A stretch of DNA of 64,000 nt, from NCBI RefSeq assembly GCF_020804225.1, contig NZ_WJBI01000002.1, forward strand, positions 1 through 64,000, given 5' to 3'. Origin of the DNA: Methanosarcina sp. DH2 (lineage in GTDB: Archaea; Halobacteriota; Methanosarcinia; Methanosarcinales; Methanosarcinaceae). Shown here piece after piece: positions 1 to 64,000 of the stretch (positions are counted from its first letter, which is position 1; each line of letters starts with the position of its first letter). The position numbers and the translations under genes were made by a program. A model generated the notes under the pieces. The model made no database searches and was not told the origin of the DNA. It saw nothing but the letters and a program-made list of their open reading frames with translations.

Positions 1-139
1 CATCAAATTCAGTTAGTTCATTTCGCGATAGATGTGAAAACACCTATCACCCAGAATTAACCGAACCGACAAATCCTCGTCAGACAGAAAACAACTTCTG
101 TCTCCATTAAAAGATGAAAGAGATCTTTGAAATTCAACC

Positions 140-190
140 CACACAATTGCTTTGTGTGAGGGAATCATACAAGGTATTTCTTGTATATAA
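140..190 (+). promoter_or_regulatory. Palindromic leader repeat, copy 1
   Basis: A short stem (CACACAA at 140-146, TTGTGTG at 152-158) is followed by GAGGGAATC and the inverted repeat ATACAAG-N6-CTTGTAT (167-186), which runs straight into a TATA-like ATAA. The same block recurs at about 209-259 and 376-421. Upstream of a methanol methyltransferase operon, a regulator-binding site or tandem promoter is likely; the function is inferred. Confidence 0.6.
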
Positions 191-208
191 ACCTTTTTAT
201 TGTCCTCC

Positions 209-259
209 CACATAATTGTTCTGTGTGAGGGAATCATACAAGGTATTTCTTGTATATAA
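209..259 (+). promoter_or_regulatory. Palindromic leader repeat, copy 2
   Basis: Second copy of the block, 69 bp after the first. The ATACAAG-GTATTT-CTTGTAT inverted repeat (236-255) is identical to copy 1 and is again followed by ATAA. The preceding stem is degenerate (CACATAA with TGTGTG). Confidence 0.6.
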
Positions 260-289
260 GCTTTTTCCCACCTCGCAGTTTTTCAAGGC

Positions 290-323
290 AGATTTAGCGC
301 AAAACGAAATTTTGCTTAAATCT
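290..323 (+). other. Hairpin in mtaC upstream region
   Basis: Two nested stems, AGATTTA/TTAAATCT outside and GCAAAA/TTTTGC inside, around a short loop. A related hairpin with the same GCAAAA/TTTTGC core lies at 451-485, so the upstream region repeats structure as well as sequence. Role unknown. Confidence 0.45.
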
Positions 324-375
324 ACAGAGATACTGCAGCTCCAATCATTAAAGATCGGAAGCAGGCGAGCCTCGC

Positions 376-421
376 ACAATTGACGTGTGAGGGATACATA
401 CAAGACATGTCTTGTATATAA
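376..421 (+). promoter_or_regulatory. Palindromic leader repeat, copy 3 (perfect 20-bp palindrome)
   Basis: Third copy. ATACAAGACATGTCTTGTAT (398-417) is a perfect 20-bp palindrome, followed by ATAAAGC. The flanking CACAATTGACGTGTGAGGG matches the other copies. The spacer differs from copies 1 and 2 yet remains self-complementary, as expected for a dimeric-protein site. Confidence 0.65.
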
Positions 422-450
422 AGCTTTTGTCTAGCAATTTACCTGCATAC

Positions 451-485
451 TGATTTTATTGCAAAAGTAATTTTGCCATAAATCA
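451..485 (+). other. Second GCAAAA/TTTTGC hairpin
   Basis: TGATTT (451-456) and AATCA (481-485) enclose the stem GCAAAA (461-466)/TTTTGC (471-476). It resembles the hairpin at 290-323. From 486 to 840 no gene is visible. Confidence 0.4.
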
Positions 486-841
486 ACAAGCTTATTGCCA
501 CCTGATCTCTCCTGATCAGGGAATCTTCTAAATGCAGTACTGTTATAAATACTTTTTGGCAGCTTTTGTCGTGCGGTCAGTTTAAGATGATTCGGAGTGA
601 TCCTGAAGATGAAAAGCGAAAAATGAGTAGCATACAGATAGCATGCAAGAAATGTAGATGCGCAGCATGACTTCTTCCGATATAGTTCGATACGAGTACT
701 ACTGTATGCACATCGACGGTATACAAGAAATTAATGTGTTTGGAGAGAAATCCAGCCCCATAAATAGAAAAAAACAGGATACGCAATGGAAGTGAAAGTA
801 CTTGTTTTCAGTCTGAGAACCTTAAACTTGCTCAGTGGGTT

Positions 842-889
842 TTATATATATAGAACACAATTAAATTAAGGGGAGTTAGGAGTCCCTTT
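842..889 (+). promoter_or_regulatory. Probable mtaCB promoter and leader hairpin
   Basis: TTATATATATAG at 842-853 is the strongest TATA box near mtaC. It would start transcription near 875 and give a leader of roughly 200 nt. A hairpin AAGGGGA/TCCCTTT (868-889) lies at the expected start. Long untranslated leaders are known for Methanosarcina mtaCB operons; the start position here is inferred. Confidence 0.5.
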
Positions 890-1084
890 AAGAAATTGGG
901 AAGATTCTGGGAATTTATACCTGATTAGATCAAGGTTAGTTGCTTCTATCTAAAAATGGGGAATTAGTGGACATCTAAACCTATTTCAGGTCTTTTTAGG
1001 AACTTTTAGTTTTAACCCGGCTTTTGCCCCTGCAAATAAACAGGGATTATTTGCTCCTCAAATGCTAAAATGGAGGTTAGATAT

Positions 1085-1852
1085 TTGATAGACGTAGATC
1101 CCAGTGGTATTCTGGTTCGTTACAACGTTAAAATGGAAAAGGAAATGACACCGGAAGATGCTGCAGAAGAGCTTTATCCAAAAGACTCGACAATATACCC
1201 GGTTGCAAAAGCCATCTTCGAGGGAGAAGAAGATGACGTTATTGAAGGGCTGAAGAAAGCTATCGAGTCCGGAAAAGACCCTATTTCTCTTATCAATGAT
1301 TCTTTGATGGTAGGAATGGGTGTTGTTTCCAAGCTTTACGATGACGGAGTTATTTTCCTGCCCAACGTTATGATGTCTGCTGACGCCATGCTGGAAGGTA
1401 TCGAATTCCTTAAGCAAAAAGCTGGAAAATCGCCTGAAGTCAAAGGAAAAATTGTCTGCCACGTTGCAGAGGGCGATGTCCACGACATTGGCAAGAACAT
1501 TGTGGTTGCACTGCTAAGAGCAAACGGGTATGATATAATAGATCTTGGAAGAGATGTTCCTGTCGATGAAGTCATAGCTGCCGTCGAAAAGGAGAGCCCC
1601 CTGATGCTGACAGGTACAGCTCTCATGACCACGACCATGTATGCCTTTAAGGAGATCAACGACAAGTTAATGGAGAAAGGCTACAGGATTCCCTTTGCAT
1701 GCGGAGGTGGTGCTGTGAACCAGGACTTCGTGTCGCAGTATGAGCTCGGTGTATATGGTGAAGAAGCGTCTGATGCCCCGAAAATGGCTGACTTCGTTAA
1801 GGCAAATGGGGACAATATTGTAAAGCTGAGGGAGAAATTCCATAAACACTGA
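1085..1852 (+). CDS. mtaC: Methanol corrinoid protein MtaC
   Basis: Corrinoid protein that accepts the methyl group of methanol from MtaB and hands it to MtaA in methylotrophic methanogenesis. An N-terminal helical cap is followed by a Rossmann-like B12 domain with the cobalt-ligand motif EGDVHDIGKN, then GTALMTTT and the CGGGAVNQDF loop. The ATG at 1070 has no Shine-Dalgarno sequence. The GGAGGT at 1072-1077 sits 7 nt before an in-frame TTG at 1085, which would give 255 residues, close to the 258 of M. barkeri MtaC, and place the cobalt-binding histidine at 133 (136 there). I prefer the TTG; the ATG would give 260 residues. mtaB follows 13 bp later in the same operon. Confidence 0.93.
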   Translation: MIDVDPSGILVRYNVKMEKEMTPEDAAEELYPKDSTIYPVAKAIFEGEEDDVIEGLKKAIESGKDPISLINDSLMVGMGVVSKLYDDGVIFLPNVMMSADAMLEGIEFLKQKAGKSPEVKGKIVCHVAEGDVHDIGKNIVVALLRANGYDIIDLGRDVPVDEVIAAVEKESPLMLTGTALMTTTMYAFKEINDKLMEKGYRIPFACGGGAVNQDFVSQYELGVYGEEASDAPKMADFVKANGDNIVKLREKFHKH

Positions 1853-1865
1853 GGAGGTGGAGTAG

Positions 1866-3251
1866 ATGGCAGTAAACAGATTCACTAAAATGGCTTATTC
1901 TACAGCAGATGAGATGGTCTTCGGAAGAGCTGTCAAACCCGTCAAAACAGGACTCGGGCTTGAGATTGGTGCCGGATACACAACTCCTGAAGTGAACTAT
2001 GCTCCAAGGCCCGAAGCAGGTGCATCCAAGGAGAAGCTGATTAAAGAGTACGAGAGGATCACCACCGATATCATGGCAAGGATGGTCCAGATAGGAGCCC
2101 CTTCAGTTGTACTCGAAACTGAACACGTTCAGCAGATGTCCAATAACCCTTCCTGGGGAGCAGAAGTTGCACACGCCCAGAAAGCCATCATGGAAGACTA
2201 CCATGACGAACACGGCATAAAGTGCGCACTCCGTCACACCATAGGAGATATCCGTGAGAGCAGAGACTACCTCCAGCTCAGAGGAGACAAATACAACACC
2301 TTTATAGAAGCATTCGAACAGTGTGCTCAGAACGGTGCTGATATGCTTTCAGTAGAGAGCATGGGCGGTAAGGAGGTCTTTGACTACGCAATTCTCAGGA
2401 ACGATATGCCCGGTGTACTTTTCGGCATTGGTGTTCTCGGAAGCATGGACATGGAAATGATCTGGTCCGATATTGCAAACATTGCAAAGAAGAATAAGGT
2501 AGTTGCAGCCGGTGACACGGACTGTGCCCAGGCAAATACAGCAATGTTCATTGCAGGCGGTCTGCTTGACAAGAACCTTGCCCACACTATTGCAATTATT
2601 GCAAGGGCAATCTCTGCAGCAAGAACTCTCGTTGCATATGAAGCAGGTGCAACAGGTCCCGGAAAGGACTGCGGATATGAAAACACAATTGTCAAATCCG
2701 TATCAGGTGTTCCGATTGCTCAGGAAGGTAAGACCTCAACCTGTGCTCACTCTGACCTTATGGGCAACCTGACCATGCAGTGCTGTGACCTCTGGTCCAA
2801 CGAGTCCGTTGAATACCACGGTGAATTCGGTGGTACCACAGTTCAGTGCTGGTCCGAAACCCTTGCATACGACTGTGCTCTGATGAACGTGGCTCTTAAT
2901 TCGGGTAATGAAAAGATCCTGAGAGATCTGTTCGCAGCTTCTGATATGTACAGAGACGCCCAGGGTTACGTACTCGCATATCAGAATGCTTACAGAGTAG
3001 GAGAGGCAATTGCCAGGGACGGAAATGATATTTACCTCCGTGCCAGGAACGCAGCAATAGAGAGCATTAAAATCGTAGAAGAAGGAGCAGGGGGCAAACT
3101 CGAACTTTCCAGGTTCGAAACCAAAGCTCTTGCAGATGCAAAGGCTGCTTTTGAAGCCCTCACTGACGACAGTGACAAGTTCATGAGCGACAACCTGGAC
3201 AAATATAAGAAGGAAGTCAAAGTCTTCCTGCCGGAGAATTACGGCCTCTAA
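1866..3251 (+). CDS. mtaB: Methanol:corrinoid methyltransferase MtaB
   Basis: Zinc enzyme that activates methanol and methylates the corrinoid of MtaC; cytoplasmic. It is 461 residues, the family length. The three zinc ligands known from M. barkeri MtaB are at the same positions: E164 in SVESMGG, C220 in DTDCAQ and C269 in GKDCGY. A strong GAGGAGGTGG, overlapping the mtaC stop, precedes the ATG. It forms an operon with mtaC. Methanosarcina species usually have several mtaCB isozyme pairs; which one this is cannot be told from sequence alone, though the nearby mtaA on the other strand resembles the arrangement of an alternative isozyme locus. Confidence 0.96.
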   Translation: MAVNRFTKMAYSTADEMVFGRAVKPVKTGLGLEIGAGYTTPEVNYAPRPEAGASKEKLIKEYERITTDIMARMVQIGAPSVVLETEHVQQMSNNPSWGAEVAHAQKAIMEDYHDEHGIKCALRHTIGDIRESRDYLQLRGDKYNTFIEAFEQCAQNGADMLSVESMGGKEVFDYAILRNDMPGVLFGIGVLGSMDMEMIWSDIANIAKKNKVVAAGDTDCAQANTAMFIAGGLLDKNLAHTIAIIARAISAARTLVAYEAGATGPGKDCGYENTIVKSVSGVPIAQEGKTSTCAHSDLMGNLTMQCCDLWSNESVEYHGEFGGTTVQCWSETLAYDCALMNVALNSGNEKILRDLFAASDMYRDAQGYVLAYQNAYRVGEAIARDGNDIYLRARNAAIESIKIVEEGAGGKLELSRFETKALADAKAAFEALTDDSDKFMSDNLDKYKKEVKVFLPENYGL

Positions 3252-3290
3252 CCAAGGTTGTTCTCCTTTTCCTTTTTCTTTGGCATGAAA

Positions 3291-3317
3291 GTACATGAGG
3301 ATATCTTCCTCACGTAC
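3291..3317. terminator. Hairpin between mtaB and the IS110 transposase
   Basis: GTACATGAGGA (3291-3301) and TCCTCACGTAC (3307-3317) form an 11-bp stem with one mismatch and a 5-nt loop. It overlaps the last codons of the convergent transposase and follows a T-rich stretch after mtaB. It may terminate one or both transcripts or mark the right side of the insertion sequence. Confidence 0.5.
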
Positions 3318-4554
3318 TCTCTCTGTCTTCTTTTCCCATAATTGCGAATATTCCACTAATTATTTTGATCCGTTCATCAACCGAAAATATTTCAGTTTCA
3401 ACAATCTTTCTCTTTTGAACTTCTCCCTTTTCATACCCTGTCTCATCTTCATACATCTCATCACTTGTGATAAGATGCCATATTATCGTTGCAATTTTCC
3501 TTGCCAGGGCAATAATCGCCTTTGCATATCCAATTGACTTCTTTTTTCTGTTAAAAAACTCTTTTAACCTGCTATTCTTCTTTCTTGATGCTGCTTGAGC
3601 AATCTGTGTCAGAATCCACCTTGCTACTTTTGATCCTCTCTTTGTGATTCTTCCATTATGGTATTTATCTGCAGATTGATACACATTTGGAACTATCCCA
3701 AGCCATGAAGCAAGTTTATCCCCTGAAGAAAAGTCTTTGAAGTTTCCTATCTCAGCAATTAGAGTTGCCGCACTCAGTTCTCCAATCCCAGGAACTGACA
3801 TTAAAATTTCCATTTCATGTTTATGATTTCTATAAGCGTAATTGAAAATTTCTCTTTCCAGAATTTCGATTTCTTCATCCAGATGTTTTATAATGTTCAG
3901 GCACATCTGAAGCCTTATTGCAGCACTCTGAGATATTTCTCTGTTCAGAATCTCTCTTATCTGACCAGCTTTCTTCCGAACATTTGGAGAAAGTGATTCT
4001 ATAATCTGATCAATATTTTTTCCTGAAGAAATTCCTGATAGAATTGCTCTTCCATTTTTTCCGAAAATGTCTGTTAGCACATCACCTAGATGTAACATTT
4101 CAGAAGAAAGAATAGCATGAGCTTCATTTTTTATATCTGTCCTTTTTCTTACAAGAGTTAACCTGAGCCTGACATACGACCTGAATTCCCTGTGCTTTTT
4201 AGGAAAAACTCTTGACGGTTGAATCATTTTATTCAATGCAAGTTGTGCAATGACTTCCGAATCTATCTTATCGGTCTTTTTATGTGTAAATGCTTTCATA
4301 TCTCGCGCATTTCCAACTATAACAGGCAAATGATCTATCAATGACTCATAAATCGGAACCCAGAAGTCACTTGTTGATTCACAGGCAACAACATCACATT
4401 CTTCTGATGTCACCCAATTTTTAAGGTTTAAAATTCCATCATCATCTCTATCAAAACGTTGTAGCTGTTTTTCACCGGATCTGCTGAGAATAGTAACAAT
4501 GACAAAATGTTTGTGAATGTCTAAACCACAAGCTTTGTTTATTTCTCCTTCCAA
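3310..4554 (-). CDS. IS110-family transposase (DEDD recombinase)
   Basis: 414 residues. The N-terminal RuvC-like domain has the catalytic tetrad D12 (GLDIHK), E59 (ACESTS), D95 and D98 (KTDKID). The C-terminal Transposase_20 domain has VPGIGELSAATLIAEIG and the RITKRGSK segment with the serine expected for this family. The reading frame is intact, so the copy may be active. IS110 recombinases are guided by a bridge RNA made from the element's own non-coding region; a candidate lies directly upstream (4563-4723). Confidence 0.93.
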   Translation of the reverse strand: MEGEINKACGLDIHKHFVIVTILSRSGEKQLQRFDRDDDGILNLKNWVTSEECDVVACESTSDFWVPIYESLIDHLPVIVGNARDMKAFTHKKTDKIDSEVIAQLALNKMIQPSRVFPKKHREFRSYVRLRLTLVRKRTDIKNEAHAILSSEMLHLGDVLTDIFGKNGRAILSGISSGKNIDQIIESLSPNVRKKAGQIREILNREISQSAAIRLQMCLNIIKHLDEEIEILEREIFNYAYRNHKHEMEILMSVPGIGELSAATLIAEIGNFKDFSSGDKLASWLGIVPNVYQSADKYHNGRITKRGSKVARWILTQIAQAASRKKNSRLKEFFNRKKKSIGYAKAIIALARKIATIIWHLITSDEMYEDETGYEKGEVQKRKIVETEIFSVDERIKIISGIFAIMGKEDREST

Positions 4555-4562
4555 TTTACATT

Positions 4563-4723
4563 ACTCCATCATTTCAAGGACAGTGGAATTGCCTCAAAGG
4601 CAATTTGGCATCCGTGATCAAAGTCACATCTGGGCCTTCGATGGCAATTCGCTGATTAGTTTTTTGACGGTTTCACAGAACCAAAGAAAAGACAACCTTA
4701 CTGTCCTAAGGTAATGATGGAGT
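4563..4723 (-). ncRNA. Candidate IS110 bridge RNA region
   Basis: Starting 9 bp upstream of the transposase start, two nested perfect inverted repeats enclose the region: ACTCCATCAT (4563-4572) with ATGATGGAGT (4714-4723), and AGGACAGT (4577-4584) with ACTGTCCT (4700-4707). An inner hairpin ATTGCC/GGCAAT lies at about 4588-4604. A transcript of this 161-nt stretch would fold into a closed multi-loop structure, as known bridge RNAs do. Transcription and function are inferred. Confidence 0.55.
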
Positions 4724-4740
4724 TAATAAACAAAAAAGTT

Positions 4741-5249
4741 AGGTATAAAAGGACTTTCATCTTTTTGGGCATGTTATTCGAAGAATATCATGTGCGTTTT
4801 TTCAGAAAAAGTTTTTAATAAATGTCTCAGGAGAACTTCCGGATATCTCTTTTCGAATATTTTTTTCTTTGGATAATTTTTTCTTTGGATAGTTTTTTCT
4901 TTAGATATTTTTTACTTTGGATGTTTTTTTATTTAGATACTCTTCAGGATACTTTTCCTGCATTTTGAACTTTTACTGAAGATTTTAACTGCTAGTTGCT
5001 CCCCATTTATTCTGAAAAATTTTTACCTGCACTGCACTGGACTGAAGCCAGCTCACACCAGCTAAGAAAAAAACACAACGGAACCGCACTGCTGTTAAGA
5101 AAAACCAGATCCCAGGAAAAAGTACACCATAGAGATTGAAAAATACTTCCCCTTACCCCGGAAAGTGTTTCAGTCTACTGATAATAGGATGTTCACACCG
5201 GCTTACATGGCGGCCGATTGAAAAAAAGAAAAAACCACTGAAGACTTGA
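4741..5249. repeat. AT-rich spacer with degenerate tandem repeat
   Basis: No gene is visible. At about 4850-4945 a 16-17-nt unit of the form TTTTTTCTTTGGATA is repeated about five times with decay. The stretch may contain the left end of the insertion sequence. Confidence 0.5.
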
Positions 5250-5396
5250 AGACCCGGTACAATGAATAAGGCTTTACTGGTAGGAGAGATTTGTTATTCG
5301 GTCTCTCAAAAATCACCGCTATAACAAATGTTAGTCCTCTTGAGCGAGTGAAATGGACCACGAAATCCCGAGGCACAATTCGGGAAAGTTAAAAAA
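5250..5396 (-). repeat. Dispersed repeat family, copy A
   Basis: Contains GAATAAGGCTTTACTGGT, then TTAGTCCTCTTGAGCGA and the hairpin CCCGAGGCACAATTCGGG. Related copies lie at 15836-15975 and 53906-54110. Here and at 54 kb the hairpin stands just past the 3' end of a minus-strand gene (mtaA; a surface protein), so it may act as a 3' processing or termination structure. Confidence 0.55.
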
Positions 5397-5432
5397 TAAA
5401 ATTAAAAAAAATAGGGTTTTTATTTCAACTAA

Positions 5433-6452
5433 TCAAGAGTAATATTCGTCTCTTGCTTCTACCATAGCTTTAATATGAGAAACCGGGGTCATTGGTGCAA
5501 TTCCACAGCCCGGAGCAAGCACGTCAACGCCGTCAGCGATAGCCTGTTTGGCTTCTGATTTTATTTTGTCAACCGGGCCTGGAAGCAGAGTGAAGGGGCT
5601 TGAAATATTTCCTACGAGCCTTGCTCTTTCCCCGAGTATTTCTTTGGCCTTCTTTATACTGCCAATCTTTTCTTCAACGCTCAGACCTTCGAAGCCGCAG
5701 TCTGCCATATAGTTGAGGATAGGGTTCACATTACCGCAGATGTGCAGGACTGTAACCGAATCCACATTTGAAGAGAAATTCTGCAATCTGGGTTGAAGCA
5801 CATTTTTGAAAGAGTCCGGGCTCATAAGGTCAGGAGATGCTACTGGGTCTGCAATGGAAATAACATCTGCCCCTGCAAGAACCATGGAATTTGCATACGC
5901 TATTGTGGCTTCGGTTGCAAAGTCCAGTACCTGTTCAAAAAGCTCGGGTTTTTTCAGAGACCATTTCATAAAAGACTTGACACTCGAAAGATCCGAGGCA
6001 AGGGTGACCGGTCCTTCCATTCCTCCGATAATAGGCACATCCGGTCCCACTCTTTCTCTAATGATTTTAATCGCATCAAGTACAGCCTGGATCCTGCCCA
6101 TGTCAATCAAGTTTTCGGGCATTTTCATGCCTTCAAGGTCTTTGGGGTACGGATGAGCAGTAACAGAAGGCTGTCTGTTCTTCGTACCCATATTAACTTC
6201 GCAGCCCATGGCTTCGGCAAGCACGGTCAGGCAGTAAGGAACCCTTACAGCTTCGAGACCGCTACGTTCATAGTTTGCAATCGCCAGTTTTGCCATCTGT
6301 TCAGGGTCAGAGTGAGCTTCCGGCCAGGGAGCTCCCACTTCGTCCATTAACTCCACAATTCCGGTTTGGGTTACGGAACAAACAGGTACTTTGTCAACTT
6401 GCTTACCTTCCAATGCGTTTAAAAGTCTTTCCTTAAGTGTTATGTCGCTCAT
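5433..6452 (-). CDS. mtaA: Methylcobamide:CoM methyltransferase MtaA
   Basis: Transfers the methyl group from methyl-MtaC to coenzyme M, the last step before methyl-CoM reductase. It is 339 residues with a uroporphyrinogen decarboxylase fold. The zinc ligands H237 and C239 (LHICGN) and C316 (APGCGIAP) match the positions known for M. barkeri MtaA. I start at the second ATG (6452) because GGGGAG lies 7 nt before it and the resulting MSDITLKERLL matches the family N-terminus; the ATG at 6467 overlaps that ribosome-binding site. It is convergent with mtaCB, with an IS110 element in between. Confidence 0.93.
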   Translation of the reverse strand: MSDITLKERLLNALEGKQVDKVPVCSVTQTGIVELMDEVGAPWPEAHSDPEQMAKLAIANYERSGLEAVRVPYCLTVLAEAMGCEVNMGTKNRQPSVTAHPYPKDLEGMKMPENLIDMGRIQAVLDAIKIIRERVGPDVPIIGGMEGPVTLASDLSSVKSFMKWSLKKPELFEQVLDFATEATIAYANSMVLAGADVISIADPVASPDLMSPDSFKNVLQPRLQNFSSNVDSVTVLHICGNVNPILNYMADCGFEGLSVEEKIGSIKKAKEILGERARLVGNISSPFTLLPGPVDKIKSEAKQAIADGVDVLAPGCGIAPMTPVSHIKAMVEARDEYYS

Positions 6453-6493
6453 GGTTAGTCTCCCCATTGAAATAATTAAGAGGTTTATTCCTC

Positions 6494-6503
6494 GCTATAT
6501 AAG
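6494..6503 (-). promoter_or_regulatory. TATA box of mtaA
   Basis: CTTATATAGC on the minus strand, about 42 bp upstream of the mtaA start. This implies a short leader, unlike mtaCB. Confidence 0.55.
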
Positions 6504-6927
6504 CCATGGTCAAGAAATATGTTTAAGAAATATTTCGGCTCGATTTGTTTTAGCCACTTGTTTATTTTAACTACTACTGGCTTATTTTATGTGCAACTTC
6601 TTATTTTATCGATATATACTTTTGACCCTTCAGATTTTTTAATCTTTCAGATCAACTTCTTAACAGGATCGCCTCGGTAACCCCCAGAGGCATATAAGAG
6701 TTTTTAGAACTTTTTAAGCGGGCAATTACGCCTGCAGGTCACCGAAATCCCCGCTTTCGGATTGACTAGTATAATCTATGTTTTATGCTATATCATTGTT
6801 TGGGCACACACAAATCAAAAAGCTATGACTTTTGAGAAAAAAACTATCTAATGTGTAGATAAAAGAGCCGAGTACAGGAACCGCATACAAAAGTAAAAGT
6901 TGAATAAGTCGAGTACAGGAGTCAAGT
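6504..6927. other. Intergenic region between divergent mtaA and macro-domain genes
   Basis: No gene is visible. GGCATATAAGAG near 6690 and CTATATCATT near 6787 are TATA-like. The 10-mer GAGTACAGGA occurs twice (about 6869 and 6912), the second overlapping the ribosome-binding site of the macro-domain gene. Confidence 0.4.
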
Positions 6928-7452
6928 ATGAAAGTAAGTCCGGATAGAATAAAGATATCCGAAGGGGATATCGTAAAAATGAAAGTGGATGCGATTGTCA
7001 ATGCTGCAAATAATACACTTCTCGGAGGCGGAGGAGTAGATGGAGCCATCCACAGGGTTGCAGGCTCCATGCTGCTGGAAGAGTGTAGAACCCTTAACGG
7101 CGGCCTAACAGGAGAAGCAAAAATTACATCAGGATATCTTCTGCCTGCAAAGTATGTTATACATGCAGTCGGCCCTGTATGGCATGGAGGCAGAACAGGA
7201 GAGGATGAACTTCTGGCTTCCTGCTACTGGAATAGCCTTGAACTTGCCAGGAGATACAATATAAAAAGAATTGCCTTTCCAGCCATAAGCACAGGAGCAT
7301 ACGGTTTTCCTTCCGAAAGGGCAGCCGGGATTGCAGTTTCTCAGGTAAGAGAATTTCTTCAGAATAATAAGCTACCTGAAACTGTTTTCCTCGTTTGCTA
7401 TAATAAAGACAGCTGCAAAAGCATTAAAAAAGCCCTTGAGGGAAATCTTTAA
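6928..7452 (+). CDS. Macro-domain protein (ADP-ribose/O-acetyl-ADP-ribose hydrolase family)
   Basis: 174 residues, a single macro domain. The N-terminal [17 protein letters not shown] and [16 protein letters not shown] segments carry the ADP-ribose-binding asparagines and glycines, and [12 protein letters not shown] forms the phosphate loop. Stand-alone members of this class remove acetyl or ADP-ribosyl groups from ADP-ribose derivatives or modified proteins. AGGAG lies 7 nt before the ATG. No partner gene is visible, so its substrate here is unknown. Confidence 0.9.
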
Positions 7453-7946
7453 AAAATAATTTATCTTTAGAATATCTTTTTATATATTCTTTTATAATGT
7501 AAACTCTCTTCAAAGAGATAGCTTAAATACCTGGTAAACAATGCTCAAAGCAATTTGGAAAGTTTTCCCCCACTCACATTTATGGGAGATTCTTTATATA
7601 GTATGTTAGAAAAATAGGTTCTAAATAAAAATTATAATGATAACAAACATGATAGCAATTCCAGATATCCAATAATAGCCCGCCCGAAAAACGAAAGCCG
7701 GGCTTAAAAAGACAGATAAAAACATAAAAATATATAATGTAATGCAAGTTTATCAGCAAACATTTATCAGTAAATACTTATCGGTAGCACATATAGGTAA
7801 CACTTATCACAGGTTTATCAATGTATATTCACTGGCGCAGTTTATTGATATACATTCTCTTGAAAAAAGATACGCACTAAAAGGAAAGTAGTAATATAAT
7901 ACTCAGATGAGCTGCAGGATCTATTGCAAAAAAGGGAATCGGAGGA
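7453..7946. other. AT-rich intergenic region upstream of the TPR gene
   Basis: No gene is visible. TTTATATAGTATG near 7592 is TATA-like. From about 7748 to 7828 a degenerate unit of the form TTATCAGTAAACA recurs four or five times. Confidence 0.35.
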
Positions 7947-10900
7947 ATTATTATCGTTCACGATGAAGCCTTTCACAGAGGCCTTGACCTGGTTAAACGC
8001 AAAAGGTACGAAAAAGCCATTAACACATTCAATAAAATTCTGGATAAAGACCCAACTCATAAGGGAGCCCTTTTCAACAGGGGACTTGCTCTCCTTGAAA
8101 CTGAAAACCCCCGGGAAGCCCTCAACTCATTTAATGAAGTCCTGCAGCTTGAACCTGGGAACTCCGATGCCCTCTATAGAAAAGGAACCTGTTTTGCAAT
8201 TCTGGGTGAATTTGAAGAAGCCCTTGAAGCCTACGAAAGTGCACTTGAAATTTCTCCTGATATCTCTGAAACCTGGTATATGAGAGGCCTTGCTTTTGCC
8301 GAAGTAGAAAGAACTGAAGCTTCAATCCTTTGCTTTGAGAAAGCTATTGAACTTAAGCCAGATTATGTAGCCGCCTGGTGTGCAATGGGGACAGTAGCCG
8401 GAAAGGTGAACAGATATGAAGAAGCACTGGAGAATTTCGGACGTGCACTTGAAATTAGCCCTAAAGATTCGGAAGCCTGCTACGCAAAAGGCCTGATCCT
8501 TGCAAAGCTTGAGAAATATGAGAAAGCCCTCGAATGCTTTGATCACCTTATCCGGGAGAACCCAAAAAATACCAGTGCCCTTGAGCAGAAATGTCTTGCC
8601 CTTGCAAAGCTAGGGAAAAAAGAAGAAGCTCTGGAATCTCTTGATGATTTTTTAAAGAAGTTTCCTGCAAATGAAGCTTCACTCTATCATAAAAGTATTC
8701 TTTTAAGCGAACTTTCAAGATATGAGGACGCAGAAAAAACCCTTTCAAAAGTATTGAAGCTTAACCCCGGGCACAGGGAAGCCTGGTTCAGGAAAGGTTT
8801 TGCTCTCATACAGCTGCTCAGGCTTAACGAAGCCATTGAGGCTTTTGAAGAAGCTATCCGGCTCGACCCTGCTTATTTTGAAGCCTGGAATTATAAGTGC
8901 TTTGCACTTATGAAACTTGAGGTATACGAAGAAGCCCTAGAAGCCTTTGATACCGTACTTAAAGCCTATCCTGATATGAAGGAAATCTGGTATAACAGGG
9001 CACTTGCTCTTTTGAAACTGCAGAATTTTACGGAAGCTATCCGGTCCTTTACCCGTGTTACGGAGCTTGACCCGACAAATACGGATGCATGGTTTCAACA
9101 GGGACGCCTGCTTGCCAGAACAGGTAAGTATGAAAAAGCCCTCGAAGCCCTTGAAAAGCTACTTGAATATGATCCTGATTTTACCGAAGCTCAGAAATTC
9201 AGGGGCACTGTGCTTGCAGGGCTCGGACGTTTTGAAGAAGCCCTTGAACCCCTTACGAAAAGCCTGGAGAAGGAACCTGAAAACCATAACATGTGGCTTC
9301 AAAAAGGGCTCATTCTCCTGGATATCGGAAAATTCGAGCCTGCCCTTAAAGCTTTTGAAAATGCAGCATGCCTGAAGCCTGAAGATGAAATCTGCTGGAT
9401 GAACAAGGGTTTTGCCCTCTATTCTCTGGAGCGTTATGAAGAAGCCCTTGAAGCTTTTAAAGAAGGCTTGCAGCTGAATCCTTATCTTGAGAAGGGCTGG
9501 AACAAGAAAGGGATAGTGCTCGGAAAGCTTGGAAAAACCGAAGAAGCGCTTGAGGCTTTCGAAGAAGCAATAAAACTCAGACCTGACTTTGAGGACGCCT
9601 GGAAAAATAAGGGACTTTTGCTTTTTGCCTCGGAAGAGTATGAGAAAGCCGAGAAAGCTTTTGCCGAAGTCCTTAAAACAAACCCTGAAGATATCGATTC
9701 TATTTATAACAAAGGCATATCCCTTCTCAGACTGGGAAGAAAAGAAGTTGCCCTGGAATACCTTGAAAAAGTCGTTTCCCTCAGTCCCGATTATCCAGAT
9801 CTTGCATACAGCCTTGGAGTTGCACTGACGGAACTTGGTAAACAGGAAAAAGCCCTGGAAACCTTTGAAAAACTTGCTGCAAAAAACCCGGACGATGTAG
9901 AAATCCAGTGCAGAAAAGGAAAGCTTGCAATGGAGCTCGAGAAACATGAAACTGCCCTGCAGGCGTTCGAAAAGGTATTGCTTGAAAAACCCGAATCAAA
10001 AAAAGCCTGGTATAATAAAGGGCTTGTCCTCCTGAAGCTGGAACGCTTTGAGGAAGCTGTAAAAGCCTTTGAAGAAGTAACTATAAGGAACGCTACAAAG
10101 GACTCAGGTTATGAGGACGCCGGAACTCTCAAGGGTTTTTCTCAAATGAAGCTCGGAAAATGTATCCCTGCCCTGGAAACCTTTGAAAGTGTACTTGAAA
10201 AAAGACCTGACTCCGGCATGACCTGGTACTACAGCGGCCTAACTCTGTATAGACTACACAGGCATGAAGAGGCAGCCCGGGCTTTTGAATCGGCTATCCG
10301 CCTTAATCCGGCGGAGCTGTATGATGCCATTGAATACAGGGCAATCTGTCTCTTTGAAACCAGGCAGTACGAAGCAGCTCTTAAGGCCTTTGAGACTGTG
10401 CTGGAAAGAGACCCGGAAAACCTTTCAGCCCTGCACAAAAGAGCAATTTGTTTCCTTGAACTCAAGAAGCATAAGGAAGCAGTTGAAGCTCTCTCAAACC
10501 TGCTTGAACTTGACCCGGCCAGGGAAGAGACCATGTTTAAGCTCGAAGAGGCGAAGTTCAAGCTCGGGATTGAGCATTTCGAGCTCGGCCAGTATAATGA
10601 GGCTCTTGCCCTTTTTGAAGAAATAAATGAGAAAGAAAAGAATGAGAATGAAAATAAAGAAAGAAATGAGAGCGAAGAATTAAGCGAAAACGAAGAAGAT
10701 AATGAAGGAACAGTAGGGAACCTTCAGAAGACCTATTCTCAGAAAGGCTATTCTCAGAAAGATTATTCTCAGAAAGATTATTCTCAGAAAGATTATCCTG
10801 TGCGTTACTGGAAAGGGCTTGTGTTTATCAGGCAGGAAGCTTACGAAAAGGCACTTGAAGTCTTTTCAAGGTTAATTGAGCAGGATCCGAAGTTTGCGGA

Positions 10901-13592
10901 AGGTTGGTACTTCGTCGGGCTGTCCTGTTCAAAACTCGGGAGACAGGAAGAAGCTTACACGGCTCTCAAAAAAGTTCTTGAAATCGACCCTGCATTCCAG
11001 AACGCACAAGACGCATATTATCGGCTGGGTATTTCCTGCTCTGAACTCGAGAAGTATGAAGATGCCCTGAAAGCTTTTGAGGCAGCCCTTAAGACAGCTC
11101 CCGGCCCGGAAAAAATCCGGGATATTGCCGGCACGGATGTTATTTACACGGATGTTATCTACACAGATGTTATCTACACGGATATTATCTATAGAAAGAG
11201 CCTTGCTCTGCTCAGGCTTGGAAGATACGAAGAAGCCACACCCGGCTTTAAGGAAGTTCTTGCCAGAGACCCGGCAAATGATGAAGCCCTTGCACACATG
11301 AGCACTGCCTGTTTTAAGCAGGGATATTATAAAGAGGCTCTTGAGATTTTTGAGAAGGTGCTCAGTCAGACTCCGGGAAGAAAGACCATTCTTTTCAGAA
11401 AAGGGCTTGCTTTAAAAGCCCTTGGAAAAATCCAGGACGCACTGGCTGCCTTTGACCTTATCCTAAAACTGAAACCTGACTGCACATACGCCCTCGACCA
11501 GAAAGGATATACCCTTTTCGAACTCGGAAAATATGAAGAAGCTGCTGAAGCCTTTAAAGCAGCGCTGGAATACTCTCCGGAAAAAGCAGGTATGCAATAT
11601 CTAAGAGCTCTTTCCCTTTTCAGGTCTGGTAATTTCAAAGAAGCCGTGCAGGGATTTGAAGAAGCCCTTGCCCTCGGGTGCCAGAAGCCTGACATCCCCT
11701 GTTATACAGGGTTTTCCTGCTTTGAAATAGGAGATTATGAAAGGGCTGTAGAAGCCTTTGACATTGTCCTCAGAGTAGGAGTGCAGGACCCCGAAATCCT
11801 GCAAAAAAGAGCTCTTTCCCTTTTCGAACTTGGGAGGTTAGAAGAAGCTGTATCTGCGGTAAATTCCCTTCTTGCCCTTCCTGAACTCTCCGTAGAAAAT
11901 GTAATCGAAGGAGATACAGGAGAGAAAATCGAAAAAAGCACGGGAGAAACTCCTCAGGTATGTCAGGAGCTCCTTGAGAAGTTTGCGTCCGCCCTGATAG
12001 AACTTGGAAAGTCTGAAGAAGCCCTGCTGCCGCTTGAGAAACTTGCAGGAGACGGATCGGCTTCAGAAGAGGTTCTTTACAACAGAGGGACGGTACTTCT
12101 GGAACTTGGAAAGCAGGAGGAAGCCTGCGATGTTTTTTCAGAGCTACTTAAGGTTTATCCGAACTGCAGGAAAGCATGGTATGGGAAAGGGCTTGTGCTA
12201 TTCTCACAGGAGAATTACGAAGAAGCCCTTGAAGCCTTCGAATATGCCGTACTGGAAAGCCAGGAAGAAGGGCCGAAAATAAATGATCTGGAATCGGAAG
12301 ACGCCTGGACTAAAATAGGGCTTTCCCAGCTCAAAACCGAAAGGTATGAAGATGCCTTTGAGACCTTTGAAAAAGTCCTTGAGAAAAAGCCGATGGCTGC
12401 TGACGTGTGGTACTTAAGCGGGCTTGTCATGAGAGGGCTTGACCAGAACGAGGATGCAGTGGAGGCTTTTGAGAAGGCCCTGGAACTCAACCCTTCCCTT
12501 ACAGCTGCCCAGGAGCAGAAAGGGCTTTCCCTCCTTGCACTTTGCAGGTGCGAAGAAGCCCGAAACGCCTTCAGTTCAGCTCTTATCCAGAACCCTGAAA
12601 ATGCAGATATCCTTTACAGCCGTGCAATAGCCAGTTTCAAGCTCCTTAACTTCGAAGAAGCTGCAAAGGACCTGGAAAAAGTGATCCTCTTTACCCCTGA
12701 TTTTCCGAACTACACCGAAGCTTGCTACAGGCTCGGTATTGCTAGCATAGAACTTCAGGACTATGAAAGAGCTCTTCAGGCCCTCGACCTGGTCCTTGAA
12801 CATGAGCCTACGCACAGGGAAGCACTCTACAATATGGCTCTTGTGCTCTTCAACATGGAAGAGTACGAAGAAGCTGCAGGGACCTTTGAGCTGCTTCTCG
12901 AAGCATCCCCGGAAGACCCTGAAAGCCTTAACTACCTCGGCCTCTGTCACCTGGAACTTGACAACCCGAAAGAAGCCCTTCAGGCCTTCGAAAAAGCTTC
13001 CCTTTTCAACCCGAAAAACGAAGAAGCCCTTTACAATGCAGCCACGACCCTCATCAAGTTAAATAGGGCTCAGGAGTCCCTCGGTTACTTTGATCGCATC
13101 CTTGAACTCTCCCCTGAGAACTTCGATGCCATGAACTATAAAGGAATTGCCTTCTGCATGCTTGAGCAGTTCAGGGAAGCTCTCAGGTCTTTTGACGGCG
13201 TGCTTGAAAAGGATCCCGATAACATCAAGGCAGTCTATAACGTGGGTGTGGTCTGCTTCAAACAGAAACTTTACGAGACCGCAGCCAGGGCTTTTAAAGA
13301 AGCCCTTGCTATTAACCCCTGGCACGAGCAGTCCCTCAGATACCTGGGCATCTCTCTTGCAAAAATCGGAGAATATGAAGAAGCCCTGAAAGCCTTCGAA
13401 AAACTGTTAAGGATAGACCCTCAGGACGTCCAGTCCATGAACTACAGGGGAGTTATCCTCGGAAAGATGGAAAGGTACAGTGAAGCAATAAGGGCTTTTG
13501 ATGAAATTCTGCGCGTTTACCCGGATATGGCGGATGCGAGGAAAAAACTTGAGGTATTAAAGTCCCTTGAGAACGAGGAAAGATCCTATTAA
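7947..13592 (+). CDS. Giant tetratricopeptide-repeat protein
   Basis: One open frame of about 1,880 codons made almost entirely of 34-residue TPR units (roughly 50), with the usual pattern of W/A-x3-G and A-x3-F/Y pairs. No signal peptide or membrane segment is visible, so a cytoplasmic scaffold is likely. The first ATG is at 8280, but three further TPR units precede it in the same frame, back to a stop at 7908. No ATG, GTG or TTG occurs in that stretch. GGAGGA at 7941-7946 is followed by ATT, ATT and ATC, so either a rare start codon is used or the original start has mutated. Two TPR blocks are interrupted by acidic or 15-nt-repeat inserts (10627-10793 and 11136-11192). The function cannot be deduced from repeats alone. 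Confidence 0.85.
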   Translation: MIIVHDEAFHRGLDLVKRKRYEKAINTFNKILDKDPTHKGALFNRGLALLETENPREALNSFNEVLQLEPGNSDALYRKGTCFAILGEFEEALEAYESALEISPDISETWYMRGLAFAEVERTEASILCFEKAIELKPDYVAAWCAMGTVAGKVNRYEEALENFGRALEISPKDSEACYAKGLILAKLEKYEKALECFDHLIRENPKNTSALEQKCLALAKLGKKEEALESLDDFLKKFPANEASLYHKSILLSELSRYEDAEKTLSKVLKLNPGHREAWFRKGFALIQLLRLNEAIEAFEEAIRLDPAYFEAWNYKCFALMKLEVYEEALEAFDTVLKAYPDMKEIWYNRALALLKLQNFTEAIRSFTRVTELDPTNTDAWFQQGRLLARTGKYEKALEALEKLLEYDPDFTEAQKFRGTVLAGLGRFEEALEPLTKSLEKEPENHNMWLQKGLILLDIGKFEPALKAFENAACLKPEDEICWMNKGFALYSLERYEEALEAFKEGLQLNPYLEKGWNKKGIVLGKLGKTEEALEAFEEAIKLRPDFEDAWKNKGLLLFASEEYEKAEKAFAEVLKTNPEDIDSIYNKGISLLRLGRKEVALEYLEKVVSLSPDYPDLAYSLGVALTELGKQEKALETFEKLAAKNPDDVEIQCRKGKLAMELEKHETALQAFEKVLLEKPESKKAWYNKGLVLLKLERFEEAVKAFEEVTIRNATKDSGYEDAGTLKGFSQMKLGKCIPALETFESVLEKRPDSGMTWYYSGLTLYRLHRHEEAARAFESAIRLNPAELYDAIEYRAICLFETRQYEAALKAFETVLERDPENLSALHKRAICFLELKKHKEAVEALSNLLELDPAREETMFKLEEAKFKLGIEHFELGQYNEALALFEEINEKEKNENENKERNESEELSENEEDNEGTVGNLQKTYSQKGYSQKDYSQKDYSQKDYPVRYWKGLVFIRQEAYEKALEVFSRLIEQDPKFAEGWYFVGLSCSKLGRQEEAYTALKKVLEIDPAFQNAQDAYYRLGISCSELEKYEDALKAFEAALKTAPGPEKIRDIAGTDVIYTDVIYTDVIYTDIIYRKSLALLRLGRYEEATPGFKEVLARDPANDEALAHMSTACFKQGYYKEALEIFEKVLSQTPGRKTILFRKGLALKALGKIQDALAAFDLILKLKPDCTYALDQKGYTLFELGKYEEAAEAFKAALEYSPEKAGMQYLRALSLFRSGNFKEAVQGFEEALALGCQKPDIPCYTGFSCFEIGDYERAVEAFDIVLRVGVQDPEILQKRALSLFELGRLEEAVSAVNSLLALPELSVENVIEGDTGEKIEKSTGETPQVCQELLEKFASALIELGKSEEALLPLEKLAGDGSASEEVLYNRGTVLLELGKQEEACDVFSELLKVYPNCRKAWYGKGLVLFSQENYEEALEAFEYAVLESQEEGPKINDLESEDAWTKIGLSQLKTERYEDAFETFEKVLEKKPMAADVWYLSGLVMRGLDQNEDAVEAFEKALELNPSLTAAQEQKGLSLLALCRCEEARNAFSSALIQNPENADILYSRAIASFKLLNFEEAAKDLEKVILFTPDFPNYTEACYRLGIASIELQDYERALQALDLVLEHEPTHREALYNMALVLFNMEEYEEAAGTFELLLEASPEDPESLNYLGLCHLELDNPKEALQAFEKASLFNPKNEEALYNAATTLIKLNRAQESLGYFDRILELSPENFDAMNYKGIAFCMLEQFREALRSFDGVLEKDPDNIKAVYNVGVVCFKQKLYETAARAFKEALAINPWHEQSLRYLGISLAKIGEYEEALKAFEKLLRIDPQDVQSMNYRGVILGKMERYSEAIRAFDEILRVYPDMADARKKLEVLKSLENEERSY
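10734..10793 (+). repeat. In-frame 15-nt tandem repeat (YSQKD/G x4)
   Basis: Four copies of TATTCTCAGAAAGAT, the first ending GGC, encode YSQKG then YSQKD three times, after a Glu/Asn-rich stretch. The exact multiple of three keeps the TPR frame. Near-identical units suggest recent slippage expansion. Confidence 0.85.
11136..11192 (+). repeat. In-frame 15-nt tandem repeat (DVIYT x3-4)
   Basis: About 3.8 copies of GATGTTATCTACACG encode DVIYT repeated, the last unit being DIIYR. It lies between two TPR units of the giant protein. Confidence 0.85.
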
Positions 13593-13882
13593 ATCTCAAG
13601 AACGAAGAAAGATTTTATTAAGCCTCACTAAGAGAGGATTCCTTCTGAGAAGGGATCTTTTCCAATCTTTTATGAATACTTTTTCCTAAGTGTAGACACT
13701 TATTGAGAGACTATATTATTGAGAGACTACATTTATTGAGAGACAGAAGGAATCTTCAATGAAATGAGAAATACCGAATATGACGGATATTCGCTGGAAT
13801 ATATTGAGTGCGGTCTATTCAGGAAAAGACAGGAAGGGGAAAATCACTCCCACAACCTGGAAAAATTAACCCTTGTTGACAT
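13593..13882. repeat. Intergenic spacer with a 16-17-nt direct repeat
   Basis: TTATTGAGAGACTAYA occurs three times in a row (13700, 13716, 13733) between the convergent TPR and DEAD-box genes. Nothing else is visible. Confidence 0.5.
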
Positions 13883-15187
13883 TTATTTGCTCTCTTTGTC
13901 AATCATTATCTTTAATAAAGCAGCAGCTACGTCTAAAGAAGTATATTCCTCTTGAATAAGCTTTTCAACTAAATTATTATACTCCCCGAGATGTCCTGCA
14001 TCAACAACATCTTTAACATTTTCTAAAATTGTGTTTGTTCTCATCTCTTCAACATCACTGACAGAAGGAATTCTTCTAGCTATAATTTTAGTCTTTGTGA
14101 ACTGCTGGATCTGCCTTATTCGATATACTTCTTTACCTACCACAAAAGTAAATGCAAGTCCTGATTTTCCTGCTCTGGCTGTTCTTCCGATTCTATGCAC
14201 GTAATACTCATCATCCGTAGGTATGTCGTAATTAAAGACAGCATCCAGATCTCCTACATCGATCCCCCTGGCTGCCACGTCAGTTGCTACCAGTATCTCA
14301 ATCTCTCTTTTCCGGAATCTGGACATGACAATGTCTCTTTGCTTCTGCTGCATATCCCCGTGCAGGCCATCAACCAGGTATCCTCTTATCTTGAGATTCT
14401 CAACCAGTTCATCCACACGTTTTTTCGTATTGCAAAACACCAGCGATAATTGCAAGTTATAATAGTCAATTAAACGAGCCAGAGCTTCAAATTTTGTCTG
14501 TTGCTTGACCTCAAAATAAAATTGCTCGATATTAGGAACAGTCATTTCTTTGTGTACAAGCTTTACAAAATGAGGGTTGTTTTGATATTTTTTAGTCAAG
14601 TCCAGGATTGTTTTAGGCATTGTTGCAGAGAAGAAAATAGTCTGTCTTTGCTCCGGGATCTTCTTCATAATAGTCTCGATATCTTCTCTAAACCCCATAT
14701 CCAGCATTTCATCCGCTTCATCCAGTATGATTATTTTCACGCCTTCCGTTTTCAGAGTGCGGCGGTTCAGGTGATCCATAACACGCCCAGGAGTGCCGGT
14801 AATAATCTGTACGCCTCTTTTTAATGCCTTAATCTGGCGGTCTATAGGCTGCCCACCGTAAATAGGTAATATCTCGATGTCCGGTTTATATTTTGAGATC
14901 TTTTTGAGCTCTCCTGCTACCTGAATCGCCAGCTCTCTTGTAGGACATAAAATCACAGCCTGTAGCCCCTTTATTTTCGGATCTATCCTCTCTAAAACAG
15001 TAATTCCGAAAGCTGCAGTCTTCCCCGTCCCCGTAGGAGCCTGTCCGATAACATCTCTGCCTTCCAGCATATAGGGAATGGACTGAGCCTGAATTGTGGT
15101 AGTCTCTTCAAATCCCATATCCTCTACTGCCATCAGTATCTCTTTTGATAGATTTAAATCTTTAAACCCTGAACCTTCCGTATTTAA
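13883..15187 (-). CDS. DEAD-box RNA helicase
   Basis: ATP-dependent RNA helicase of the DEAD-box class, involved in RNA remodelling. Motifs in order: TTIQAQSIP (Q motif), APTGTGKT (I), PTRELA (Ia), TPGR (Ib), DEAD (II), SAT (III), ATDVAARGIDV (V) and HRIGRTARAG (VI). About 60 residues follow the core. The first in-frame ATG is at 15133, but the frame continues upstream with GFKDLNLSKEIL, which carries the aromatic residue conserved ahead of the Q motif. A good GAGGAGGG lies at about 15190-15197, directly followed by TTA-AAT-ACG rather than a normal start. The true start is therefore probably near 15180-15187 with a non-standard or mutated codon. Confidence 0.92.
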   Translation of the reverse strand, partial: LNTEGSGFKDLNLSKEILMAVEDMGFEETTTIQAQSIPYMLEGRDVIGQAPTGTGKTAAFGITVLERIDPKIKGLQAVILCPTRELAIQVAGELKKISKYKPDIEILPIYGGQPIDRQIKALKRGVQIITGTPGRVMDHLNRRTLKTEGVKIIILDEADEMLDMGFREDIETIMKKIPEQRQTIFFSATMPKTILDLTKKYQNNPHFVKLVHKEMTVPNIEQFYFEVKQQTKFEALARLIDYYNLQLSLVFCNTKKRVDELVENLKIRGYLVDGLHGDMQQKQRDIVMSRFRKREIEILVATDVAARGIDVGDLDAVFNYDIPTDDEYYVHRIGRTARAGKSGLAFTFVVGKEVYRIRQIQQFTKTKIIARRIPSVSDVEEMRTNTILENVKDVVDAGHLGEYNNLVEKLIQEEYTSLDVAAALLKIMIDKESK

Positions 15188-15197
15188 CCCTCCTCTC

Positions 15198-15835
15198 TCA
15201 GTTTCAACCTGTTACCTTTTACCAACCCGGTTTTATTTTCATGGTAGAAATACGTTAATGAACGGACTCCCTCACTATAATCCGGTCCCCTTCCGCGCTG
15301 TGCAACAAAACTGCGGTATCATAATGAATAAGGAAAAAGAAAGTGAAAAAACAAAATTTGCAACCACCGAATACAGCCTGTCTTTGATTCTCATTCGCCT
15401 ACCCTCAAAAAGATCTTAACTATTTAAATATCGGATTTTAATATAAATTCCTAATACTGACTATATGAATATGATCCAGCCAGTAGTGTAATGAAAAATA
15501 TAATTATAATAAATAATATAACAATTTATAAGGTATATAATTCCTGAATTTAGATCCTTTCAGAACCTTTCTGAGTATTGTTTTCCATTTTTGAGACGAA
15601 AAAATCAGAATTCTAAAGCCGAAGAAACCATAATTCACTTTATCAGGTCGCTTTTTTCCAGGCATAAGCCTGTCCATTACCAAGAGCAAAAACCTAAAAA
15701 ATAAAAAAGATATTTGAAAATGAGTTTATTTAGATAGAATTTGACTTTATTTTCTTTGCACTATTAAAGGTTTTTTGGTCACAATTAATTTTTGCCTTTT
15801 CTCTCCTTTTTTAGCGGGAAAGGCTGCCCCTCTTC
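15198..15835. other. AT-rich intergenic region
   Basis: No convincing gene. GACTATATGAATATG near 15461 is TATA-like. Short open frames here lack ribosome-binding sites and recognisable composition. Confidence 0.35.
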
Positions 15836-15975
15836 GTTGAGCGTGACAAAAACGGCTGATACAGCGAATAAGGCTATACTGGTCAGAGATATTATAAGTT
15901 AGTCCTCTTGAGCGAAAAGGACATCGTGCTGTTGCACTTGCAGTGCAACTCCCAGAAAATCTTCGATTTCCTGTG
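15836..15975. repeat. Dispersed repeat family, copy B
   Basis: Carries GAGCGTGACAAAAACGGC, GAATAAGGCTATACTGGT and TTAGTCCTCTTGAGCGAAAAGGA, colinear with the copies at 5.3 and 53.9 kb. The terminal CCCGA/TCGGG hairpin is replaced by unrelated sequence with an inner palindrome (GTTGCACTTGCAGTGCAAC). Confidence 0.55.
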
Positions 15976-16103
15976 ATCCCGAAGCGAAACTATGGAAGCG
16001 AAACTTGAGAAATAGAGGTGGGAGGGGAAAGGGGCAAAGTTAGAAAACCCCTTTCGATAGAAAGTAATACATTGTAAAAAACGAATCCAGTTTTGTTTTT
16101 TTA

Positions 16104-16130
16104 ACCCGCAAAAAACATTTTTTTGCGGGT
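16104..16130. terminator. Perfect 12-bp hairpin
   Basis: ACCCGCAAAAAA (16104-16115) pairs with TTTTTTGCGGGT (16119-16130) around a 3-nt loop. It has the look of a bidirectional terminator, but no gene ends nearby, so it may be a repeat remnant. Confidence 0.45.
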
Positions 16131-16459
16131 CTAGCAGGTCTATTCGCATTTAGGGTATGATTATGTCCTTTCTTAACGGTGTAAAATAAGCTGAAAAACT
16201 ATTTAAGGATTGCTACATGATGGCGTGGCACATACTGGCAGAGCAATACAAAATAGACTGCAGATTTTCACGCTGTAGGAGAATTCCTGAGACCTTCTAA
16301 TGATTAAGAGCAAAAGGGTTTCGGAATAGGTTAACAAAACGGGTTTTGGAATAAGTTGTATTTCAGATCTTTTTTCCGTATCTTTTTTTCTAAACATTTC
16401 TTCCTGAAAGTATATGCCAGTTTGAAGAGAAACAACATTAACTTTGCTAAATATACGTT

Positions 16460-16501
16460 GAATCCGATTCGGATTCGATTGAACATAATATTGAACATAA
16501 T
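16460..16501 (+). promoter_or_regulatory. Inverted and direct repeats upstream of the DUF3303 gene
   Basis: GAATCCG-ATT-CGGATTC (16460-16476) is a perfect inverted repeat. TTGAACATAAT then occurs twice, 12 bp apart (16479 and 16491). Their position 36-77 bp before the start codon suggests an operator. AAATATACG at 16450 may be the TATA box. Confidence 0.45.
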
Positions 16502-16536
16502 TTAGACCTATTTTTAATACAGGGGGTATCAGGCAA

Positions 16537-16941
16537 ATGCTATTGATGGATATAATAACCTGGGAGCCGAAAGACTCAGCAAAGGTTCAGAACCTTTATA
16601 AGAACTACGAATACCCGGAGGGAATAAAGATAACCGACGAGTGGATTGACCTTACGGGTTATCGCATGTTTGTAATTTACGAAACTGAAGACGAAAAAAC
16701 GTATACACCTTCAATCACTCCCTTTATTGGGATCTGCAGGTTCGAAACAATCCTGATTATGAGAGCAGACAAATATATGCAGAGGGCTCAGGAACGTGCC
16801 GAGAAAACCGGGGAAAAAGGGGCAGGGGCTGCTCAGGGTAAAGAAGCATCTGAAGGAATCCTTGAGCAGATAGAAGGGCTTGAAAAAAGAGTCGAACGCC
16901 TTGAGCACCATTCTTTCATTCAGCAGGAAGATACGACCTGA
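16537..16941 (+). CDS. DUF3303-like protein with C-terminal coiled coil
   Basis: 134 residues. The N-terminal 75 residues (LLMDIITWEPKDSAKV and the stretch YRMFVIYETED) resemble the small DUF3303 family common in Methanosarcina, which has a dimeric ferredoxin-like fold; the function is unknown. Residues about 85-125 form a charged helix with heptad-like spacing (LEQIEGLEKRVERLEHH). GGGGGT lies upstream of the ATG. The domain assignment is from memory of the family pattern. Confidence 0.7.
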   Translation: MLLMDIITWEPKDSAKVQNLYKNYEYPEGIKITDEWIDLTGYRMFVIYETEDEKTYTPSITPFIGICRFETILIMRADKYMQRAQERAEKTGEKGAGAAQGKEASEGILEQIEGLEKRVERLEHHSFIQQEDTT

Positions 16942-16980
16942 AACCTTTAAAAAGAAGAATTTCAGGTAAACCTACCTGGT

Positions 16981-17478
16981 TTACTTTTCAAGCGCACTTT
17001 TGAATTTATCCGCACCCATACGATAGATATGCCAGCCATCAACAGGCCCGGCCCCGAAGTATTCGTAAAACTCCCTTGCAGGGTTCCAGTCAAGCACTGC
17101 CCACTCCATCCTCCCACAATTCCTTTCTTTTGCAAGCTTAACGCAGTGCATAAACATTGCCTTTCCGATTCCTTTTCCCCGAAACCCAGGTTTCACAAAT
17201 ATATCTTCGATATAAAGCCCCTGTTTTCCAACAAAAGTGGAGAAGTTGTGGAAAAAGACCGTAAAACCTGCAGGCACCCCATCAAGTTCGGCAAAGAAAA
17301 CTTCAGCATAACGCTTTTCCCCGAACATGGACTCCTCCAGGGTTTCTTCTGTGGCTGTGACCAGGTGAGAGAGGTTTTCAAACTCAGCAATCCCTTTGAC
17401 AAATTCAAAAATAAGGGGAATATCTTCTTTTTCTGCACTACGGATGTTCAAACCAGATTTTGTCTCAGTTTCAGCCAT
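16981..17478 (-). CDS. GNAT N-acetyltransferase (diamine acetyltransferase-like)
   Basis: 165 residues. N-terminal IRSAEKEDIPLIFEFVKGIAEFE, then YIEDIFVKPGFRGKGIGKAMF, the acetyl-CoA-binding motif A (R/Q-x2-G-x-G/A). Near the end WAVLDWNPAREFYEYFGA is typical of the spermidine/spermine-acetyltransferase-like branch. It transfers acetyl from acetyl-CoA to an amine; the substrate is not shown by sequence. It is convergent with the DUF3303 gene, 39 bp away. Confidence 0.88.
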   Translation of the reverse strand: MAETETKSGLNIRSAEKEDIPLIFEFVKGIAEFENLSHLVTATEETLEESMFGEKRYAEVFFAELDGVPAGFTVFFHNFSTFVGKQGLYIEDIFVKPGFRGKGIGKAMFMHCVKLAKERNCGRMEWAVLDWNPAREFYEYFGAGPVDGWHIYRMGADKFKSALEK

Positions 17479-17782
17479 TTTTATTCCTTTTTTGTTGGTC
17501 GGTTAATAGAATTCTAAAAAGCTTGACAGGGTTATGAAAGGTTGCATATAATTGATTCCAATAGTCAAATGCGTAAGCCCTATTAAATTGAAGATAGTAT
17601 TTTAATGTAATTTCCAGAAGTTAGCTACATTCACGCAGGACCTGATGATAATTATCTGGCACAATTGCTGATCAAAGACCTATCGAAGGAATCAATCAAG
17701 AAAATGGTGGGTAGATGAAAACCGATAAATCCGTATGCTTTACTTTCAGAATATTATATTTGCGAACCTCAGGAGATTCCTG

Positions 17783-18670
17783 ATGCTTTGTCAGGAAGAC
17801 TTCAAACCTGTCACTCTTGCTGACAGGGAATTTTTCGAACGACATTACGCGCTTTACCCGCAAGCCCACAGCATCAACACATTTACAAACATGGTCTGCT
17901 GGAACCATTTTACACCATACCGGTACGCATACGTTAACGGGAACATTATTATTTCGTGCACCACTGAAGGGGTTACCAGGTTCCACCCACCAATAGGTCC
18001 CCGCGACCCGGTGATTATGCGTGAGCTCATACGGCTGGCACTGGACATGAGCGACGATACGCCCCTTGTGTTCATTGACCCGGAGACTGCACGTTGGATG
18101 CAGGAGCTTGAGCCCGGCCTCGTGCTAGTGCCGGACAGGAACAACTTTGAGTATGTGTACAGGGCTTCCGAACTTGCGGAACTCCCGGGAAAGAAGTACC
18201 AGAAAATCCGGAGCCACCTCAACAGGTTCCGAAAGAACTGCCTGAACATAACTGAGCCGATTACATCCGAAAACCTGGAAGAGGTAAGGGAACTCCTGAG
18301 AAAATGGCACGATTGGAAAGGGTGTGAGAAAAATTTAGTCCTTACCCATGAGATCGAAGCAGCTCTTTACGCGGTCGAGCACTTCACCGAACTTCTCCTG
18401 AGGGGCCTTCTAATCAGGGTTGATTCGGAGGTGAGCGCAATCTCCCTTTTTGAGCGCCTCAATGCAGATACAGCGCTCATCCACTTCGAAAAAGGGCTGC
18501 CGGACTGTGAAGGTATCTATAAGGCGATTAACGCGGATACGGCAGCAGTTCTTGCCAGCGAAGTGGAGTACATCAACCGGGAGAGCGACCTCGGCGTCGG
18601 CGGCCTCAGAGAAGCAAAAATACGGTATCACCCGCATCACCTGGTTGAAGTATATTCTCTCAAACGGTAA
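17783..18670 (+). CDS. DUF2156 protein (GNAT-like aminoacyl-lipid transferase fold)
   Basis: About 295 residues, with tandem GNAT-like halves as in the DUF2156/MprF C-terminal family, whose studied bacterial members transfer amino acids to phosphatidylglycerol. Seen: FERHYALYPQAHSINTFTNMVCW near the start, FEYVYRASELAELPGKKYQKIRSHL mid-protein, and DLGVGGLREAKIRYHP near the end. I start at the ATG at 17783 because AGGAG lies 7 nt upstream; an ATG at 17735 in the same frame has no such site. There is no membrane domain. The physiological role in archaea is unknown. Confidence 0.8.
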   Translation: MLCQEDFKPVTLADREFFERHYALYPQAHSINTFTNMVCWNHFTPYRYAYVNGNIIISCTTEGVTRFHPPIGPRDPVIMRELIRLALDMSDDTPLVFIDPETARWMQELEPGLVLVPDRNNFEYVYRASELAELPGKKYQKIRSHLNRFRKNCLNITEPITSENLEEVRELLRKWHDWKGCEKNLVLTHEIEAALYAVEHFTELLLRGLLIRVDSEVSAISLFERLNADTALIHFEKGLPDCEGIYKAINADTAAVLASEVEYINRESDLGVGGLREAKIRYHPHHLVEVYSLKR

Positions 18671-18771
18671 ACTGTTTTTAGTAAAACGGCTGAAGTCTGA
18701 AAAGGAGAATAGTAATTTAAAGGAAAAAGGATTGAAAGAAAAAAGAGATGAAAAAATTAGTTTTTCCGTTT

Positions 18772-20058
18772 TCACTCTTCTTTCTTCTTTTCCCCGAAGG
18801 CTTCCTTTACGATTTTAACTGCACAGAGTTCTCCGCACATGGAACATGCGTCGCTTTCCGTCTTTCTGGCGTCACGGATTTTGCGGGCGCGGTCGCCGTC
18901 GATTGCAAGTTCGAACTGTTTCTCCCAGTCAAGGTCCCTGCGGGCATAAGCCATAGTTGTATCCTGTTTCCAGGCGCGTTCTCTCGGGCCTTCTTTTATG
19001 AGATCGATAGTGTGGGCTGCAAGCTTTGTTACGAGCAGTCCCTCTTTAATATCTTCGAGAGCCGGGAGGGCAAGGTGTTCCGAGGGGGTTACCATACAGA
19101 GGAAGTCGGTGCCGTACATTCCCGCAACTGCTCCTCCGATTGCACCGGTGATATGGTCAAAACCGGGGGCAATATCGGTAACAAGGGGCCCCAGAAGGTA
19201 GAGAGGAGCTCCGTCGCAGAGTTCTTTCATGCCCCGGACACTGAGTTCGATTTCGTTTAAGGGGACATGCCCCGGCCCTTCAACGAAAGTCTGGACATCG
19301 ACAGCCCTTGCACGTTTTACAAGCTCCCCGAGGGTGATAAACTCCATGAACTTGGGGCGGTCGGAAGCATCGGCAATACAGCCGGGGCGCATGCCGTCCC
19401 CAAGGCTGAGGGTCATATCGTATTCTTTTGCGATTTCAAGGAGATAATCAAATTCGACATAGAAGGGATTGTCTTCCCCGTTGTGCAGCATCCAGGCAAT
19501 GGTAAAAGAGCCACCCCGGCTGACCACATTCATAATCCGGTCACTCTGGCGCAGGCGCTCGAGGGAATTCAAGTTTACTCCGGCATGTACGGTTACAAAA
19601 TCCACGCCCTGTTCGGCATGCTTCCTTACGGCGTTGAACATGTCGTCAGAGGTCATTTCCACGACAACTTTCTGCGAAGCTGCTGCCTGGTAGATCGGGA
19701 CAGTCCCTACCGGTATATTTACGGCTTTAAGGATACGGGTGCGGATCTCATCCAGGTTTCCGCCTGTTGAGAGGTCCATTACTGCATGAGCCCCGAATAA
19801 TTCTGCAGTTTTCGCTTTCTCGACTTCGGCATCGATATCGATACAGTCCCTTGATGTGCCTATATTGGCGTTTATCTTTGTGCTCATGTATTTGCCAATA
19901 CCGACAGGCAGGGTTTCTCGCCTGATATTCCTTGGAATGGCTATGAGCCCTTTTGCCACGCAGGAGCGGACAGTTTCTGCATCTATTCCTTCAGCTTTTG
20001 CCACGGCTTCCATTACAGGGGTAATGGTTCCCCGTTTTGCATCTTCCATCAGCGTCAT
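18772..20058 (-). CDS. thiC: Phosphomethylpyrimidine synthase ThiC
   Basis: Radical SAM enzyme of thiamine biosynthesis that rearranges aminoimidazole ribotide to hydroxymethylpyrimidine phosphate. About 428 residues, the short archaeal form. Seen: [59 protein letters not shown] and the C-terminal iron-sulfur motif CSMCGELC (C-x2-C-x4-C). A TTG at 20103 is in frame, but GGAG lies 6 nt before the ATG at 20058 and the protein then begins [10 protein letters not shown] as in relatives. No TPP riboswitch is recognisable upstream. Confidence 0.95.
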
Positions 20059-20664
20059 TTTTACTCCGTATGTTGAGGTGGATGAGATAGTATTCCAGTC
20101 CAAACTATTCTGGTCTTACAGTGTTTTAGTCCTGAAACATTCCAATCCTGAAATATTCCAGTCCTTAAATATTTCAATTTTAACTAAGGGCTTACAGATA
20201 AGGACATACCAGTAAAGAAGATAAGGACTACCGGCAAATGTGTCAGTAACAGTGATAGTGAAACAATATAATTGAGTAATCTTCCTAACTGAGCAATCTT
20301 TCTATTAAACAAACTTTCCGTTAGAATGAATGTGACAATTAATCCGGGAATTTCAGTTTGTAGATTAGAACAGAGAGTGAACTGATATATAGCTTTTTAC
20401 ATCCGGAAAAGTCATCCAATAATGTATAAACAGACAAATATATAAATAATGTAAGCATACTAATCAGGGTATGTATATGTATGAGATCTATGTTGATTAT
20501 TTATAAAGCGAAGGGTTTTTACAGAAGACAGGGACTTTACAGACAGCAAGAATAAATAATTAAAGTCTGCCAGTTAAGCTAAAAAAATCAAACCTGGAAA
20601 CGTTTCAATGTACTTCCTAATTATGCTTCCTTGACGTTTTCGGCAATATTTCCATGCCATCGTT
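20059..20664. other. Intergenic region upstream of thiC and topA
   Basis: No gene. At about 20090-20175 there are degenerate tandem copies of ATTCCAGTCCTGAAAT. ATACTAATCAGGGTATG and AACATATAAATAATG-like AT-rich stretches near 20450 could hold promoters for the divergent genes. Confidence 0.35.
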
Positions 20665-20717
20665 CAAATGATATTTTCTTACAAATGATATTTCCTTACA
20701 AATGATATTTCCTTACA
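20665..20717 (+). repeat. 17-bp tandem repeat upstream of topA
   Basis: CAAATGATATTTCCTTA occurs three times head to tail (20665, 20682, 20699; first copy with one change), followed by CAATATT. It ends about 40 bp before the topA start, in the expected promoter/leader zone. Confidence 0.75.
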
Positions 20718-20756
20718 ATATTCTATATCTCAATAACAGAGGTTAAGGTATTTTAT

Positions 20757-23279
20757 ATGACAGTTGTCGCATTTGCAGAAAAAAATAAAGCAGCAGCCCA
20801 GATTGCCAGTATCCTGGGCGATGGGGAAGTGGATAAATTTTCAGTAGAAGGGCTGCCTGCTTATGAGTTTAAGTGGAAAGGGGAAGAATGGCTCGTGATG
20901 GGGCTTTCCGGGCACATCATGAACTATGATTTTCCTGAAAAGTACAATAAATGGAGTGAGGTTGACCCTGGTACGTTGCTTGGAGTTGACCCTGAAAAAT
21001 TCGTCACCAGGAAAGAGTATGCAGCTGCAATAAAAAACCTGGCAAAAAGGGCAGACAGGATTATCCTTGCATGCGACTATGACAGGGAAGGAGAAAATAT
21101 AGGGTTTGAAGCAAAGACACTTGCCGAAGAGGTTACAAACGTGCCTATTGCAAGGGCTCGCTTCTCAGCACTTTCCCCAAAAGAGGTCAGGAGAGCTTTT
21201 GAAAGTACTGTAGATCCTGACCATAACCTCGCTATGGCTGCGGAGGCCAGGCAGATCCTGGACCTGAAAATGGGAGCAGCTTTTACGCGTTTTGTCACGC
21301 TCTCGGTCAGGGAAAAGGCAAGAACAAAAGACGTCCTTTCAATCGGGCCCTGCCAGACACCTACCTGCGGGTTTGTGTACGAAAGGGAAAAGGCTATCCG
21401 GGCTTTTGAGGCAAAGGACTTCTGGAAGATTACTGGAATCTTTGCTACAAAAGAAGGGGAATTCGAAGGCACTCACAGAGCAGGAAATATCCACGACAAA
21501 GAGAAAGCGGTTGAAATCTTCAAGAGGCTAAAAGGGGCAAAAGAAGGACTTGTTGTAAAGAAAACGGTAAAAGAAGCAAAGACCAGCCCTCCAAACCCGC
21601 TTAACACGACAGAGTTTCTGAAGCGGGCTTCAAAATTCCTGGGGATCAGCCCGGAAGTAGCCCTTGAGGTTGCAGAACAGCTCTACCTTGCAGGGTTTAC
21701 AAGCTACCCGAGGACAGAGACCAACAAATATGCAGATGACTTCGACTTCAAGTCGCTACTCTTCGATTTTGCGAGGCAGAAGGAATATAAGCCTTTTGCC
21801 GAATCAATCCTCGCTGTCCCCATAGTGCCGAAAAACGGGGAAAAAGACGCACACGACCATCCGCCTATCCACCCTATCCGGGCGGCTGCCAGGGGAGAAA
21901 TAAGTGCTACAGTAAACATCCCGCAGGCAGCAGAAGTCTATGACCTTATTGCAAGGCACTTCCTGGCAAACCTGATGCCTGCAGCAGTTTTCGAAAAAAC
22001 TCACCTCCACCTGCAGGTCCAGGAAGAACCTTTCGACTCTTCAGGGACAGTGCTTAAAGATGCAGGCTGGCTCGAAATCTATCCCTTTGAAAATAAAAAA
22101 GATAAGCTCCTCCCGTTTGTAGAGGAAAAAGAGAGGGTAGACGTAAAAAAGCTAAGCAATACAAAGTCCAAAACCAGCCCTCCGAAAAAATTGACCGAAG
22201 CCGAGCTCCTGACCCTTATGGACAAGCACGGAATAGGGACAAAGGCAACAGCTCCGACCCATATCGAAACAAACAAAAAGCGAGGCTATTTCGAAACCAA
22301 AGGAAAGACAGTTTCGATACTTGATACAGGTTTTACCCTGATGGAAGGGCTTTCCCTAACCGTCCCGATCCTTGTGAGGCCGGACATCCGCTCAAAAATA
22401 GAAGCCCTTATCCAGGAAGTCGAAGACGGGAAAAAAGAGTTTGAAACCGCTCTCGACGAAGGCACAACCCTGATCAAAGAGATGTATGCCCAGCTTGAAG
22501 CAAACAAAATAGAGCTGACTTCAAGCATTGCAGGCACAATCAAGGACGAAGCTGCCCTTGAAGACAAGAAAAACTACGTCGGCAACTGTAAGGCTTGCGG
22601 ACATATTCTCAAAATCGTGCAGACGGATTCCGGGCGCTTTGTGGGCTGCACAGGCTACCCTGACTGCAGGAACTCATTCCCCCTGCCAAAAACCGGAGCT
22701 CTGACCATACTCAGGAGCAAGGAATGCAAAAAAGAAGGCGCAGCCGTCCTGAAGGTAGGAAACAAATACAACTGGGCTGTCGGTATAGGGCCCTGCTTTA
22801 AATGCGACCTTGAAAAGGAATGCTATCCACCTGAAACCGTAGGTCCCTGTCCTGAATGTGACGGGAGCATGTTCCTGATCGCGTTCAAAGACAGCCGCTT
22901 CCTGGGCTGTACAAAGCGCTGTGGGTACACTCATTCGGTCCCTAAGACCGGAAAACTGACCCTGCTCGATAAGACCTGTGAGACCTGCGGCTGGAAGCTA
23001 TTCAGGCTAAAAGCAGATGGAGAAGGAGAAAATCCGGAAGAAGATATCTGCGTAAACCGGCGCTGCACGGAAGGCATACAGTACTGGAAAAAAGCAGGTC
23101 CCAGAAATGAAGCAAGGTTACGGGCGAAGAGTCCTGCGGGTTCTGCTGCAACAGGGCCTGAAACAGGAAGTGCAGCAAGGAAAGCAGAAAACCCGGCAGC
23201 AAGGAAAGTGGAAAGACTCGCACCAGCCAGAGTTTCAAAAGCACCATCGGTTTCAGGTAGCAGGAAAGAGAGTAAGTGA
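20757..23279 (+). CDS. topA: Type IA DNA topoisomerase
   Basis: Relaxes negatively supercoiled DNA by single-strand passage. 840 residues. Toprim domain with metal-binding DYDREGENIG near residue 107; SIGPCQTPTCGFV; catalytic tyrosine in GFTSYPRTETNKY near residue 320; MDKHGIGTKATAPTHIE in domain IV. The C-terminus has several Cys4 zinc modules (CKACGH, CTGYPDC, CFKCDLEKEC, CPECDG, CETCGW) for strand binding, then a basic Ala/Pro-rich tail of about 45 residues. The ATG start fits the family N-terminus. Confidence 0.95.
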   Translation: MTVVAFAEKNKAAAQIASILGDGEVDKFSVEGLPAYEFKWKGEEWLVMGLSGHIMNYDFPEKYNKWSEVDPGTLLGVDPEKFVTRKEYAAAIKNLAKRADRIILACDYDREGENIGFEAKTLAEEVTNVPIARARFSALSPKEVRRAFESTVDPDHNLAMAAEARQILDLKMGAAFTRFVTLSVREKARTKDVLSIGPCQTPTCGFVYEREKAIRAFEAKDFWKITGIFATKEGEFEGTHRAGNIHDKEKAVEIFKRLKGAKEGLVVKKTVKEAKTSPPNPLNTTEFLKRASKFLGISPEVALEVAEQLYLAGFTSYPRTETNKYADDFDFKSLLFDFARQKEYKPFAESILAVPIVPKNGEKDAHDHPPIHPIRAAARGEISATVNIPQAAEVYDLIARHFLANLMPAAVFEKTHLHLQVQEEPFDSSGTVLKDAGWLEIYPFENKKDKLLPFVEEKERVDVKKLSNTKSKTSPPKKLTEAELLTLMDKHGIGTKATAPTHIETNKKRGYFETKGKTVSILDTGFTLMEGLSLTVPILVRPDIRSKIEALIQEVEDGKKEFETALDEGTTLIKEMYAQLEANKIELTSSIAGTIKDEAALEDKKNYVGNCKACGHILKIVQTDSGRFVGCTGYPDCRNSFPLPKTGALTILRSKECKKEGAAVLKVGNKYNWAVGIGPCFKCDLEKECYPPETVGPCPECDGSMFLIAFKDSRFLGCTKRCGYTHSVPKTGKLTLLDKTCETCGWKLFRLKADGEGENPEEDICVNRRCTEGIQYWKKAGPRNEARLRAKSPAGSAATGPETGSAARKAENPAARKVERLAPARVSKAPSVSGSRKESK

Positions 23280-23522
23280 AGACCCGGTAAAAATCCCGGT
23301 ATGGATCCGTTAAAGAGTCAGTAAAAGAAAATAAGTAAAGGTCCAGAAAAGAGAGTGTAAACAAGCAAGTTAGCAGGGATTATTAAGAAAAGCTTAAGAA
23401 AAGCCTAAGAAAAGCCACGAATAAAGTTGTGAATTAAGTTGTAAGTAATTAAACAATTAAAAGAGAGATAAGAAAATCCTTTCGGATTTTCTCCTGCTTC
23501 TAATTTTTGAACCGAAAAGAAA

Positions 23523-24764
<1,242 letters not shown>

Positions 24765-26273
24765 TCAGAGGAAGCGAATTCCTGCTGGCATTTCGCCCAC
24801 TCTCTTCCTGAACTCTTCAGGCCAGTTTTCCGGATCAAGCCCTTTCTGCGCAAGGAAGACCGCAGCCCACCTTTCAAGCCCGACCCCCGAGCACCCGGAC
24901 CAGAGTTCTTCTCCGGACTGCAGCTTTACATTGAAGCCTTTCGGATACTTGTCCCCGTTGATGCTAACGTTCTGGAACTCGAGCCATTCGGCGTTTTCCC
25001 CGCGATAAGGCAGGCAGGCTTCATAGTCAGTTGTCCCTACAGCATTTCCTTCGGCAAGCCCGAGCAGCCCTTCCTGTGCCATGAACCAGGGAGTAACCCT
25101 TGCTTTTCTCCATTCAATGTCCAGGATGCCATTGAAGATATGCATGTAGCGCTCATGAAGCTCTTCCGCACACCTTATTACCTCTTCCTTTGTCCCTATC
25201 CAGACGATTTCTATCCTGTGGAACTCATCTACCCTTTCAATTCCGTGGATCCCACCGCTTTCGTACCTGTGCGAGGTCCCGGACCTGTCAAAGACCTTTA
25301 CAGGAATCCCGTCATTCGGAAGAGTTTCACCTGCAACATACATCCAGAAAGGCGGGCACTGGGCGTAACACATACCGCCTATGGGTTCCCCGATTTTTTC
25401 TTTAATGAGCTTTGTCGGAACCTCGTGGGTTACCTTGTAATAGTCTGCAACCTCTTCCCAGTAATCAGGATCCCTTGTCTGCGGAGGGCAGACGTAGTAA
25501 ATCTCAGGGTATACTCCTTTGGCATGCCCGGACTTCATCCAGACCTCCCAGGTGACCAGCTTCGGGAAGATCATCTCCCTGTACCCGAGGGGCTCAAGTA
25601 GTTCGTCAAAAACGATCTTTTCGAAAGTCCGGAAGACCTTTGTGGATTGAGGCCCGTGGATCCACTGACCGCGGCTTGCTCCCCTTTTGAGCCAGCCTTC
25701 TTTCATCATCGCCTGGGTAGGGTCTTCTTTGAAGGGGTGCTCCATAGGCTCTCTCTGCCAGATCAGGTTCCAGTGCTCAGCCTTTGCCCCGTACTGGGCA
25801 GCCTCGATTTTTTCTTCAAGCAGAGTAAGGATGCGGTCCGGCACCCGGTTCTTCATCTCAGCCTCCCCTACTTCAAGCTCGAGCATGATCCCGCCTTCGA
25901 TATTTTCCATTCCCTTTATGTAAGGAACCTTCAGCATCCTGAGTTCGTGATCGGTCGGCACCTGAATGGTAAAAGATTCGACCTCAATTCCCCTGATCCC
26001 TATCCTGTACTTCTTCCCGAGTTCCTCGGAAAGCACTTTCTTCAGCCGCAGGACGGCATCATGAACCCTGACATACCTTCCGGACTCCAGGGTAAACTCG
26101 ATCCTGTCTTCCCCGAGCTTCCATTCCGTAATTCTTGCTCCCTGCCCTTCAGGGGCGCCTCTGGTAAGAAGAGTATTGTTTGCCTCTTCAAAAAGCGCAG
26201 CCACAGCTTCCTCTGCAGGAGTGGGGTCTGCACCTGTTTTAAAGTAAGCTTTGAGTTTGAACTGTAATTCCAA
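24765..26273 (-). CDS. serS: Seryl-tRNA synthetase, methanogenic (type 2) form
   Basis: Charges tRNA-Ser with serine. 502 residues, the same length as the M. barkeri methanogen-type enzyme, with the active-site zinc ligands at the same positions: C306 (CYAQCPPFW), E355 (HRIEIVW) and C461 ([12 protein letters not shown]). The N-terminal 165 residues form the distinct tRNA-binding domain of this form rather than the bacterial coiled coil. Class II motif 2 (FRTFEK upstream; DEFHRIE) and motif 3 (GVGLERW) are visible. The start is TTG. From memory, M. barkeri has both this and a bacterial-type SerRS while some other Methanosarcina lack it. Confidence 0.95.
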
Positions 26274-26614
26274 GGTTTGAGCCTCTTTTAGTTGTATTGA
26301 ATAGTGTGGTTGTGAGTCTGGAAAGGATGTCAGCAGAATTTAAACGCCTATTCTGGAGATAAATGCTTATTCTATAATAGCAGGTGCCTATAGTTCGGAT
26401 GTAAAATTAGATATAGATACCTGTACTGGTTGTAGTTTTTTAGTTAAAAGAGAAATTAGCAACTATATAAATATTTAGATTCTGCTATTGACTGGTAACC
26501 ATGCGGACATTTATAATGTCTATTTAACATGCAATACATTATACAACTGGATAAGATTGCAAATCAGAGTTTCAAATAAGAAGTGAGAAATTAAAGATAC
26601 AGGATAAGGATATT
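26274..26614. other. Intergenic region upstream of serS
   Basis: No gene. CTATATAAATATTTAG at 26463-26478 is a good TATA element, usable by the decayed antitoxin gene at 26615 or, on the other strand, by serS with a long leader. Confidence 0.35.
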
Positions 26615-26926
26615 ATGAAAACCAAAGAAACACATATCGACGTTAACCACATCCGGCTTCTTATCCTGGAAAGAAAGGACGAAATTAAAGAAAAATTCAA
26701 AGCTGAGGTCGTTGAAACTTTTGGCTCATAAGCCCGAGGCGAGGAAAAGGAAGGAAGCGATATTGATGTCCTAGTGAGGTTTGAAGAAGGAGCAAGCCTT
26801 TTTGACTTTACAGCACTTGAGTTTTATCTTGAAGACCTGTTTGGAGTCTCTGTAGATGTTGTTTCGGAAAGAGGTATTAACCCAATAATTAAAGATGATA
26901 TATTAAAGGGAACTCCCGGGGTATGA
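26615..26926 (+). pseudogene. MntA-type nucleotidyltransferase antitoxin, decayed copy
   Basis: 103 codons homologous to the first half of the gene at 30198, about 90 percent identical by eye. An in-frame TAA (26729-26731) replaces the tyrosine of the GSYVRGE motif needed for nucleotidyl transfer, so the protein is destroyed at its active site. The reading frame otherwise runs to TGA at 26924, whose ATGA overlap starts the toxin gene. Confidence 0.85.
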
Positions 26927-27251
26927 AATCCCCTCTGCTTTACCTTTCTGAAATGCTCGGCGCTGCCAGAACTATAAAGGATTTCATACAAAGTATGGAA
27001 AAGAGACTTTTTGAAGGATAAAAAAACCAGGAGCGCAGTTGCCCATCAATTACTGGTGCTGGGAGAGGCATCAGAAGCCATTCCCCCCAGATATAAAGTT
27101 ACGAGCTCCAAACCTGGACTGAAGAGTTATGGCAGGTATGAGAGACCGCCTGACACATGCCTATTTTAATGTGGATTACGACCTTGTCCGGGATACTGCT
27201 AAAGAGCTCATCCCAAAACTCACTTTATTCTCACTCATTGAACGTTTTTAG
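26923..27251 (+). pseudogene. HepT-type HEPN toxin, decayed copy
   Basis: Starts ATG overlapping the antitoxin stop (ATGA), the normal MntA-HepT arrangement. Homology to the second half of the 30198 gene is spread over three frames by small indels after about codon 28. The HEPN ribonuclease motif R-x4-H-x-Y is still readable as RDRLTHAY near 27141. The end runs into a dispersed palindromic repeat at 27204. Confidence 0.8.
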
Positions 27252-27308
27252 AATTATTTTCACGGTCAGGAACTAGATTGATCATTCGAAATTCAAATAT
27301 AAGAAGAT
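27204..27308. repeat. Palindromic dispersed element (family P), copy 1, truncated
   Basis: Begins with the terminal GAGCTCATCCCAAAACTCA and has the internal AACTAGATTGATCATTCGAAAT, but lacks the right terminal inverted repeat. It abuts the downstream end of the next gene. Confidence 0.65.
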
Positions 27309-27309
27309 T

Positions 27310-27753
27310 TTAAGGAATAAGGCCTTTTTCGCGTAATACTCCCTGCTCATCACTCGTAATATAAGCAAAAATTTTCGGCTTTTCACCTATTATTTGAACA
27401 AAATAGATTACATCAAACTCAATCAGTTCTTCTCTTCCGTCTTTTCTGTTATAAAATGAATGCCAGTGTACTTTTGCCATTGAATGGTATTCGTCTAAAG
27501 AAGATACCTCAACTGAATCAATGCTCATGGACTTTGTCCCGATACTCCTGTAAAATTCATACCCTTGAGTAATCACAGTACGAAATTGCTCATCATTCTT
27601 ACCGCATAGAACCCCGAAGGGATTAGCCTCAATAAAACAGTCTGTAAATGAATTTGCAGTCTCTTCAACATCAATTTTCCCGACCAGTGACTTATTAAAT
27701 CGGGTCTCATGTTCTCTAAAAAAATCTTCCAGTTTCTTATCGATATTATCCAT
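27310..27753 (-). CDS. SnoaL/NTF2-like hypothetical protein
   Basis: 147 residues with the alternating helix-strand layout of the NTF2-like fold: an N-terminal helix (DNIDKKLEDFFREHETRFNKSL), a middle segment GVLCGKNDEQFRTVITQGYEFYRSIG, and strands ending VDVIYFVQ-like and PKIFAYITSDEQGVLREKGL. Such small proteins bind or modify diverse ligands; no specific role can be given. The ATG has no strong ribosome-binding site. It stands alone between two dispersed repeats. Confidence 0.65.
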   Translation of the reverse strand: MDNIDKKLEDFFREHETRFNKSLVGKIDVEETANSFTDCFIEANPFGVLCGKNDEQFRTVITQGYEFYRSIGTKSMSIDSVEVSSLDEYHSMAKVHWHSFYNRKDGREELIEFDVIYFVQIIGEKPKIFAYITSDEQGVLREKGLIP

Positions 27754-27822
27754 AATCCAGCTTCCTCTGAGATGCTTCTGACCTTCCGCATATGTCTGAC
27801 AAATTTTTCCTTTTTTATTAAC

Positions 27823-27953
27823 GAGCCTATCCCAAAAACAATTTTTATTCCTTTATTTAGAAAAGTTTCAGAAATACTTTCCTGATCAGAAACTCAATTG
27901 AATATTTCAAAATAGAGAATTAGAAAAGTAGATTTGAGTTTTAGGGTCAGCTC
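27823..27953. repeat. Palindromic dispersed element (family P), copy 2
   Basis: Ends GAGCCTATCCCAAAA and GAGTTTTAGGGTCAGCTC are inverted repeats about 131 bp apart, with the family core AATTGAATATTTCAAAAT between them. Confidence 0.7.
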
Positions 27954-27984
27954 ATGAATAAAGTCTGGATTGATCTTCAGTTAC

Positions 27985-28506
27985 TCAAGCAACAGACATT
28001 GATAGATGTACCTGATAGTAATCCTCCCCCACTTTAATTACATTCGACTCTTTTAAATGAAGAAACTCTTCTACCTGCTTCCATTCAGTGGAATCAATTC
28101 TAAAATCCTGTCCTGCAGTCTTGAGTGCTCTCTTCAAAGCCGGATACTCTACTATTTCACTTTCAGTGACAACAGCATATTTTTCGGGTACTGTTCCCAG
28201 TTTTTCGGCTCCGATCCAGTATTCGGCTGAGTTCATATGGTTATAAGCCCCAAGAACAAAAAAGCCTGCAGATATCAGAAAGAGGGCTCCAAAAGAGATA
28301 GCAAATCCCTTAAGGATAAAACTGGGCGAGAAATCCCTTATAACCAGCACTCCAGTCGCAAAAAGAGTCCAATAAATCAGAAGCATCAGATGAATCGATC
28401 TCGGAGCATGTATTCCTCTGAGTATATAACCACTCAGGTAAAATGTGGAAATCCCAATAAAAAAGAACATCGCGTATTTTTTAACTCTTTTATTCAGATT
28501 CTTCAT
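27985..28506 (-). CDS. Small membrane protein of unknown function
   Basis: About 173 residues from the ATG at 28506 (an in-frame start at 28560 is possible). Three hydrophobic helices: YAMFFFIGISTFYLSGYIL, IHLMLLIYWTLFATGVLVI and ILKGFAISFGALFLISAGFFVL. A soluble C-terminal domain of about 80 residues contains EYPALKRALKTAGQDFRIDS and the stretch VIKVGEDYYQVHL. I do not recognise the family. Confidence 0.6.
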   Translation of the reverse strand: MKNLNKRVKKYAMFFFIGISTFYLSGYILRGIHAPRSIHLMLLIYWTLFATGVLVIRDFSPSFILKGFAISFGALFLISAGFFVLGAYNHMNSAEYWIGAEKLGTVPEKYAVVTESEIVEYPALKRALKTAGQDFRIDSTEWKQVEEFLHLKESNVIKVGEDYYQVHLSMSVA

Positions 28507-28585
28507 AAAATTCCCAATAAGTAATAAATATGACAGTATTTGTTTCTTTCGAGAATACAAAGCCGAAATTTTTATAGAGAATGAA

Positions 28586-28645
28586 CAGGGTTAGGAGGCC
28601 AATATCAGGGTTAGGAGGCAAACATCAGGGTTAGGAGGCCAATAT
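28586..28645. repeat. 20-bp tandem repeat, three units
   Basis: CAGGGTTAGGAGGCCAATAT occurs three times head to tail (28586, 28606, 28626; middle unit with two changes). It directly adjoins a family P element. Each unit carries a TTAGGAGG that resembles a ribosome-binding site, but no frame follows. Confidence 0.85.
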
Positions 28646-28649
28646 TATA

Positions 28650-28771
28650 GAGCCCAACCCAAAACTCAAAGTTGCTTCTCTAAATTAAATAACTAATCAA
28701 GTTTCTAATTATGAAAAATAGCTCTGAGATTCGTATTGATTTTAGAATAAACCCAGTTTTGGGATGAGCTC
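28650..28771. repeat. Palindromic dispersed element (family P), copy 3
   Basis: GAGCCCAACCCAAAACTC at the left and AGTTTTGGGATGAGCTC at the right. The internal AACTAATCAAGTTTCTAAT is inverted relative to copies 1, 2, 5 and 6. The remaining stretch to 29000 is AT-rich without a gene. Confidence 0.75.
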
Positions 28772-29017
28772 GCTAAAAATAATGACTATAAATTTTACAG
28801 AAATTCCATTATACTGCAGTTCTAATCTGAAATTAACAAATTTAATATACTCCTTTGAATTTAATATACTGTATTCCTTCGTTTTTTTGGACAAAAATTA
28901 AGAGGCAGTTTTCAAATCCATATTTTATAAAATTTTTGATAAAAAATGTAGTTTAGAGGGTATAGAGAGCCAATCTTTTGGCTCTGTAGCTAAAACAATA
29001 ATTAAAGGAGGATTAAA

Positions 29018-29785
29018 ATGAAAAATCTATTTGATTTAACGGGTAAAGTTGCTATTGTAACAGGTGCTTCCTCAGGTCTTGGAGTAGATTTTGCCAGAGC
29101 TCTGGCAAATCAAGGTGCAAATATTGCTATAGTTGCACGTCGTGAGGAAAAATTAAAGGAAGTACAGAAGGAAATCGAAGAAATTGGCGTGACCTGCCGC
29201 TATTACGTATGTGACGTAATGAAAACAGAACAGATTAAGAGTGCTGTGGAGCAGGTAGAAAAAGACTTCGGCAGAATTGATATCCTTGTAAACAATGCCG
29301 GTCTTGGGCTTGTTGACAAGGCAGAACAAACAACTGATGAAATGTGGCGCAATATGATAGATACCAACCTGAATGGTGTTTATTTCTTTGCCCGCGAAGT
29401 CGGGAAAGTAATGTTAAAGCAAAAATACGGAAGAATCATTAACATTGGGTCAATTCACTCAACAGTATCAATGAAAGGAATGCCGGTTACAGCTTATTGC
29501 TCAACAAAGGGCGGAGTTTTAATGCTCACGAAGTCTCTGGCAACCGAATGGGCAAAAGAAGGCATTACTGTTAATGCAATCGGACCCGGTTATTTTGCTC
29601 TCGGAATGGCAGAAGGAGTTGTTGCTGATCCGGAATTTGTAAAAATTATCGAGTTTATGTGTCCTATGGGACGTGCAGGAAAGTCCGGAGATCTGGATAC
29701 AACAGTTGTTTACCTTGCATCCGAGGCATCAAGGTATATTACAGGCCAGATAATTACAGTTGACGGCGGCTGGACAGCACTTTAA
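29018..29785 (+). CDS. Short-chain dehydrogenase/reductase
   Basis: 255 residues, classical SDR. NAD(P)-binding TGASSGLG near residue 15, NNAG near 89, catalytic serine (GSIHS) and YCSTK near 155-159, and the C-terminal ITGQIITVDGGWTAL. Closest in pattern to gluconate 5-dehydrogenase and 3-oxoacyl-ACP-reductase-like enzymes; the substrate is unknown. AGGAGG lies 7 nt before the ATG. ARREEK after the second strand suggests NADP preference. Confidence 0.93.
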   Translation: MKNLFDLTGKVAIVTGASSGLGVDFARALANQGANIAIVARREEKLKEVQKEIEEIGVTCRYYVCDVMKTEQIKSAVEQVEKDFGRIDILVNNAGLGLVDKAEQTTDEMWRNMIDTNLNGVYFFAREVGKVMLKQKYGRIINIGSIHSTVSMKGMPVTAYCSTKGGVLMLTKSLATEWAKEGITVNAIGPGYFALGMAEGVVADPEFVKIIEFMCPMGRAGKSGDLDTTVVYLASEASRYITGQIITVDGGWTAL

Positions 29786-29922
29786 CCAGTCCTTCAACTC
29801 ATCCGCACGGAATAAAAGTTTAATTGATGAATGGTCGGGTTGGAAGAGTTAAGGAAATTTATTCAGAAACTGAAAAGTGAGCCTTTTTAAGCTCTTTTTC
29901 AAAGGAGCTGCGTTTCTTTTTT

Positions 29923-29950
29923 CAGGCTGCCTGAAGGCAGTTTATTCTTT
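29923..29950 (+). terminator. Hairpin plus T-rich tract after the SDR gene
   Basis: CTGCC-TGAA-GGCAG (29927-29940) followed by TTTATTCTTTTT. It lies 140 bp past the SDR stop and before the next promoter. The rest of 29786-30197 shows no gene. Confidence 0.5.
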
Positions 29951-30197
29951 TTGATTTTGATATAACACTCTGCCTAACCAGTTTTTTGTACATGTCCCTT
30001 TTACAACTCACCTTCTTGCCCTGTAATCTGGAATCTCTTTTTTCCCTATATTTTCTACTTTACGGACAGGCTCTAAGTCGGGACCAAGTTAGAACCAGAA
30101 AAGCAGAAAAAGCATATACACATGAAACATGATATCAGTATAGAGAAAAGTAGCCATTATAATTTCAGCAGTGAAAGAAATACAGGAGGCGGATACT

Positions 30198-30863
30198 ATG
30201 GAAAATAAAGAAACACATATCGACGTTAACCAGATCCGGCTTCTTATCCTTGAAAGGAAGGATGAAATTAAAGAAAAATTCAAAGCTGAAGTCGTTGAAA
30301 TTTTTGGCTCATACGTCCGAGGCGAGGAAAAGGAAGGAAGCGATATTGATGTCCTGGTGAGGTTTGAAGAAGGAGCAAGCCTTTTTGACTTTACAGCGCT
30401 TGAGTTTTATCTTGAAGACCTGTTTGGAGTTCCGGTAGATGTTGTTTCGGAAAGAGGTCTTAACCCGATAATTAAAGATGATATATTAAAAGGAACTGCC
30501 GGGGGTATAAAATCTCCTCTGCTTTACCTGTGCGAGATGCTCAAAGCTGCCAGAAATATAAAAAAATTCACAGAAGGGATGGACAAAGACACTTTTCTGG
30601 ACAATAATAAAACAAAGGATGCAGTCGTACTCCAGTTTGAGATCATAGGTGAAGCCGCAAAATCCGTTTCTGATGACATAAAGTCTCTGTCTCCTGAAAT
30701 TGATTGGGAAGATATAATAGACATACGAGACCACCTGATATGTACTTATTTTGATATAGATTATGACCGCGTTTGGAATACCGCAATAAAAGACATCCCC
30801 GTGCTTGAGCAAACAATTGAGAAATTGCTTGATGAGCTGAATTCCAGCAACCAGGGATTATAA
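30198..30863 (+). CDS. MntA-HepT antitoxin-toxin fusion protein
   Basis: 221 residues from the ATG at 30198 (GGAGG 8 nt upstream). Residues 1-104 form a minimal nucleotidyltransferase with GSYVRGEEKEGSDIDVLV, the MntA-type antitoxin that AMPylates its toxin. Residues about 107-221 form a HEPN domain of the HepT class. In the canonical pair these are separate overlapping genes, as in the decayed copy at 26615-27251. Here one extra G in a G-run and loss of the ATG (now ATA) join the frames. The toxin motif R-x4-H-x-Y reads RDHLICTY, so the catalytic histidine is cysteine. The fusion is therefore likely non-toxic, perhaps an immunity protein or scaffold. Confidence 0.85.
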   Translation: MENKETHIDVNQIRLLILERKDEIKEKFKAEVVEIFGSYVRGEEKEGSDIDVLVRFEEGASLFDFTALEFYLEDLFGVPVDVVSERGLNPIIKDDILKGTAGGIKSPLLYLCEMLKAARNIKKFTEGMDKDTFLDNNKTKDAVVLQFEIIGEAAKSVSDDIKSLSPEIDWEDIIDIRDHLICTYFDIDYDRVWNTAIKDIPVLEQTIEKLLDELNSSNQGL

Positions 30864-30893
30864 CGCAAAGAATAGAAATCAGAGGGGAGTGAA

Positions 30894-31148
30894 ATGAAGC
30901 CTGACAGGTGTACATTCTGCAGGGGAAAAATCTCAGAAGGCGAGACCGAGCTCGTTGTAAAAATCGGAGAGCAGATTATCGCTATTAAAGATGTTTCCGC
31001 CTATGTCTGTGAAAACTGCGGGGAAGCATATTATACTCCAGAGGTTTCAAGAAAAATCGATATAGTCATGAAAAAGTTTCATGAGTCAAAACTGCTTCTT
31101 CATCCCGTGGCTGCCGGAGAATTGAGTTTTGACGAGATTGTTGCTTGA
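30894..31148 (+). CDS. YgiT/MqsA-type zinc-finger protein
   Basis: 84 residues. Two CxxC pairs (CTFC near residue 6; CENC near 43) form the YgiT-type zinc finger, followed by EAYYTPEVSRKID as in MqsA-like antitoxins. Usually paired with a small toxin upstream (MqsR or DUF4258); here the upstream gene, 30 bp away, is the MntA-HepT fusion instead. It lacks a full C-terminal Xre domain. It could be an orphan antitoxin. Confidence 0.85.
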   Translation: MKPDRCTFCRGKISEGETELVVKIGEQIIAIKDVSAYVCENCGEAYYTPEVSRKIDIVMKKFHESKLLLHPVAAGELSFDEIVA

Positions 31149-31231
31149 TATCATATTACTTTTTTATTCTTGACACTATCCAAACAATTGATCGAAAGCA
31201 AAGTAAAAAAGAAAAAGCGATTTTTTCTTAA

Positions 31232-31558
31232 TCATTTGCCCGGTGGTTTGTATTCCAGCTTCGATGCTTTCTTCATGGCCTCGATGCCTTCATCGACCGA
31301 CAGCAACGGTGTAGTCTTAAACACCCTTATAGCACCTCCAGCTGAGACAGCCATTGATAGGGCTACTGCGCTCTCATCATCAGGTAATGTTGCGATTTCC
31401 ACCACATCATAATCGCCAAGTGCGAACCAATAACCTTTAAGTTTTCCCCCAACGTTTTCAATTAAAGAACGGGCTACTTCTTCACGGTTTTGAGGATTTG
31501 CTACTAATGTAGCTACTGCTTCAGGCGCAAATGATATTTGAATCAGGTAATCTTGCAT
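31232..31558 (-). CDS. GYD-domain protein
   Basis: 108 residues. The family motif GDYD (FALGDYDVVEIATLPDDESA) and the end TTPLLSVDEGIEAMKKA are typical of GYD-domain proteins, a ferredoxin-like family of unknown function. I start at the ATG at 31558, which has GGAGGGG 6 nt upstream; an in-frame TTG at 31573 is less likely. Confidence 0.85.
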   Translation of the reverse strand: MQDYLIQISFAPEAVATLVANPQNREEVARSLIENVGGKLKGYWFALGDYDVVEIATLPDDESAVALSMAVSAGGAIRVFKTTPLLSVDEGIEAMKKASKLEYKPPGK

Positions 31559-31774
31559 TAATTCCCCTCCCAATTACTTAGGTTAATATTTCAAGTGATA
31601 AAATATATACATATCTATTAAAGGTTTTAAATAAATTTGAGATTAAGTTTGGAACAAATGCCCTGCTAAAGAAGGAAATATCTGGATTTTTATAAATAAG
31701 ACTGTATGTTCTGATGCAGTAGAATTCCTGTTAGATTTGATAAGGACACAAAAAAAATCAGTTCTGGAATCAGT

Positions 31775-32581
31775 TCACTTAATAATATGTTCTTGACCAT
31801 CAATTGTTATTTTCCATCCGGGGTCTAAAAATTCAGATTTCACATCAGCATAGTGTAACTTCCTGTGACACAAGGGACAAACAACTAATAAATTCCAGCT
31901 TTGAAGGGTTTCCGGTGCCTTTTGATTTAATTCTATCATATGGTGAACTTCTGCATATTTCTCACCGTTCTTTTTCAAAAATCCTGGATATCCACATATC
32001 ATACATTTGTAGCCGTATTTTTCTTTAATTGCATTAGATAATAAGGAAGGTCTTTGTATCAATTCAATGATAGTTTCTTTAAACTCTGGAGTATTTCTGT
32101 ATTTAAGGTCTAATTTTTTTATCAATTCATCATAATCGAGGGTTTTTCCTTCTCTAAACTCTTCTGATATAGCAGTTTTGCCAGATACATAAGTATTTAC
32201 AGCCTCAGATATCCAATTCAATACTCTATCCTCATCTTCAGGTTCTATTACAGCAAAAGTTTGAACTGCATCATAGTTTTTGGAAGTAATTTTTACTTCA
32301 TTTATATCAAAAGGCTCTACAGGCCTTACATTTTCTCCACTAATTATATATCGCCAGTGCTTTCCCCAGATTTTATCGCTTAAATTATCTACGTCTTCCT
32401 CGCAGGATACAAAATTCATTATCCAACGGATTGATTTCTGCCCAGGTGGAAGTGTACTTTTAGTTTGAGCTATCAAGATTATATCGCCCGGCTTGACATT
32501 ATGGGGTTTTCCATCTGTAGCATGTTTCGCGTTATTAAGAACACCTTCCATAGTTTTAGCTGAGTTTTTAAAAAGTAGCAT
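31775..32581 (-). CDS. EVE-like/HNH endonuclease
   Basis: 268 residues. Residues about 15-125 look like an EVE/PUA-type domain (VKPGDIILIAQTK, IRWIMNFVS, HWRYIISGENVRPVEPF), a fold that reads modified bases in some restriction enzymes. Residues about 185-250 are an HNH nuclease: CMICGYPG, EVHHMIELNQK, NLLVVCPLCHRKLHY, with paired cysteines for structural zinc and the H-H-N-H catalytic pattern. A modification-dependent restriction enzyme is the likely role. It shares strand and neighbourhood with a MazG-like gene and a helicase. The EVE assignment is moderate; the HNH is clear. Confidence 0.82.
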   Translation of the reverse strand: MLLFKNSAKTMEGVLNNAKHATDGKPHNVKPGDIILIAQTKSTLPPGQKSIRWIMNFVSCEEDVDNLSDKIWGKHWRYIISGENVRPVEPFDINEVKITSKNYDAVQTFAVIEPEDEDRVLNWISEAVNTYVSGKTAISEEFREGKTLDYDELIKKLDLKYRNTPEFKETIIELIQRPSLLSNAIKEKYGYKCMICGYPGFLKKNGEKYAEVHHMIELNQKAPETLQSWNLLVVCPLCHRKLHYADVKSEFLDPGWKITIDGQEHIIK

Positions 32582-32882
32582 GTAATACAGGAAAACTTAT
32601 TAAAGTAATAAATTTTTTGGTTTTGTAAAAGAGTTCCTAAAAAACAAAATCTTGGACATATTCTAAAAGAGTAAGTAAAAAAGATGAGTTGTATGGTAAA
32701 AGCCATAATACTTTACACAATCTCACAAACTGATGTGATAGAAAGTTTTGGAATGAGAAAGACCTTAACCGTTTTAGTAAAAACATTTCCGGCAGCTAGG
32801 TCTAAAAACCTTCGCTTCTGAAATAGAGTTCAATTACTTCTTTCAACAAAAAAGTGTTCAATCAAAAACCTCCCCACAAACT
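32582..32882. other. Intergenic spacer
   Basis: AT-rich with no gene or strong repeat. It separates the EVE-HNH gene from the MazG-like gene on the same strand, and may hold a promoter for the former. Confidence 0.3.
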
Positions 32883-33221
32883 TCACTCCTCCCCTTTATC
32901 AAAAACCCCAATAAGTAAAATCCTACTAGCAAATCCTCCTCTCTCTTCCCTCTTCCTCTCCTGTACATTCACAACATCCTCAAACCCCCTAATCCCGGAA
33001 AGTGTATCAATGACCTCCTTTACATCAGCCAGTTCCTCAACGCAAGGGTTCTCAGTAAATTCCAGGACTTCCTCCTGAAGCTTTTTAATGAGGTATCTCA
33101 GGTATTCCCCATCGTCATCGAGGATTTTGTATTCAGGAATCCGGGTTGAGGATTTTATGATTTCGGGGATTTTGTCTCGAACCAGTTTGTCGTAGGATGT
33201 GAGGTTGGTTTTTTCGGGCAT
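32883..33221 (-). CDS. MazG-like/phosphoribosyl-ATP pyrophosphohydrolase-type protein
   Basis: 112 residues. YDKLVRDKIPEIIK at the start and KLQEEVLEFTEN plus EELADVKEVIDTL are the all-alpha NTP pyrophosphohydrolase signature: EExxE followed by ExxD, which bind magnesium. Enzymes of this class hydrolyse nucleoside triphosphates to monophosphates. It lies 101 bp downstream of a helicase on the same strand. Decayed fragments of the same gene occur at 36140 and 42660. Confidence 0.85.
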   Translation of the reverse strand: MPEKTNLTSYDKLVRDKIPEIIKSSTRIPEYKILDDDGEYLRYLIKKLQEEVLEFTENPCVEELADVKEVIDTLSGIRGFEDVVNVQERKREERGGFASRILLIGVFDKGEE

Positions 33222-33322
33222 TCTGAAACCTTCGATTTGTAGTTTTTAATTTGCTTAGCTATCAACTATTTGATGTAGTTCTTATGTTGTTATATTTGTT
33301 TTACGTTTGTTATCAGCGGTTT

Positions 33323-36067
33323 TTAAAGGAATTTTGCTTTTACTTCTTCCAGGTTGGGGACTCCATCGAGGTTTTCATAATAGTTTTCAAGGTCTTCTAT
33401 CATTTTATTCCGGATCTGCTGGAGGTCGGAGTCGTTATTTATTTTTTGCCACAGGTAGAAAGAAAAAGCTATATGGTTCAGGTCTTTGCAATGGTACATG
33501 AAACGTTTTCTCTCGAACTTTTCAAAGGGATTTGAGAGTATGCTGGCTTTGATTGTGTTTTCATCCCTGATCACATCGGGACTGTTGAGAGGGCAGTTCG
33601 GCCGGTCAACGAGGAGGCCTTTTTCGTGCCTTTCCAGGTAAAAACTTGAGTAGAGGCTGACAAGGTTCTCAAGGCTGCATTCTCCGGTGTGGTCCGTGCA
33701 TTTAAGGAAAGAGAGCATGAAAATAATTTTGTATGAAAAGGAGTAGTCCCCATTTTCCAGGAACTCGAAGAAGTCCTCATACAGGGTTGTTTCATCGTGT
33801 TTCTTGAGCCCCTTTTTCTCCCTGAGCTCCCCGGTTTTTTCCGGCTTGAAATACAGGAGAGATTTCCGGCCAAAGGGAATTTCTACATCGGGGTTTACGT
33901 CCCCTTTTCTTATCCAGTCCTTCAGGGTGCCGGTTGAAATGAAAAGTTCTCTTGCGAGCTGTTCCATATTTATATAATCGGGGTATTCTCGCTCAAAGGT
34001 GAAGATGTTGATTTTTTCTATCGACCTTTCTTCCTCGTAAAGCCCTGCAAGGACCAGTTCTTCAGGGTCAAGCTCGTATCTTGCTTTCGGGTCCTTCAGG
34101 ACATTTGCCCAGGGGACGTACCTGTCGATCCCGAAAATGCCGTGGCAGCTCCAGGGCATGTTGAACGGGCCATAGTTGTCAACAACATCGATTACGTAAA
34201 GGGCTTCTTTTCCAGGAAATCTCCTTGTCCCCCTGCCTAGCTGCTGGAGGTAGAGGGCTTTTGACATCGTGGGCCTTGCCATTACAATAATCGAAGTCTT
34301 CGGGGAGTCCCAGCCTTCCGTAATCAGAGAACAGGTGCAGAGGAACTGGATTTTTTCGTCTTCGTATTCCCGGATATAGTCCATTGACCTTCTGTCTTTT
34401 CCGCTTACTGCCTTTGCACTGATCCCCTGTTCCCTCATCCTCCTGGCAAGCGATTCGGCATGTGCAACCGAGACACAGAAAATCAGTCCTGATTTGAAGG
34501 GGAGTTTCTCCTGGCTCTCAAAACCAACCCCATTTTCAGCTCTTTCCCGGGCTGCGAAATATTTTTTGAGCACATCAACGATCAGCTGGTCCCTTGAGGG
34601 TACGATAAGGTTCTTCTGGAGGTCAGAGGCGACGTAGTCTTTCCCGTTATACCTGATCTCGCTGAGATCAAGGTTACTTTTTACCCGAAAAGCCTTTATG
34701 GGAGCCAATATTCCTTTTTCAATAGCCTCTTTTAGGGTAAGGTTGGTTTCATATTCCCCAAAGATTTCTTCAAGCTTTTTCTTATCAAGCCTGTCGGGAG
34801 TTGCGGTCAGGCCGAGAAGAGTGTCGGGGTTAAAATACTGAATTACTTTTTTAATTCCGGGGGCAACGGAATGATGGGCTTCGTCAACTGCAATATACTG
34901 GAAGTGGCCCTGCCTGAGATTCTGATACCTCCTTGACATTCCGGCATATGTCTGGACCATTATTTTACAGTCTTCGGAGTCCCCTATGCTAATCGAGTAG
35001 GTCTCTTTTTCCTCGGTTACTAAAACCTGCTCAGCTGTATTCGCAGTCAAAAAAGGAGATGGAATAGCCCGATTCTGTTTATTCCATACTCTGTACCCCT
35101 CAAAAAAATTATCCATCGTTTGCTCCTTCAATTTCCTTGAAGGAACAAGCACAAGTGCCCTTATGGACACATCCTTCTCGTATTCCCTAAAAAAATCCGA
35201 TATAAGTATATGCGTTTTCCCGGTCCCGGTCGGGAGGTGCACAAGAAACGCCTTTTTCCCGTCCTTCCTTTCCCTTTCGATTGCTTCAAGCACATCTTCC
35301 TGGTGATCAAAAAGCTCAAACCCTCTTTTTGCAAGGACATGGTGGCAGTCGATTATCTTTTCAGGCTCAGGGAAATACCTTTTGATCTCCTCGCAAAAAA
35401 CATCCCGAAACTGCATGGACCCAAGGGACCACCTGTAAACCCTTCCGCCCTGCGAGACTATGGAGTTCTGCTTCAAAAGCTGGTCCTTATATCTCTCTTT
35501 TCCGATGATTAGCGGGTGGTGGAACCTTTCCCCGTTCTTCTCGATCCCGATAAATCCGCCTTCGGTATGGACAACATAATCGATCCACCTTGTCCTCCCG
35601 TTTACGTCGAAAATGGGGTATTCCCTGCTTATCCGGGAGAGGATATCCCGCCCAAAAACCTCACAAAAGGCGTCCTCAAAATAAGATTCAGGAACAGTAG
35701 GGTCCATGCACTGGTGCTCACGATCCATTCCTTTTAAAACAGGAGCCGCATCATCACAGAACTCACCAGAGACCAGAAGGGGGAGCATTTCTTTCATTTC
35801 AAGAAAATCAAGCTCGTTGTCAACAACAAATCTGAAAACCCTGCCGCAGGAAAAAACGATCTCATTTTGCTCCTTTGTGTATTCGCTGTAGCTGAAGGGG
35901 TGCTCCCGGTTGCAGATGCTGCGATCCACTATCACGGCGATTTCCATTTCAGGAGTTGAGTAAAGAAATCCTCTGAGAAGGGACTTTGTTCTGGTGAGGG
36001 AGAAGGTTGAAAGGAAACTATCTATCCGACTGGTCAGACTGTTGTTTTTGCAGGGTAATTCGGGCAT
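33323..36067 (-). CDS. SF2 helicase with N-terminal nuclease-like domain
   Basis: 914 residues. Residues about 128-215 (YFEDAFCEVFG, WIDYVV, GIEKNGERFHH, QLLKQNSIVSQGG, VYRWS) resemble a restriction-type PD-(D/E)XK or DUF559-like nuclease, with D163 and E176 as candidate acids. The helicase core follows: LPTGTGKT near 278-285, DEAH at 395-398, LTATPDR near 420, TEGWDSP and QQLGRGTRR. Near residue 690 MEQLARELFISTGTLKDWI looks like a helix-turn-helix of the MerR/excisionase type. The layout recalls defence-linked and type III restriction helicases, but I cannot place it in a named system. The nuclease call is by eye. Confidence 0.85.
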   Translation of the reverse strand: MPELPCKNNSLTSRIDSFLSTFSLTRTKSLLRGFLYSTPEMEIAVIVDRSICNREHPFSYSEYTKEQNEIVFSCGRVFRFVVDNELDFLEMKEMLPLLVSGEFCDDAAPVLKGMDREHQCMDPTVPESYFEDAFCEVFGRDILSRISREYPIFDVNGRTRWIDYVVHTEGGFIGIEKNGERFHHPLIIGKERYKDQLLKQNSIVSQGGRVYRWSLGSMQFRDVFCEEIKRYFPEPEKIIDCHHVLAKRGFELFDHQEDVLEAIERERKDGKKAFLVHLPTGTGKTHILISDFFREYEKDVSIRALVLVPSRKLKEQTMDNFFEGYRVWNKQNRAIPSPFLTANTAEQVLVTEEKETYSISIGDSEDCKIMVQTYAGMSRRYQNLRQGHFQYIAVDEAHHSVAPGIKKVIQYFNPDTLLGLTATPDRLDKKKLEEIFGEYETNLTLKEAIEKGILAPIKAFRVKSNLDLSEIRYNGKDYVASDLQKNLIVPSRDQLIVDVLKKYFAARERAENGVGFESQEKLPFKSGLIFCVSVAHAESLARRMREQGISAKAVSGKDRRSMDYIREYEDEKIQFLCTCSLITEGWDSPKTSIIVMARPTMSKALYLQQLGRGTRRFPGKEALYVIDVVDNYGPFNMPWSCHGIFGIDRYVPWANVLKDPKARYELDPEELVLAGLYEEERSIEKINIFTFEREYPDYINMEQLARELFISTGTLKDWIRKGDVNPDVEIPFGRKSLLYFKPEKTGELREKKGLKKHDETTLYEDFFEFLENGDYSFSYKIIFMLSFLKCTDHTGECSLENLVSLYSSFYLERHEKGLLVDRPNCPLNSPDVIRDENTIKASILSNPFEKFERKRFMYHCKDLNHIAFSFYLWQKINNDSDLQQIRNKMIEDLENYYENLDGVPNLEEVKAKFL

Positions 36068-36139
36068 GCTCTTTCTTGTAATGGTATTGTAGTTTAAAAA
36101 CTTTTATAAGTAAACTTGAAGCATTACAATATTTCATTC

Positions 36140-36420
36140 CGTGATCCCGGAAAGCGCATCAATAACCTCCTTTACATCAGCCAGTTCCTCAACAGAGATT
36201 TTCAGTAAATTCAAGAACCTCCCCCTGAAACTTTTCAATAAGGTATCTCAAGCATTCCCGGCCATCATCAAAAATTTTGCATTCAGGGGTCCGGTTTGAG
36301 AATTTCAAGATCTAGAGATTTTGTTGCGGACGGTTTGGTGCGGGATCAAAAACTAATAAACGGTTGATGAGGAGAGGGGAGCAGTATGCGCGGGAAATAT
36401 ATTTTTACAGAAAACAATAT
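36140..36420 (-). pseudogene. Decayed partial copy of the MazG-like gene
   Basis: About 210 bp (36140-36350) align with 32985-33200, covering the EVLEF and ELADV segments, with small deletions and a stop that break the frame. The downstream sequence GAGAGGGGAGCAGT at about 36370 recurs at 41450 and 42780. The rest to 36601 has no gene. Confidence 0.75.
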
Positions 36421-36601
36421 GTTGTCTCTTTTGACAAAAAAAGGGCTCTGTAGAATCCTGTCTAAACTTGTTTCCACTAGATTCATTTAACCTAGAAACT
36501 TGACGCTAAGCCCATTTCAAAATATTTGGCATATCATAAATGGAGGATTTCTACATAGCCTATTTTATTAACTTTTTTTAATAACTTGTTTGCAATTCTC
36601 T

Positions 36602-37084
36602 TCATGAGTTTAAAATCCAAAGATTGTAATTAAGCAGCATTGCGAAACTTACCCACAAGATATAAGGAAGTAATAGGTAAGAAGCTGTTTTTGAGATCTT
36701 TCTAAACTGAATTATTGTTAGTAAGATAGCAAACCAGAGCAGAATTATCTCAATAAAAGCATAGTATGGAGACCTTAGACCAAAGAACAGATAGGACCAG
36801 ATGATGTTAAGACCTAATTGTATACCAAAAATGAGTAATCCAATTTTCACTTCTCTTTGCTGTACTCCTTTCTCCCAGACAATATAAAGAGAAATTCCCA
36901 TAAGCGTATAGAGCAGAATCCAGACAGGAGAAAAGACCCATGGTGGAGGGCTGAAAAACGGCTTCTCAAGTAAAGGAAACCAGTTTTCAACTGAGGAGGC
37001 TGTAAATACCGCGCCAATTGCTCCTGCAAGCTGGCAAAGCAATATCGAGGCCACAAGTTTAAAGAAGTTTATCTTCTGAGACAT
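36602..37084 (-). CDS. tspO: TspO/MBR family membrane protein
   Basis: About 160 residues, five transmembrane helices. Family hallmarks: FSPPPWVFSPVWILLYTLMGIS, LNIIWSYLFFG, the aromatic-rich loops, and PYILWVSFAMLLNYNLWILN at the end. TspO proteins bind tetrapyrroles and respond to stress or light in bacteria; in methanogens the role is unknown. An in-frame GTG at 37093 is the alternative start. Confidence 0.92.
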   Translation of the reverse strand: MSQKINFFKLVASILLCQLAGAIGAVFTASSVENWFPLLEKPFFSPPPWVFSPVWILLYTLMGISLYIVWEKGVQQREVKIGLLIFGIQLGLNIIWSYLFFGLRSPYYAFIEIILLWFAILLTIIQFRKISKTASYLLLPYILWVSFAMLLNYNLWILNS

Positions 37085-37180
37085 GTAAGACACAGGAATA
37101 TTTAGTACTTCACTATATTAACTTTGAGGTCAAAAAGAAGCTTAATTTTTCGGTTTCGAGAATTTATAGCTATTATGTAA

Positions 37181-38337
37181 ATTTCAGGTAAAAGGAATAA
37201 AATTCGGCTTTGTAAAAATATTCATGAAGGACCGGATAATGGAGTTTATGTCCGGCTCGGTTCCAGCAACCGAAAAGCCGATAGCGATCTTATCCAGGAG
37301 CTTCGCCGAAGTGCGATGGGTCTTGCGTTCGATGAACAAGCACTCCCGGACAGAACAGTGGAAGACCTCGATTTTGAAGCCGCAGTAACCTGTTTTGAAC
37401 GTCACCGGAAACTTTTAGAAAAAGACCTCGAATCCCTGCGTCTTGTTACCAGACATCAGGGGCACCTGGTTCCTACAGTGGGCGGCATGTTGCTGTTCGG
37501 CAGAAATCGGGAGATGATCTTTCCCGATGCATGGATCCAATGCGGGAGGTTCATCGGGACCAATAAGGTCGATATTTTTGATCATATCGAGATCCACGAA
37601 CACCTGCCGGTAGCAGTTGAAAGAGCAATGGAGTTCCTCAAAAAGCACGCCATGCGCGGAGCGGATTTTTCAGAACTTAGACGTAAAGATGTCTGGAGCA
37701 TCCCTCTAACGATACTCCGCGAGGCGGTAATCAATGCTGTTGTCCATGCTGACTACTCTCAGAAAGGTGCTCCCATTAGGATCGCTTTTTTTGACGACCG
37801 AATCGAAATAGAGAATCCTGGGATCCTGCTTCCGGGGCTAACTGTAGAAGACATGCTCCAGGGTGTATCCAAATTAAGGAACCGAGTTATAGCTCGCGTT
37901 TTTTGGGAACTTGATCTCATTGAGCAATGGGGCAGCGGAGTTCCTCGTATGTTTAAAGAAGCTGAAACCCTGAATATACCTGAACCGGAGGTTATCGAGA
38001 TAGGGATGCGGGTAAGATTAATTATCCACCTTACCGAAAAAATTAAGACTAAAGTCCCAAAAACAGCTATCGAACAAGTAACCGAACAAGTAGCCGACAA
38101 GTGCACAGATTGATCTTCTGCCTTCGACAGGGATCTTTGGGGGGTCGTGAAGCTATGCAATGCCTGGGTTTGAATCATCGCCCCACATTTGTTTATGATT
38201 ATCTACAACCAGCCATCCAGGCAGGTTTTGTTGAGATGACACAACCCGATTCGCCTAGAAGTCCTACTCAAAAATACCGCCTGACGGCTAAAGGGAAGGA
38301 ATTTCTGGACAAAGAAGTCAGCGGAGACACAAAGTAA
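37181..38337 (+). pseudogene. AlbA_2/HATPase-type regulator, 5'-truncated and frameshifted
   Basis: Homologous to the Schlafen-AlbA_2 plus GHKL-type ATPase regulators often annotated as RecG-like or ATP-binding proteins. The AlbA_2 domain is missing. The open frame starts at 37181 with no start codon, already inside VYVRLGSSNRKADSD (from 37244). The ATPase region shows LREAVINAVVHADYSQKG, FFDDRIEIENPG and IEQWGSGVPRM. At about 38098 one base is missing (GACAAGTGCACAG). The C-terminal winged helix (HRLIFCLRQGSLGGREAM to KYRLTAKGKEFLDKE) continues in the +1 frame to 38337. Confidence 0.85.
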
Positions 38338-38407
38338 AATAGTGTTTCTTTTATTTTTTCAGTCGGATAAAATAATATATAATGTAATAGAGCAAAGAGG
38401 AGGCCGG

Positions 38408-38779
38408 ATGAGGCAAGAATCTCTGGTAACTAAGTACGATTACGATTTCGAAAATGACAGCATTTTCTTTTACGGAAGCAACAAGAAGTACAGGTCTTCA
38501 ATAGATCTGGATGGAATAATCCTTGATATTAGTGAAGATAACCAGATAATGGCTATTGAGATCCTTGATGCTTCAAATAGGTTTAACCTTGCAAAAGAAG
38601 ATCTACGCAATATCAAATACTTTGAAGCTCGCATCGAAGTTAGCGAAGAAAATATCAGGCTGACAATGAAAATGAGTGTAAATAAGAGAAATAAACTGGT
38701 TGACAAAGGTCTTGATGCTCTCGGGCTGAACAGCATGAACCTCCCAATAAGCACGCAAGGGATAGCGCTTAACTGCTAA
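38408..38779 (+). CDS. DUF2283-like protein, intact copy
   Basis: 123 residues from the ATG at 38408, which has GAGGAGG upstream. DYDFENDSIFFYGSNKKYRSSIDLDGIILDI followed by IMAIEILDASNRF is the DUF2283 pattern (small beta proteins, often beside toxins). Function unknown; an antitoxin-like role is possible. It follows the decayed AlbA_2 regulator. A second copy broken by a mobile element lies at 44612, in a direct repeat of the surrounding 400 bp. Confidence 0.8.
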   Translation: MRQESLVTKYDYDFENDSIFFYGSNKKYRSSIDLDGIILDISEDNQIMAIEILDASNRFNLAKEDLRNIKYFEARIEVSEENIRLTMKMSVNKRNKLVDKGLDALGLNSMNLPISTQGIALNC

Positions 38780-38806
38780 TTTATTTTTCAGGAATCTGAA
38801 GGCAAT

Positions 38807-38920
38807 TTAGCTAACTGAAACCTCCAATGTAGTGATTTCTCCCAGCACACAAGCCTGTTCTCCTGTTACTTCAAGGACAAACTGGATAGCTTCCTTAATG
38901 TTTTCAAGTGCCTCGAAATT
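38807..38920 (-). pseudogene. HicB-like antitoxin, C-terminal fragment
   Basis: Minus-strand frame NFEALENIKEAIQFVLEVTG continuing to GEITTLEVSVS and a stop at 38807. The FEALENIKEAI segment is typical of HicB-type antitoxins. The 5' part is cut off at about 38910, exactly where the plus-strand regulator fragment begins, so this is a rearrangement junction. Confidence 0.6.
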
Positions 38921-39318
38921 GAGGAACAAAGGGATAGCAGAAGTCTTCTTTGATACCAAAATAATTGAGCAGTGGGGAAGTGGTATCGAAAAGATGCGGA
39001 TTTACTGCAAAAAAGCAAATGTTCCCGAGCCTGTTTTTGAAGAGTACCAGGGTTTCCGCATAATATTCAGGAAAGGGATTTTTAACGAAGAATATCTTCT
39101 GGGGACTCGGGTTGAACGACAGGCAGATCAAAGCTGCGTTTTATGTAAAGGAGAAGGGAAGGATTACAAATAAAGATTATCAGCAAATAAATGAAGTGAA
39201 AGAACGGCTTGCAACAATGGAGCTCAAAGAACCTGTAGAGAAAGGAATCTTTGAGAAGGTAGGAAGCAGAGGAAGGGGAACTCACTACATTATAAATCCT
39301 GCGTTCATGCTGAAATAA
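38907..39318 (+). pseudogene. AlbA_2/HATPase-type regulator, C-terminal fragment
   Basis: Reads SASKLRNKGIAEVFFDTKII, then IEQWGSGIEKMRIYCKKANV, then shifts frame near 39105 into LNDRQIKAAFYVKEKGRITN and KGIFEKVGSRGRGTHYI. These are the last part of the ATPase domain and the winged helix. The missing first part lies on the minus strand at 44988-45934 and ends precisely where this begins. Confidence 0.8.
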
Positions 39319-39460
39319 TTCCGCATTAATACCGCATTCACGGCATCAGATTTGAAAAAGTAAATTGAGCAATGTTTTTTATATAACGAACTGATAGTAA
39401 TCAATTAAGATAGCTACTTATATTCTACAACTCTATTTTGTAAATACGGAGGAAACAATT

Positions 39461-39604
39461 GTGGCAAAGCCAATTGAACTGGGTCTTGTCTTAGAAGGTG
39501 AGGACGCCAGGGAATTCTGGGAAAACGAGAAGAAGCCTGCAACCAAACAACAAGTAGAAATGTTTAGGCGGGCAAGGAAACTTGCAAGTACAGTCAGGTT
39601 GTAA
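39461..39604 (+). CDS. Small protein upstream of GNAT gene, antitoxin candidate
   Basis: 47 residues from GTG with GGAGG upstream: MAKPIELGLVLEGEDAREFW, then KQQVEMFRRARKLASTVRL. Short, charged and followed after 2 bp by a GNAT gene, the layout of antitoxin-acetyltransferase pairs. TTTTTATATAACG near 39377 is a good TATA box. It is not one of the classical DUF1778 antitoxins; its role is inferred from context. Confidence 0.65.
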   Translation: MAKPIELGLVLEGEDAREFWENEKKPATKQQVEMFRRARKLASTVRL

Positions 39605-39606
39605 GC

Positions 39607-40161
39607 TTGCCGCATAAAATACCGGATCTGGAACTTGTTACTTATTCGCTTTCCAAGAGAAGCGATGTTTCATCTTTTTGCTGTGAAAACACCGATCTTA
39701 ACGATTTTTTAAAAAACGATGCCCTGATAAACCAAGAACAGCTGATCAACAAGACCTATGTCTGTTACTATCAGGAACAATTGGTAGGGTATTTCACTTT
39801 AACTACTGATACCATTCAGGTTAAATCAATCGATAACTCAGATTGTGTAGACGGGTTCCCATATTCAAAATACCCAGCCCTGAAACTTGCAAGATTAGCC
39901 ACACACGAAAGTTTTGCAGGCCGGGGAGTGGGGTCATAAATGCTGCACATTGCAATATATTTGACTCAAAAAGTATCGAATATCGCCGGATGCAGATACG
40001 TCACAGTCGACTCAAAACCAGAATCGGTGGGTTTTTACATAAAGCATGGTTTCAAACTTGTTAGAGGGTCAAGCAAGAAGGAGTACCCTGTGCTCTATTT
40101 GAACATGCAGCCAATTGCAGAAGAGCTTGAGCCAATCGAATCTCTGGATCCATTTGTGTAA
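39607..40161 (+). pseudogene. GNAT acetyltransferase (toxin-like) interrupted by a stop codon
   Basis: Starts TTG 2 bp after the small upstream gene. LELVTYSLSKRSDVSSFCCE and DLNDFLKNDALI are typical of toxin-type GNATs. LARLATHESFAGRGVGS reaches the acetyl-CoA loop. One in-frame TAA (39937-39939) then interrupts; the same frame continues with MLHIAIYLTQKVSNIAG, SVGFYIKHGFKLV and LYLNMQ. A single base change would restore 184 residues. An ATG directly follows the stop, so a split product is conceivable but unlikely to be active. Confidence 0.8.
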
Positions 40162-40329
40162 CTGCTTTTCTATTACAGTTCAACTTTCCTTTATAAGTAG
40201 TTGTTCGGACACTCTTTTTTGCTATCTCAATATTATTAGCCATTATTGGACTACCTTTTTGGTAATTCAATAAAATTCGCAAGTATACCAAATGGTAAAG
40301 TTCTACAATTTTGGAACAATCAAATTTAA

Positions 40330-40459
40330 GAGCTGATCCCAAAACTCAGAATTAAGTCCCTAAATCTCGAATTTGGAATAATCAATCGATCTTCTGATTA
40401 GGAAAATGATCCTGAAATTCTTGTTTATATGAAAATAAAATCGATTTTGGGATGAGCTC
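40330..40459. repeat. Palindromic dispersed element (family P), copy 4
   Basis: 130 bp with ends GAGCTGATCCCAAAACTCAG and GATTTTGGGATGAGCTC. The internal AATAATCAATCGATC is the reverse complement of the core in copies 1 and 5, so it is inverted. 40460-40824 has no convincing gene; GGCGGGATAATTGTCTTACTCCGCC (40666-40690) can form a short hairpin. Confidence 0.75.
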
Positions 40460-40824
40460 ATTTACTATTTGTGAACCATTTTCGAGGATTTTTCTAAAAT
40501 CAATGCAGTTACGAAAAGTCAGTGTTAATCCAGGAAATAAACTTGTCGTTATCATTGAAATAAAATTTAACTAGTTTAGAGTTAATTCAACAAAGTATAC
40601 CCATAGCATGAGTCACAATTGTATCTGAGGCAGAAATCCTTTCAACCTGTCCTCTCAAGCCTGGGCGGGATAATTGTCTTACTCCGCCTTTAATCTCTTT
40701 CGTTCTAAAACTGCTTCATCTATTGAAATCCGAGAATTGAAATGTATCGAGTTCTTAACAACTCTTTACTCCTGCCCGAAGCTCAAAAAGCTTTTAATAT
40801 CGGTGAGAATATCGAGATGATAAT

Positions 40825-41118
40825 ATGATAATGGAGAAAACAGCAAGAGAAATGTACGCGAAGAACCGCGAAAAAATCATGCAAAAAGCAAGGGGTTCCA
40901 ATAGCGGATTTTTTGGAGTGGGATTCTATAATAATTTCAGCGTTTTACTTTCGGCAAAGAGTACCAATCCTGGAGTTCAATGGGATAATAATCCTGAGTT
41001 TCACTTCCAGGTACCCTGTAAGAGGTTGCTAAATTATCGTTATCTTGATGAGCTATTTACCGAATCATTGGATAACTATCTTCTTACCGGTAAAAAATTT
41101 TTCGTGAAAGATAAGTGA
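40825..41118 (+). CDS. Hypothetical protein
   Basis: 97 residues, or 95 from a second ATG at 40831. Contains EMYAKNREKIMQKARGSNSG, FFGVGFYNNFSVLLSAKSTN and a C-terminal LLTGKKFFVKDK. No signal peptide or membrane segment. I do not recognise a family, and the ribosome-binding site is weak. It lies between two family P repeats. Confidence 0.45.
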   Translation: MIMEKTAREMYAKNREKIMQKARGSNSGFFGVGFYNNFSVLLSAKSTNPGVQWDNNPEFHFQVPCKRLLNYRYLDELFTESLDNYLLTGKKFFVKDK

Positions 41119-41215
41119 CAAACTAAATTGTCATTTCAAAGGTTAATTTCTACTTTGCCTTTTTCCTTTTCCGTCGCATGATGGAGCGAATCAATACGTG
41201 AGGATTAATGTCATA

Positions 41216-41343
41216 AGATTCATCCCAAAACCAGTTCTATTCTCAAATCATTAAATCTTTAGAATTGTTCTGGGATATAAAACTCGATTGATTATTCGGA
41301 ATACTGGATTCAGATAAGCAACTTTGAGTTTTGGGATGGGCTC
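41216..41343. repeat. Palindromic dispersed element (family P), copy 5
   Basis: Ends GATTCATCCCAAAACCAG and GAGTTTTGGGATGGGCTC, with the core CTCGATTGATTATTCGGAAT. Further on, about 41445-41500 contains GAGAGAGGGGAGCAGTAAGC, shared with the flanks of the MazG-like fragments. Confidence 0.75.
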
Positions 41344-41568
41344 TAAAAATATTATTGTTCAATGAACGTCTACAAAAAATATAATTTTACAGTAATTTTT
41401 GATATTTAATATACTTTGCCTCTGATGATTTTAGCATTGTAAACAAACGGCAGGTGGGAGAGAGGGGAGCAGTAAGCGCCGAAAATAGATAAAAACAGAT
41501 CTGGGAAAACCCATTATCAGCTATCTTAACTTCCAGCCTTTGCCCTGAAAAATCAACCAATAACATCT

Positions 41569-41868
41569 TTATATCTTTTCTTTTTCCTTATTCAGCGCAT
41601 CAATTTTTGCCTGTATCTCATCCTTCTGCTGTTTGTACCTTATTTTGATTTCTTTAACCTCTTTGTAAATAAGCATGCTTTCGTCACAGATTCCTGTCAT
41701 CGCCTCTATATGTATTATGAGTTCATCTACCCCTTCGTCCAGTCGCGGTTCTACTTTCCGCCATTCTGCACACTTAATATCCAGTTCTTCTTTGCTTTTG
41801 TCCTCAAGGTCAAAGATCTCATCCCAGAGGTCCATAATCTCGCTGTCTATCTCTTCTTTTGTAGGCAT
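41569..41868 (-). CDS. Coiled-coil hypothetical protein
   Basis: 99 residues, almost all charged helix with heptad-like spacing: KEEIDSEIMDLWDEIFDLED, then KEVKEIKIRYKQQKDEIQAK and IDALNKEKEKI. I start at the ATG at 41868, preceded by GGGGAG at good spacing; the frame is open to 41970 and could start there. No family recognised. It is followed about 280 bp upstream by another minus-strand gene, so a shared operon is possible. Confidence 0.55.
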   Translation of the reverse strand: MPTKEEIDSEIMDLWDEIFDLEDKSKEELDIKCAEWRKVEPRLDEGVDELIIHIEAMTGICDESMLIYKEVKEIKIRYKQQKDEIQAKIDALNKEKEKI

Positions 41869-42145
41869 TATTTTTCTCCCCAATTCGTTAAATCTTTGTA
41901 TAAGGGCACCCCTATTAATCCCTTTCAGTAGCTTTTTTCTATAAGCCATCAGGCCGGCCTTTTCAAACACTTTTACGGAATCAATAGTACTTTTTTGCTT
42001 AAAAGATAAATTTGTCGTGGGAAGAATCTCAGAGGCTGTCTTAAAATTACAGTTTTCGAATATTAGCTACATTGTCAGTTCAGAATTTCTGTTCCGAGCT
42101 TAATTGCGTGCCTGTATGCTACTATCCGGATCTGGTTAATAAGAT

Positions 42146-42541
42146 TCAAGCTATCTGTTTGGACTTCCATGCATACCAGACAATCAATGCCGAAGCCACG
42201 ACTGCTGAAAGCGTCATTAGTGCCCCTCCCCAGTATGCAGACTGTGCCGCATCAACTACGCTAACTAACCAGAGGACAGCAAAGATTGCACCCACAATGA
42301 TGTTTACCCAGCGGTCCATCGAATCTTTCAAGGTCAGGGATAGGAAAGCCATCAACATTGGAACCAGCATTAAGATTGCAAAGAACAGTATCAGTTCAGG
42401 CCCTATTTTCTGACCTTCTGCTTCTCCCGCCATTAGATCTGCTATTATACCTGGCTCCATAAGCACCAGTATCTGATGAGCCAAAAAGGCAATTGATGCA
42501 AAGAGCCAGAGCACTGAAATCTTTATCTTCCAATCTTCCAA
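42146..42541 (-). CDS. Four-helix membrane protein
   Basis: 131 residues, four hydrophobic helices: KISVLWLFASIAFLAHQILV, ELILFFAILMLVPMLMAFLS, WVNIIVGAIFAVLWLVSVV and ALMTLSAVVASALIVWYAW. The arrangement resembles small DUF6326-like membrane proteins; the function is unknown. The ATG is close to the end of the intergenic region and has GGAGG upstream (CTTCTGCCTCCTTGAGG on the plus strand). Confidence 0.7.
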   Translation of the reverse strand: MEDWKIKISVLWLFASIAFLAHQILVLMEPGIIADLMAGEAEGQKIGPELILFFAILMLVPMLMAFLSLTLKDSMDRWVNIIVGAIFAVLWLVSVVDAAQSAYWGGALMTLSAVVASALIVWYAWKSKQIA

Positions 42542-42654
42542 AATCTTCTGCCTCCTTGAGGTTTCTTAAATTCAAACCATCTACAATTGGATAATGAGGA
42601 ATGTTAACTCTAATGGTTAAGTTACTATCCTGATTATGTGACCAGATTTATTTT

Positions 42655-42830
42655 AAGACAGGCTCTCAGGTATTCCCGGTTATATCAAAAATTATCTATT
42701 CCGGGGTCCGGTTTGAGGAGTTTATTGTTTCGAGGGTTTTGTCACGGGGAAAATAGTAAAGAAATAAGTAAACAGTAGATGGGTAGAGAGTTGAGCAGTC
42801 CCCGGTGAAATATAATAAAAAAGTAATATC
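42655..42830 (-). pseudogene. Second decayed fragment of the MazG-like gene
   Basis: 42660-42760 aligns with 36245-36330 and more weakly with 33075-33180: ATTCCCGG, GGGGTCCGGTTTGAG and TTTTGTCACGGG are shared. The following AGTAGATGGGTAGAGAG-TTGAGCAGT matches the flank of the other fragment. Too short and broken to code. Confidence 0.6.
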
Positions 42831-42895
42831 TCTGGCGGAATCGCTGTCAACCATTGAGAACCTGGCAGGGAAAATATAATAATAAATAATACAGT

Positions 42896-43873
42896 ATGTC
42901 TGAAGTCACTATTTCAGGATCTGATATTTTGGGTGAGAAAACAAATCTGCCTTGTTTAGAAAACGTTCTTAGTCAGGCAGTCAAGTACCTCTACAGATAT
43001 GAAAAATGTACATATTCGGACCTTGAAAAGAGACTGGCTGATGATTTCAAGATAGGAGATGGTTTTCAACAAGAGGATTTAAAGGGAAAAATCCTTGAAT
43101 TTAAAAATGAAATCTACTGGGTTTGTAAGTACCTTAAACTGATTCAGTTCACTCAATTCGATCCTGAAGGGTTTGTTTCCATTAGCTCAAACGGAAGAGA
43201 CTTTTTAAGTAAATGTCAACCTGAAAAGAGCCAGCTGGAAAATATTGATCACCTTGTGAGGATAAAGGATTATTTTGTCTCTTTTGACTTTGAACTCGAC
43301 CCTATTGTTGTTCCTTATAATAAGTTCACACAATTTAGTAACGAAAAAAAAGCAAAAAAGACACTAACAGGCTTCTTTTGTTCAAATGATTCCGATATAC
43401 AGGACTTTATCCGGAATAAAATGGAAAGGTTTGAAGACAGGTCAATTTGCAGGTCTTATCTCATACTTGACAGAAAGAATAGCGATGATGAAAACTTCTA
43501 TATCCTTGGATATTTTGCGCTGGCTTTGAAAATATTGACTGTAGATCAGGACAAATTAACTCGAAAGCAAAAAAATGACATGAATCTGTTGAGGGACCAG
43601 GATGGCATCCCCTCCTATTTTATTGCCCAATTAGGCAAAAATGATATGTTTAAACATAATTTTAAGGGAAAGTACCTGCTCGATGAAGCTGTCAATATTG
43701 TTTATGAATGCATGGAAATGTTGGGATGTAACATAGTCTGGCTCGAAGCAAATAAAGAAGCCGATTACATTATAAATTTTTATAAAAATAGTGGATTCAT
43801 AGAATTGCAGTCCGAAATTCAAGAGGATAAAGTAGAAAGGACTCAGTTAGTTAAATATTTAAATACTGAGTAA
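42896..43873 (+). CDS. Winged-helix/GNAT fusion protein
   Basis: 325 residues. Residues about 20-110 look like a winged helix (LSQAVKYLYRYEKCTYSDLE, WVCKYLKLIQF, GFVSISSNGRDFLSK). Residues about 165-320 resemble a toxin-type GNAT acetyltransferase: DIQDFIRNKMERFEDRSICR, FYILGYFALALKILTV, PSYFIAQLGKN and INFYKNSGFIELQ. A single chain thus couples a DNA-binding-like module to an acetyltransferase-like module. The ATG has no strong ribosome-binding site. Family calls are by pattern. Confidence 0.65.
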   Translation: MSEVTISGSDILGEKTNLPCLENVLSQAVKYLYRYEKCTYSDLEKRLADDFKIGDGFQQEDLKGKILEFKNEIYWVCKYLKLIQFTQFDPEGFVSISSNGRDFLSKCQPEKSQLENIDHLVRIKDYFVSFDFELDPIVVPYNKFTQFSNEKKAKKTLTGFFCSNDSDIQDFIRNKMERFEDRSICRSYLILDRKNSDDENFYILGYFALALKILTVDQDKLTRKQKNDMNLLRDQDGIPSYFIAQLGKNDMFKHNFKGKYLLDEAVNIVYECMEMLGCNIVWLEANKEADYIINFYKNSGFIELQSEIQEDKVERTQLVKYLNTE

Positions 43874-43902
43874 TTGGATAAGATAAATTAATAAGGATAT
43901 AA

Positions 43903-43918
43903 CTATACTATAGTATAG
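43903..43918. promoter_or_regulatory. Perfect 16-bp palindrome
   Basis: CTATACTATAGTATAG is its own reverse complement. It stands 30 bp after the winged-helix/GNAT gene and about 95 bp before a small open frame. It could be an operator for a dimeric regulator. Confidence 0.5.
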
Positions 43919-44012
43919 CGGTAAGGAAATAGACCGGATGGTATTACTAAATAATGCTGTCTTTAGCGAATATAATTAATAAAATATCAAATAAAATACA
44001 AAACTAAATGGA

Positions 44013-44180
44013 TTGGTTAATACGGCTTCAAGATATCTGGAACAGAACTCTTTACATATATCAGACCCTGTTGCCATTAATAAGTTACATTCCTTATTTG
44101 AAAAGAATGAAAAATCCAAACCTCCTGTATCGAGATACAGAAAATCCGAGAAGGAAGTAATGGACTTCTTAAAACGCTAA
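44013..44180 (+). CDS. Possible small protein
   Basis: 55 residues from a TTG: ASRYLEQNSLHISDPVAINK, then SLFEKNEKSKPPVSRYRKSE and KEVMDFLKR. Composition is protein-like, but there is no clear ribosome-binding site and no family recognised. It may be a remnant. Confidence 0.3.
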   Translation: MVNTASRYLEQNSLHISDPVAINKLHSLFEKNEKSKPPVSRYRKSEKEVMDFLKR

Positions 44181-44265
44181 TCTTATCTAGATCATTCTCT
44201 CTTTTTTCAATCGTTCTACATGAAAACATTCTCTTTCATATTCTACACCATAGGTCTATGTCGAC

Positions 44266-44544
44266 TCAGGTGCAGATGAAGAAGAACCACGGCTAGAGTC
44301 ACGGCTTGCGGCTAAAGTGCTCGTTCTTCTGATGAAAAATGATGCCGGAAAAGCCGAACTTGCATCTGGATTGAGCCACAAAACAGTATCATGAGAGCTT
44401 AATAAACAGATTAAAAGGCTTCTTGAACTTGGTTATATTGAAATGACAGTTCTTGAAAAACCCCAAAGCAGCAAGCAGAAGTACCGCCTGACGACTAAAG
44501 GGAAGGCGTTTTTGGACAAAGAAGCCAGAAGAGATAGAGGGTAA
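44266..44544 (+). pseudogene. Winged-helix C-terminal remnant of an AlbA_2-type regulator
   Basis: Reads RLAAKVLVLLMKNDAGKAEL, then a TGA, then KRLLELGYIEMTVLEKPQSS and KQKYRLTTKGKAFLDKEARR. The last 25 codons match the C-terminus at 38270-38337. As there, a DUF2283 gene follows. Confidence 0.7.
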
Positions 44545-44611
44545 AATAGTGTTTCTTTTGTTCTTTTAACAGGTAGAATAAGCTTTCAATGACGTAGAAA
44601 AAGGAGGCCGG

Positions 44612-44991
44612 ATGAGGCAAGAATCTCTGGTAACTAAGAGCCTATCCGAAAAGTGGTTACGTGCTGTAACTTTTACATTAGGTAATATGCAAAACCGCAA
44701 CTGGTACTCTGATATCATAGACCTATTATGGCTTTCCAGCATGCATTACTGACTTTTCGGATAGGCACTAAGTACGATTTCGAAAATGACAGCGTTTTCT
44801 TTTACGGGAGCAACAAAAAGTACAGGTCTTCCATAGATCTGGACGGAATAATTCTTGATATTAGCGAAGACAATGAGATTATGACCATCGAGATCCTTGA
44901 TGCTTCAAACAGGTTTAGTCTTGCAAAAGAAGACTTGCGCAATATCAAATACTTTGAAGCTCTCATCGAGGTCAGCGAAGAAACCATTTAG
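44612..44991 (+). pseudogene. DUF2283-like protein, second copy, broken by a mobile element
   Basis: The first nine codons (MRQESLVTK) match the copy at 38408. A 128-bp element (44639-44766) then interrupts. After it, YDFENDSVFFYGSNKKYRSS and the rest align up to VSEETI, where a TAG at 44989 and the junction to another pseudogene cut it off. An ATG at 44728 inside the element is in frame with the remainder and could start an 87-residue protein. Confidence 0.8.
44639..44766. mobile_element. MITE with 15-bp inverted repeats and 6-bp target duplication
   Basis: 128 bp with perfect terminal inverted repeats GCCTATCCGAAAAGT (44640-44654) and ACTTTTCGGATAGGC (44752-44766). The target ACTAAG is duplicated on both sides (44633-44638, 44767-44772), and the empty site is visible in the paralogue at 38426-38440. 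It has no transposase, so a full-length relative elsewhere would have mobilised it. Confidence 0.9.
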
Positions 44992-45934
44992 GTCTTGATC
45001 TGTTCGATGGTAAGCCCACCGTAAAGGAGATCTTTACTTCTGATTTCCACACGGTTTTTGAATACTGCTACATTTACAGAATCATATTCGTAGTAATCCC
45101 TGTAACAAAAGGCGTTTATAACTGCTTCTTTTATCTCCTCTTTTGCAATTTCCGGGACGTCGATTCTCTTCAGACCTTCTAGCCGCATTCCAATATAGAT
45201 GTTTTTAAGGATATATTTTTCAGCCTCTCTGATAAGATAGAAGAGATCACCTGTATAGTCCTACATGTCAACGATATACGAAGTATCATTTGTAGCAAAG
45301 ACTGCACACCTGAGTTTTGCATTAGGGAAAAAGCCCTCGGGTTTTTTTCCGAAAAGAATTACTGCGGCATTTGTTAATTTTCCATCTTCTGCAAGCTTCA
45401 ATTTTTTCAGAGAATTTTCAAGCCCTTTGTACTCTTTGCCAGCTTCTTTTACAAAGAACCTGACCTTTTCTTCACTGATATCTTCTAAACTTTCTTCCTT
45501 GCAAATAGAACGGTCCCACTTCAACTGTTCTTTATTTTCCTAAGTATCAGGTTCTAAAGTTCTTTTACACTCAGGGGCTTATCCTCGTCAAAAGTGCGAA
45601 TATAACCTCTATCTTATGCAAAAGAAGGTACCTCATTTCCCTGGAATTTAACTTCAATGCAAGGCTTTCCCTCGAAAATTACCTGCCGGATAACGGGATA
45701 GATTTTTGGTTCTATGTACGCTGAAATAGGCTGAGAAATGGTTCTCAAAGTGTCATTCCCAATTTCCTGCCCCACAACTGTCCCATCATCCTTAACTCCA
45801 AAGTATAATTTGCCTTCCTGATGCTTATTGAGCATGGCAACTATGGAGATTACTGCAGGTTTCAATTGCGCAGTGGACTTTTTCAGTTCAAGGGTTTCGG
45901 ACTCTTTTAGCTTAGAAAAAGGGTTCATAACCAA
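44988..45934 (-). pseudogene. AlbA_2/HATPase-type regulator, N-terminal and middle part
   Basis: AlbA_2 domain at the start: ESETLELKKSTAQLKPAVIS and KLYFGVKDDGTVVGQ. The frame is then broken by in-frame stops at 45614, 45554 and 45261 and one frameshift near 45525. The remaining sequence reads DRGYIRTFDED, EKVRFFVKEAGKEYKG, LTNAAVILFGKKPEGFFPNA, IKEAVINAFCYRDY and YGGLTIEQIKT. It stops where homology should continue; the continuation lies on the opposite strand at 38907. Confidence 0.85.
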
Positions 45935-46133
45935 GCCTTAAAAATTACTCTTATACCTTCAAGATAATATCCAAATGTCATAAAAGATATGATTTGGAAA
46001 TTTCTGAAATTGAGGGTTTTAGGTCTCGCTTACCGACAATCAAAAACTCTCACTATGGTGCGAAAAACTGGCTAAATCCTCAACGCAGTAACTATGGAAA
46101 ACTTAATTTCTGATTTATATCGAAATTTCCTTC

Positions 46134-46757
46134 TCATCTCCGCAGCAATTTCTCATTTGCTGTCAGGATCTCAACTCCCATCTCGCTGAAGTCCTTGTCG
46201 TGGGTTACGAAGACCAGGCCTTTTGCGCGGCAGATTTCCGCAAAGACAAGATCATTGAAGTCATATTTTCCCTGCTCGAAGAAACGCATGATCTCAGGCA
46301 GGTCTATTACTTTTAAGTCAGGGTCGCAGGCAAGGGTATTTCGGAGGATTTTTTTTACATTTGAGGAAATGTCTTCGGCAACCGGGCGGAAACCAAGAGA
46401 GTTCCTGAACTCCTTGAACCTGGAATGATCGGTCTGCTGTTTGAACTCTATTCTTGAGAAGGCGTTTATGAATTCCGAGATTACCATGCAGTTTATATAG
46501 ATCGTGCCGTTTGAGTTCCGAATTTCCCTTAAAGCTCTGGAATAGACCGCTGACTTCTGATCAGGCCAGCCTATAGGGCCGTAGATATAGAGCCAGATAT
46601 TGGTGTCAAAAAAATAACTCTTCTCTTCGGGGAAATCATAAGTCGCTGTGGAATGGATAGGAGCCGGGCTTGGCTTTATAGGCAGAGCTTTCCCAGGGCG
46701 AAGCCTCACACTGCGCCTTACCGGATAAACCACTGCGCGGTGGGTACTTTTAGGCAT
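46134..46757 (-). CDS. PIN-domain ribonuclease (toxin-like)
   Basis: 207 residues. A basic N-terminal stretch of about 45 residues (RRSVRLRPGKALPIKPSPAP) precedes a PIN domain with acidic residues in FFDTNIWL, SEFINAF, FNDLVFAEI and THDKDF, which bind the metal for RNA cleavage. It overlaps the end of the STAS-like gene by 8 bp, so they are translationally coupled, as in toxin-antitoxin operons. VapC-like function is inferred; the partner is not a usual VapB. Confidence 0.88.
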   Translation of the reverse strand: MPKSTHRAVVYPVRRSVRLRPGKALPIKPSPAPIHSTATYDFPEEKSYFFDTNIWLYIYGPIGWPDQKSAVYSRALREIRNSNGTIYINCMVISEFINAFSRIEFKQQTDHSRFKEFRNSLGFRPVAEDISSNVKKILRNTLACDPDLKVIDLPEIMRFFEQGKYDFNDLVFAEICRAKGLVFVTHDKDFSEMGVEILTANEKLLRR

Positions 46758-47121
46758 CTTCGCCTCCGATCACATCCCTGAGAGCCTTTCTGCATGAATA
46801 TGCATGTTCAAAGTAGCCTTTTGCCCGCTCCATCACCCTCTTAATAATAACCTCGTCCTCAGGGTCAAGGTCCGTAAAAGAGAGGCTTTTTTCAATCAGC
46901 CCAGCCGGGAAAGTCCCGTAAAGCTGCCCCACAGCCACGTTCAGAAAGGCAGGCGTAAGTTCATTCATCTCTGCAAAAGAGAGCTCAACCTTCCTGTTTT
47001 TACGGAAAGCGTCTGCAATCCTGTCATGAACTTTCTCCCCATCGCAGGCTGCAACGCAGAAATTGTTTTCCGCAGTCTCAATAATTCTTATCTTCACCCT
47101 CTCTTCCGTAACCTTCCCCAT
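46750..47121 (-). CDS. STAS-like (DUF4325-type) protein
   Basis: 123 residues. IRIIETAENNFCVAACDGEKVHDRIADAFRK is split from KVELSFAEMNELTPAFLNVA-VGQLYG as in the STAS-like DUF4325 family, thought to sense or regulate through protein contacts. It is upstream of and overlaps the PIN gene, the position of an antitoxin. The C-terminal helices (DEVIIKRVMERAKGYFEHAY) may contact the PIN protein. Domain call from memory. Confidence 0.75.
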   Translation of the reverse strand: MGKVTEERVKIRIIETAENNFCVAACDGEKVHDRIADAFRKNRKVELSFAEMNELTPAFLNVAVGQLYGTFPAGLIEKSLSFTDLDPEDEVIIKRVMERAKGYFEHAYSCRKALRDVIGGEDA

Positions 47122-47337
47122 TTGATCACTCCCCCCATGTCTATCAGAAGCACACTTTTAGCCGGGCACCTGGTACAAAGCCCTGCACCCTTTTTACCAA
47201 TTTCACTTCAATATTTTTTCTAATTATTTTTCAATACTTTTTACGAGTTATTTCTTAACACCTTTTCCCGTTACCTTCAATAACTTTGTCGGTTTACCTT
47301 TTAATCAACTAAAATAACCTATGATACCAATGGCTTC

Positions 47338-47796
47338 TTAGTCAGCTTTTTTCTTGAAAAAAAGCCATCCTTTATCCTCTTTCCCATACTTTGTCCTTAT
47401 CAGTACATAATCCCCTTTCAGCTCTTCCCCTTCAAGTGTGACAGTGATCTCTTTCTCATTACGTTTCAGAAGCTTGAAAGTCCCTTTATCCCAGATCTCA
47501 ACCCTGCCGGCTCCGTACTCTCCTTCAGGAATTTCCCCCTCAAAATCGGCGTATCCGAGAGGATGATCTTCAGTCTCGATAGCAAGCCTTTTGGTACCGG
47601 CCTTTTTCGGCGGTTCCTTGGGGACTGCCCAGCTTTTCAGAACCCCATCCATCTCCAGACGAAAATCATAATGAAGATTGGTTGCATCATGGCGCTGGAC
47701 CACAAAGATAGGTTTACCGGAACTTTTTTCGAACCCTTTAGCAGGAGGTTCGGAGGTCTTATCAAAATCTCTTTTCTTCGCATATTTCTCAAGCAT
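47338..47796 (-). CDS. Stand-alone LigD-type 3'-phosphoesterase
   Basis: 152 residues, the phosphoesterase module of LigD. VVQRHDATNLHYDFRLEMDG and LKSWAVPKEPP contain the metal-binding histidines and acid; HPLGYADFEGEIPEGEYGAG is the second signature. It removes 3'-phosphates and 3'-ribonucleotides from DNA ends during non-homologous end joining. Neither polymerase nor ligase modules lie nearby, so it acts with partners encoded elsewhere or alone. Confidence 0.93.
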   Translation of the reverse strand: MLEKYAKKRDFDKTSEPPAKGFEKSSGKPIFVVQRHDATNLHYDFRLEMDGVLKSWAVPKEPPKKAGTKRLAIETEDHPLGYADFEGEIPEGEYGAGRVEIWDKGTFKLLKRNEKEITVTLEGEELKGDYVLIRTKYGKEDKGWLFFKKKAD

Positions 47797-47951
47797 GGAA
47801 GATCAATAGAAAATATGGCGGCGCTGGATATAAATGATTATGCAGTAAAGCTTGAAAAAGAGGCTATGAGAAGAGAATTGAAAATCTATAAAAAAGACTC
47901 ATAAGAGGAATTAATAAAGAAGTGAAAAAAGGAATCTTTAACTCCCTTTTT

Positions 47952-48238
47952 TCATTTTCTGGCAAGTGCATAATCTGCATAAATCTTTAAAAACTCCTTG
48001 TCAGCCTGCAGTAGCACGGTCTCAAACATAGCTACATGGATCTTTTCTTGCCTGGCTATGTCAAGGAGAATTTTACGGATCTCTTCGTTTTTTGTCAGGT
48101 TTGCCATCTGTTCATAGAGATTGACAGCATCCAGTTCTGCAATCATTGCGGCTCTCAGAATTTCCTTATCAAGGTCTTTCTGGCTGGTATTCTCAAGGTC
48201 TGCAAGTGTTTCCGAAAGCAGGCTTTTACCCCCTAAGT
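47952..48238 (-). CDS. Ferritin-like (rubrerythrin-type) small protein, start unclear
   Basis: From the ATG at 48146 it is 64 residues: MIAELDAVNLYEQMANLTKN, IRKILLDIARQEKIHVAMFE, DYALARK. E-x2-Y and E-x2-H placements fit one half of a ferritin-like four-helix bundle, as in encapsulin-type ferritins that dimerise. The frame continues upstream with LSETLADLENTSQKDLDKEI, which also fits the family, but no ATG, GTG or TTG is found there; a GGGGGT at about 48223-48228 is followed by CTG. The start is thus unresolved or lost. Confidence 0.65.
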
Positions 48239-48448
48239 GTCCCTGTAAGGATATGGAAAGGCAAACTTAATGTCTCTTTCTATTGGGAATACTCATGAAA
48301 ATACTCACGGTAACATTCATTATGAGCACAACTCTATGAGTTTTAAGGTAAATAGAAGACACATAAAGTTATAAATAAATTTACTTAGATGTTCCAAATA
48401 AACAGAGATAAATAAATAATAAGGAATAAAATTTTTAGCAACAAGACA

Positions 48449-48536
48449 TTTTACATTTATTTTCTATGTACCTTTATCTGTCTGCCATTTTATTTTACAT
48501 TTATTTTCTATGTACCTTTATCTGTCTGCCATTTAT
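48449..48536. repeat. 44-bp direct tandem repeat
   Basis: TTTTACATTTATTTTCTATG and the following TACCTTTATCTGTCTGCCATT are repeated exactly once at 44 bp distance (48449 and 48493). The rest of 48239-48872 holds no convincing gene, apart from a short open frame (48510-48698) of basic composition that may be a remnant. Confidence 0.85.
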
Positions 48537-48872
48537 CTTTTTCTTAATAAAGGAAGTATCAGGCTCATTAGAGTTAATCTTCAAAGATATAATCCCAAAA
48601 GGAGATTTTTAGGTAAGCAAATATCTAATTATTTTAGTAAAGAGGTTCATTTTTTTAGAAAAGAACTTATAGATAAATTTAATAAACTAATCATATGAAT
48701 TAATACTCAGGAAGAATCTACAGAGCAACATTAATTAGGCTGATAATTATTGAATATCTGCTCAGACCGAATCACAGCCTAAAAATAGTTATTCAGAAAA
48801 ATACTCTCCTGCAAGTTATTCCGTACTATCTTTCAGCTAACCAGAAATTGATCCACCCGAGGCCGAGAATTC

Positions 48873-51077
48873 TTGAAGAAAATAAACTCCCTTCTGTTCG
48901 CACTTATTATTTTATTTTCGTGCTTCTCCGGCAGCCTTGACCTTACCGCCGGAAGTCCCGAAAACTTTGAGCTACCACTGAACGATACATCCATTTCAGA
49001 ACCTGCAATTGAAACGGCTCCCCTGAACCCAAACTTTCTGGAGCCCACACAACCAGATTCTTTTGAACCTATCTCGCCTCCTGACGGCGGGGAAGTTTCA
49101 GGCACTGGATATACACCCTCTCCTGTAAACCTATCAGGGCTTTCAAGGCCTGCGGAAAGGCTTTTGCTTAGAACATCAGGCTCGGAACTCCCTGCAACCT
49201 ATGACCTGCGCACGGAAGGACAGGTCACCTCTGTGAAGAACCAGGGGCAGACAGGAAGTTGCTGGGCTTTTTCGAGCCTTGCATCCATGGAATCTTACAT
49301 CCTGGGAGTAGAAGGAGAAGATCGGGATTTTTCCGAAAATAACATGAAAAACCTCGTTACAAAATTCTATTCCGACGGTTTTGATCTTACAGCCGACAAC
49401 GGCGGAAATGCTTTCATAGCTATGGCATATCTTACCCGCTGGTCAGGGCCTGTAAACGAGTCAGAAGATCCTTTTAGTGAAACTTCAACCTCCTCTCCTA
49501 CGGGACTTACCATACAAAAAGATGTCCAGGAAGTTCTTATACTGCCTGACAGAACGGGGCCCCTGGACAATGAAATGATTAAACAGGCACTTATGGATTA
49601 CGGAGCCGTGTACTCCACAATGTGCTGGAGCCTGCTAAATTACCAAGCAAATAACAATGCCTATCTATATACAGGTTCGAGTAATGCCAATCACGCAATA
49701 ACCATCGTAGGCTGGAACGATTCTTTCGATAGGAACCTGTTCAAACAGGTACCCTCGGGAGACGGGGCTTTTATTGTAAAGAATAGCTGGGGGGAGTCCT
49801 GGGGAGAAGAAGGATACTTCTATATTTCCTATTATGACACCAGGCTCGGGTACAACGAAAGTGCAGTGTTTATAACTGCAGGGCAGGGCAACTTTGATTA
49901 CAATTACCAGTATGACCCGCTAGGATGGACAGGAACAATCGGGTACTCTGGACTAACTGCCTGGGGTGGAAATATATTTTCTTCGAAAGGGAACGAAACA
50001 CTGAAAGCTATAGGATTCTATACTACGGATCTTGATACTGCTTATGAAATATACGTTTATAAAAACCCGACTAATGGCCCCATTAATCAGGAAAGGAATT
50101 TTGTTGTGAAAGAAACCGGCACGTGCTCACTTCCTGGCTACCATACCCACCTGCTGAATTTGCCAGTAGACCTGAGTGCCGGGGAGGAATTTTCGGTGGT
50201 TATAAAGTTTAGCAATCCCTCCGACCCGTACACTCTTGCAATTGAGCAGCCGCTTTCCGGTTATAGCAGCAAGGCACAGGCTAATTCCAGAGAAAGCTAC
50301 ATAAGTTCGGATGGAGCCAGCTGGCAAGACCTGACATCAGAAGCCGGATATTCAGAAGTAAACCTGTGCATAAAAGCTTTAACTATTGTTAATAGTCTCC
50401 CTGAAGCTGATTTCACTTCAAATATCACCAGCTGGGTTGCCCCTCTCACAGTCCAGTTTACTGACCTTTCACAGGGTGCCTTTTCCTGGGAATGGGACCT
50501 TAACGGCGACGGAATTGTAGACTCAACCACCCGGAATCCGGTCTACACCTACACATCATACGGAAGTTATGCTGTCTCACTGAATGTCAGCAACAGGAAC
50601 GGGCTTGACTCTGAGGCAAAGAGCAATTACATAATATTAACTCAGCTCTTAATTCTCTCTGCAAGTCCCGGAGAAAATATCATAACCTATGAAGGAGACG
50701 GGCAGAAATTCAATATCACCACAAACCATAACAGTACTGTAAGCTGGTACCTTAACGGAACGAAAAAGCTTACCGAATCCGGTGTAAAAAACAGTTCATA
50801 TTCAAACAGTGTACTATCTCCCGGAATATATAATGTTACCGTACTCGCCACAGCAGGAAACGAAGAGGTTATGCGTACCTGGAACTGGACAATCCGCGAC
50901 TGGAACCCCTGGGATGATTTGACCTCTCAGGAAGGAAAGCATATAAGCACAGAAGAGCTCCAGGAAGCGATTCATGTCTATAAAAATAGTCTTCCGATTC
51001 CGAATACAGGAGTAGAACTAACGAGTTCCAGGCTCGGGGAACTTATAAGGCTCTGGCGAGAAAGCCCTGCAGATTAA
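48873..51077 (+). CDS. Secreted papain-like (C1A) peptidase with PKD domain
   Basis: 734 residues from a TTG. Signal peptide KKINSLLFALIILFSCFSGS. Acidic Pro/Ser linker to residue 105. Papain-type catalytic domain with oxyanion Q and C130 (NQGQTGSCWAFS), H274 (NHAITIVGWND) and N304 (KNSWG). A lectin-like beta domain of about 200 residues follows (GYSGLTAWGGNIFSS; GEEFSVVIKFSNPSDPYTLA), then a PKD domain (ADFTSNITSWVAPLTVQFTD; YTYTSYGSYAVSLNVSN) near 505-590, an Ig-like segment and a helical tail. No PGF-CTERM anchor. An extracellular peptidase acting on surface or environmental proteins. Confidence 0.92.
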   Translation: MKKINSLLFALIILFSCFSGSLDLTAGSPENFELPLNDTSISEPAIETAPLNPNFLEPTQPDSFEPISPPDGGEVSGTGYTPSPVNLSGLSRPAERLLLRTSGSELPATYDLRTEGQVTSVKNQGQTGSCWAFSSLASMESYILGVEGEDRDFSENNMKNLVTKFYSDGFDLTADNGGNAFIAMAYLTRWSGPVNESEDPFSETSTSSPTGLTIQKDVQEVLILPDRTGPLDNEMIKQALMDYGAVYSTMCWSLLNYQANNNAYLYTGSSNANHAITIVGWNDSFDRNLFKQVPSGDGAFIVKNSWGESWGEEGYFYISYYDTRLGYNESAVFITAGQGNFDYNYQYDPLGWTGTIGYSGLTAWGGNIFSSKGNETLKAIGFYTTDLDTAYEIYVYKNPTNGPINQERNFVVKETGTCSLPGYHTHLLNLPVDLSAGEEFSVVIKFSNPSDPYTLAIEQPLSGYSSKAQANSRESYISSDGASWQDLTSEAGYSEVNLCIKALTIVNSLPEADFTSNITSWVAPLTVQFTDLSQGAFSWEWDLNGDGIVDSTTRNPVYTYTSYGSYAVSLNVSNRNGLDSEAKSNYIILTQLLILSASPGENIITYEGDGQKFNITTNHNSTVSWYLNGTKKLTESGVKNSSYSNSVLSPGIYNVTVLATAGNEEVMRTWNWTIRDWNPWDDLTSQEGKHISTEELQEAIHVYKNSLPIPNTGVELTSSRLGELIRLWRESPAD

Positions 51078-51135
51078 AAAAGATATTTGGTTTAATAAAG
51101 ATCGGGAAACTGGGTACAGGTTTCCCTTTTCATTT

Positions 51136-51250
51136 CTAATTTCTTTTCCAACTTTCTTTTTCTAACTTTCTTTTTCTAATTTTCTTTTTCTAATTTTCTT
51201 TTTCTAATTTTCTTTTTCTAATTTTCTTTTTCTAATTTTCATTCTTATTT
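51136..51250. repeat. 15-bp T-rich tandem repeat
   Basis: TTTTCTTTTTCTAAT recurs about seven times between the convergent peptidase and pcc1 genes. Slippage-prone low-complexity DNA; it may aid termination of both. Confidence 0.8.
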
Positions 51251-51283
51251 TTCTTTCTTATTTTTTACTTTCCCTTCTAACTT

Positions 51284-51517
51284 TTATATTTTCAGAGTCT
51301 GTTCGACTCCTTCCCCTATCTTAACGTTCATAAGAAAATCATCAACGGTTGCGAGAAGAGAACCAATTTTCTCGGAATGAAACCGCACAGCAACCCTCTC
51401 ATCACTGATTTCGCTTTCCATACTCCTCAGGTTGTCCGGGGCAAGGGCTGTCAGGATTCTGGCTGCTGACTCTCTTGACTTCGGGTCAGGAAACTCAATT
51501 GTACCTGTAATTTTCAT
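51284..51517 (-). CDS. pcc1: KEOPS complex subunit Pcc1
   Basis: 77 residues from the ATG at 51517 (an earlier in-frame start at 51529 is possible). ITGTIEFPDPKSRESAARIL, ALAPDNL near the centre and HSEKIGSLLATVDDFLMNVK are the Pcc1 signature. It is the dimerising subunit of the KEOPS complex that makes t6A37 in tRNAs. It follows the recJ-like gene on the same strand. Confidence 0.9.
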   Translation of the reverse strand: MKITGTIEFPDPKSRESAARILTALAPDNLRSMESEISDERVAVRFHSEKIGSLLATVDDFLMNVKIGEGVEQTLKI

Positions 51518-51557
51518 AATATGCCTCATGCGTTTTATATATTAATTCCGAGCTCTT

Positions 51558-51636
51558 CTTTTTTATTTTATTTTATTTTATTTTATTTTATTTTATTTTA
51601 TTTTGTTTTATTTTGTTTAATTTATTTTATTTTATT
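51558..51636. repeat. TTTTA pentanucleotide repeat
   Basis: About 14 units of TTTTA or close variants between pcc1 and the recJ-like gene. It reaches almost to the recJ-like stop codon. Confidence 0.9.
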
Positions 51637-51638
51637 TT

Positions 51639-52976
51639 TTACCTGGCTTTCCCACTGGAATTTTTCCTGAGCTGGTCCCCTATTATCCGATCTGCAATGC
51701 TCAAGAACTCTTCCGTACTCCCCAGAGGGATTGAAGCTCCGGATGCGACACTGTGCCCGCCTCCGCTTCCACCGACTGCGCCTGCAGCTTCCCGAAGGGC
51801 AAAGGCAAGGTCAAGGCCTTTTGAAACCAGTTCGCGGGTACCCCTGGCAGAAACCTTCAGGATTCCCTCAGACTCGTTTACACAGATGAAAGGAAGTTCG
51901 GGATGGAGATATCTGACTACGGTTGTGGCAAGGCTTCCTGTAGAAAGGGCATCAACCGTGCTAATATACCAGATGTTCTCACCTTTACGGATTTTTTCCA
52001 CGCTGTCCCGGACATCCACGGCAAGATTCTTTTCATGCTCTTTTGTAAGGGAAAGAGCCTCATCGACAATACTTGAGTCCTTTAGGCAGAGAGCCAGGGC
52101 GAGTCCGTAAACTTTCTGCTTCCCGCAGGTATTGAGAATGGAGATGAAATCATAGACGTTGTGCACCAGCTCCCGGTTCAGCAGGAAGACCTCTCCTATA
52201 ACGGCTTCAATTGCTTCAGGGCTTGCCTGTCTGACAAGTTTCAGGGCAATGGCACTGGCAAGTTTTGAGAGCTCTTCCTCGGACAGGTTTTCAATATTTC
52301 CGGAGAGCCCAAGCTGATTTAGGAACTCCGATGCCTTTTCAGGGTAGCCGGTTACATCCAGGAAGGGCTCTGTGCTGTATGCGAGCACATCCGCAAGACC
52401 TCCATCCCCTACCTTCAGCCCTTTTCTGACGGACACTACCCCTGCTTTCAGGGCTTCTTCCAGAATAAAAGCATTGGCAGTCTGGAAAAGCTGCCTGTCC
52501 CCAACTGCACCTGCAATTGCCAGCCCTGCAAGGTCAATGTTTCCAGTCCCGAGTTCCCTGGCTACAAGATAGCAGGTGCCGGAAGCCGAGATATCCGTTG
52601 CTCCATCGATTCCTACCATATGGGCATTTACCACGGCTTTTGCAGGGGACTGCCCTACTGGCTGGTGGTGGTCAAGCACCACGACATCAGCCGCCACCTT
52701 CCCGATAAGTTCCGGCTGCCCGCTGCCCATATCACAGAAAATGACAAGCTCTCCCTGAGAGATTCCACTGTTCACTTCTTCGACCACAGACTCGTCCAAT
52801 TTTCCTGCTATTGAGAGCTGGAAACAAATGCCTGCTCTCAGCAGGGCCTGAGCCATTATCCCGGCTGAAGTCAGACCGTCAGCGTCATTATGACAGACTA
52901 CACGCACAAAGTTATGCTTCCTGATTTTATTGGCTGCGTTTTTTGCAAGGTTTATCAGTTTTTCAAGTTCGTTCAA
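51639..52976 (-). CDS. Archaeal RecJ-like DHH phosphoesterase
   Basis: 445 residues from a TTG. DHH-superfamily motifs: CHNDADGLTSAG (I), FCDMGSGQ (II), VVLDHHQP (III), GAVGDRQ (IV), and DHHA1 motif GGSGGGHSVASGA near the C-terminus. Archaeal members are GINS-associated single-strand exonucleases linked to replication and repair, or nanoRNases. In many euryarchaea the gene lies between rps15 and pcc1; pcc1 is here, rps15 is not seen upstream within the window. Confidence 0.9.
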   Translation of the reverse strand: MNELEKLINLAKNAANKIRKHNFVRVVCHNDADGLTSAGIMAQALLRAGICFQLSIAGKLDESVVEEVNSGISQGELVIFCDMGSGQPELIGKVAADVVVLDHHQPVGQSPAKAVVNAHMVGIDGATDISASGTCYLVARELGTGNIDLAGLAIAGAVGDRQLFQTANAFILEEALKAGVVSVRKGLKVGDGGLADVLAYSTEPFLDVTGYPEKASEFLNQLGLSGNIENLSEEELSKLASAIALKLVRQASPEAIEAVIGEVFLLNRELVHNVYDFISILNTCGKQKVYGLALALCLKDSSIVDEALSLTKEHEKNLAVDVRDSVEKIRKGENIWYISTVDALSTGSLATTVVRYLHPELPFICVNESEGILKVSARGTRELVSKGLDLAFALREAAGAVGGSGGGHSVASGASIPLGSTEEFLSIADRIIGDQLRKNSSGKAR

Positions 52977-53121
52977 AACCCATCACTCATAAAATTCAAT
53001 AATAAAATCAAAAGGGTCGATTTAATACATAAATGCAGGGTAAATAAAGAATGGCAGTCTATACTGCTTGATAATATAAAACACAATGCTCCAAAAACAG
53101 TATACAGAACAGATAGATAAT

Positions 53122-53240
53122 GAGCCCATCTCAAAACCATTTTCATTCCTATATCTAGAACTATTTTGATGATCCGAACCTCGACTGACTATTCCAAATT
53201 TAAAGTTCGTAAGAGTAATTTTGAGTTTTGGGATCAGCTC
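53122..53240. repeat. Palindromic dispersed element (family P), copy 6
   Basis: Ends GAGCCCATCTCAAAACCA and GAGTTTTGGGATCAGCTC, core CGACTGACTATTCCAAAT. It is followed at 53278-53350 by a purine-rich GAAAGA/GAGAAA simple repeat. No gene in 52977-53514. Confidence 0.75.
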
Positions 53241-53490
53241 GATAGAAAAGCGAGTAAGAAAAAACAGATAGAAGACAGGAAAGAAAAAAAGGAAGGAAAA
53301 GAAAAAGAGAAAGAGAAAGAGAAAGAAAAAGAGAAAGAAAAAGAGAAAGCGGTAAAGGCGAAAAAGGGCCCTGCAAGCAGGTAAAGAAACCGACACACCA
53401 GAGACTAAAGCAGATTTTTCTGCTGACCAAATATATAAAACCTTTCCAGGGGTCAACTTAATTAATAAGAAAATATATAGTTAGAAACGC

Positions 53491-53506
53491 GGCAGGGCGC
53501 CCTGCC
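53491..53506. promoter_or_regulatory. Perfect GC palindrome in front of the tRNA gene
   Basis: GGCAGGGCGCCCTGCC is a perfect 16-bp palindrome ending 8 bp before the tRNA. AAATATATAG at 53471-53480 is the probable TATA box, so the palindrome may lie in the 5' leader or at the start site. Confidence 0.5.
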
Positions 53507-53514
53507 AGCTTCGT

Positions 53515-53586
53515 ACATCAGTAGTGTAGCGGTCATCACCGGGCGTTGCCAACGCTCGAACCCGGGTTCGAATCCCGGCTGATGTA
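53515..53586 (+). tRNA. tRNA-Gly (anticodon GCC)
   Basis: Acceptor stem ACATCAG/CTGATGT, D arm GTGT-AGCGGTCA-TCAC, anticodon arm GGGCG-TTGCCAA-CGCTC with anticodon GCC, and T arm CCGGG-TTCGAAT-CCCGG. All stems pair; 72 nt with discriminator A and no encoded CCA. The acceptor stem begins with an A-U pair, unusual for an elongator glycine tRNA, where G1-C72 is normal. No intron. Confidence 0.88.
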
Positions 53587-53905
53587 TATATTTATAAATA
53601 AGTATATATTCATTCATAAATTATGTCTCTTTTTCTTCTTTTACTATTTTTGCGACCCCGACAATTATTTACTAATATATCCAAATTCGAATATCGCAAG
53701 GAGAAACTGAACGTTATGTATGATACTCTTTCCGGGCTCAAAAACACTTTCCTATCCCAGATTGCTTTTTAGTTTACATTATATAACTATCTCCGCCAGA
53801 CATGCTGGCGATCTGTCAAAAGAGATGAAAAATATAAAATTTGTGTGTTACTTTTACTTTCCAGCTTTTTCTCCTTGTTTTCAGTTTTCGGGGAAAGATT
53901 GCTCT

Positions 53906-54110
53906 CCTTCATCGAGCATGACAAAAATAACCCACCCGATATAACGAAAAAGGTTATACCGGTTATGGATATTTTTAATTCAGCCCTCTTAAATGAAGCT
54001 CACTATTATAGCCCATAAATTAGTCCTCTTGAGCGAAACGAAGTGGAGCGAAAAGGACCGCGTACTCCCGAGGCGCAATTCGGGCGAGGCGCAATTCGGG
54101 CATCACAAAA
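53906..54110 (-). repeat. Dispersed repeat family, copy C
   Basis: Colinear with copies at 5.3 and 15.8 kb: GAGCATGACAAAAATAAC, ACGAAAAAGGTTATACCGGT, TTAGTCCTCTTGAGCGAAACG, then CCCGAGGCGCAATTCGGG with a partial second unit. It lies 50 bp past the 3' end of a minus-strand gene. The rest of 53587-54163 has no gene. Confidence 0.6.
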
Positions 54111-54163
54111 AAGAGAAAAGTAAGCAGCTCTGAATGCTGCTTCAAAATGGAAATTTATGGTGT

Positions 54164-55303
54164 TTAGAACTTCTTTCTCAGTATGCAATATGCGGCTCCA
54201 ATTGTTCCCAGAAAAGCTGCAGATTCAAAGCCAGGCGTAGAACGCCAGCCTCCACTTGAAGGTTTTTCGGGCTCTGATGACACATTATCCCCCGGATTGT
54301 CGGTAGAAACGGGATCGATATTTATCGAACCAGAACCGTCTTTACCGGCTGCAACAATTGCAAAGGATCCGAAACCTGGGGTCTTGGCTTCGTAGTAGAC
54401 ATAAGTGTTGTTGCTCTCATCTATTTTTTTAGTCTCGAGTTTTTTCCACGCCTTGTCATAGTACCAGAGGTTCAACGAATCTTTTTCATCTGTATCAACG
54501 TTTTTCTCGACCCAGGCTTTTTCGACTCTAAAGCCAACAACTGCATTCTCGATGTTATCGGAGTTTGCGACTCCGCCTGAACCTACCCAGATATTTACAT
54601 TCTTATAAACAATGCCTTCAGGCAGGTTCGGAACCAGCTTTGATTGGCCCTTGAGCATTTCGACAAGAGTAGTGATTTTTCCGAGAGTCTTTTTGGCGTC
54701 AAATTCAACATACCTTATGCAGGTCACACCATTTGGAAAACTGAACTTGACATGTGTTCCAGCAATGACGGATGTCTGGGACAGCTCTTTAGCTTCGACA
54801 TTGCTCTGGGGTTCGGGGGAACCTCCAGCTCCGCCACCTGAACTGCCGCCTGAGCTTTTTGAGCCGCTGCCTGAGCCGCCACCTGAACCTCCGTTGTAGG
54901 CTGACCCAACACTAATGGAAGAACTTGAAGGGAGGATAGGGAACTCATTTTTGTTGATATCCCTTAAAAGACCCGCGAACTGATATGTCCCGGCTGATGC
55001 AGGGGATTTAAGGGTGTAGCTGAAGCTCTTTTCATTCATTAGCAGGAAAGAGACTTTGCTGCCGTTTACGGTTACAGCTCTTTCCGGAAGGGTTGAGTTA
55101 ATGTACGTGAAACCTGCAGGAAGCTTTTCAAGAACCTGGCCGGCCGCACCATAGTCATCTACATTGACCGTTACCTGAAACACCTGATTGGTATCAACCG
55201 AAGAGGGAAGAACCCTTCCTGCACTACCCGCAGAAGCAGGAACCGCACATAAAACCAGGGTCATGAGCAGCACAAAAGCAATTTTAAACTCAGGCTGTTT
55301 CAT
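54164..55303 (-). CDS. PGF-pre-PGF domain surface protein with PGF-CTERM anchor
   Basis: 379 residues. Signal peptide FKIAFVLLMTLVLCAVPASA. An N-terminal beta domain of about 110 residues, a Gly/Ser linker (residues 137-162), then a PGF-pre-PGF-like domain (GVTCIRYVEFDAKKTLGKIT; DSLNLWYYDKAWKKLE; TPGFGSFAIVA). A Ser/Pro-rich stretch leads to the C-terminal sorting signal STPGFESAAFLGTIGAAYCI and basic RKKF, which archaeosortase A cleaves for lipid attachment. The ATG overlaps the stop of the upstream gene (ATGA), so the two are coupled. Confidence 0.85.
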   Translation of the reverse strand: MKQPEFKIAFVLLMTLVLCAVPASAGSAGRVLPSSVDTNQVFQVTVNVDDYGAAGQVLEKLPAGFTYINSTLPERAVTVNGSKVSFLLMNEKSFSYTLKSPASAGTYQFAGLLRDINKNEFPILPSSSSISVGSAYNGGSGGGSGSGSKSSGGSSGGGAGGSPEPQSNVEAKELSQTSVIAGTHVKFSFPNGVTCIRYVEFDAKKTLGKITTLVEMLKGQSKLVPNLPEGIVYKNVNIWVGSGGVANSDNIENAVVGFRVEKAWVEKNVDTDEKDSLNLWYYDKAWKKLETKKIDESNNTYVYYEAKTPGFGSFAIVAAGKDGSGSINIDPVSTDNPGDNVSSEPEKPSSGGWRSTPGFESAAFLGTIGAAYCILRKKF

Positions 55304-56121
55304 ATTTTATCCCACCCGTCAGCAAAGTAGATAGCCAGAACTGCGTATTTGATCCCGCTGGATATCTTACTGTCATTTACAATATTTTTAATTTCTTCGG
55401 CAGAGAAGGTCCTGTCAGCCCCTGCGTACCTTGTTGTGAGTTCATCTTCTTTCACTACAGTGATCGAGACGCTGTCTTTATCTGTAACTTGGTTTCCAAA
55501 AGAATTTGTAGCTGTAAGGGTGAGCGTAAACTCTCCTGCCAGAGTACTGCCTACATTGCAGGTATAAATGCCTCCGCTTTCAGGCGTCAATGAAACCACT
55601 CCTCCGCCTAGGGGGGTGAGGTCGAGAGTCACTGACGCAACTTCGGACAATCCACCCGAGACTTTTGCCCTTATAACCGAATAATCTTTCCCGTCGTTCA
55701 GGATGTACACCGGGGATGCAGAGCAGCTTTCTATAACCGGAAGCTCAAAGTCTCCCTCGAAAGAAAGATCAAGTTTCACCGGCGCAGCACCATGCTGGTA
55801 AGTCGCGGAAACAGGCTCGGACTCTATGAGACCCAGCTTGAAGGTTATTTTTTTTCCGTTATCTTCCTCGGTACCCGAGACATCCAGCATGTACTTTCCT
55901 GCCTCCTCGATAGTTTTAGAGCCGGCAAGCTCGGAACCTATATAAGCCGAAATTATAGTCCCTGCGGGTACATCTGCACCGTTTATAATCAGCTTTCCTT
56001 CAAACACGTTGGGAATCGAAGGAATAGTGCTGGCAGATGCAACCGGAACAAGGGATAAGCCCAGTACCAGAATAACCAGGCACGATAAAATTCTTAAGTA
56101 TTTGTCCTTGATGGTCACCAT
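55300..56121 (-). CDS. Exported beta-rich protein of a surface-protein operon
   Basis: 273 residues. Signal peptide LRILSCLVILVLGLSLVPVA-SAS. Residues 35-125 (FEGKLIINGADVPAGTIISA; DVSGTEEDNGKKITFKLG) share the layout of the next gene upstream. Residues about 128-225 form an Ig-like domain. The C-terminal YAGADRTFSAEEIKNIVNDS to ILAIYFADGWDKI resembles dockerin-like or S-layer adaptor ends. No membrane anchor, so it may bind to the adjacent anchored proteins. Function not recognised. Confidence 0.75.
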   Translation of the reverse strand: MVTIKDKYLRILSCLVILVLGLSLVPVASASTIPSIPNVFEGKLIINGADVPAGTIISAYIGSELAGSKTIEEAGKYMLDVSGTEEDNGKKITFKLGLIESEPVSATYQHGAAPVKLDLSFEGDFELPVIESCSASPVYILNDGKDYSVIRAKVSGGLSEVASVTLDLTPLGGGVVSLTPESGGIYTCNVGSTLAGEFTLTLTATNSFGNQVTDKDSVSITVVKEDELTTRYAGADRTFSAEEIKNIVNDSKISSGIKYAVLAIYFADGWDKI

Positions 56122-56172
56122 ATCACCTTGAGATTTTCACGTTAACCGTACAGATCCCTTTAGAGAAATCCG

Positions 56173-56838
56173 TCAGGGCTTCCTTCTCGATTCCCTCCCG
56201 AGCTTTGGTCCGAAAGTAAGCAGAACTATGCCTGCAACCGCATAAATAATCTGGAAACCTGGAGCACTGCTTGTTTCAGAGGGTTCTTTGGAAGATTCCG
56301 GATTCTGTTCGACCCCGGTATCGACACCTGAATCGGCATCTGTGTTTTCCGAAATCGTTTTTTCCGGAACCGTTACAGTTACATTCGGTAAGGGGACTGA
56401 ACTTTCAATGACCTTAGCTCCAGAGCCCTCTCCAGAAGTAGAGCCTTTATTAGAACTCCCTGAATTGGCTGTCACACCTGTCGAAAGTTCGACAGATAAG
56501 ACCTGATTTCCGGATTCCCATTCAAAACTTTGTCCCGAATCCTTTCCATCAACTGTAAAAGTAATGGGTTTTCCTTCATCCTCGGCAGTTCCGGAAATAT
56601 AAAAAATGAAATCTCCTGCGGGGGTATTTACGAGAAACTGTTCTACCTGCTCCCCGTCAAGGTAAGCTGCAATAACAGTGTCTTTGGGAGCCGGAGACCC
56701 ATCGATCAGGGCAACTCCTCCCACTGTCATCGGGAGCAGGGGAACTCCATCCTCAGCCATACCTGGATGGGCAGCTGTTACGAAAAATAACATAAGTATA
56801 GCTGTTCCTATGATACTATTTTTTAATATTTTGTTCAT
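56173..56838 (-). CDS. PGF-CTERM anchored surface protein
   Basis: 221 residues. Signal peptide SIIGTAILMLFFVTAAHPGMA. Residues 33-120 form a beta domain (VGGVALIDGSPAPKDTVIAA; FYISGTAEDEGKPITF) like that of the gene at 55300. A Ser/Glu/Pro-rich linker leads to the C-terminal SSAPGFQIIYAVAGIVLLTF followed by basic residues: a PGF-CTERM signal for archaeosortase A. GGAGGT lies 6 nt before the ATG. Confidence 0.85.
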   Translation of the reverse strand: MNKILKNSIIGTAILMLFFVTAAHPGMAEDGVPLLPMTVGGVALIDGSPAPKDTVIAAYLDGEQVEQFLVNTPAGDFIFYISGTAEDEGKPITFTVDGKDSGQSFEWESGNQVLSVELSTGVTANSGSSNKGSTSGEGSGAKVIESSVPLPNVTVTVPEKTISENTDADSGVDTGVEQNPESSKEPSETSSAPGFQIIYAVAGIVLLTFGPKLGRESRRKP

Positions 56839-56923
56839 GATTTACCTCCAATTGCTACACAAAGCAAAAAAAGAAAAAGAACCTTTCAGCCTGAACTGGC
56901 TGAAAAGTTACTTGCTTTAGAGT

Positions 56924-59572
56924 TTATTTTTTCTCTTTTCCGGGTTTGCCTTCACCGGGTTCAGAATCGTCTTCACCGGGTTCGGAATCGTTTTCATCCG
57001 GATTTACTATTTCATCTGGATTTACTATTTCATCCGGATTTACTATTTCATCCGGATTTACTATTTCTTCACCGGATGCAGAATCGTCTTCATCCGGGTC
57101 TACTAGTTCATCCGGGTCTACTAGTTCATCCGGGTCTACGATTTCATCTGGATTTACTATTTCATCCGGGTCTACGATTTCATCCGGGTTCAATGGATCT
57201 ACCGGGTTGTCTGAGTTGTTATCTGGGTTTACTATTCCTTCAGGGTAGAAATCTACACTCTCAACGGAAGCGTAGGTACCACATTCCTTCATGAAGATCC
57301 AGTATCCCTGTCCTGGGACCATAAGACCCTCTGACTTAAGCACGCCAACTGGGCATGGAGTGTCTTCTTCTGCACCGACCAGGTCTAAGACTCCAAGAGA
57401 GATTGTGCCGCCCCAACCTTCATTCTGAGAATACGTGATGAGGTTAGAGAACTTATACTCTAAACCAAGAACACCCTGCAATGAACCCAGAGACGCGGAC
57501 CACTGTACAGGCAGGTTAGAGGTGTGCCCTATCATCTGCCAGCCGGGAGCAAGATCAAGACAGGCAGGTACATCAGGACTTGTGCTGTCAAGTAACATTG
57601 GTTTGAACTTTACATTGCTCACGCAAGCTTCGGGAGTGTAAACCCAGTAACCCTTGCAGGGTTCGATAGTCTCTGGGAATTCCCAGCAGCTGCCGTCCCA
57701 GTAAATTACTGTGCTGCATTCTCCAAAGACCGAGCATGTGTCAGCATTGAATTTAGCAGGAGTCTTAGGCACGGACTTCAGGTTCCAGCCTGCATCAAGA
57801 GTGATGGTCATGTCTTCATATGTCTTGACAGGCCCGCATACGGCAAAGCAATCGTCGTAGTTGCCAGCCCTGTCCAGGGCAATAACAGCCACCCAGTACT
57901 CCTTACCGTAGACAAGAGGCTTTCCGTCGTACTCTCCAATGTACATAAACATTTTTCCGGGCTCTATTACTTCATCACAGCAAACGAACTCTCCGCCATA
58001 CCCTCCAGTGTACATAGGTATGTACGTGTCACTGTCATAGATTTCACCTACAGGCTCATAGATTTCACTTACAGGCACTGCCAGTTCCATATCCTCAATG
58101 CATGAAGGCTTGCAATCGCTGATGAAAACTGCATATGGTGTTCCATAGTAACTGTCTTCTCCATCGTAAAGGTCTTCTTCGGTATTTTTATCCCAGCAAA
58201 CGTACAGCCCGGGCTCGTCGTATATGTAATACCAGTTAGTGTTGCTCAGCGCATCAGTAACGATCAGGTTTTTCACAGGGGCCGGAGCAGTGCAATCAAC
58301 GGAGAAATAACATGGGTCAGGTTGATACTCTCTGTCTGCACAGTCGGTGATACGCACGGTCCAGTTTTTATTGAATCCTTCATCTACCGTTGCAGTCACA
58401 GAGTACTCGTTAATCCCTTCTTGACCAATAATGAAAGTGCCTTTACAAGGCAAAACCTTCTTGCCGTCAACAAGCAGTTCGTAATCGAAAGGCAGTCCTG
58501 CTCCTCCTGAAACACTGAAGTTAAACTGCGGGTTTGCAGGAACGAACCCACCGTTCGGGGAAATGAGCTGGACATCAAGCCCATTACAGTTTACATAGAG
58601 ATCCCGGACTTGACTTGTACAGCTGTTTCCGGCTTTATCCTCGACTAAAACGGACCAGTTGTGGGCTCCTTCCTCGAGGCCAACTACTGGAATTTCCTCA
58701 TAATCTCCTGAGATCATGTACCCAGAACAGCCTTCAACAGGTTCTCCATCAATGCACAGCTCATAATACAGTTCCAGGTCATAGTCTGCGCATAGAGTAT
58801 CCTGAGCGGTGAAATTGAATTCAAGGAAGCCCGTTGTGTCAACGAAGCAGTCCACCGGGGAAACAAGGGTTACACTCGGGGCCTTAGTGTCAACATACAG
58901 GTCAATGGGTTCACTGGTACACATATTCCCTGCATCATCCATGAGTCTAACTTCCCAATAGTAATAGCCGTCAGCCATCTCAGGCTCAAACTTTACATAT
59001 CCGTTAGAACTTACAATCCCTGTTTTCTTCTCGGTATTGTTGATATAGATGGCGTAGGCGATTGTATTGTCCAGTTTATCGAAAGCACTGAACTCGAAAG
59101 TCACACACTTTGTATTGACATATTCGGAGCTCGGTTGAATTCTCTTGAATTTCGGAGCTTCGTTGTCAATTACAAAGGCATGAGCATCAGTTTTATAAAA
59201 AAATGGTTCTTCACTTTCGATAGCGTCAAATGCAAATACTGTCACGTCTACTGCATCATTTACTCCGCCTTCAACGGTATAATTACAGCACCAGACAGTG
59301 TCACTTACCTTATTTGTTTCATCGAATGATAGAAGGACTCCCCCAGCCTCACCCGTTAACTCCGCAAACGGGACGGGTTTATTGAAGGTTGCAGTGATCT
59401 TTACAATATCTCCCTCTTTGAAATAGCCGGCTCCGCTGTAGCTGAAACTAATGCTCAGCCCAGTATCTGCTGATACAAGATCCTCATTATCTGTATCTTC
59501 AATTGCACCTGCTGTCCCTGCTAAAAGGGATATGATTAGCAGCGTACTGAATAGTATTAATTTTTGTTTCAT
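56924..59572 (-). CDS. Large exported Cys-rich surface protein with acidic repeat tail
   Basis: About 882 residues from the ATG at 59572 (GTG at 59581 possible). Signal peptide KLILFSTLLIISLLAGTAGA. Several Ig/bacterial-type beta domains of about 90 residues (FAFDAIESEEPFFY; WEVRLMDDAGNMCTS; WSVLVEDKAGNSCTSQVRDL; VALDRAGNYDDC-like). Around residues 600-790, LDAGWNLKSVPKTPAKF and LAPGWQMIGHTSNLPV are paired GWN-type modules seen in S-layer-associated proteins. The tail is made of NPDEIV/DPDELV units and ends GKPGKEKK; no PGF-CTERM. Many cysteines suggest disulfides. The first gene of the minus-strand surface cluster. Confidence 0.8.
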   Translation of the reverse strand: MKQKLILFSTLLIISLLAGTAGAIEDTDNEDLVSADTGLSISFSYSGAGYFKEGDIVKITATFNKPVPFAELTGEAGGVLLSFDETNKVSDTVWCCNYTVEGGVNDAVDVTVFAFDAIESEEPFFYKTDAHAFVIDNEAPKFKRIQPSSEYVNTKCVTFEFSAFDKLDNTIAYAIYINNTEKKTGIVSSNGYVKFEPEMADGYYYWEVRLMDDAGNMCTSEPIDLYVDTKAPSVTLVSPVDCFVDTTGFLEFNFTAQDTLCADYDLELYYELCIDGEPVEGCSGYMISGDYEEIPVVGLEEGAHNWSVLVEDKAGNSCTSQVRDLYVNCNGLDVQLISPNGGFVPANPQFNFSVSGGAGLPFDYELLVDGKKVLPCKGTFIIGQEGINEYSVTATVDEGFNKNWTVRITDCADREYQPDPCYFSVDCTAPAPVKNLIVTDALSNTNWYYIYDEPGLYVCWDKNTEEDLYDGEDSYYGTPYAVFISDCKPSCIEDMELAVPVSEIYEPVGEIYDSDTYIPMYTGGYGGEFVCCDEVIEPGKMFMYIGEYDGKPLVYGKEYWVAVIALDRAGNYDDCFAVCGPVKTYEDMTITLDAGWNLKSVPKTPAKFNADTCSVFGECSTVIYWDGSCWEFPETIEPCKGYWVYTPEACVSNVKFKPMLLDSTSPDVPACLDLAPGWQMIGHTSNLPVQWSASLGSLQGVLGLEYKFSNLITYSQNEGWGGTISLGVLDLVGAEEDTPCPVGVLKSEGLMVPGQGYWIFMKECGTYASVESVDFYPEGIVNPDNNSDNPVDPLNPDEIVDPDEIVNPDEIVDPDELVDPDELVDPDEDDSASGEEIVNPDEIVNPDEIVNPDEIVNPDENDSEPGEDDSEPGEGKPGKEKK
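56990..57195 (-). repeat. 15-nt tandem repeats encoding NPDEIV/DPDELV tail
   Basis: Two blocks (about 56990-57065 and 57095-57190 on the plus strand, TTCATCCGGATTTACTAT and TTCATCCGGGTCTACTAG types) of near-identical 15-nt units in frame within the surface protein gene. The exact units differ between blocks, showing separate expansions. Confidence 0.85.
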
Positions 59573-59581
59573 ATTCTGCAC

Positions 59582-60303
59582 CTAGATTCCGCATATGTTC
59601 AATTTTAGTTCTATTTGACATTAAATATTATTTTTTACTAAATAATATTTTAAAGTTAGCGAGTTGTAGCAGATTCCAGTTAGTTAGAACACAATTCCAT
59701 AAACAGTCTAGAAATGTTGAAATTACCTGGTATTTAAAAATCAAATAAAGTAAGACTGTAGGAAATTTACAGTTTATATATTACAAAACTGCTTTTCACC
59801 TCCCTCCAAAACTTAATTGACCTTATTAATATAATTTTTAGTTAGTAGATAAGAGAGCCATCGCTTCTCCAAAACCCTTGTCGGGGAGGAGTACGGCAGC
59901 CTCTTCCTCTGGCACGGAAAGCATTGACCCCATAAATTATTCCGCAACAGGGGAATTATGAATCAACCCCGTTTTTATACCAGTACTGACCAGTCAGCCC
60001 GGCACATCAGACATGTACTTATTAATTGTAAACAGTAAATCGCTAACAAGCAAATTACTATGAATAATAAATATTCAACATATAATATAGTACACGTCTT
60101 TATATATTATCTTGTGACGATAATATGAATTAACTTACGCAAATATTTGATATAAATCTTTCTAAAAAAAGTTAGGGATTGGATATAGACATGAATAAAA
60201 ATTTATATTTAATAATAATGATTTTTTGAAAATAGAATATTTAAGAAGTAGAGTATTTTTATAAAAAACTATAAAAAAATAGCGTAAAAAGAAAATTACT
60301 GGT
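59582..60303. other. Long intergenic region upstream of the surface-protein cluster
   Basis: No convincing gene. TATTAATATAATTTTTAG near 59825 and TATAATATAGTACACGTCTTTATATAT near 60075 are AT-rich promoter-like stretches. GGGGAGGAGTACGGCAGCCTCTTCCTCTG near 59889 can form a short hairpin. Confidence 0.35.
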
Positions 60304-60444
60304 GAGCTCATCCAAAAATTAATCTTATTAACAATAAGCGAACTTCCGGAATTTTCTCCCTAATCTGAAACTGAGTGGTCACTTAAAATCAATGATTACT
60401 TAAAAGTAGAAAATTCTGAAAACAGTTTGAGTTGAGATAAACTC
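60304..60444. repeat. Degenerate palindromic element (family P), copy 7
   Basis: GAGCTCATCCAAAAATTAAT at the left and AGTTTGAGTTGAGATAAACTC at the right recall the family P ends, with several changes. The oldest-looking copy. Between it and the next gene, GAAAGAGTTATATT occurs twice (about 60487 and 60508). Confidence 0.45.
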
Positions 60445-60612
60445 TGTATTTAATGGAGTCTTCATAAGCAGCTAAAAATACTGGCTTGAAAGAGTTATAT
60501 TATTGAATTGAAAGAGTTATATTGTCCAGTATAACAAGTATATACTCACAGATTTAAATGTGGAAAACCTAATTAACAAAAGGTATTTTTTGCAACAGGG
60601 GAGGAATTTAAA

Positions 60613-61746
60613 ATGAAATATACCTTTCAGGACTCTACAGAACTGCCTGTCCAGAGAGATTTTATCCAGGACATTCAGGACTTCATTAAGGTTTCAAAAG
60701 AAGTGATACCTCTCGAAAAATCGATAATAAGGATAAAACAGGGAAACATACAAGAGACATCGATCTCTCAGAGAAGGCTCGAGGAGATAGACAGGTTCCA
60801 GAAGGATGTTACTGACTGTATAGAGGAACATGCGCAGGGAGTCGAATCAGAAGAGATTCTTGAAATCAAGTCCAGGACAATTGAGACCTGTGCAACCATA
60901 GCTCTGTTAAAGAAGAATGAAAGACTCGATGATATTGATAGGCAAAACAGGCTGGCAATTATAGAAGTACGGCAGCTTGAAGAAAGAATAATCTCAATCC
61001 TCAGCCCCTTTTTTGAGACCAGCATTTATGGCGCCGACAACACCTATTACGCTTCAACCGAAGACAAAAGACTCAAAGGTTGGCAGGTAAGTTCGGTTAA
61101 CGGCATGAGATCTGAGTTTGAACTGAGTTTTACACAGGACACACTAAAAGTCGAGGACCTTCAAAAACTTACCCTGCCTGTTAGGGCAAAAAGTGGAATT
61201 CTGTCAAGAGAAGAAAAGGTAAAAAAGCTGGATGTATCAGATTTCTATATTACAAATATCGAGTACACAAAAAACAATACAAGGACAGTTCTTGAGGATA
61301 AGGATGCAGAGAATAGATTCATAATTTCTGCAGATGACAGGACTTTTTTGGTCATGTACGGAGACCATGAAATAACAGGCGATGAAAAACTGGCTCCTGC
61401 TATAGACAGAGACGCTCTCTATATGTTCATGGTAAGGATTAAAGAATTCTTCACAAGGTCCGTAGTATCCACACGGCTCAGACTGATCCTGATGGACGGC
61501 AAGAACGCTGTTGAAGAAAACATAGTGTTTGACTGCCTGAAGCTCATAGCCGGAATATATGGGACTCTTGCGAGGGAATGCATTGAAAGGGGATACACCA
61601 AAGGGGAAGTTACCATTAAGATAGAGGAGCCTGGAAGCGTCCGGACCGAAAAATATATTTCGAAATCTGAAGCTTTGAGCGAACTCTCATCCATTGGGCC
61701 CGAAGGTGGGGAACTTGCCAGTATCCTGGGATTTACTGAAGCCTGA
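60613..61746 (+). CDS. Hypothetical cytoplasmic protein
   Basis: 377 residues, no signal peptide or membrane segment. Residues about 15-135 are mostly helical and charged (IKVSKEVIPLEKSIIRIKQG; RRLEEIDRFQKDVTDCIEEH; RQNRLAIIEVRQLEERIISI). Residues 140-250 are beta-rich; 270-370 are mixed, with ALYMFMVRIKEFFTRSVVST and GTLARECIERGYTKGEVTIK. GGGGAGGA lies 7 nt before the ATG, so it is surely expressed. No family recognised; possibly lineage-specific. Confidence 0.8.
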   Translation: MKYTFQDSTELPVQRDFIQDIQDFIKVSKEVIPLEKSIIRIKQGNIQETSISQRRLEEIDRFQKDVTDCIEEHAQGVESEEILEIKSRTIETCATIALLKKNERLDDIDRQNRLAIIEVRQLEERIISILSPFFETSIYGADNTYYASTEDKRLKGWQVSSVNGMRSEFELSFTQDTLKVEDLQKLTLPVRAKSGILSREEKVKKLDVSDFYITNIEYTKNNTRTVLEDKDAENRFIISADDRTFLVMYGDHEITGDEKLAPAIDRDALYMFMVRIKEFFTRSVVSTRLRLILMDGKNAVEENIVFDCLKLIAGIYGTLARECIERGYTKGEVTIKIEEPGSVRTEKYISKSEALSELSSIGPEGGELASILGFTEA

Positions 61747-62162
61747 GGATTCAACAGGCTATAAGCAACCCAACAGTTAGCACACAGTGAACAAGCTTGC
61801 TTTCTGGAGTGCTTCTGTATCTGAGATGTTACAGGAACTCCAGACAAGAACCAAAAGTCTGAAAGGTTCTGAAGATAGTAAATGCCTTAAAACTTATGGG
61901 GACAGTATTCTAAAATCAAAAATACATGCTGGCAGCTGCCCTGTTTATTGAGATCTTTACTCCTGGGTACCCGCTGCCCCTTTTGCGGCCTTTCTGAATT
62001 CAAACCTCTCCCTGTTCCAGTCATTTTAATTCCTGAACTCATTGCGGGACTGATTCTTAGAGCTGGGATAAAGAGGATCTTTTAGATAAAAAGGAAGCTT
62101 CGGAATATTTTGAAATGACGCTCTGCTGACCTGCATGAAATTTCATGTTCCTTTCATGTTCT
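61747..62162. other. Intergenic region
   Basis: No gene is visible. Short coding-like stretches without start or frame (for example around 61890-61990) may be remnants. Confidence 0.3.
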
Positions 62163-62420
62163 CTAAAGCTCATCTTCCTTATAATCGTCCAGATTCTCAA
62201 TTTCTTTATAGCTTGTTCCGTCAGGTAGAAAAGGCGCGAAAAGAATAACTGAAAAAAGGAGCAAAAACGTCCCAAGCATTCTGGGCTGCTCTTCAAAGGT
62301 AGCATAAAACATAAAAATCCCAAGCATGACCCATATAATAAAGCTCAACTGAAGAGCAATCTTCACTCTATATAAATTTTCCGTGCTCTCGCTCAAGCAA
62401 ATCCCCCACGAATATCCCAT
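62163..62420 (-). CDS. Small two-helix membrane protein
   Basis: 85 residues. Two hydrophobic helices: IALQLSFIIWVMLGIFMFYA and MLGTFLLLFSVILFAPFL, joined by a short TFEEQPR loop, with an acidic tail SYKEIENLDDYKEDEL. The ATG lacks a clear ribosome-binding site. Family not recognised. Confidence 0.55.
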   Translation of the reverse strand: MGYSWGICLSESTENLYRVKIALQLSFIIWVMLGIFMFYATFEEQPRMLGTFLLLFSVILFAPFLPDGTSYKEIENLDDYKEDEL

Positions 62421-62631
62421 TTAGAATGATTCGGGATTGAATAAATAACTGCTTATTTGAAAGATTCTGACATTTAAGATTCAGAAATTGGAGATGTTGT
62501 CAGGCTAAAAAGAGAGTTTTCCCGAAAAAATCCGATTTTAAGATGAGATGTGCAAATTGCAGATATGTAAAAATCTCAGAAATAGTAGGGTTCCGGAAAA
62601 TTCCGAAAAAAGAAAGGGAGAAGGAATAAAT

Positions 62632-62775
62632 CAGGTTTAGATACCAGATTTAGAGTATCAGGTTTAGACACTAGGTTTAAAATACCATATTTAAAGTACC
62701 ATATTTAAAGTACCAGATTTAGAGTGCCAGATTCAGGGTATCAGGTTAGAGTGTCAGTAAGGTATTAGATTTGGA
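62632..62775. repeat. Degenerate 16-17-bp tandem repeat
   Basis: Units of the form AGTACCAGATTTAGAG recur about eight times with decay, just past the end of the radical SAM gene. The stretch 62421-62631 has no gene. Confidence 0.7.
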
Positions 62776-62796
62776 CTATCACGTTTCTGTGGAGCA

Positions 62797-64000
62797 TTAA
62801 ATATCGATAAAACTGATAATCTTTTCTCCCTCGCTTACCCTTCTGAGAAAGTCTTCTCTGTCAGCATAGGGGATGCCTGCAGCTATAAGATCAGCTGTTT
62901 TTCTGCCGATTCGCGGGAGTTCACGGATAAGAGCTGGGGAAGCTGCGTTGATAGGCAGAGGATAGGGAATTCCGGTAATTGAACGCATGCCGTGCGCTGT
63001 GACAGTAACGTCAGTGAATTTTCTTAAAGGAAGAGAAGCCGGAATACCTACAAGCAGAGGGTAAGAGCCAAGCTGCCTTCCGAAAGTGACCCCTTTGTCA
63101 TGCACCTCGCACATGACGTCTCTCAGTACTGTCCCTTCCGGCACAACCCTCCGGAGCATTGGGAGGTCAATATTCTTCCGGACCTGTTCCTTATAGTCCA
63201 GAAAAAGTCTCTTGTGCTTCTTTGCAGCTTCGTCCCTTCCGTAGATTGGAGTTCCGGGAAATGCCATAACCTGGCGGATATTAATTCTGCGGAGAAGCAG
63301 CCCTGAATCAAGCACTTTCTGCAGAAAATCGTAGTTCATCTGGAAAGTCTTTTTTGTCTCACCCATCAGCCCATGTACAAAATTGATGCCAGGGAGAATT
63401 TCCGGAAGCCCGTTTGCCCCGCGAATGGCTCCCAGACTGTTTACCAGTTTGACCGCTTCAAAAACTTCTTCGGCAGTTGCCTTGAGGGAGTTTGCTGCAA
63501 TTACCGCAGGGTCAGCTGTCTCCATGCCAAAGGCTGCTACATCTCCGGAGGTGTGATATTTAATAATCGTCTTCAGTATTTGCTCTGACTCTTCGGGGTA
63601 TGCGGCAAGGGTTATAGGGTTTGCGTTGTCCATATGGAGTACGGAAAGCTCAGGTGCAGAATTCCGGATTCCTTTATAGAGCTTTTCAAGGACCTCAGGT
63701 ACAGGTTTCGGGACAGGTCCTCCTGCGTCGATCCCATGATAGGAGAAAAGGTCTGGCTGTCTTCCGACTCTGAAATAACGGGCTCCATAGAAATAAAGTG
63801 TAGAGACTTCGGAGACAACATCCTCTACAGGTCTGTAGTCCGAAGCCCCGTAAAAGGGTTCTGTGCAGAAAGAGCAGTGAACCTGCCTGCCACAGCCCCT
63901 GTAAGTCTCAAGTTCGCACATGCAATAAGGGTAATCAGGATGCTGCCGAATCAAAAAAGCCCCTTTAAGTCCCCAGCGCCCGACCTCGGCTGTCGTCCTG
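62797..64000 (-). CDS. Radical SAM protein with C-terminal helix-hairpin-helix (partial)
   Basis: At least 400 residues; the frame stays open to the right edge (VGRWGLKGAFLIRQHPDYPY), so the true start is outside the window. The cluster motif reads CGRQVHCSFC (C-x5-C-x2-C, an unusual spacing), followed by TEPFYG. GMETADPAVIAANSLKATAE, LPGINFVHGLMGETKKTF and RQVMAFPGTPIYGR fit the radical SAM barrel. Near the end LIRELPRIGRKTADLIAAGI is a helix-hairpin-helix, suggesting nucleic-acid contact. The reaction is unknown. Confidence 0.85.
   Translation of the reverse strand, partial: RTTAEVGRWGLKGAFLIRQHPDYPYCMCELETYRGCGRQVHCSFCTEPFYGASDYRPVEDVVSEVSTLYFYGARYFRVGRQPDLFSYHGIDAGGPVPKPVPEVLEKLYKGIRNSAPELSVLHMDNANPITLAAYPEESEQILKTIIKYHTSGDVAAFGMETADPAVIAANSLKATAEEVFEAVKLVNSLGAIRGANGLPEILPGINFVHGLMGETKKTFQMNYDFLQKVLDSGLLLRRINIRQVMAFPGTPIYGRDEAAKKHKRLFLDYKEQVRKNIDLPMLRRVVPEGTVLRDVMCEVHDKGVTFGRQLGSYPLLVGIPASLPLRKFTDVTVTAHGMRSITGIPYPLPINAASPALIRELPRIGRKTADLIAAGIPYADREDFLRRVSEGEKIISFIDI

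Follow-up and report, generated by a model that had tools for sequence, protein, structure and literature searches.

The 914-residue nuclease-helicase encoded in the window (the whole stretch of 64,000 nucleotides from Methanosarcina sp. DH2 analysed here) appears, on balance, to be an uncharacterised DNA-degrading defence effector that stands alone in archaea and has a methyltransferase as its bacterial companion; the neighbouring MazG-like and HNH genes would then be residents of a shared hotspot. All three open reading frames lie on the minus strand (Table 1), with gaps of 101 bp between the helicase and the MazG-like gene and of 301 bp between the MazG-like and HNH genes, in agreement with the initial annotation.

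Table 1. Features of the helicase locus and the evidence for each (positions in the window).
Feature	Position	Strand	Evidence
HNH endonuclease gene, McrA type, 268 aa	31775..32581	-	PF01844, EcoKMcrA match
MazG-like gene, 112 aa	32883..33221	-	ExxE...ExxD motif; copies beside many defence systems
Nuclease-helicase, 914 aa, core of the finding	33323..36067	-	ORF; ResIII, Helicase_C; full-length relatives
Conserved helical C-terminal region with NPFEKFERKRF	33326..33799	-	no relative recognised
MerR-like helix-turn-helix, residues 701-756	33800..33967	-	MerR_1 match, below cut-off
SF2 motor, ResIII/RadD/HsdR type, residues 250-630	34178..35320	-	profile and structure-database matches
N-terminal unit 2, residues 121-237, predicted PD-(D/E)XK nuclease	35357..35707	-	model, VIA matches
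N-terminal unit 1, residues 8-101, predicted PD-(D/E)XK-like fold	35765..36046	-	AlphaFold2 model
Broken second MazG-like copy, upstream of the helicase	about 36134..36337	-	direct repeats; stops, frameshifts

The helicase matches the Pfam family ResIII strongly (2.6e-32), and Helicase_C is matched as well. Structure models were built from an alignment of seven sequences, the row from a phage collection being left out. They agree with the initial annotation, which had read the N-terminus as nuclease-like and proposed modelling residues 120-220 for a PD-(D/E)XK core: the region modelled there, unit 2, is PD-(D/E)XK-like in its predicted fold, and a Pfam match of one relative (L095) to MTES_1575, at 7e-4, supports the same assignment. 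In structure comparison the unit 2 model resembles the fold of Bax1, the XPB-partner nuclease; taken singly, the matches of the model are moderate, with Z of at most 8 and Foldseek E values no better than 0.05. Conservation analysis gives E131, D163, E176, N178, H183 and H184 as its invariant residues, and in the predicted nuclease site the third catalytic position is N, not K. The unit 1 model finds Hjc-type structures (Z ~5) and may be inactive as a nuclease. Aligned with each other, the two units match over 26 columns only, at a probability of 16%, which is no more than suggestive of an internal duplication. The helix-turn-helix that had been placed behind the helicase core is indeed found there and is of MerR type; it matches RacA/BmrR folds with a Foldseek probability of up to 0.99, but with E values of ~0.3 or worse, and beyond it the fold search of the C-terminal region gave no convincing match. 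As modelled, the protein probably cuts DNA.

Full-length relatives share 37-76% identity and form a rare and patchy family: two of 238 genomes of the class carry the helicase (the window and one other Methanosarcinaceae genome), and the other relatives are scattered among bacteria, in defence or mobile surroundings. One bacterial pair of helicase and methyltransferase (G951) lies on an element with a relaxase and an integrase. The C-terminal domain of the helicase occurs in none of 72,556 plasmid records, and scans of IMG/VR viral sequences returned relatives of the helicase core only, or nothing. A record from the human gut labelled as a phage (MT836124) carries the pair too; it may be mislabelled, because some of its other genes resemble bacterial transporter genes. 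In open-access text we found neither the helicase family nor the MazG-marked Methanosarcina hotspot described below, and the family is without a name. From its location, mobility and domains, as read from sequence, we infer a role in defence. The initial suggestion of an unnamed defence set survives for a nuclease-helicase of defence type, given its rarity, its patchy occurrence, its place in an exchangeable defence slot and its bacterial contexts, and not for the grouping of three genes.

The constant companion of the helicase in bacteria is a TehB-like SAM methyltransferase, which adjoins it in all eight loci (in one of them rearranged), these eight amounting to about four independent lineages only. 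It scores as TehB/UbiE-type and falls near the TehB-like group, yet below every equivalog cut-off. As its alignment displays neither a DPPY-type motif nor a visible target-recognition domain, the enzyme is probably not the base-methylating partner of a restriction-modification (R-M) system. A profile search of the window and of loci L037 and L089 revealed no remnant of it near the archaeal helicases, and the archaeal genome holds generic SAM methyltransferases only (best 44 bits).

The MazG-like gene was recovered as an open reading frame with the metal-site motif ExxE...ExxD (EVLEFTENPCVEELAD), and a similar paralogue fused to a cupin exists; no MazG-type or PRA-PH profile in Pfam, NCBIfam or PADLOC matches the protein. 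The label given to it in the initial annotation thus rests on motif and paralogue, and the presence of the site suggests that the protein may work as a MazG-type pyrophosphohydrolase. Upstream of the helicase lies a broken second copy, which the initial annotation does not mention. The copies in the window form direct repeats (91% over 55 nt, 77% over 124 nt), the relic is conserved in other Methanosarcina, and in both archaeal loci a broken copy also flanks the helicase opposite the downstream MazG-like gene. Related genomes have such copies, whole or broken, next to Septu, BREX and HerA-type loci as well as R-M loci of type I, type III and BPTD_3080 type, and one genome (G163) has kept the HNH gene and the broken MazG-like copy with the helicase missing between them. 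The helicase occupies an exchangeable defence slot, whose cargo differs among related species, and the MazG-like gene is probably a marker of this hotspot rather than a subunit of the helicase.

The HNH gene had been described as an EVE-like/HNH endonuclease. Its C-terminal HNH nuclease is recognised by PF01844 (31.4 bits against a cut-off of 21.4; 2.1e-7) and by the HNH domain of EcoKMcrA (3.5e-7); the EVE half was not confirmed, residues 1-165 having no Pfam or PDB sequence match, to an EVE/PUA-like domain or otherwise. Seven genomes of the family have the gene, and only in the window does it occur together with the helicase: in G155, G163, G179 and G084 the helicase is absent, and in G156 and G169 the gene is broken. 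Third codon positions are 55% GC in the helicase and 27% in the HNH gene. It is probably an independent resident of the island and not a helicase subunit. A single defence system made up of the three genes, the original proposal, draws on their common strand and on how closely they lie in the window, and has very little chance of being right: besides the distribution and composition of the HNH gene and its 301-bp distance from the MazG-like gene, the trio was met in no other genome examined, homologues of the full set are rarely neighbours elsewhere, the outcome that the initial annotation itself had named as a refutation, and none of the eight bacterial loci has a MazG-like or HNH gene next to the helicase.

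Among known systems, the closest solved motor is that of SauUSI-type type IV restriction (mREase_IV, PDB 7clg), and mREase_IV is also the best PADLOC profile for the helicase (1.7e-35); it aligns at positions 325-567 of 945 only, that is, over the motor alone. In SauUSI the N-terminal nuclease is of PLD type, and the C-terminal part differs. RadD and XPB-Bax1 belong to the same broad motor group, with unit 2 like the Bax1 nuclease fold, but are housekeeping or repair proteins without the domain order of our helicase; RadD scores 72.6 bits, over the motor only, against an NCBIfam equivalog cut-off of 720. Nor does the helicase look like a subunit of type I or type III restriction: EcoAI reaches 102.7 bits against a cut-off of 550, others score lower, and no Mod or HsdM gene is adjacent in the archaeal loci, the bacterial companion being TehB-like and free of a DPPY-type motif. 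Hachiman (HamAB) and Gabija share the logic of nuclease plus helicase. Gabija keeps the two in separate proteins. Hachiman does so as well (PMC12278908). The YprA-family systems (ARMADA, DISARM, Druantia) likewise combine a helicase with a Vsr-type nuclease and methyltransferase partners. ARMADA has a C-terminal Vsr domain, PglX-type methyltransferases and further helicases (PMC12458937), none of which is present here, and no YprA partner gene set was seen in the loci read, this family being compared by its description in the literature. Hna, too, is a single protein in a defence setting in which an SF2 helicase is fused to a PD-(D/E)XK nuclease; its helicase is DinG/XPD-like and its nuclease C-terminal (PMC13381803), whereas in our protein the nuclease units lie at the N-terminus, the motor is of ResIII type (with ResIII, RadD, HsdR and SauUSI matches) and the C-terminus consists of the extra helix-turn-helix and a helical domain, an architecture that excludes membership.

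The initial annotation had allowed that the helicase and the MazG-like gene alone might be the true unit, and a two-gene archaeal system combining attack on DNA with depletion or cleaning of nucleotides during infection does fit the two archaeal loci, where the MazG-like gene follows directly downstream on the same strand, at 101 and 106 bp, in two genera. MazG domains are moreover among those that DefensePredictor predicts for defence (PMC13092281). This constancy of orientation and spacing, which a partnership would predict likewise, is a point against the reading we prefer. The hotspot explains the pair better: intact MazG-like genes also adjoin Septu loci and R-M loci of BPTD_3080 type and of type I, in varying orientations, many copies are broken next to seemingly intact cargo, no bacterial helicase has one as a neighbour, and the broken copy sits on the other flank in both archaeal loci. 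We consider such a unit unlikely.

A role of the protein in DNA repair or recombination, like that of RadD, XPB or Hef, with its gene lying in an accessory region by chance, is quite unlikely as well. The resemblance of its motor to RadD and XPB, and of unit 2 to Bax1, is what a repair enzyme would display, but its scores fall far under the repair-family equivalog cut-offs, and its scarcity in the class and the mobile or defence contexts of its bacterial members argue otherwise. A nuclease, a ResIII-type motor and a methyltransferase together also have an R-M-like layout, in which the small methyltransferase would mark host DNA. We find this distinctly improbable in view of the TehB/UbiE type of that enzyme and the motif and domain it lacks; furthermore, a scheme of base marking would not tolerate archaeal helicases without a nearby methyltransferase, unless an unlinked enzyme substitutes.

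Taken as a degrading effector of defence, the helicase would be directed at virus or plasmid DNA. With the MerR-like helix-turn-helix and the C-terminal domain to position it, its ResIII-type motor would travel along the foreign DNA or replication intermediates thereof, and the cutting, to judge from the models, would fall to unit 2, the second of the N-terminal PD-(D/E)XK units. The TehB-like methyltransferase would be part of the same module in bacteria, most likely for self-protection or control, and the archaeal branch would have lost it or never possessed it. At the Methanosarcina hotspot, where the helicase gene fills one slot, the edge bears intact or broken MazG-like copies, and the defence system carried as cargo varies among species. 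A wider picture, which we offer tentatively and as less likely than not, is that of one unnamed defence module spanning bacteria and methanogenic archaea, with a tandem-nuclease helicase that attacks foreign DNA and in bacteria is controlled or made harmless to the host by a small non-DNA-type SAM methyltransferase, swappable for a distant relative, and with the Methanosarcinaceae slot refilled by different defence systems between MazG-like copies, intact or broken, that serve as homology for the exchange of cargo.

Our analysis removes a misleading grouping of three genes, which otherwise would be cloned and tested jointly, and supplies a further candidate for the defence proteins that join helicase and nuclease, unusual for its N-terminal tandem nuclease-like region and its constant, unexplained methyltransferase companion. 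The Methanosarcina locus, where comparison of genomes reveals successive defence systems, is useful for finding defence genes in archaea, which as a field are poorly charted.

The 914-aa helicase of the window, whose 4.6-Mb host genome belongs to the Methanosarcinaceae, matches ResIII (2.6e-32) and Helicase_C in Pfam. Its nearest solved structures are 7clg (which we take to be SauUSI), an HsdR, and RadD, with all matches confined to the motor. Because its NCBIfam scores lie far under all equivalog cut-offs (EcoAI: 102.7 versus 550 bits; RadD: 72.6 versus 720), it is not a recognized housekeeping helicase. Neither Pfam nor NCBIfam nor PADLOC 2.0.0 has it as a named family, and it was not found in the open-access literature searched. 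The nuclease-helicase family is real and apparently undescribed, and it may bear a name in other sources. Of the possible undescribed defence set proposed in the initial annotation, this much remains. Its three ORFs exist where they were placed, and the MazG-like and HNH genes are probably not partners of the helicase.

Coordinates of the features discussed
Feature	Location	Strand	Size
TPR-repeat protein	window 8280-13592		1770 aa
Defence hotspot	window 26300-46100		
Other accessory genes of the island	window 30171-31148, 42896-43873, 44728-44991		
HNH gene	window 31775-32581	minus	
MazG-like gene	window 32883-33221	minus	112 aa
Helicase	window 33323-36067	minus	914 aa
N-terminal unit 1	helicase residues 8-101		
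N-terminal unit 2	helicase residues 121-237		
Motor	helicase residues 250-630		
Helix-turn-helix	helicase residues 701-756		
Broken MazG-like copy	window 36134-36337	minus	
Shared right-hand flank	window 46127 onward		
Cupin-fused MazG-like protein (L044)	G000:C36:116456-116758		240 aa
Nitrincola SMC-like operon	L039 1-5926		
Apparent integrative element (L122)	G951:C1:106000-124000		

Residues 1-245 of the helicase gave no match in the sequence libraries searched; in the relative at locus L095 a search hit the restriction-endonuclease family MTES_1575 with an E-value of 7e-4, under the curated cut-off. By VIA-align, the modelled unit 2 resembles many PD-(D/E)XK folds: the FASTKD4 RAP module (Z 8.1), Bax1 (6.8), ngo0050 (6.7), Can2, TnsA, AbaSI, and VRR_NUC. 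Unit 1 matches Hjc resolvases (Z about 5), with one alignment covering both units. The Z scores of both units are moderate, and the matches given by Foldseek by itself were weak (best E 0.05). The invariant residues of unit 2 in the family alignment include E131, D163, E176, N178, H183, H184, and Q196; the presence of ExN instead of ExK means that nuclease activity is not to be taken for granted. The motor is followed by a MerR/RacA-like helix-turn-helix and then by some 150 mostly helical and strongly conserved residues (NPFEKFERKRF is identical in all aligned members), a region for which we sought a solved relative and found none.

Among 238 genomes of the class, only one other, also of the Methanosarcinaceae, carries a full-length relative (76%; L008/L037/L089). 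In bacteria, relatives with about 49-56% identity are present in Nitrincola and in one MAG each of the Saccharospirillaceae, the Sulfurospirillaceae, and the deltaproteobacteria; additional Campylobacteria also carry relatives, and a divergent one (37%) lies on a human-gut contig. Frequency is low in every group sampled. In the bacterial loci a class I SAM methyltransferase of roughly 200 aa adjoins the helicase in 8/8 cases, far above the few percent that we would expect by chance, the loci representing only about four lineages. Its gene precedes that of the helicase with a gap of 1-2 bp in L038, L095, and L121 and of a few bp in L097, and with an overlap in L042; in L039 and L040 it is divergent, and in L041 a truncated form is joined to the C-terminus of the helicase. 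The nearest Pfam and NCBIfam entries are TehB and other small-molecule methyltransferases, all scoring under equivalog level, and the alignment contains no DPPY-type motif. These companions form two groups, with 22-29% identity from one group to the other, whereas helicase identity between the two proteobacterial groups is 54-58%; this sequence comparison suggests that one partner was replaced by another and the pairing retained. We looked for a methyltransferase gene or remnant near the archaeal helicases and found none.

The pair adjoins a SoFic-like gene in L038 and a DUF262 gene (HEC-05/PDC-M55C-like) in L042. In Nitrincola it stands beside an SMC-like operon whose products measure 986, 462, and 183 aa and which has one more gene upstream; the layout resembles JetABCD/MksBEF, PADLOC giving only weak JetC similarity (E 3e-6). 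In genome G951 the pair apparently resides on a mobilizable integrative element with a relaxase and a tyrosine integrase, so that the family has a vehicle for transfer; the element also carries a DUF6088 gene and two nearly identical HipA-type toxin modules.

The MazG-like protein has the ExxE...ExxD motif, without a match in the libraries searched. It resembles a protein in which such a MazG-like domain is fused to a cupin domain, and which looks housekeeping because proteins of similar length occur across Methanosarcina. The short form recurs across the class as intact or broken copies, often several, a few kb apart (14 such loci were read), and the window helicase stands between an intact copy and a broken one. 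In a tree of these copies, the broken one of the window clusters with other Methanosarcina relics, and the two flanking the second archaeal helicase cluster together (both with modest support); the copies thus do not sort by helicase. Their neighbours are varied defence systems: PtuA/PtuB Septu (G172), type III R-M (G159), type I R with DUF262 (G153), BPTD_3080 R-M (G178), a HerA-type locus (G154), and BREX PglZ/BrxA (G166). In another genus, intact copies lie beside BPTD_3080 R-M in G082 and, in G083, beside type I R-M accompanied by a UvrD-like helicase; the G083 gene order recurs in G085 as far as the contig end. The MazG-like gene is probably not the helicase's partner.

Nor, probably, is the HNH gene, which is present in 7/112 family genomes (broken in two) and in just one of them, that of the window, together with the helicase; two more matches (G089 and G153) are weak. 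Its third-position GC is 27%, versus 55% for the helicase. The HNH half of its product is McrA-like, and the EVE half could not be confirmed. The three-gene grouping was mostly wrong. At locus L105 (G156) a DDE transposase gene splits the HNH gene.

The genes lie in a hotspot between a SerRS2/topoisomerase flank and a PIN/LigD-phosphoesterase flank. In Methanosarcina loci L079, L080, L086, L087, L088, L091, and L092 its defence systems differ by species, beside intact or broken short MazG-like copies. The right-hand flank is common to seven other loci (G172, G159, G163, G153, G154, G178, and G166); in G180 the stretch read corresponds to the region only in part and has Dam-type methyltransferase, HerA-like, and SMC-like genes. 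G163 retains the HNH gene (89.6% DNA identity) and a broken MazG-like copy with the outer flank, and between them neither helicase nor intact MazG-like gene, the site being either empty from the outset or emptied by deletion. The island further carries accessory genes for a fused nucleotidyltransferase-HepT, an MqsA-like zinc protein, an Mrr-N-domain protein, and a DUF2283 protein; elsewhere in the window a large protein consists almost wholly of TPR repeats.

From this context we infer a defence role for the helicase, most likely as a DNA-degrading effector: the motor would translocate, the helix-turn-helix and C-terminal domain would engage DNA, and unit 2, judging from its modelled fold, may cleave it. 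The role of the bacterial methyltransferase would be protective or regulatory, directed at something other than DNA bases, and the archaeal helicase would work either by itself or with a partner encoded elsewhere. Two useful leads lay out of reach of the first reading: the methyltransferase that accompanies the helicase in bacteria and the Methanosarcina defence hotspot marked by MazG-like copies.
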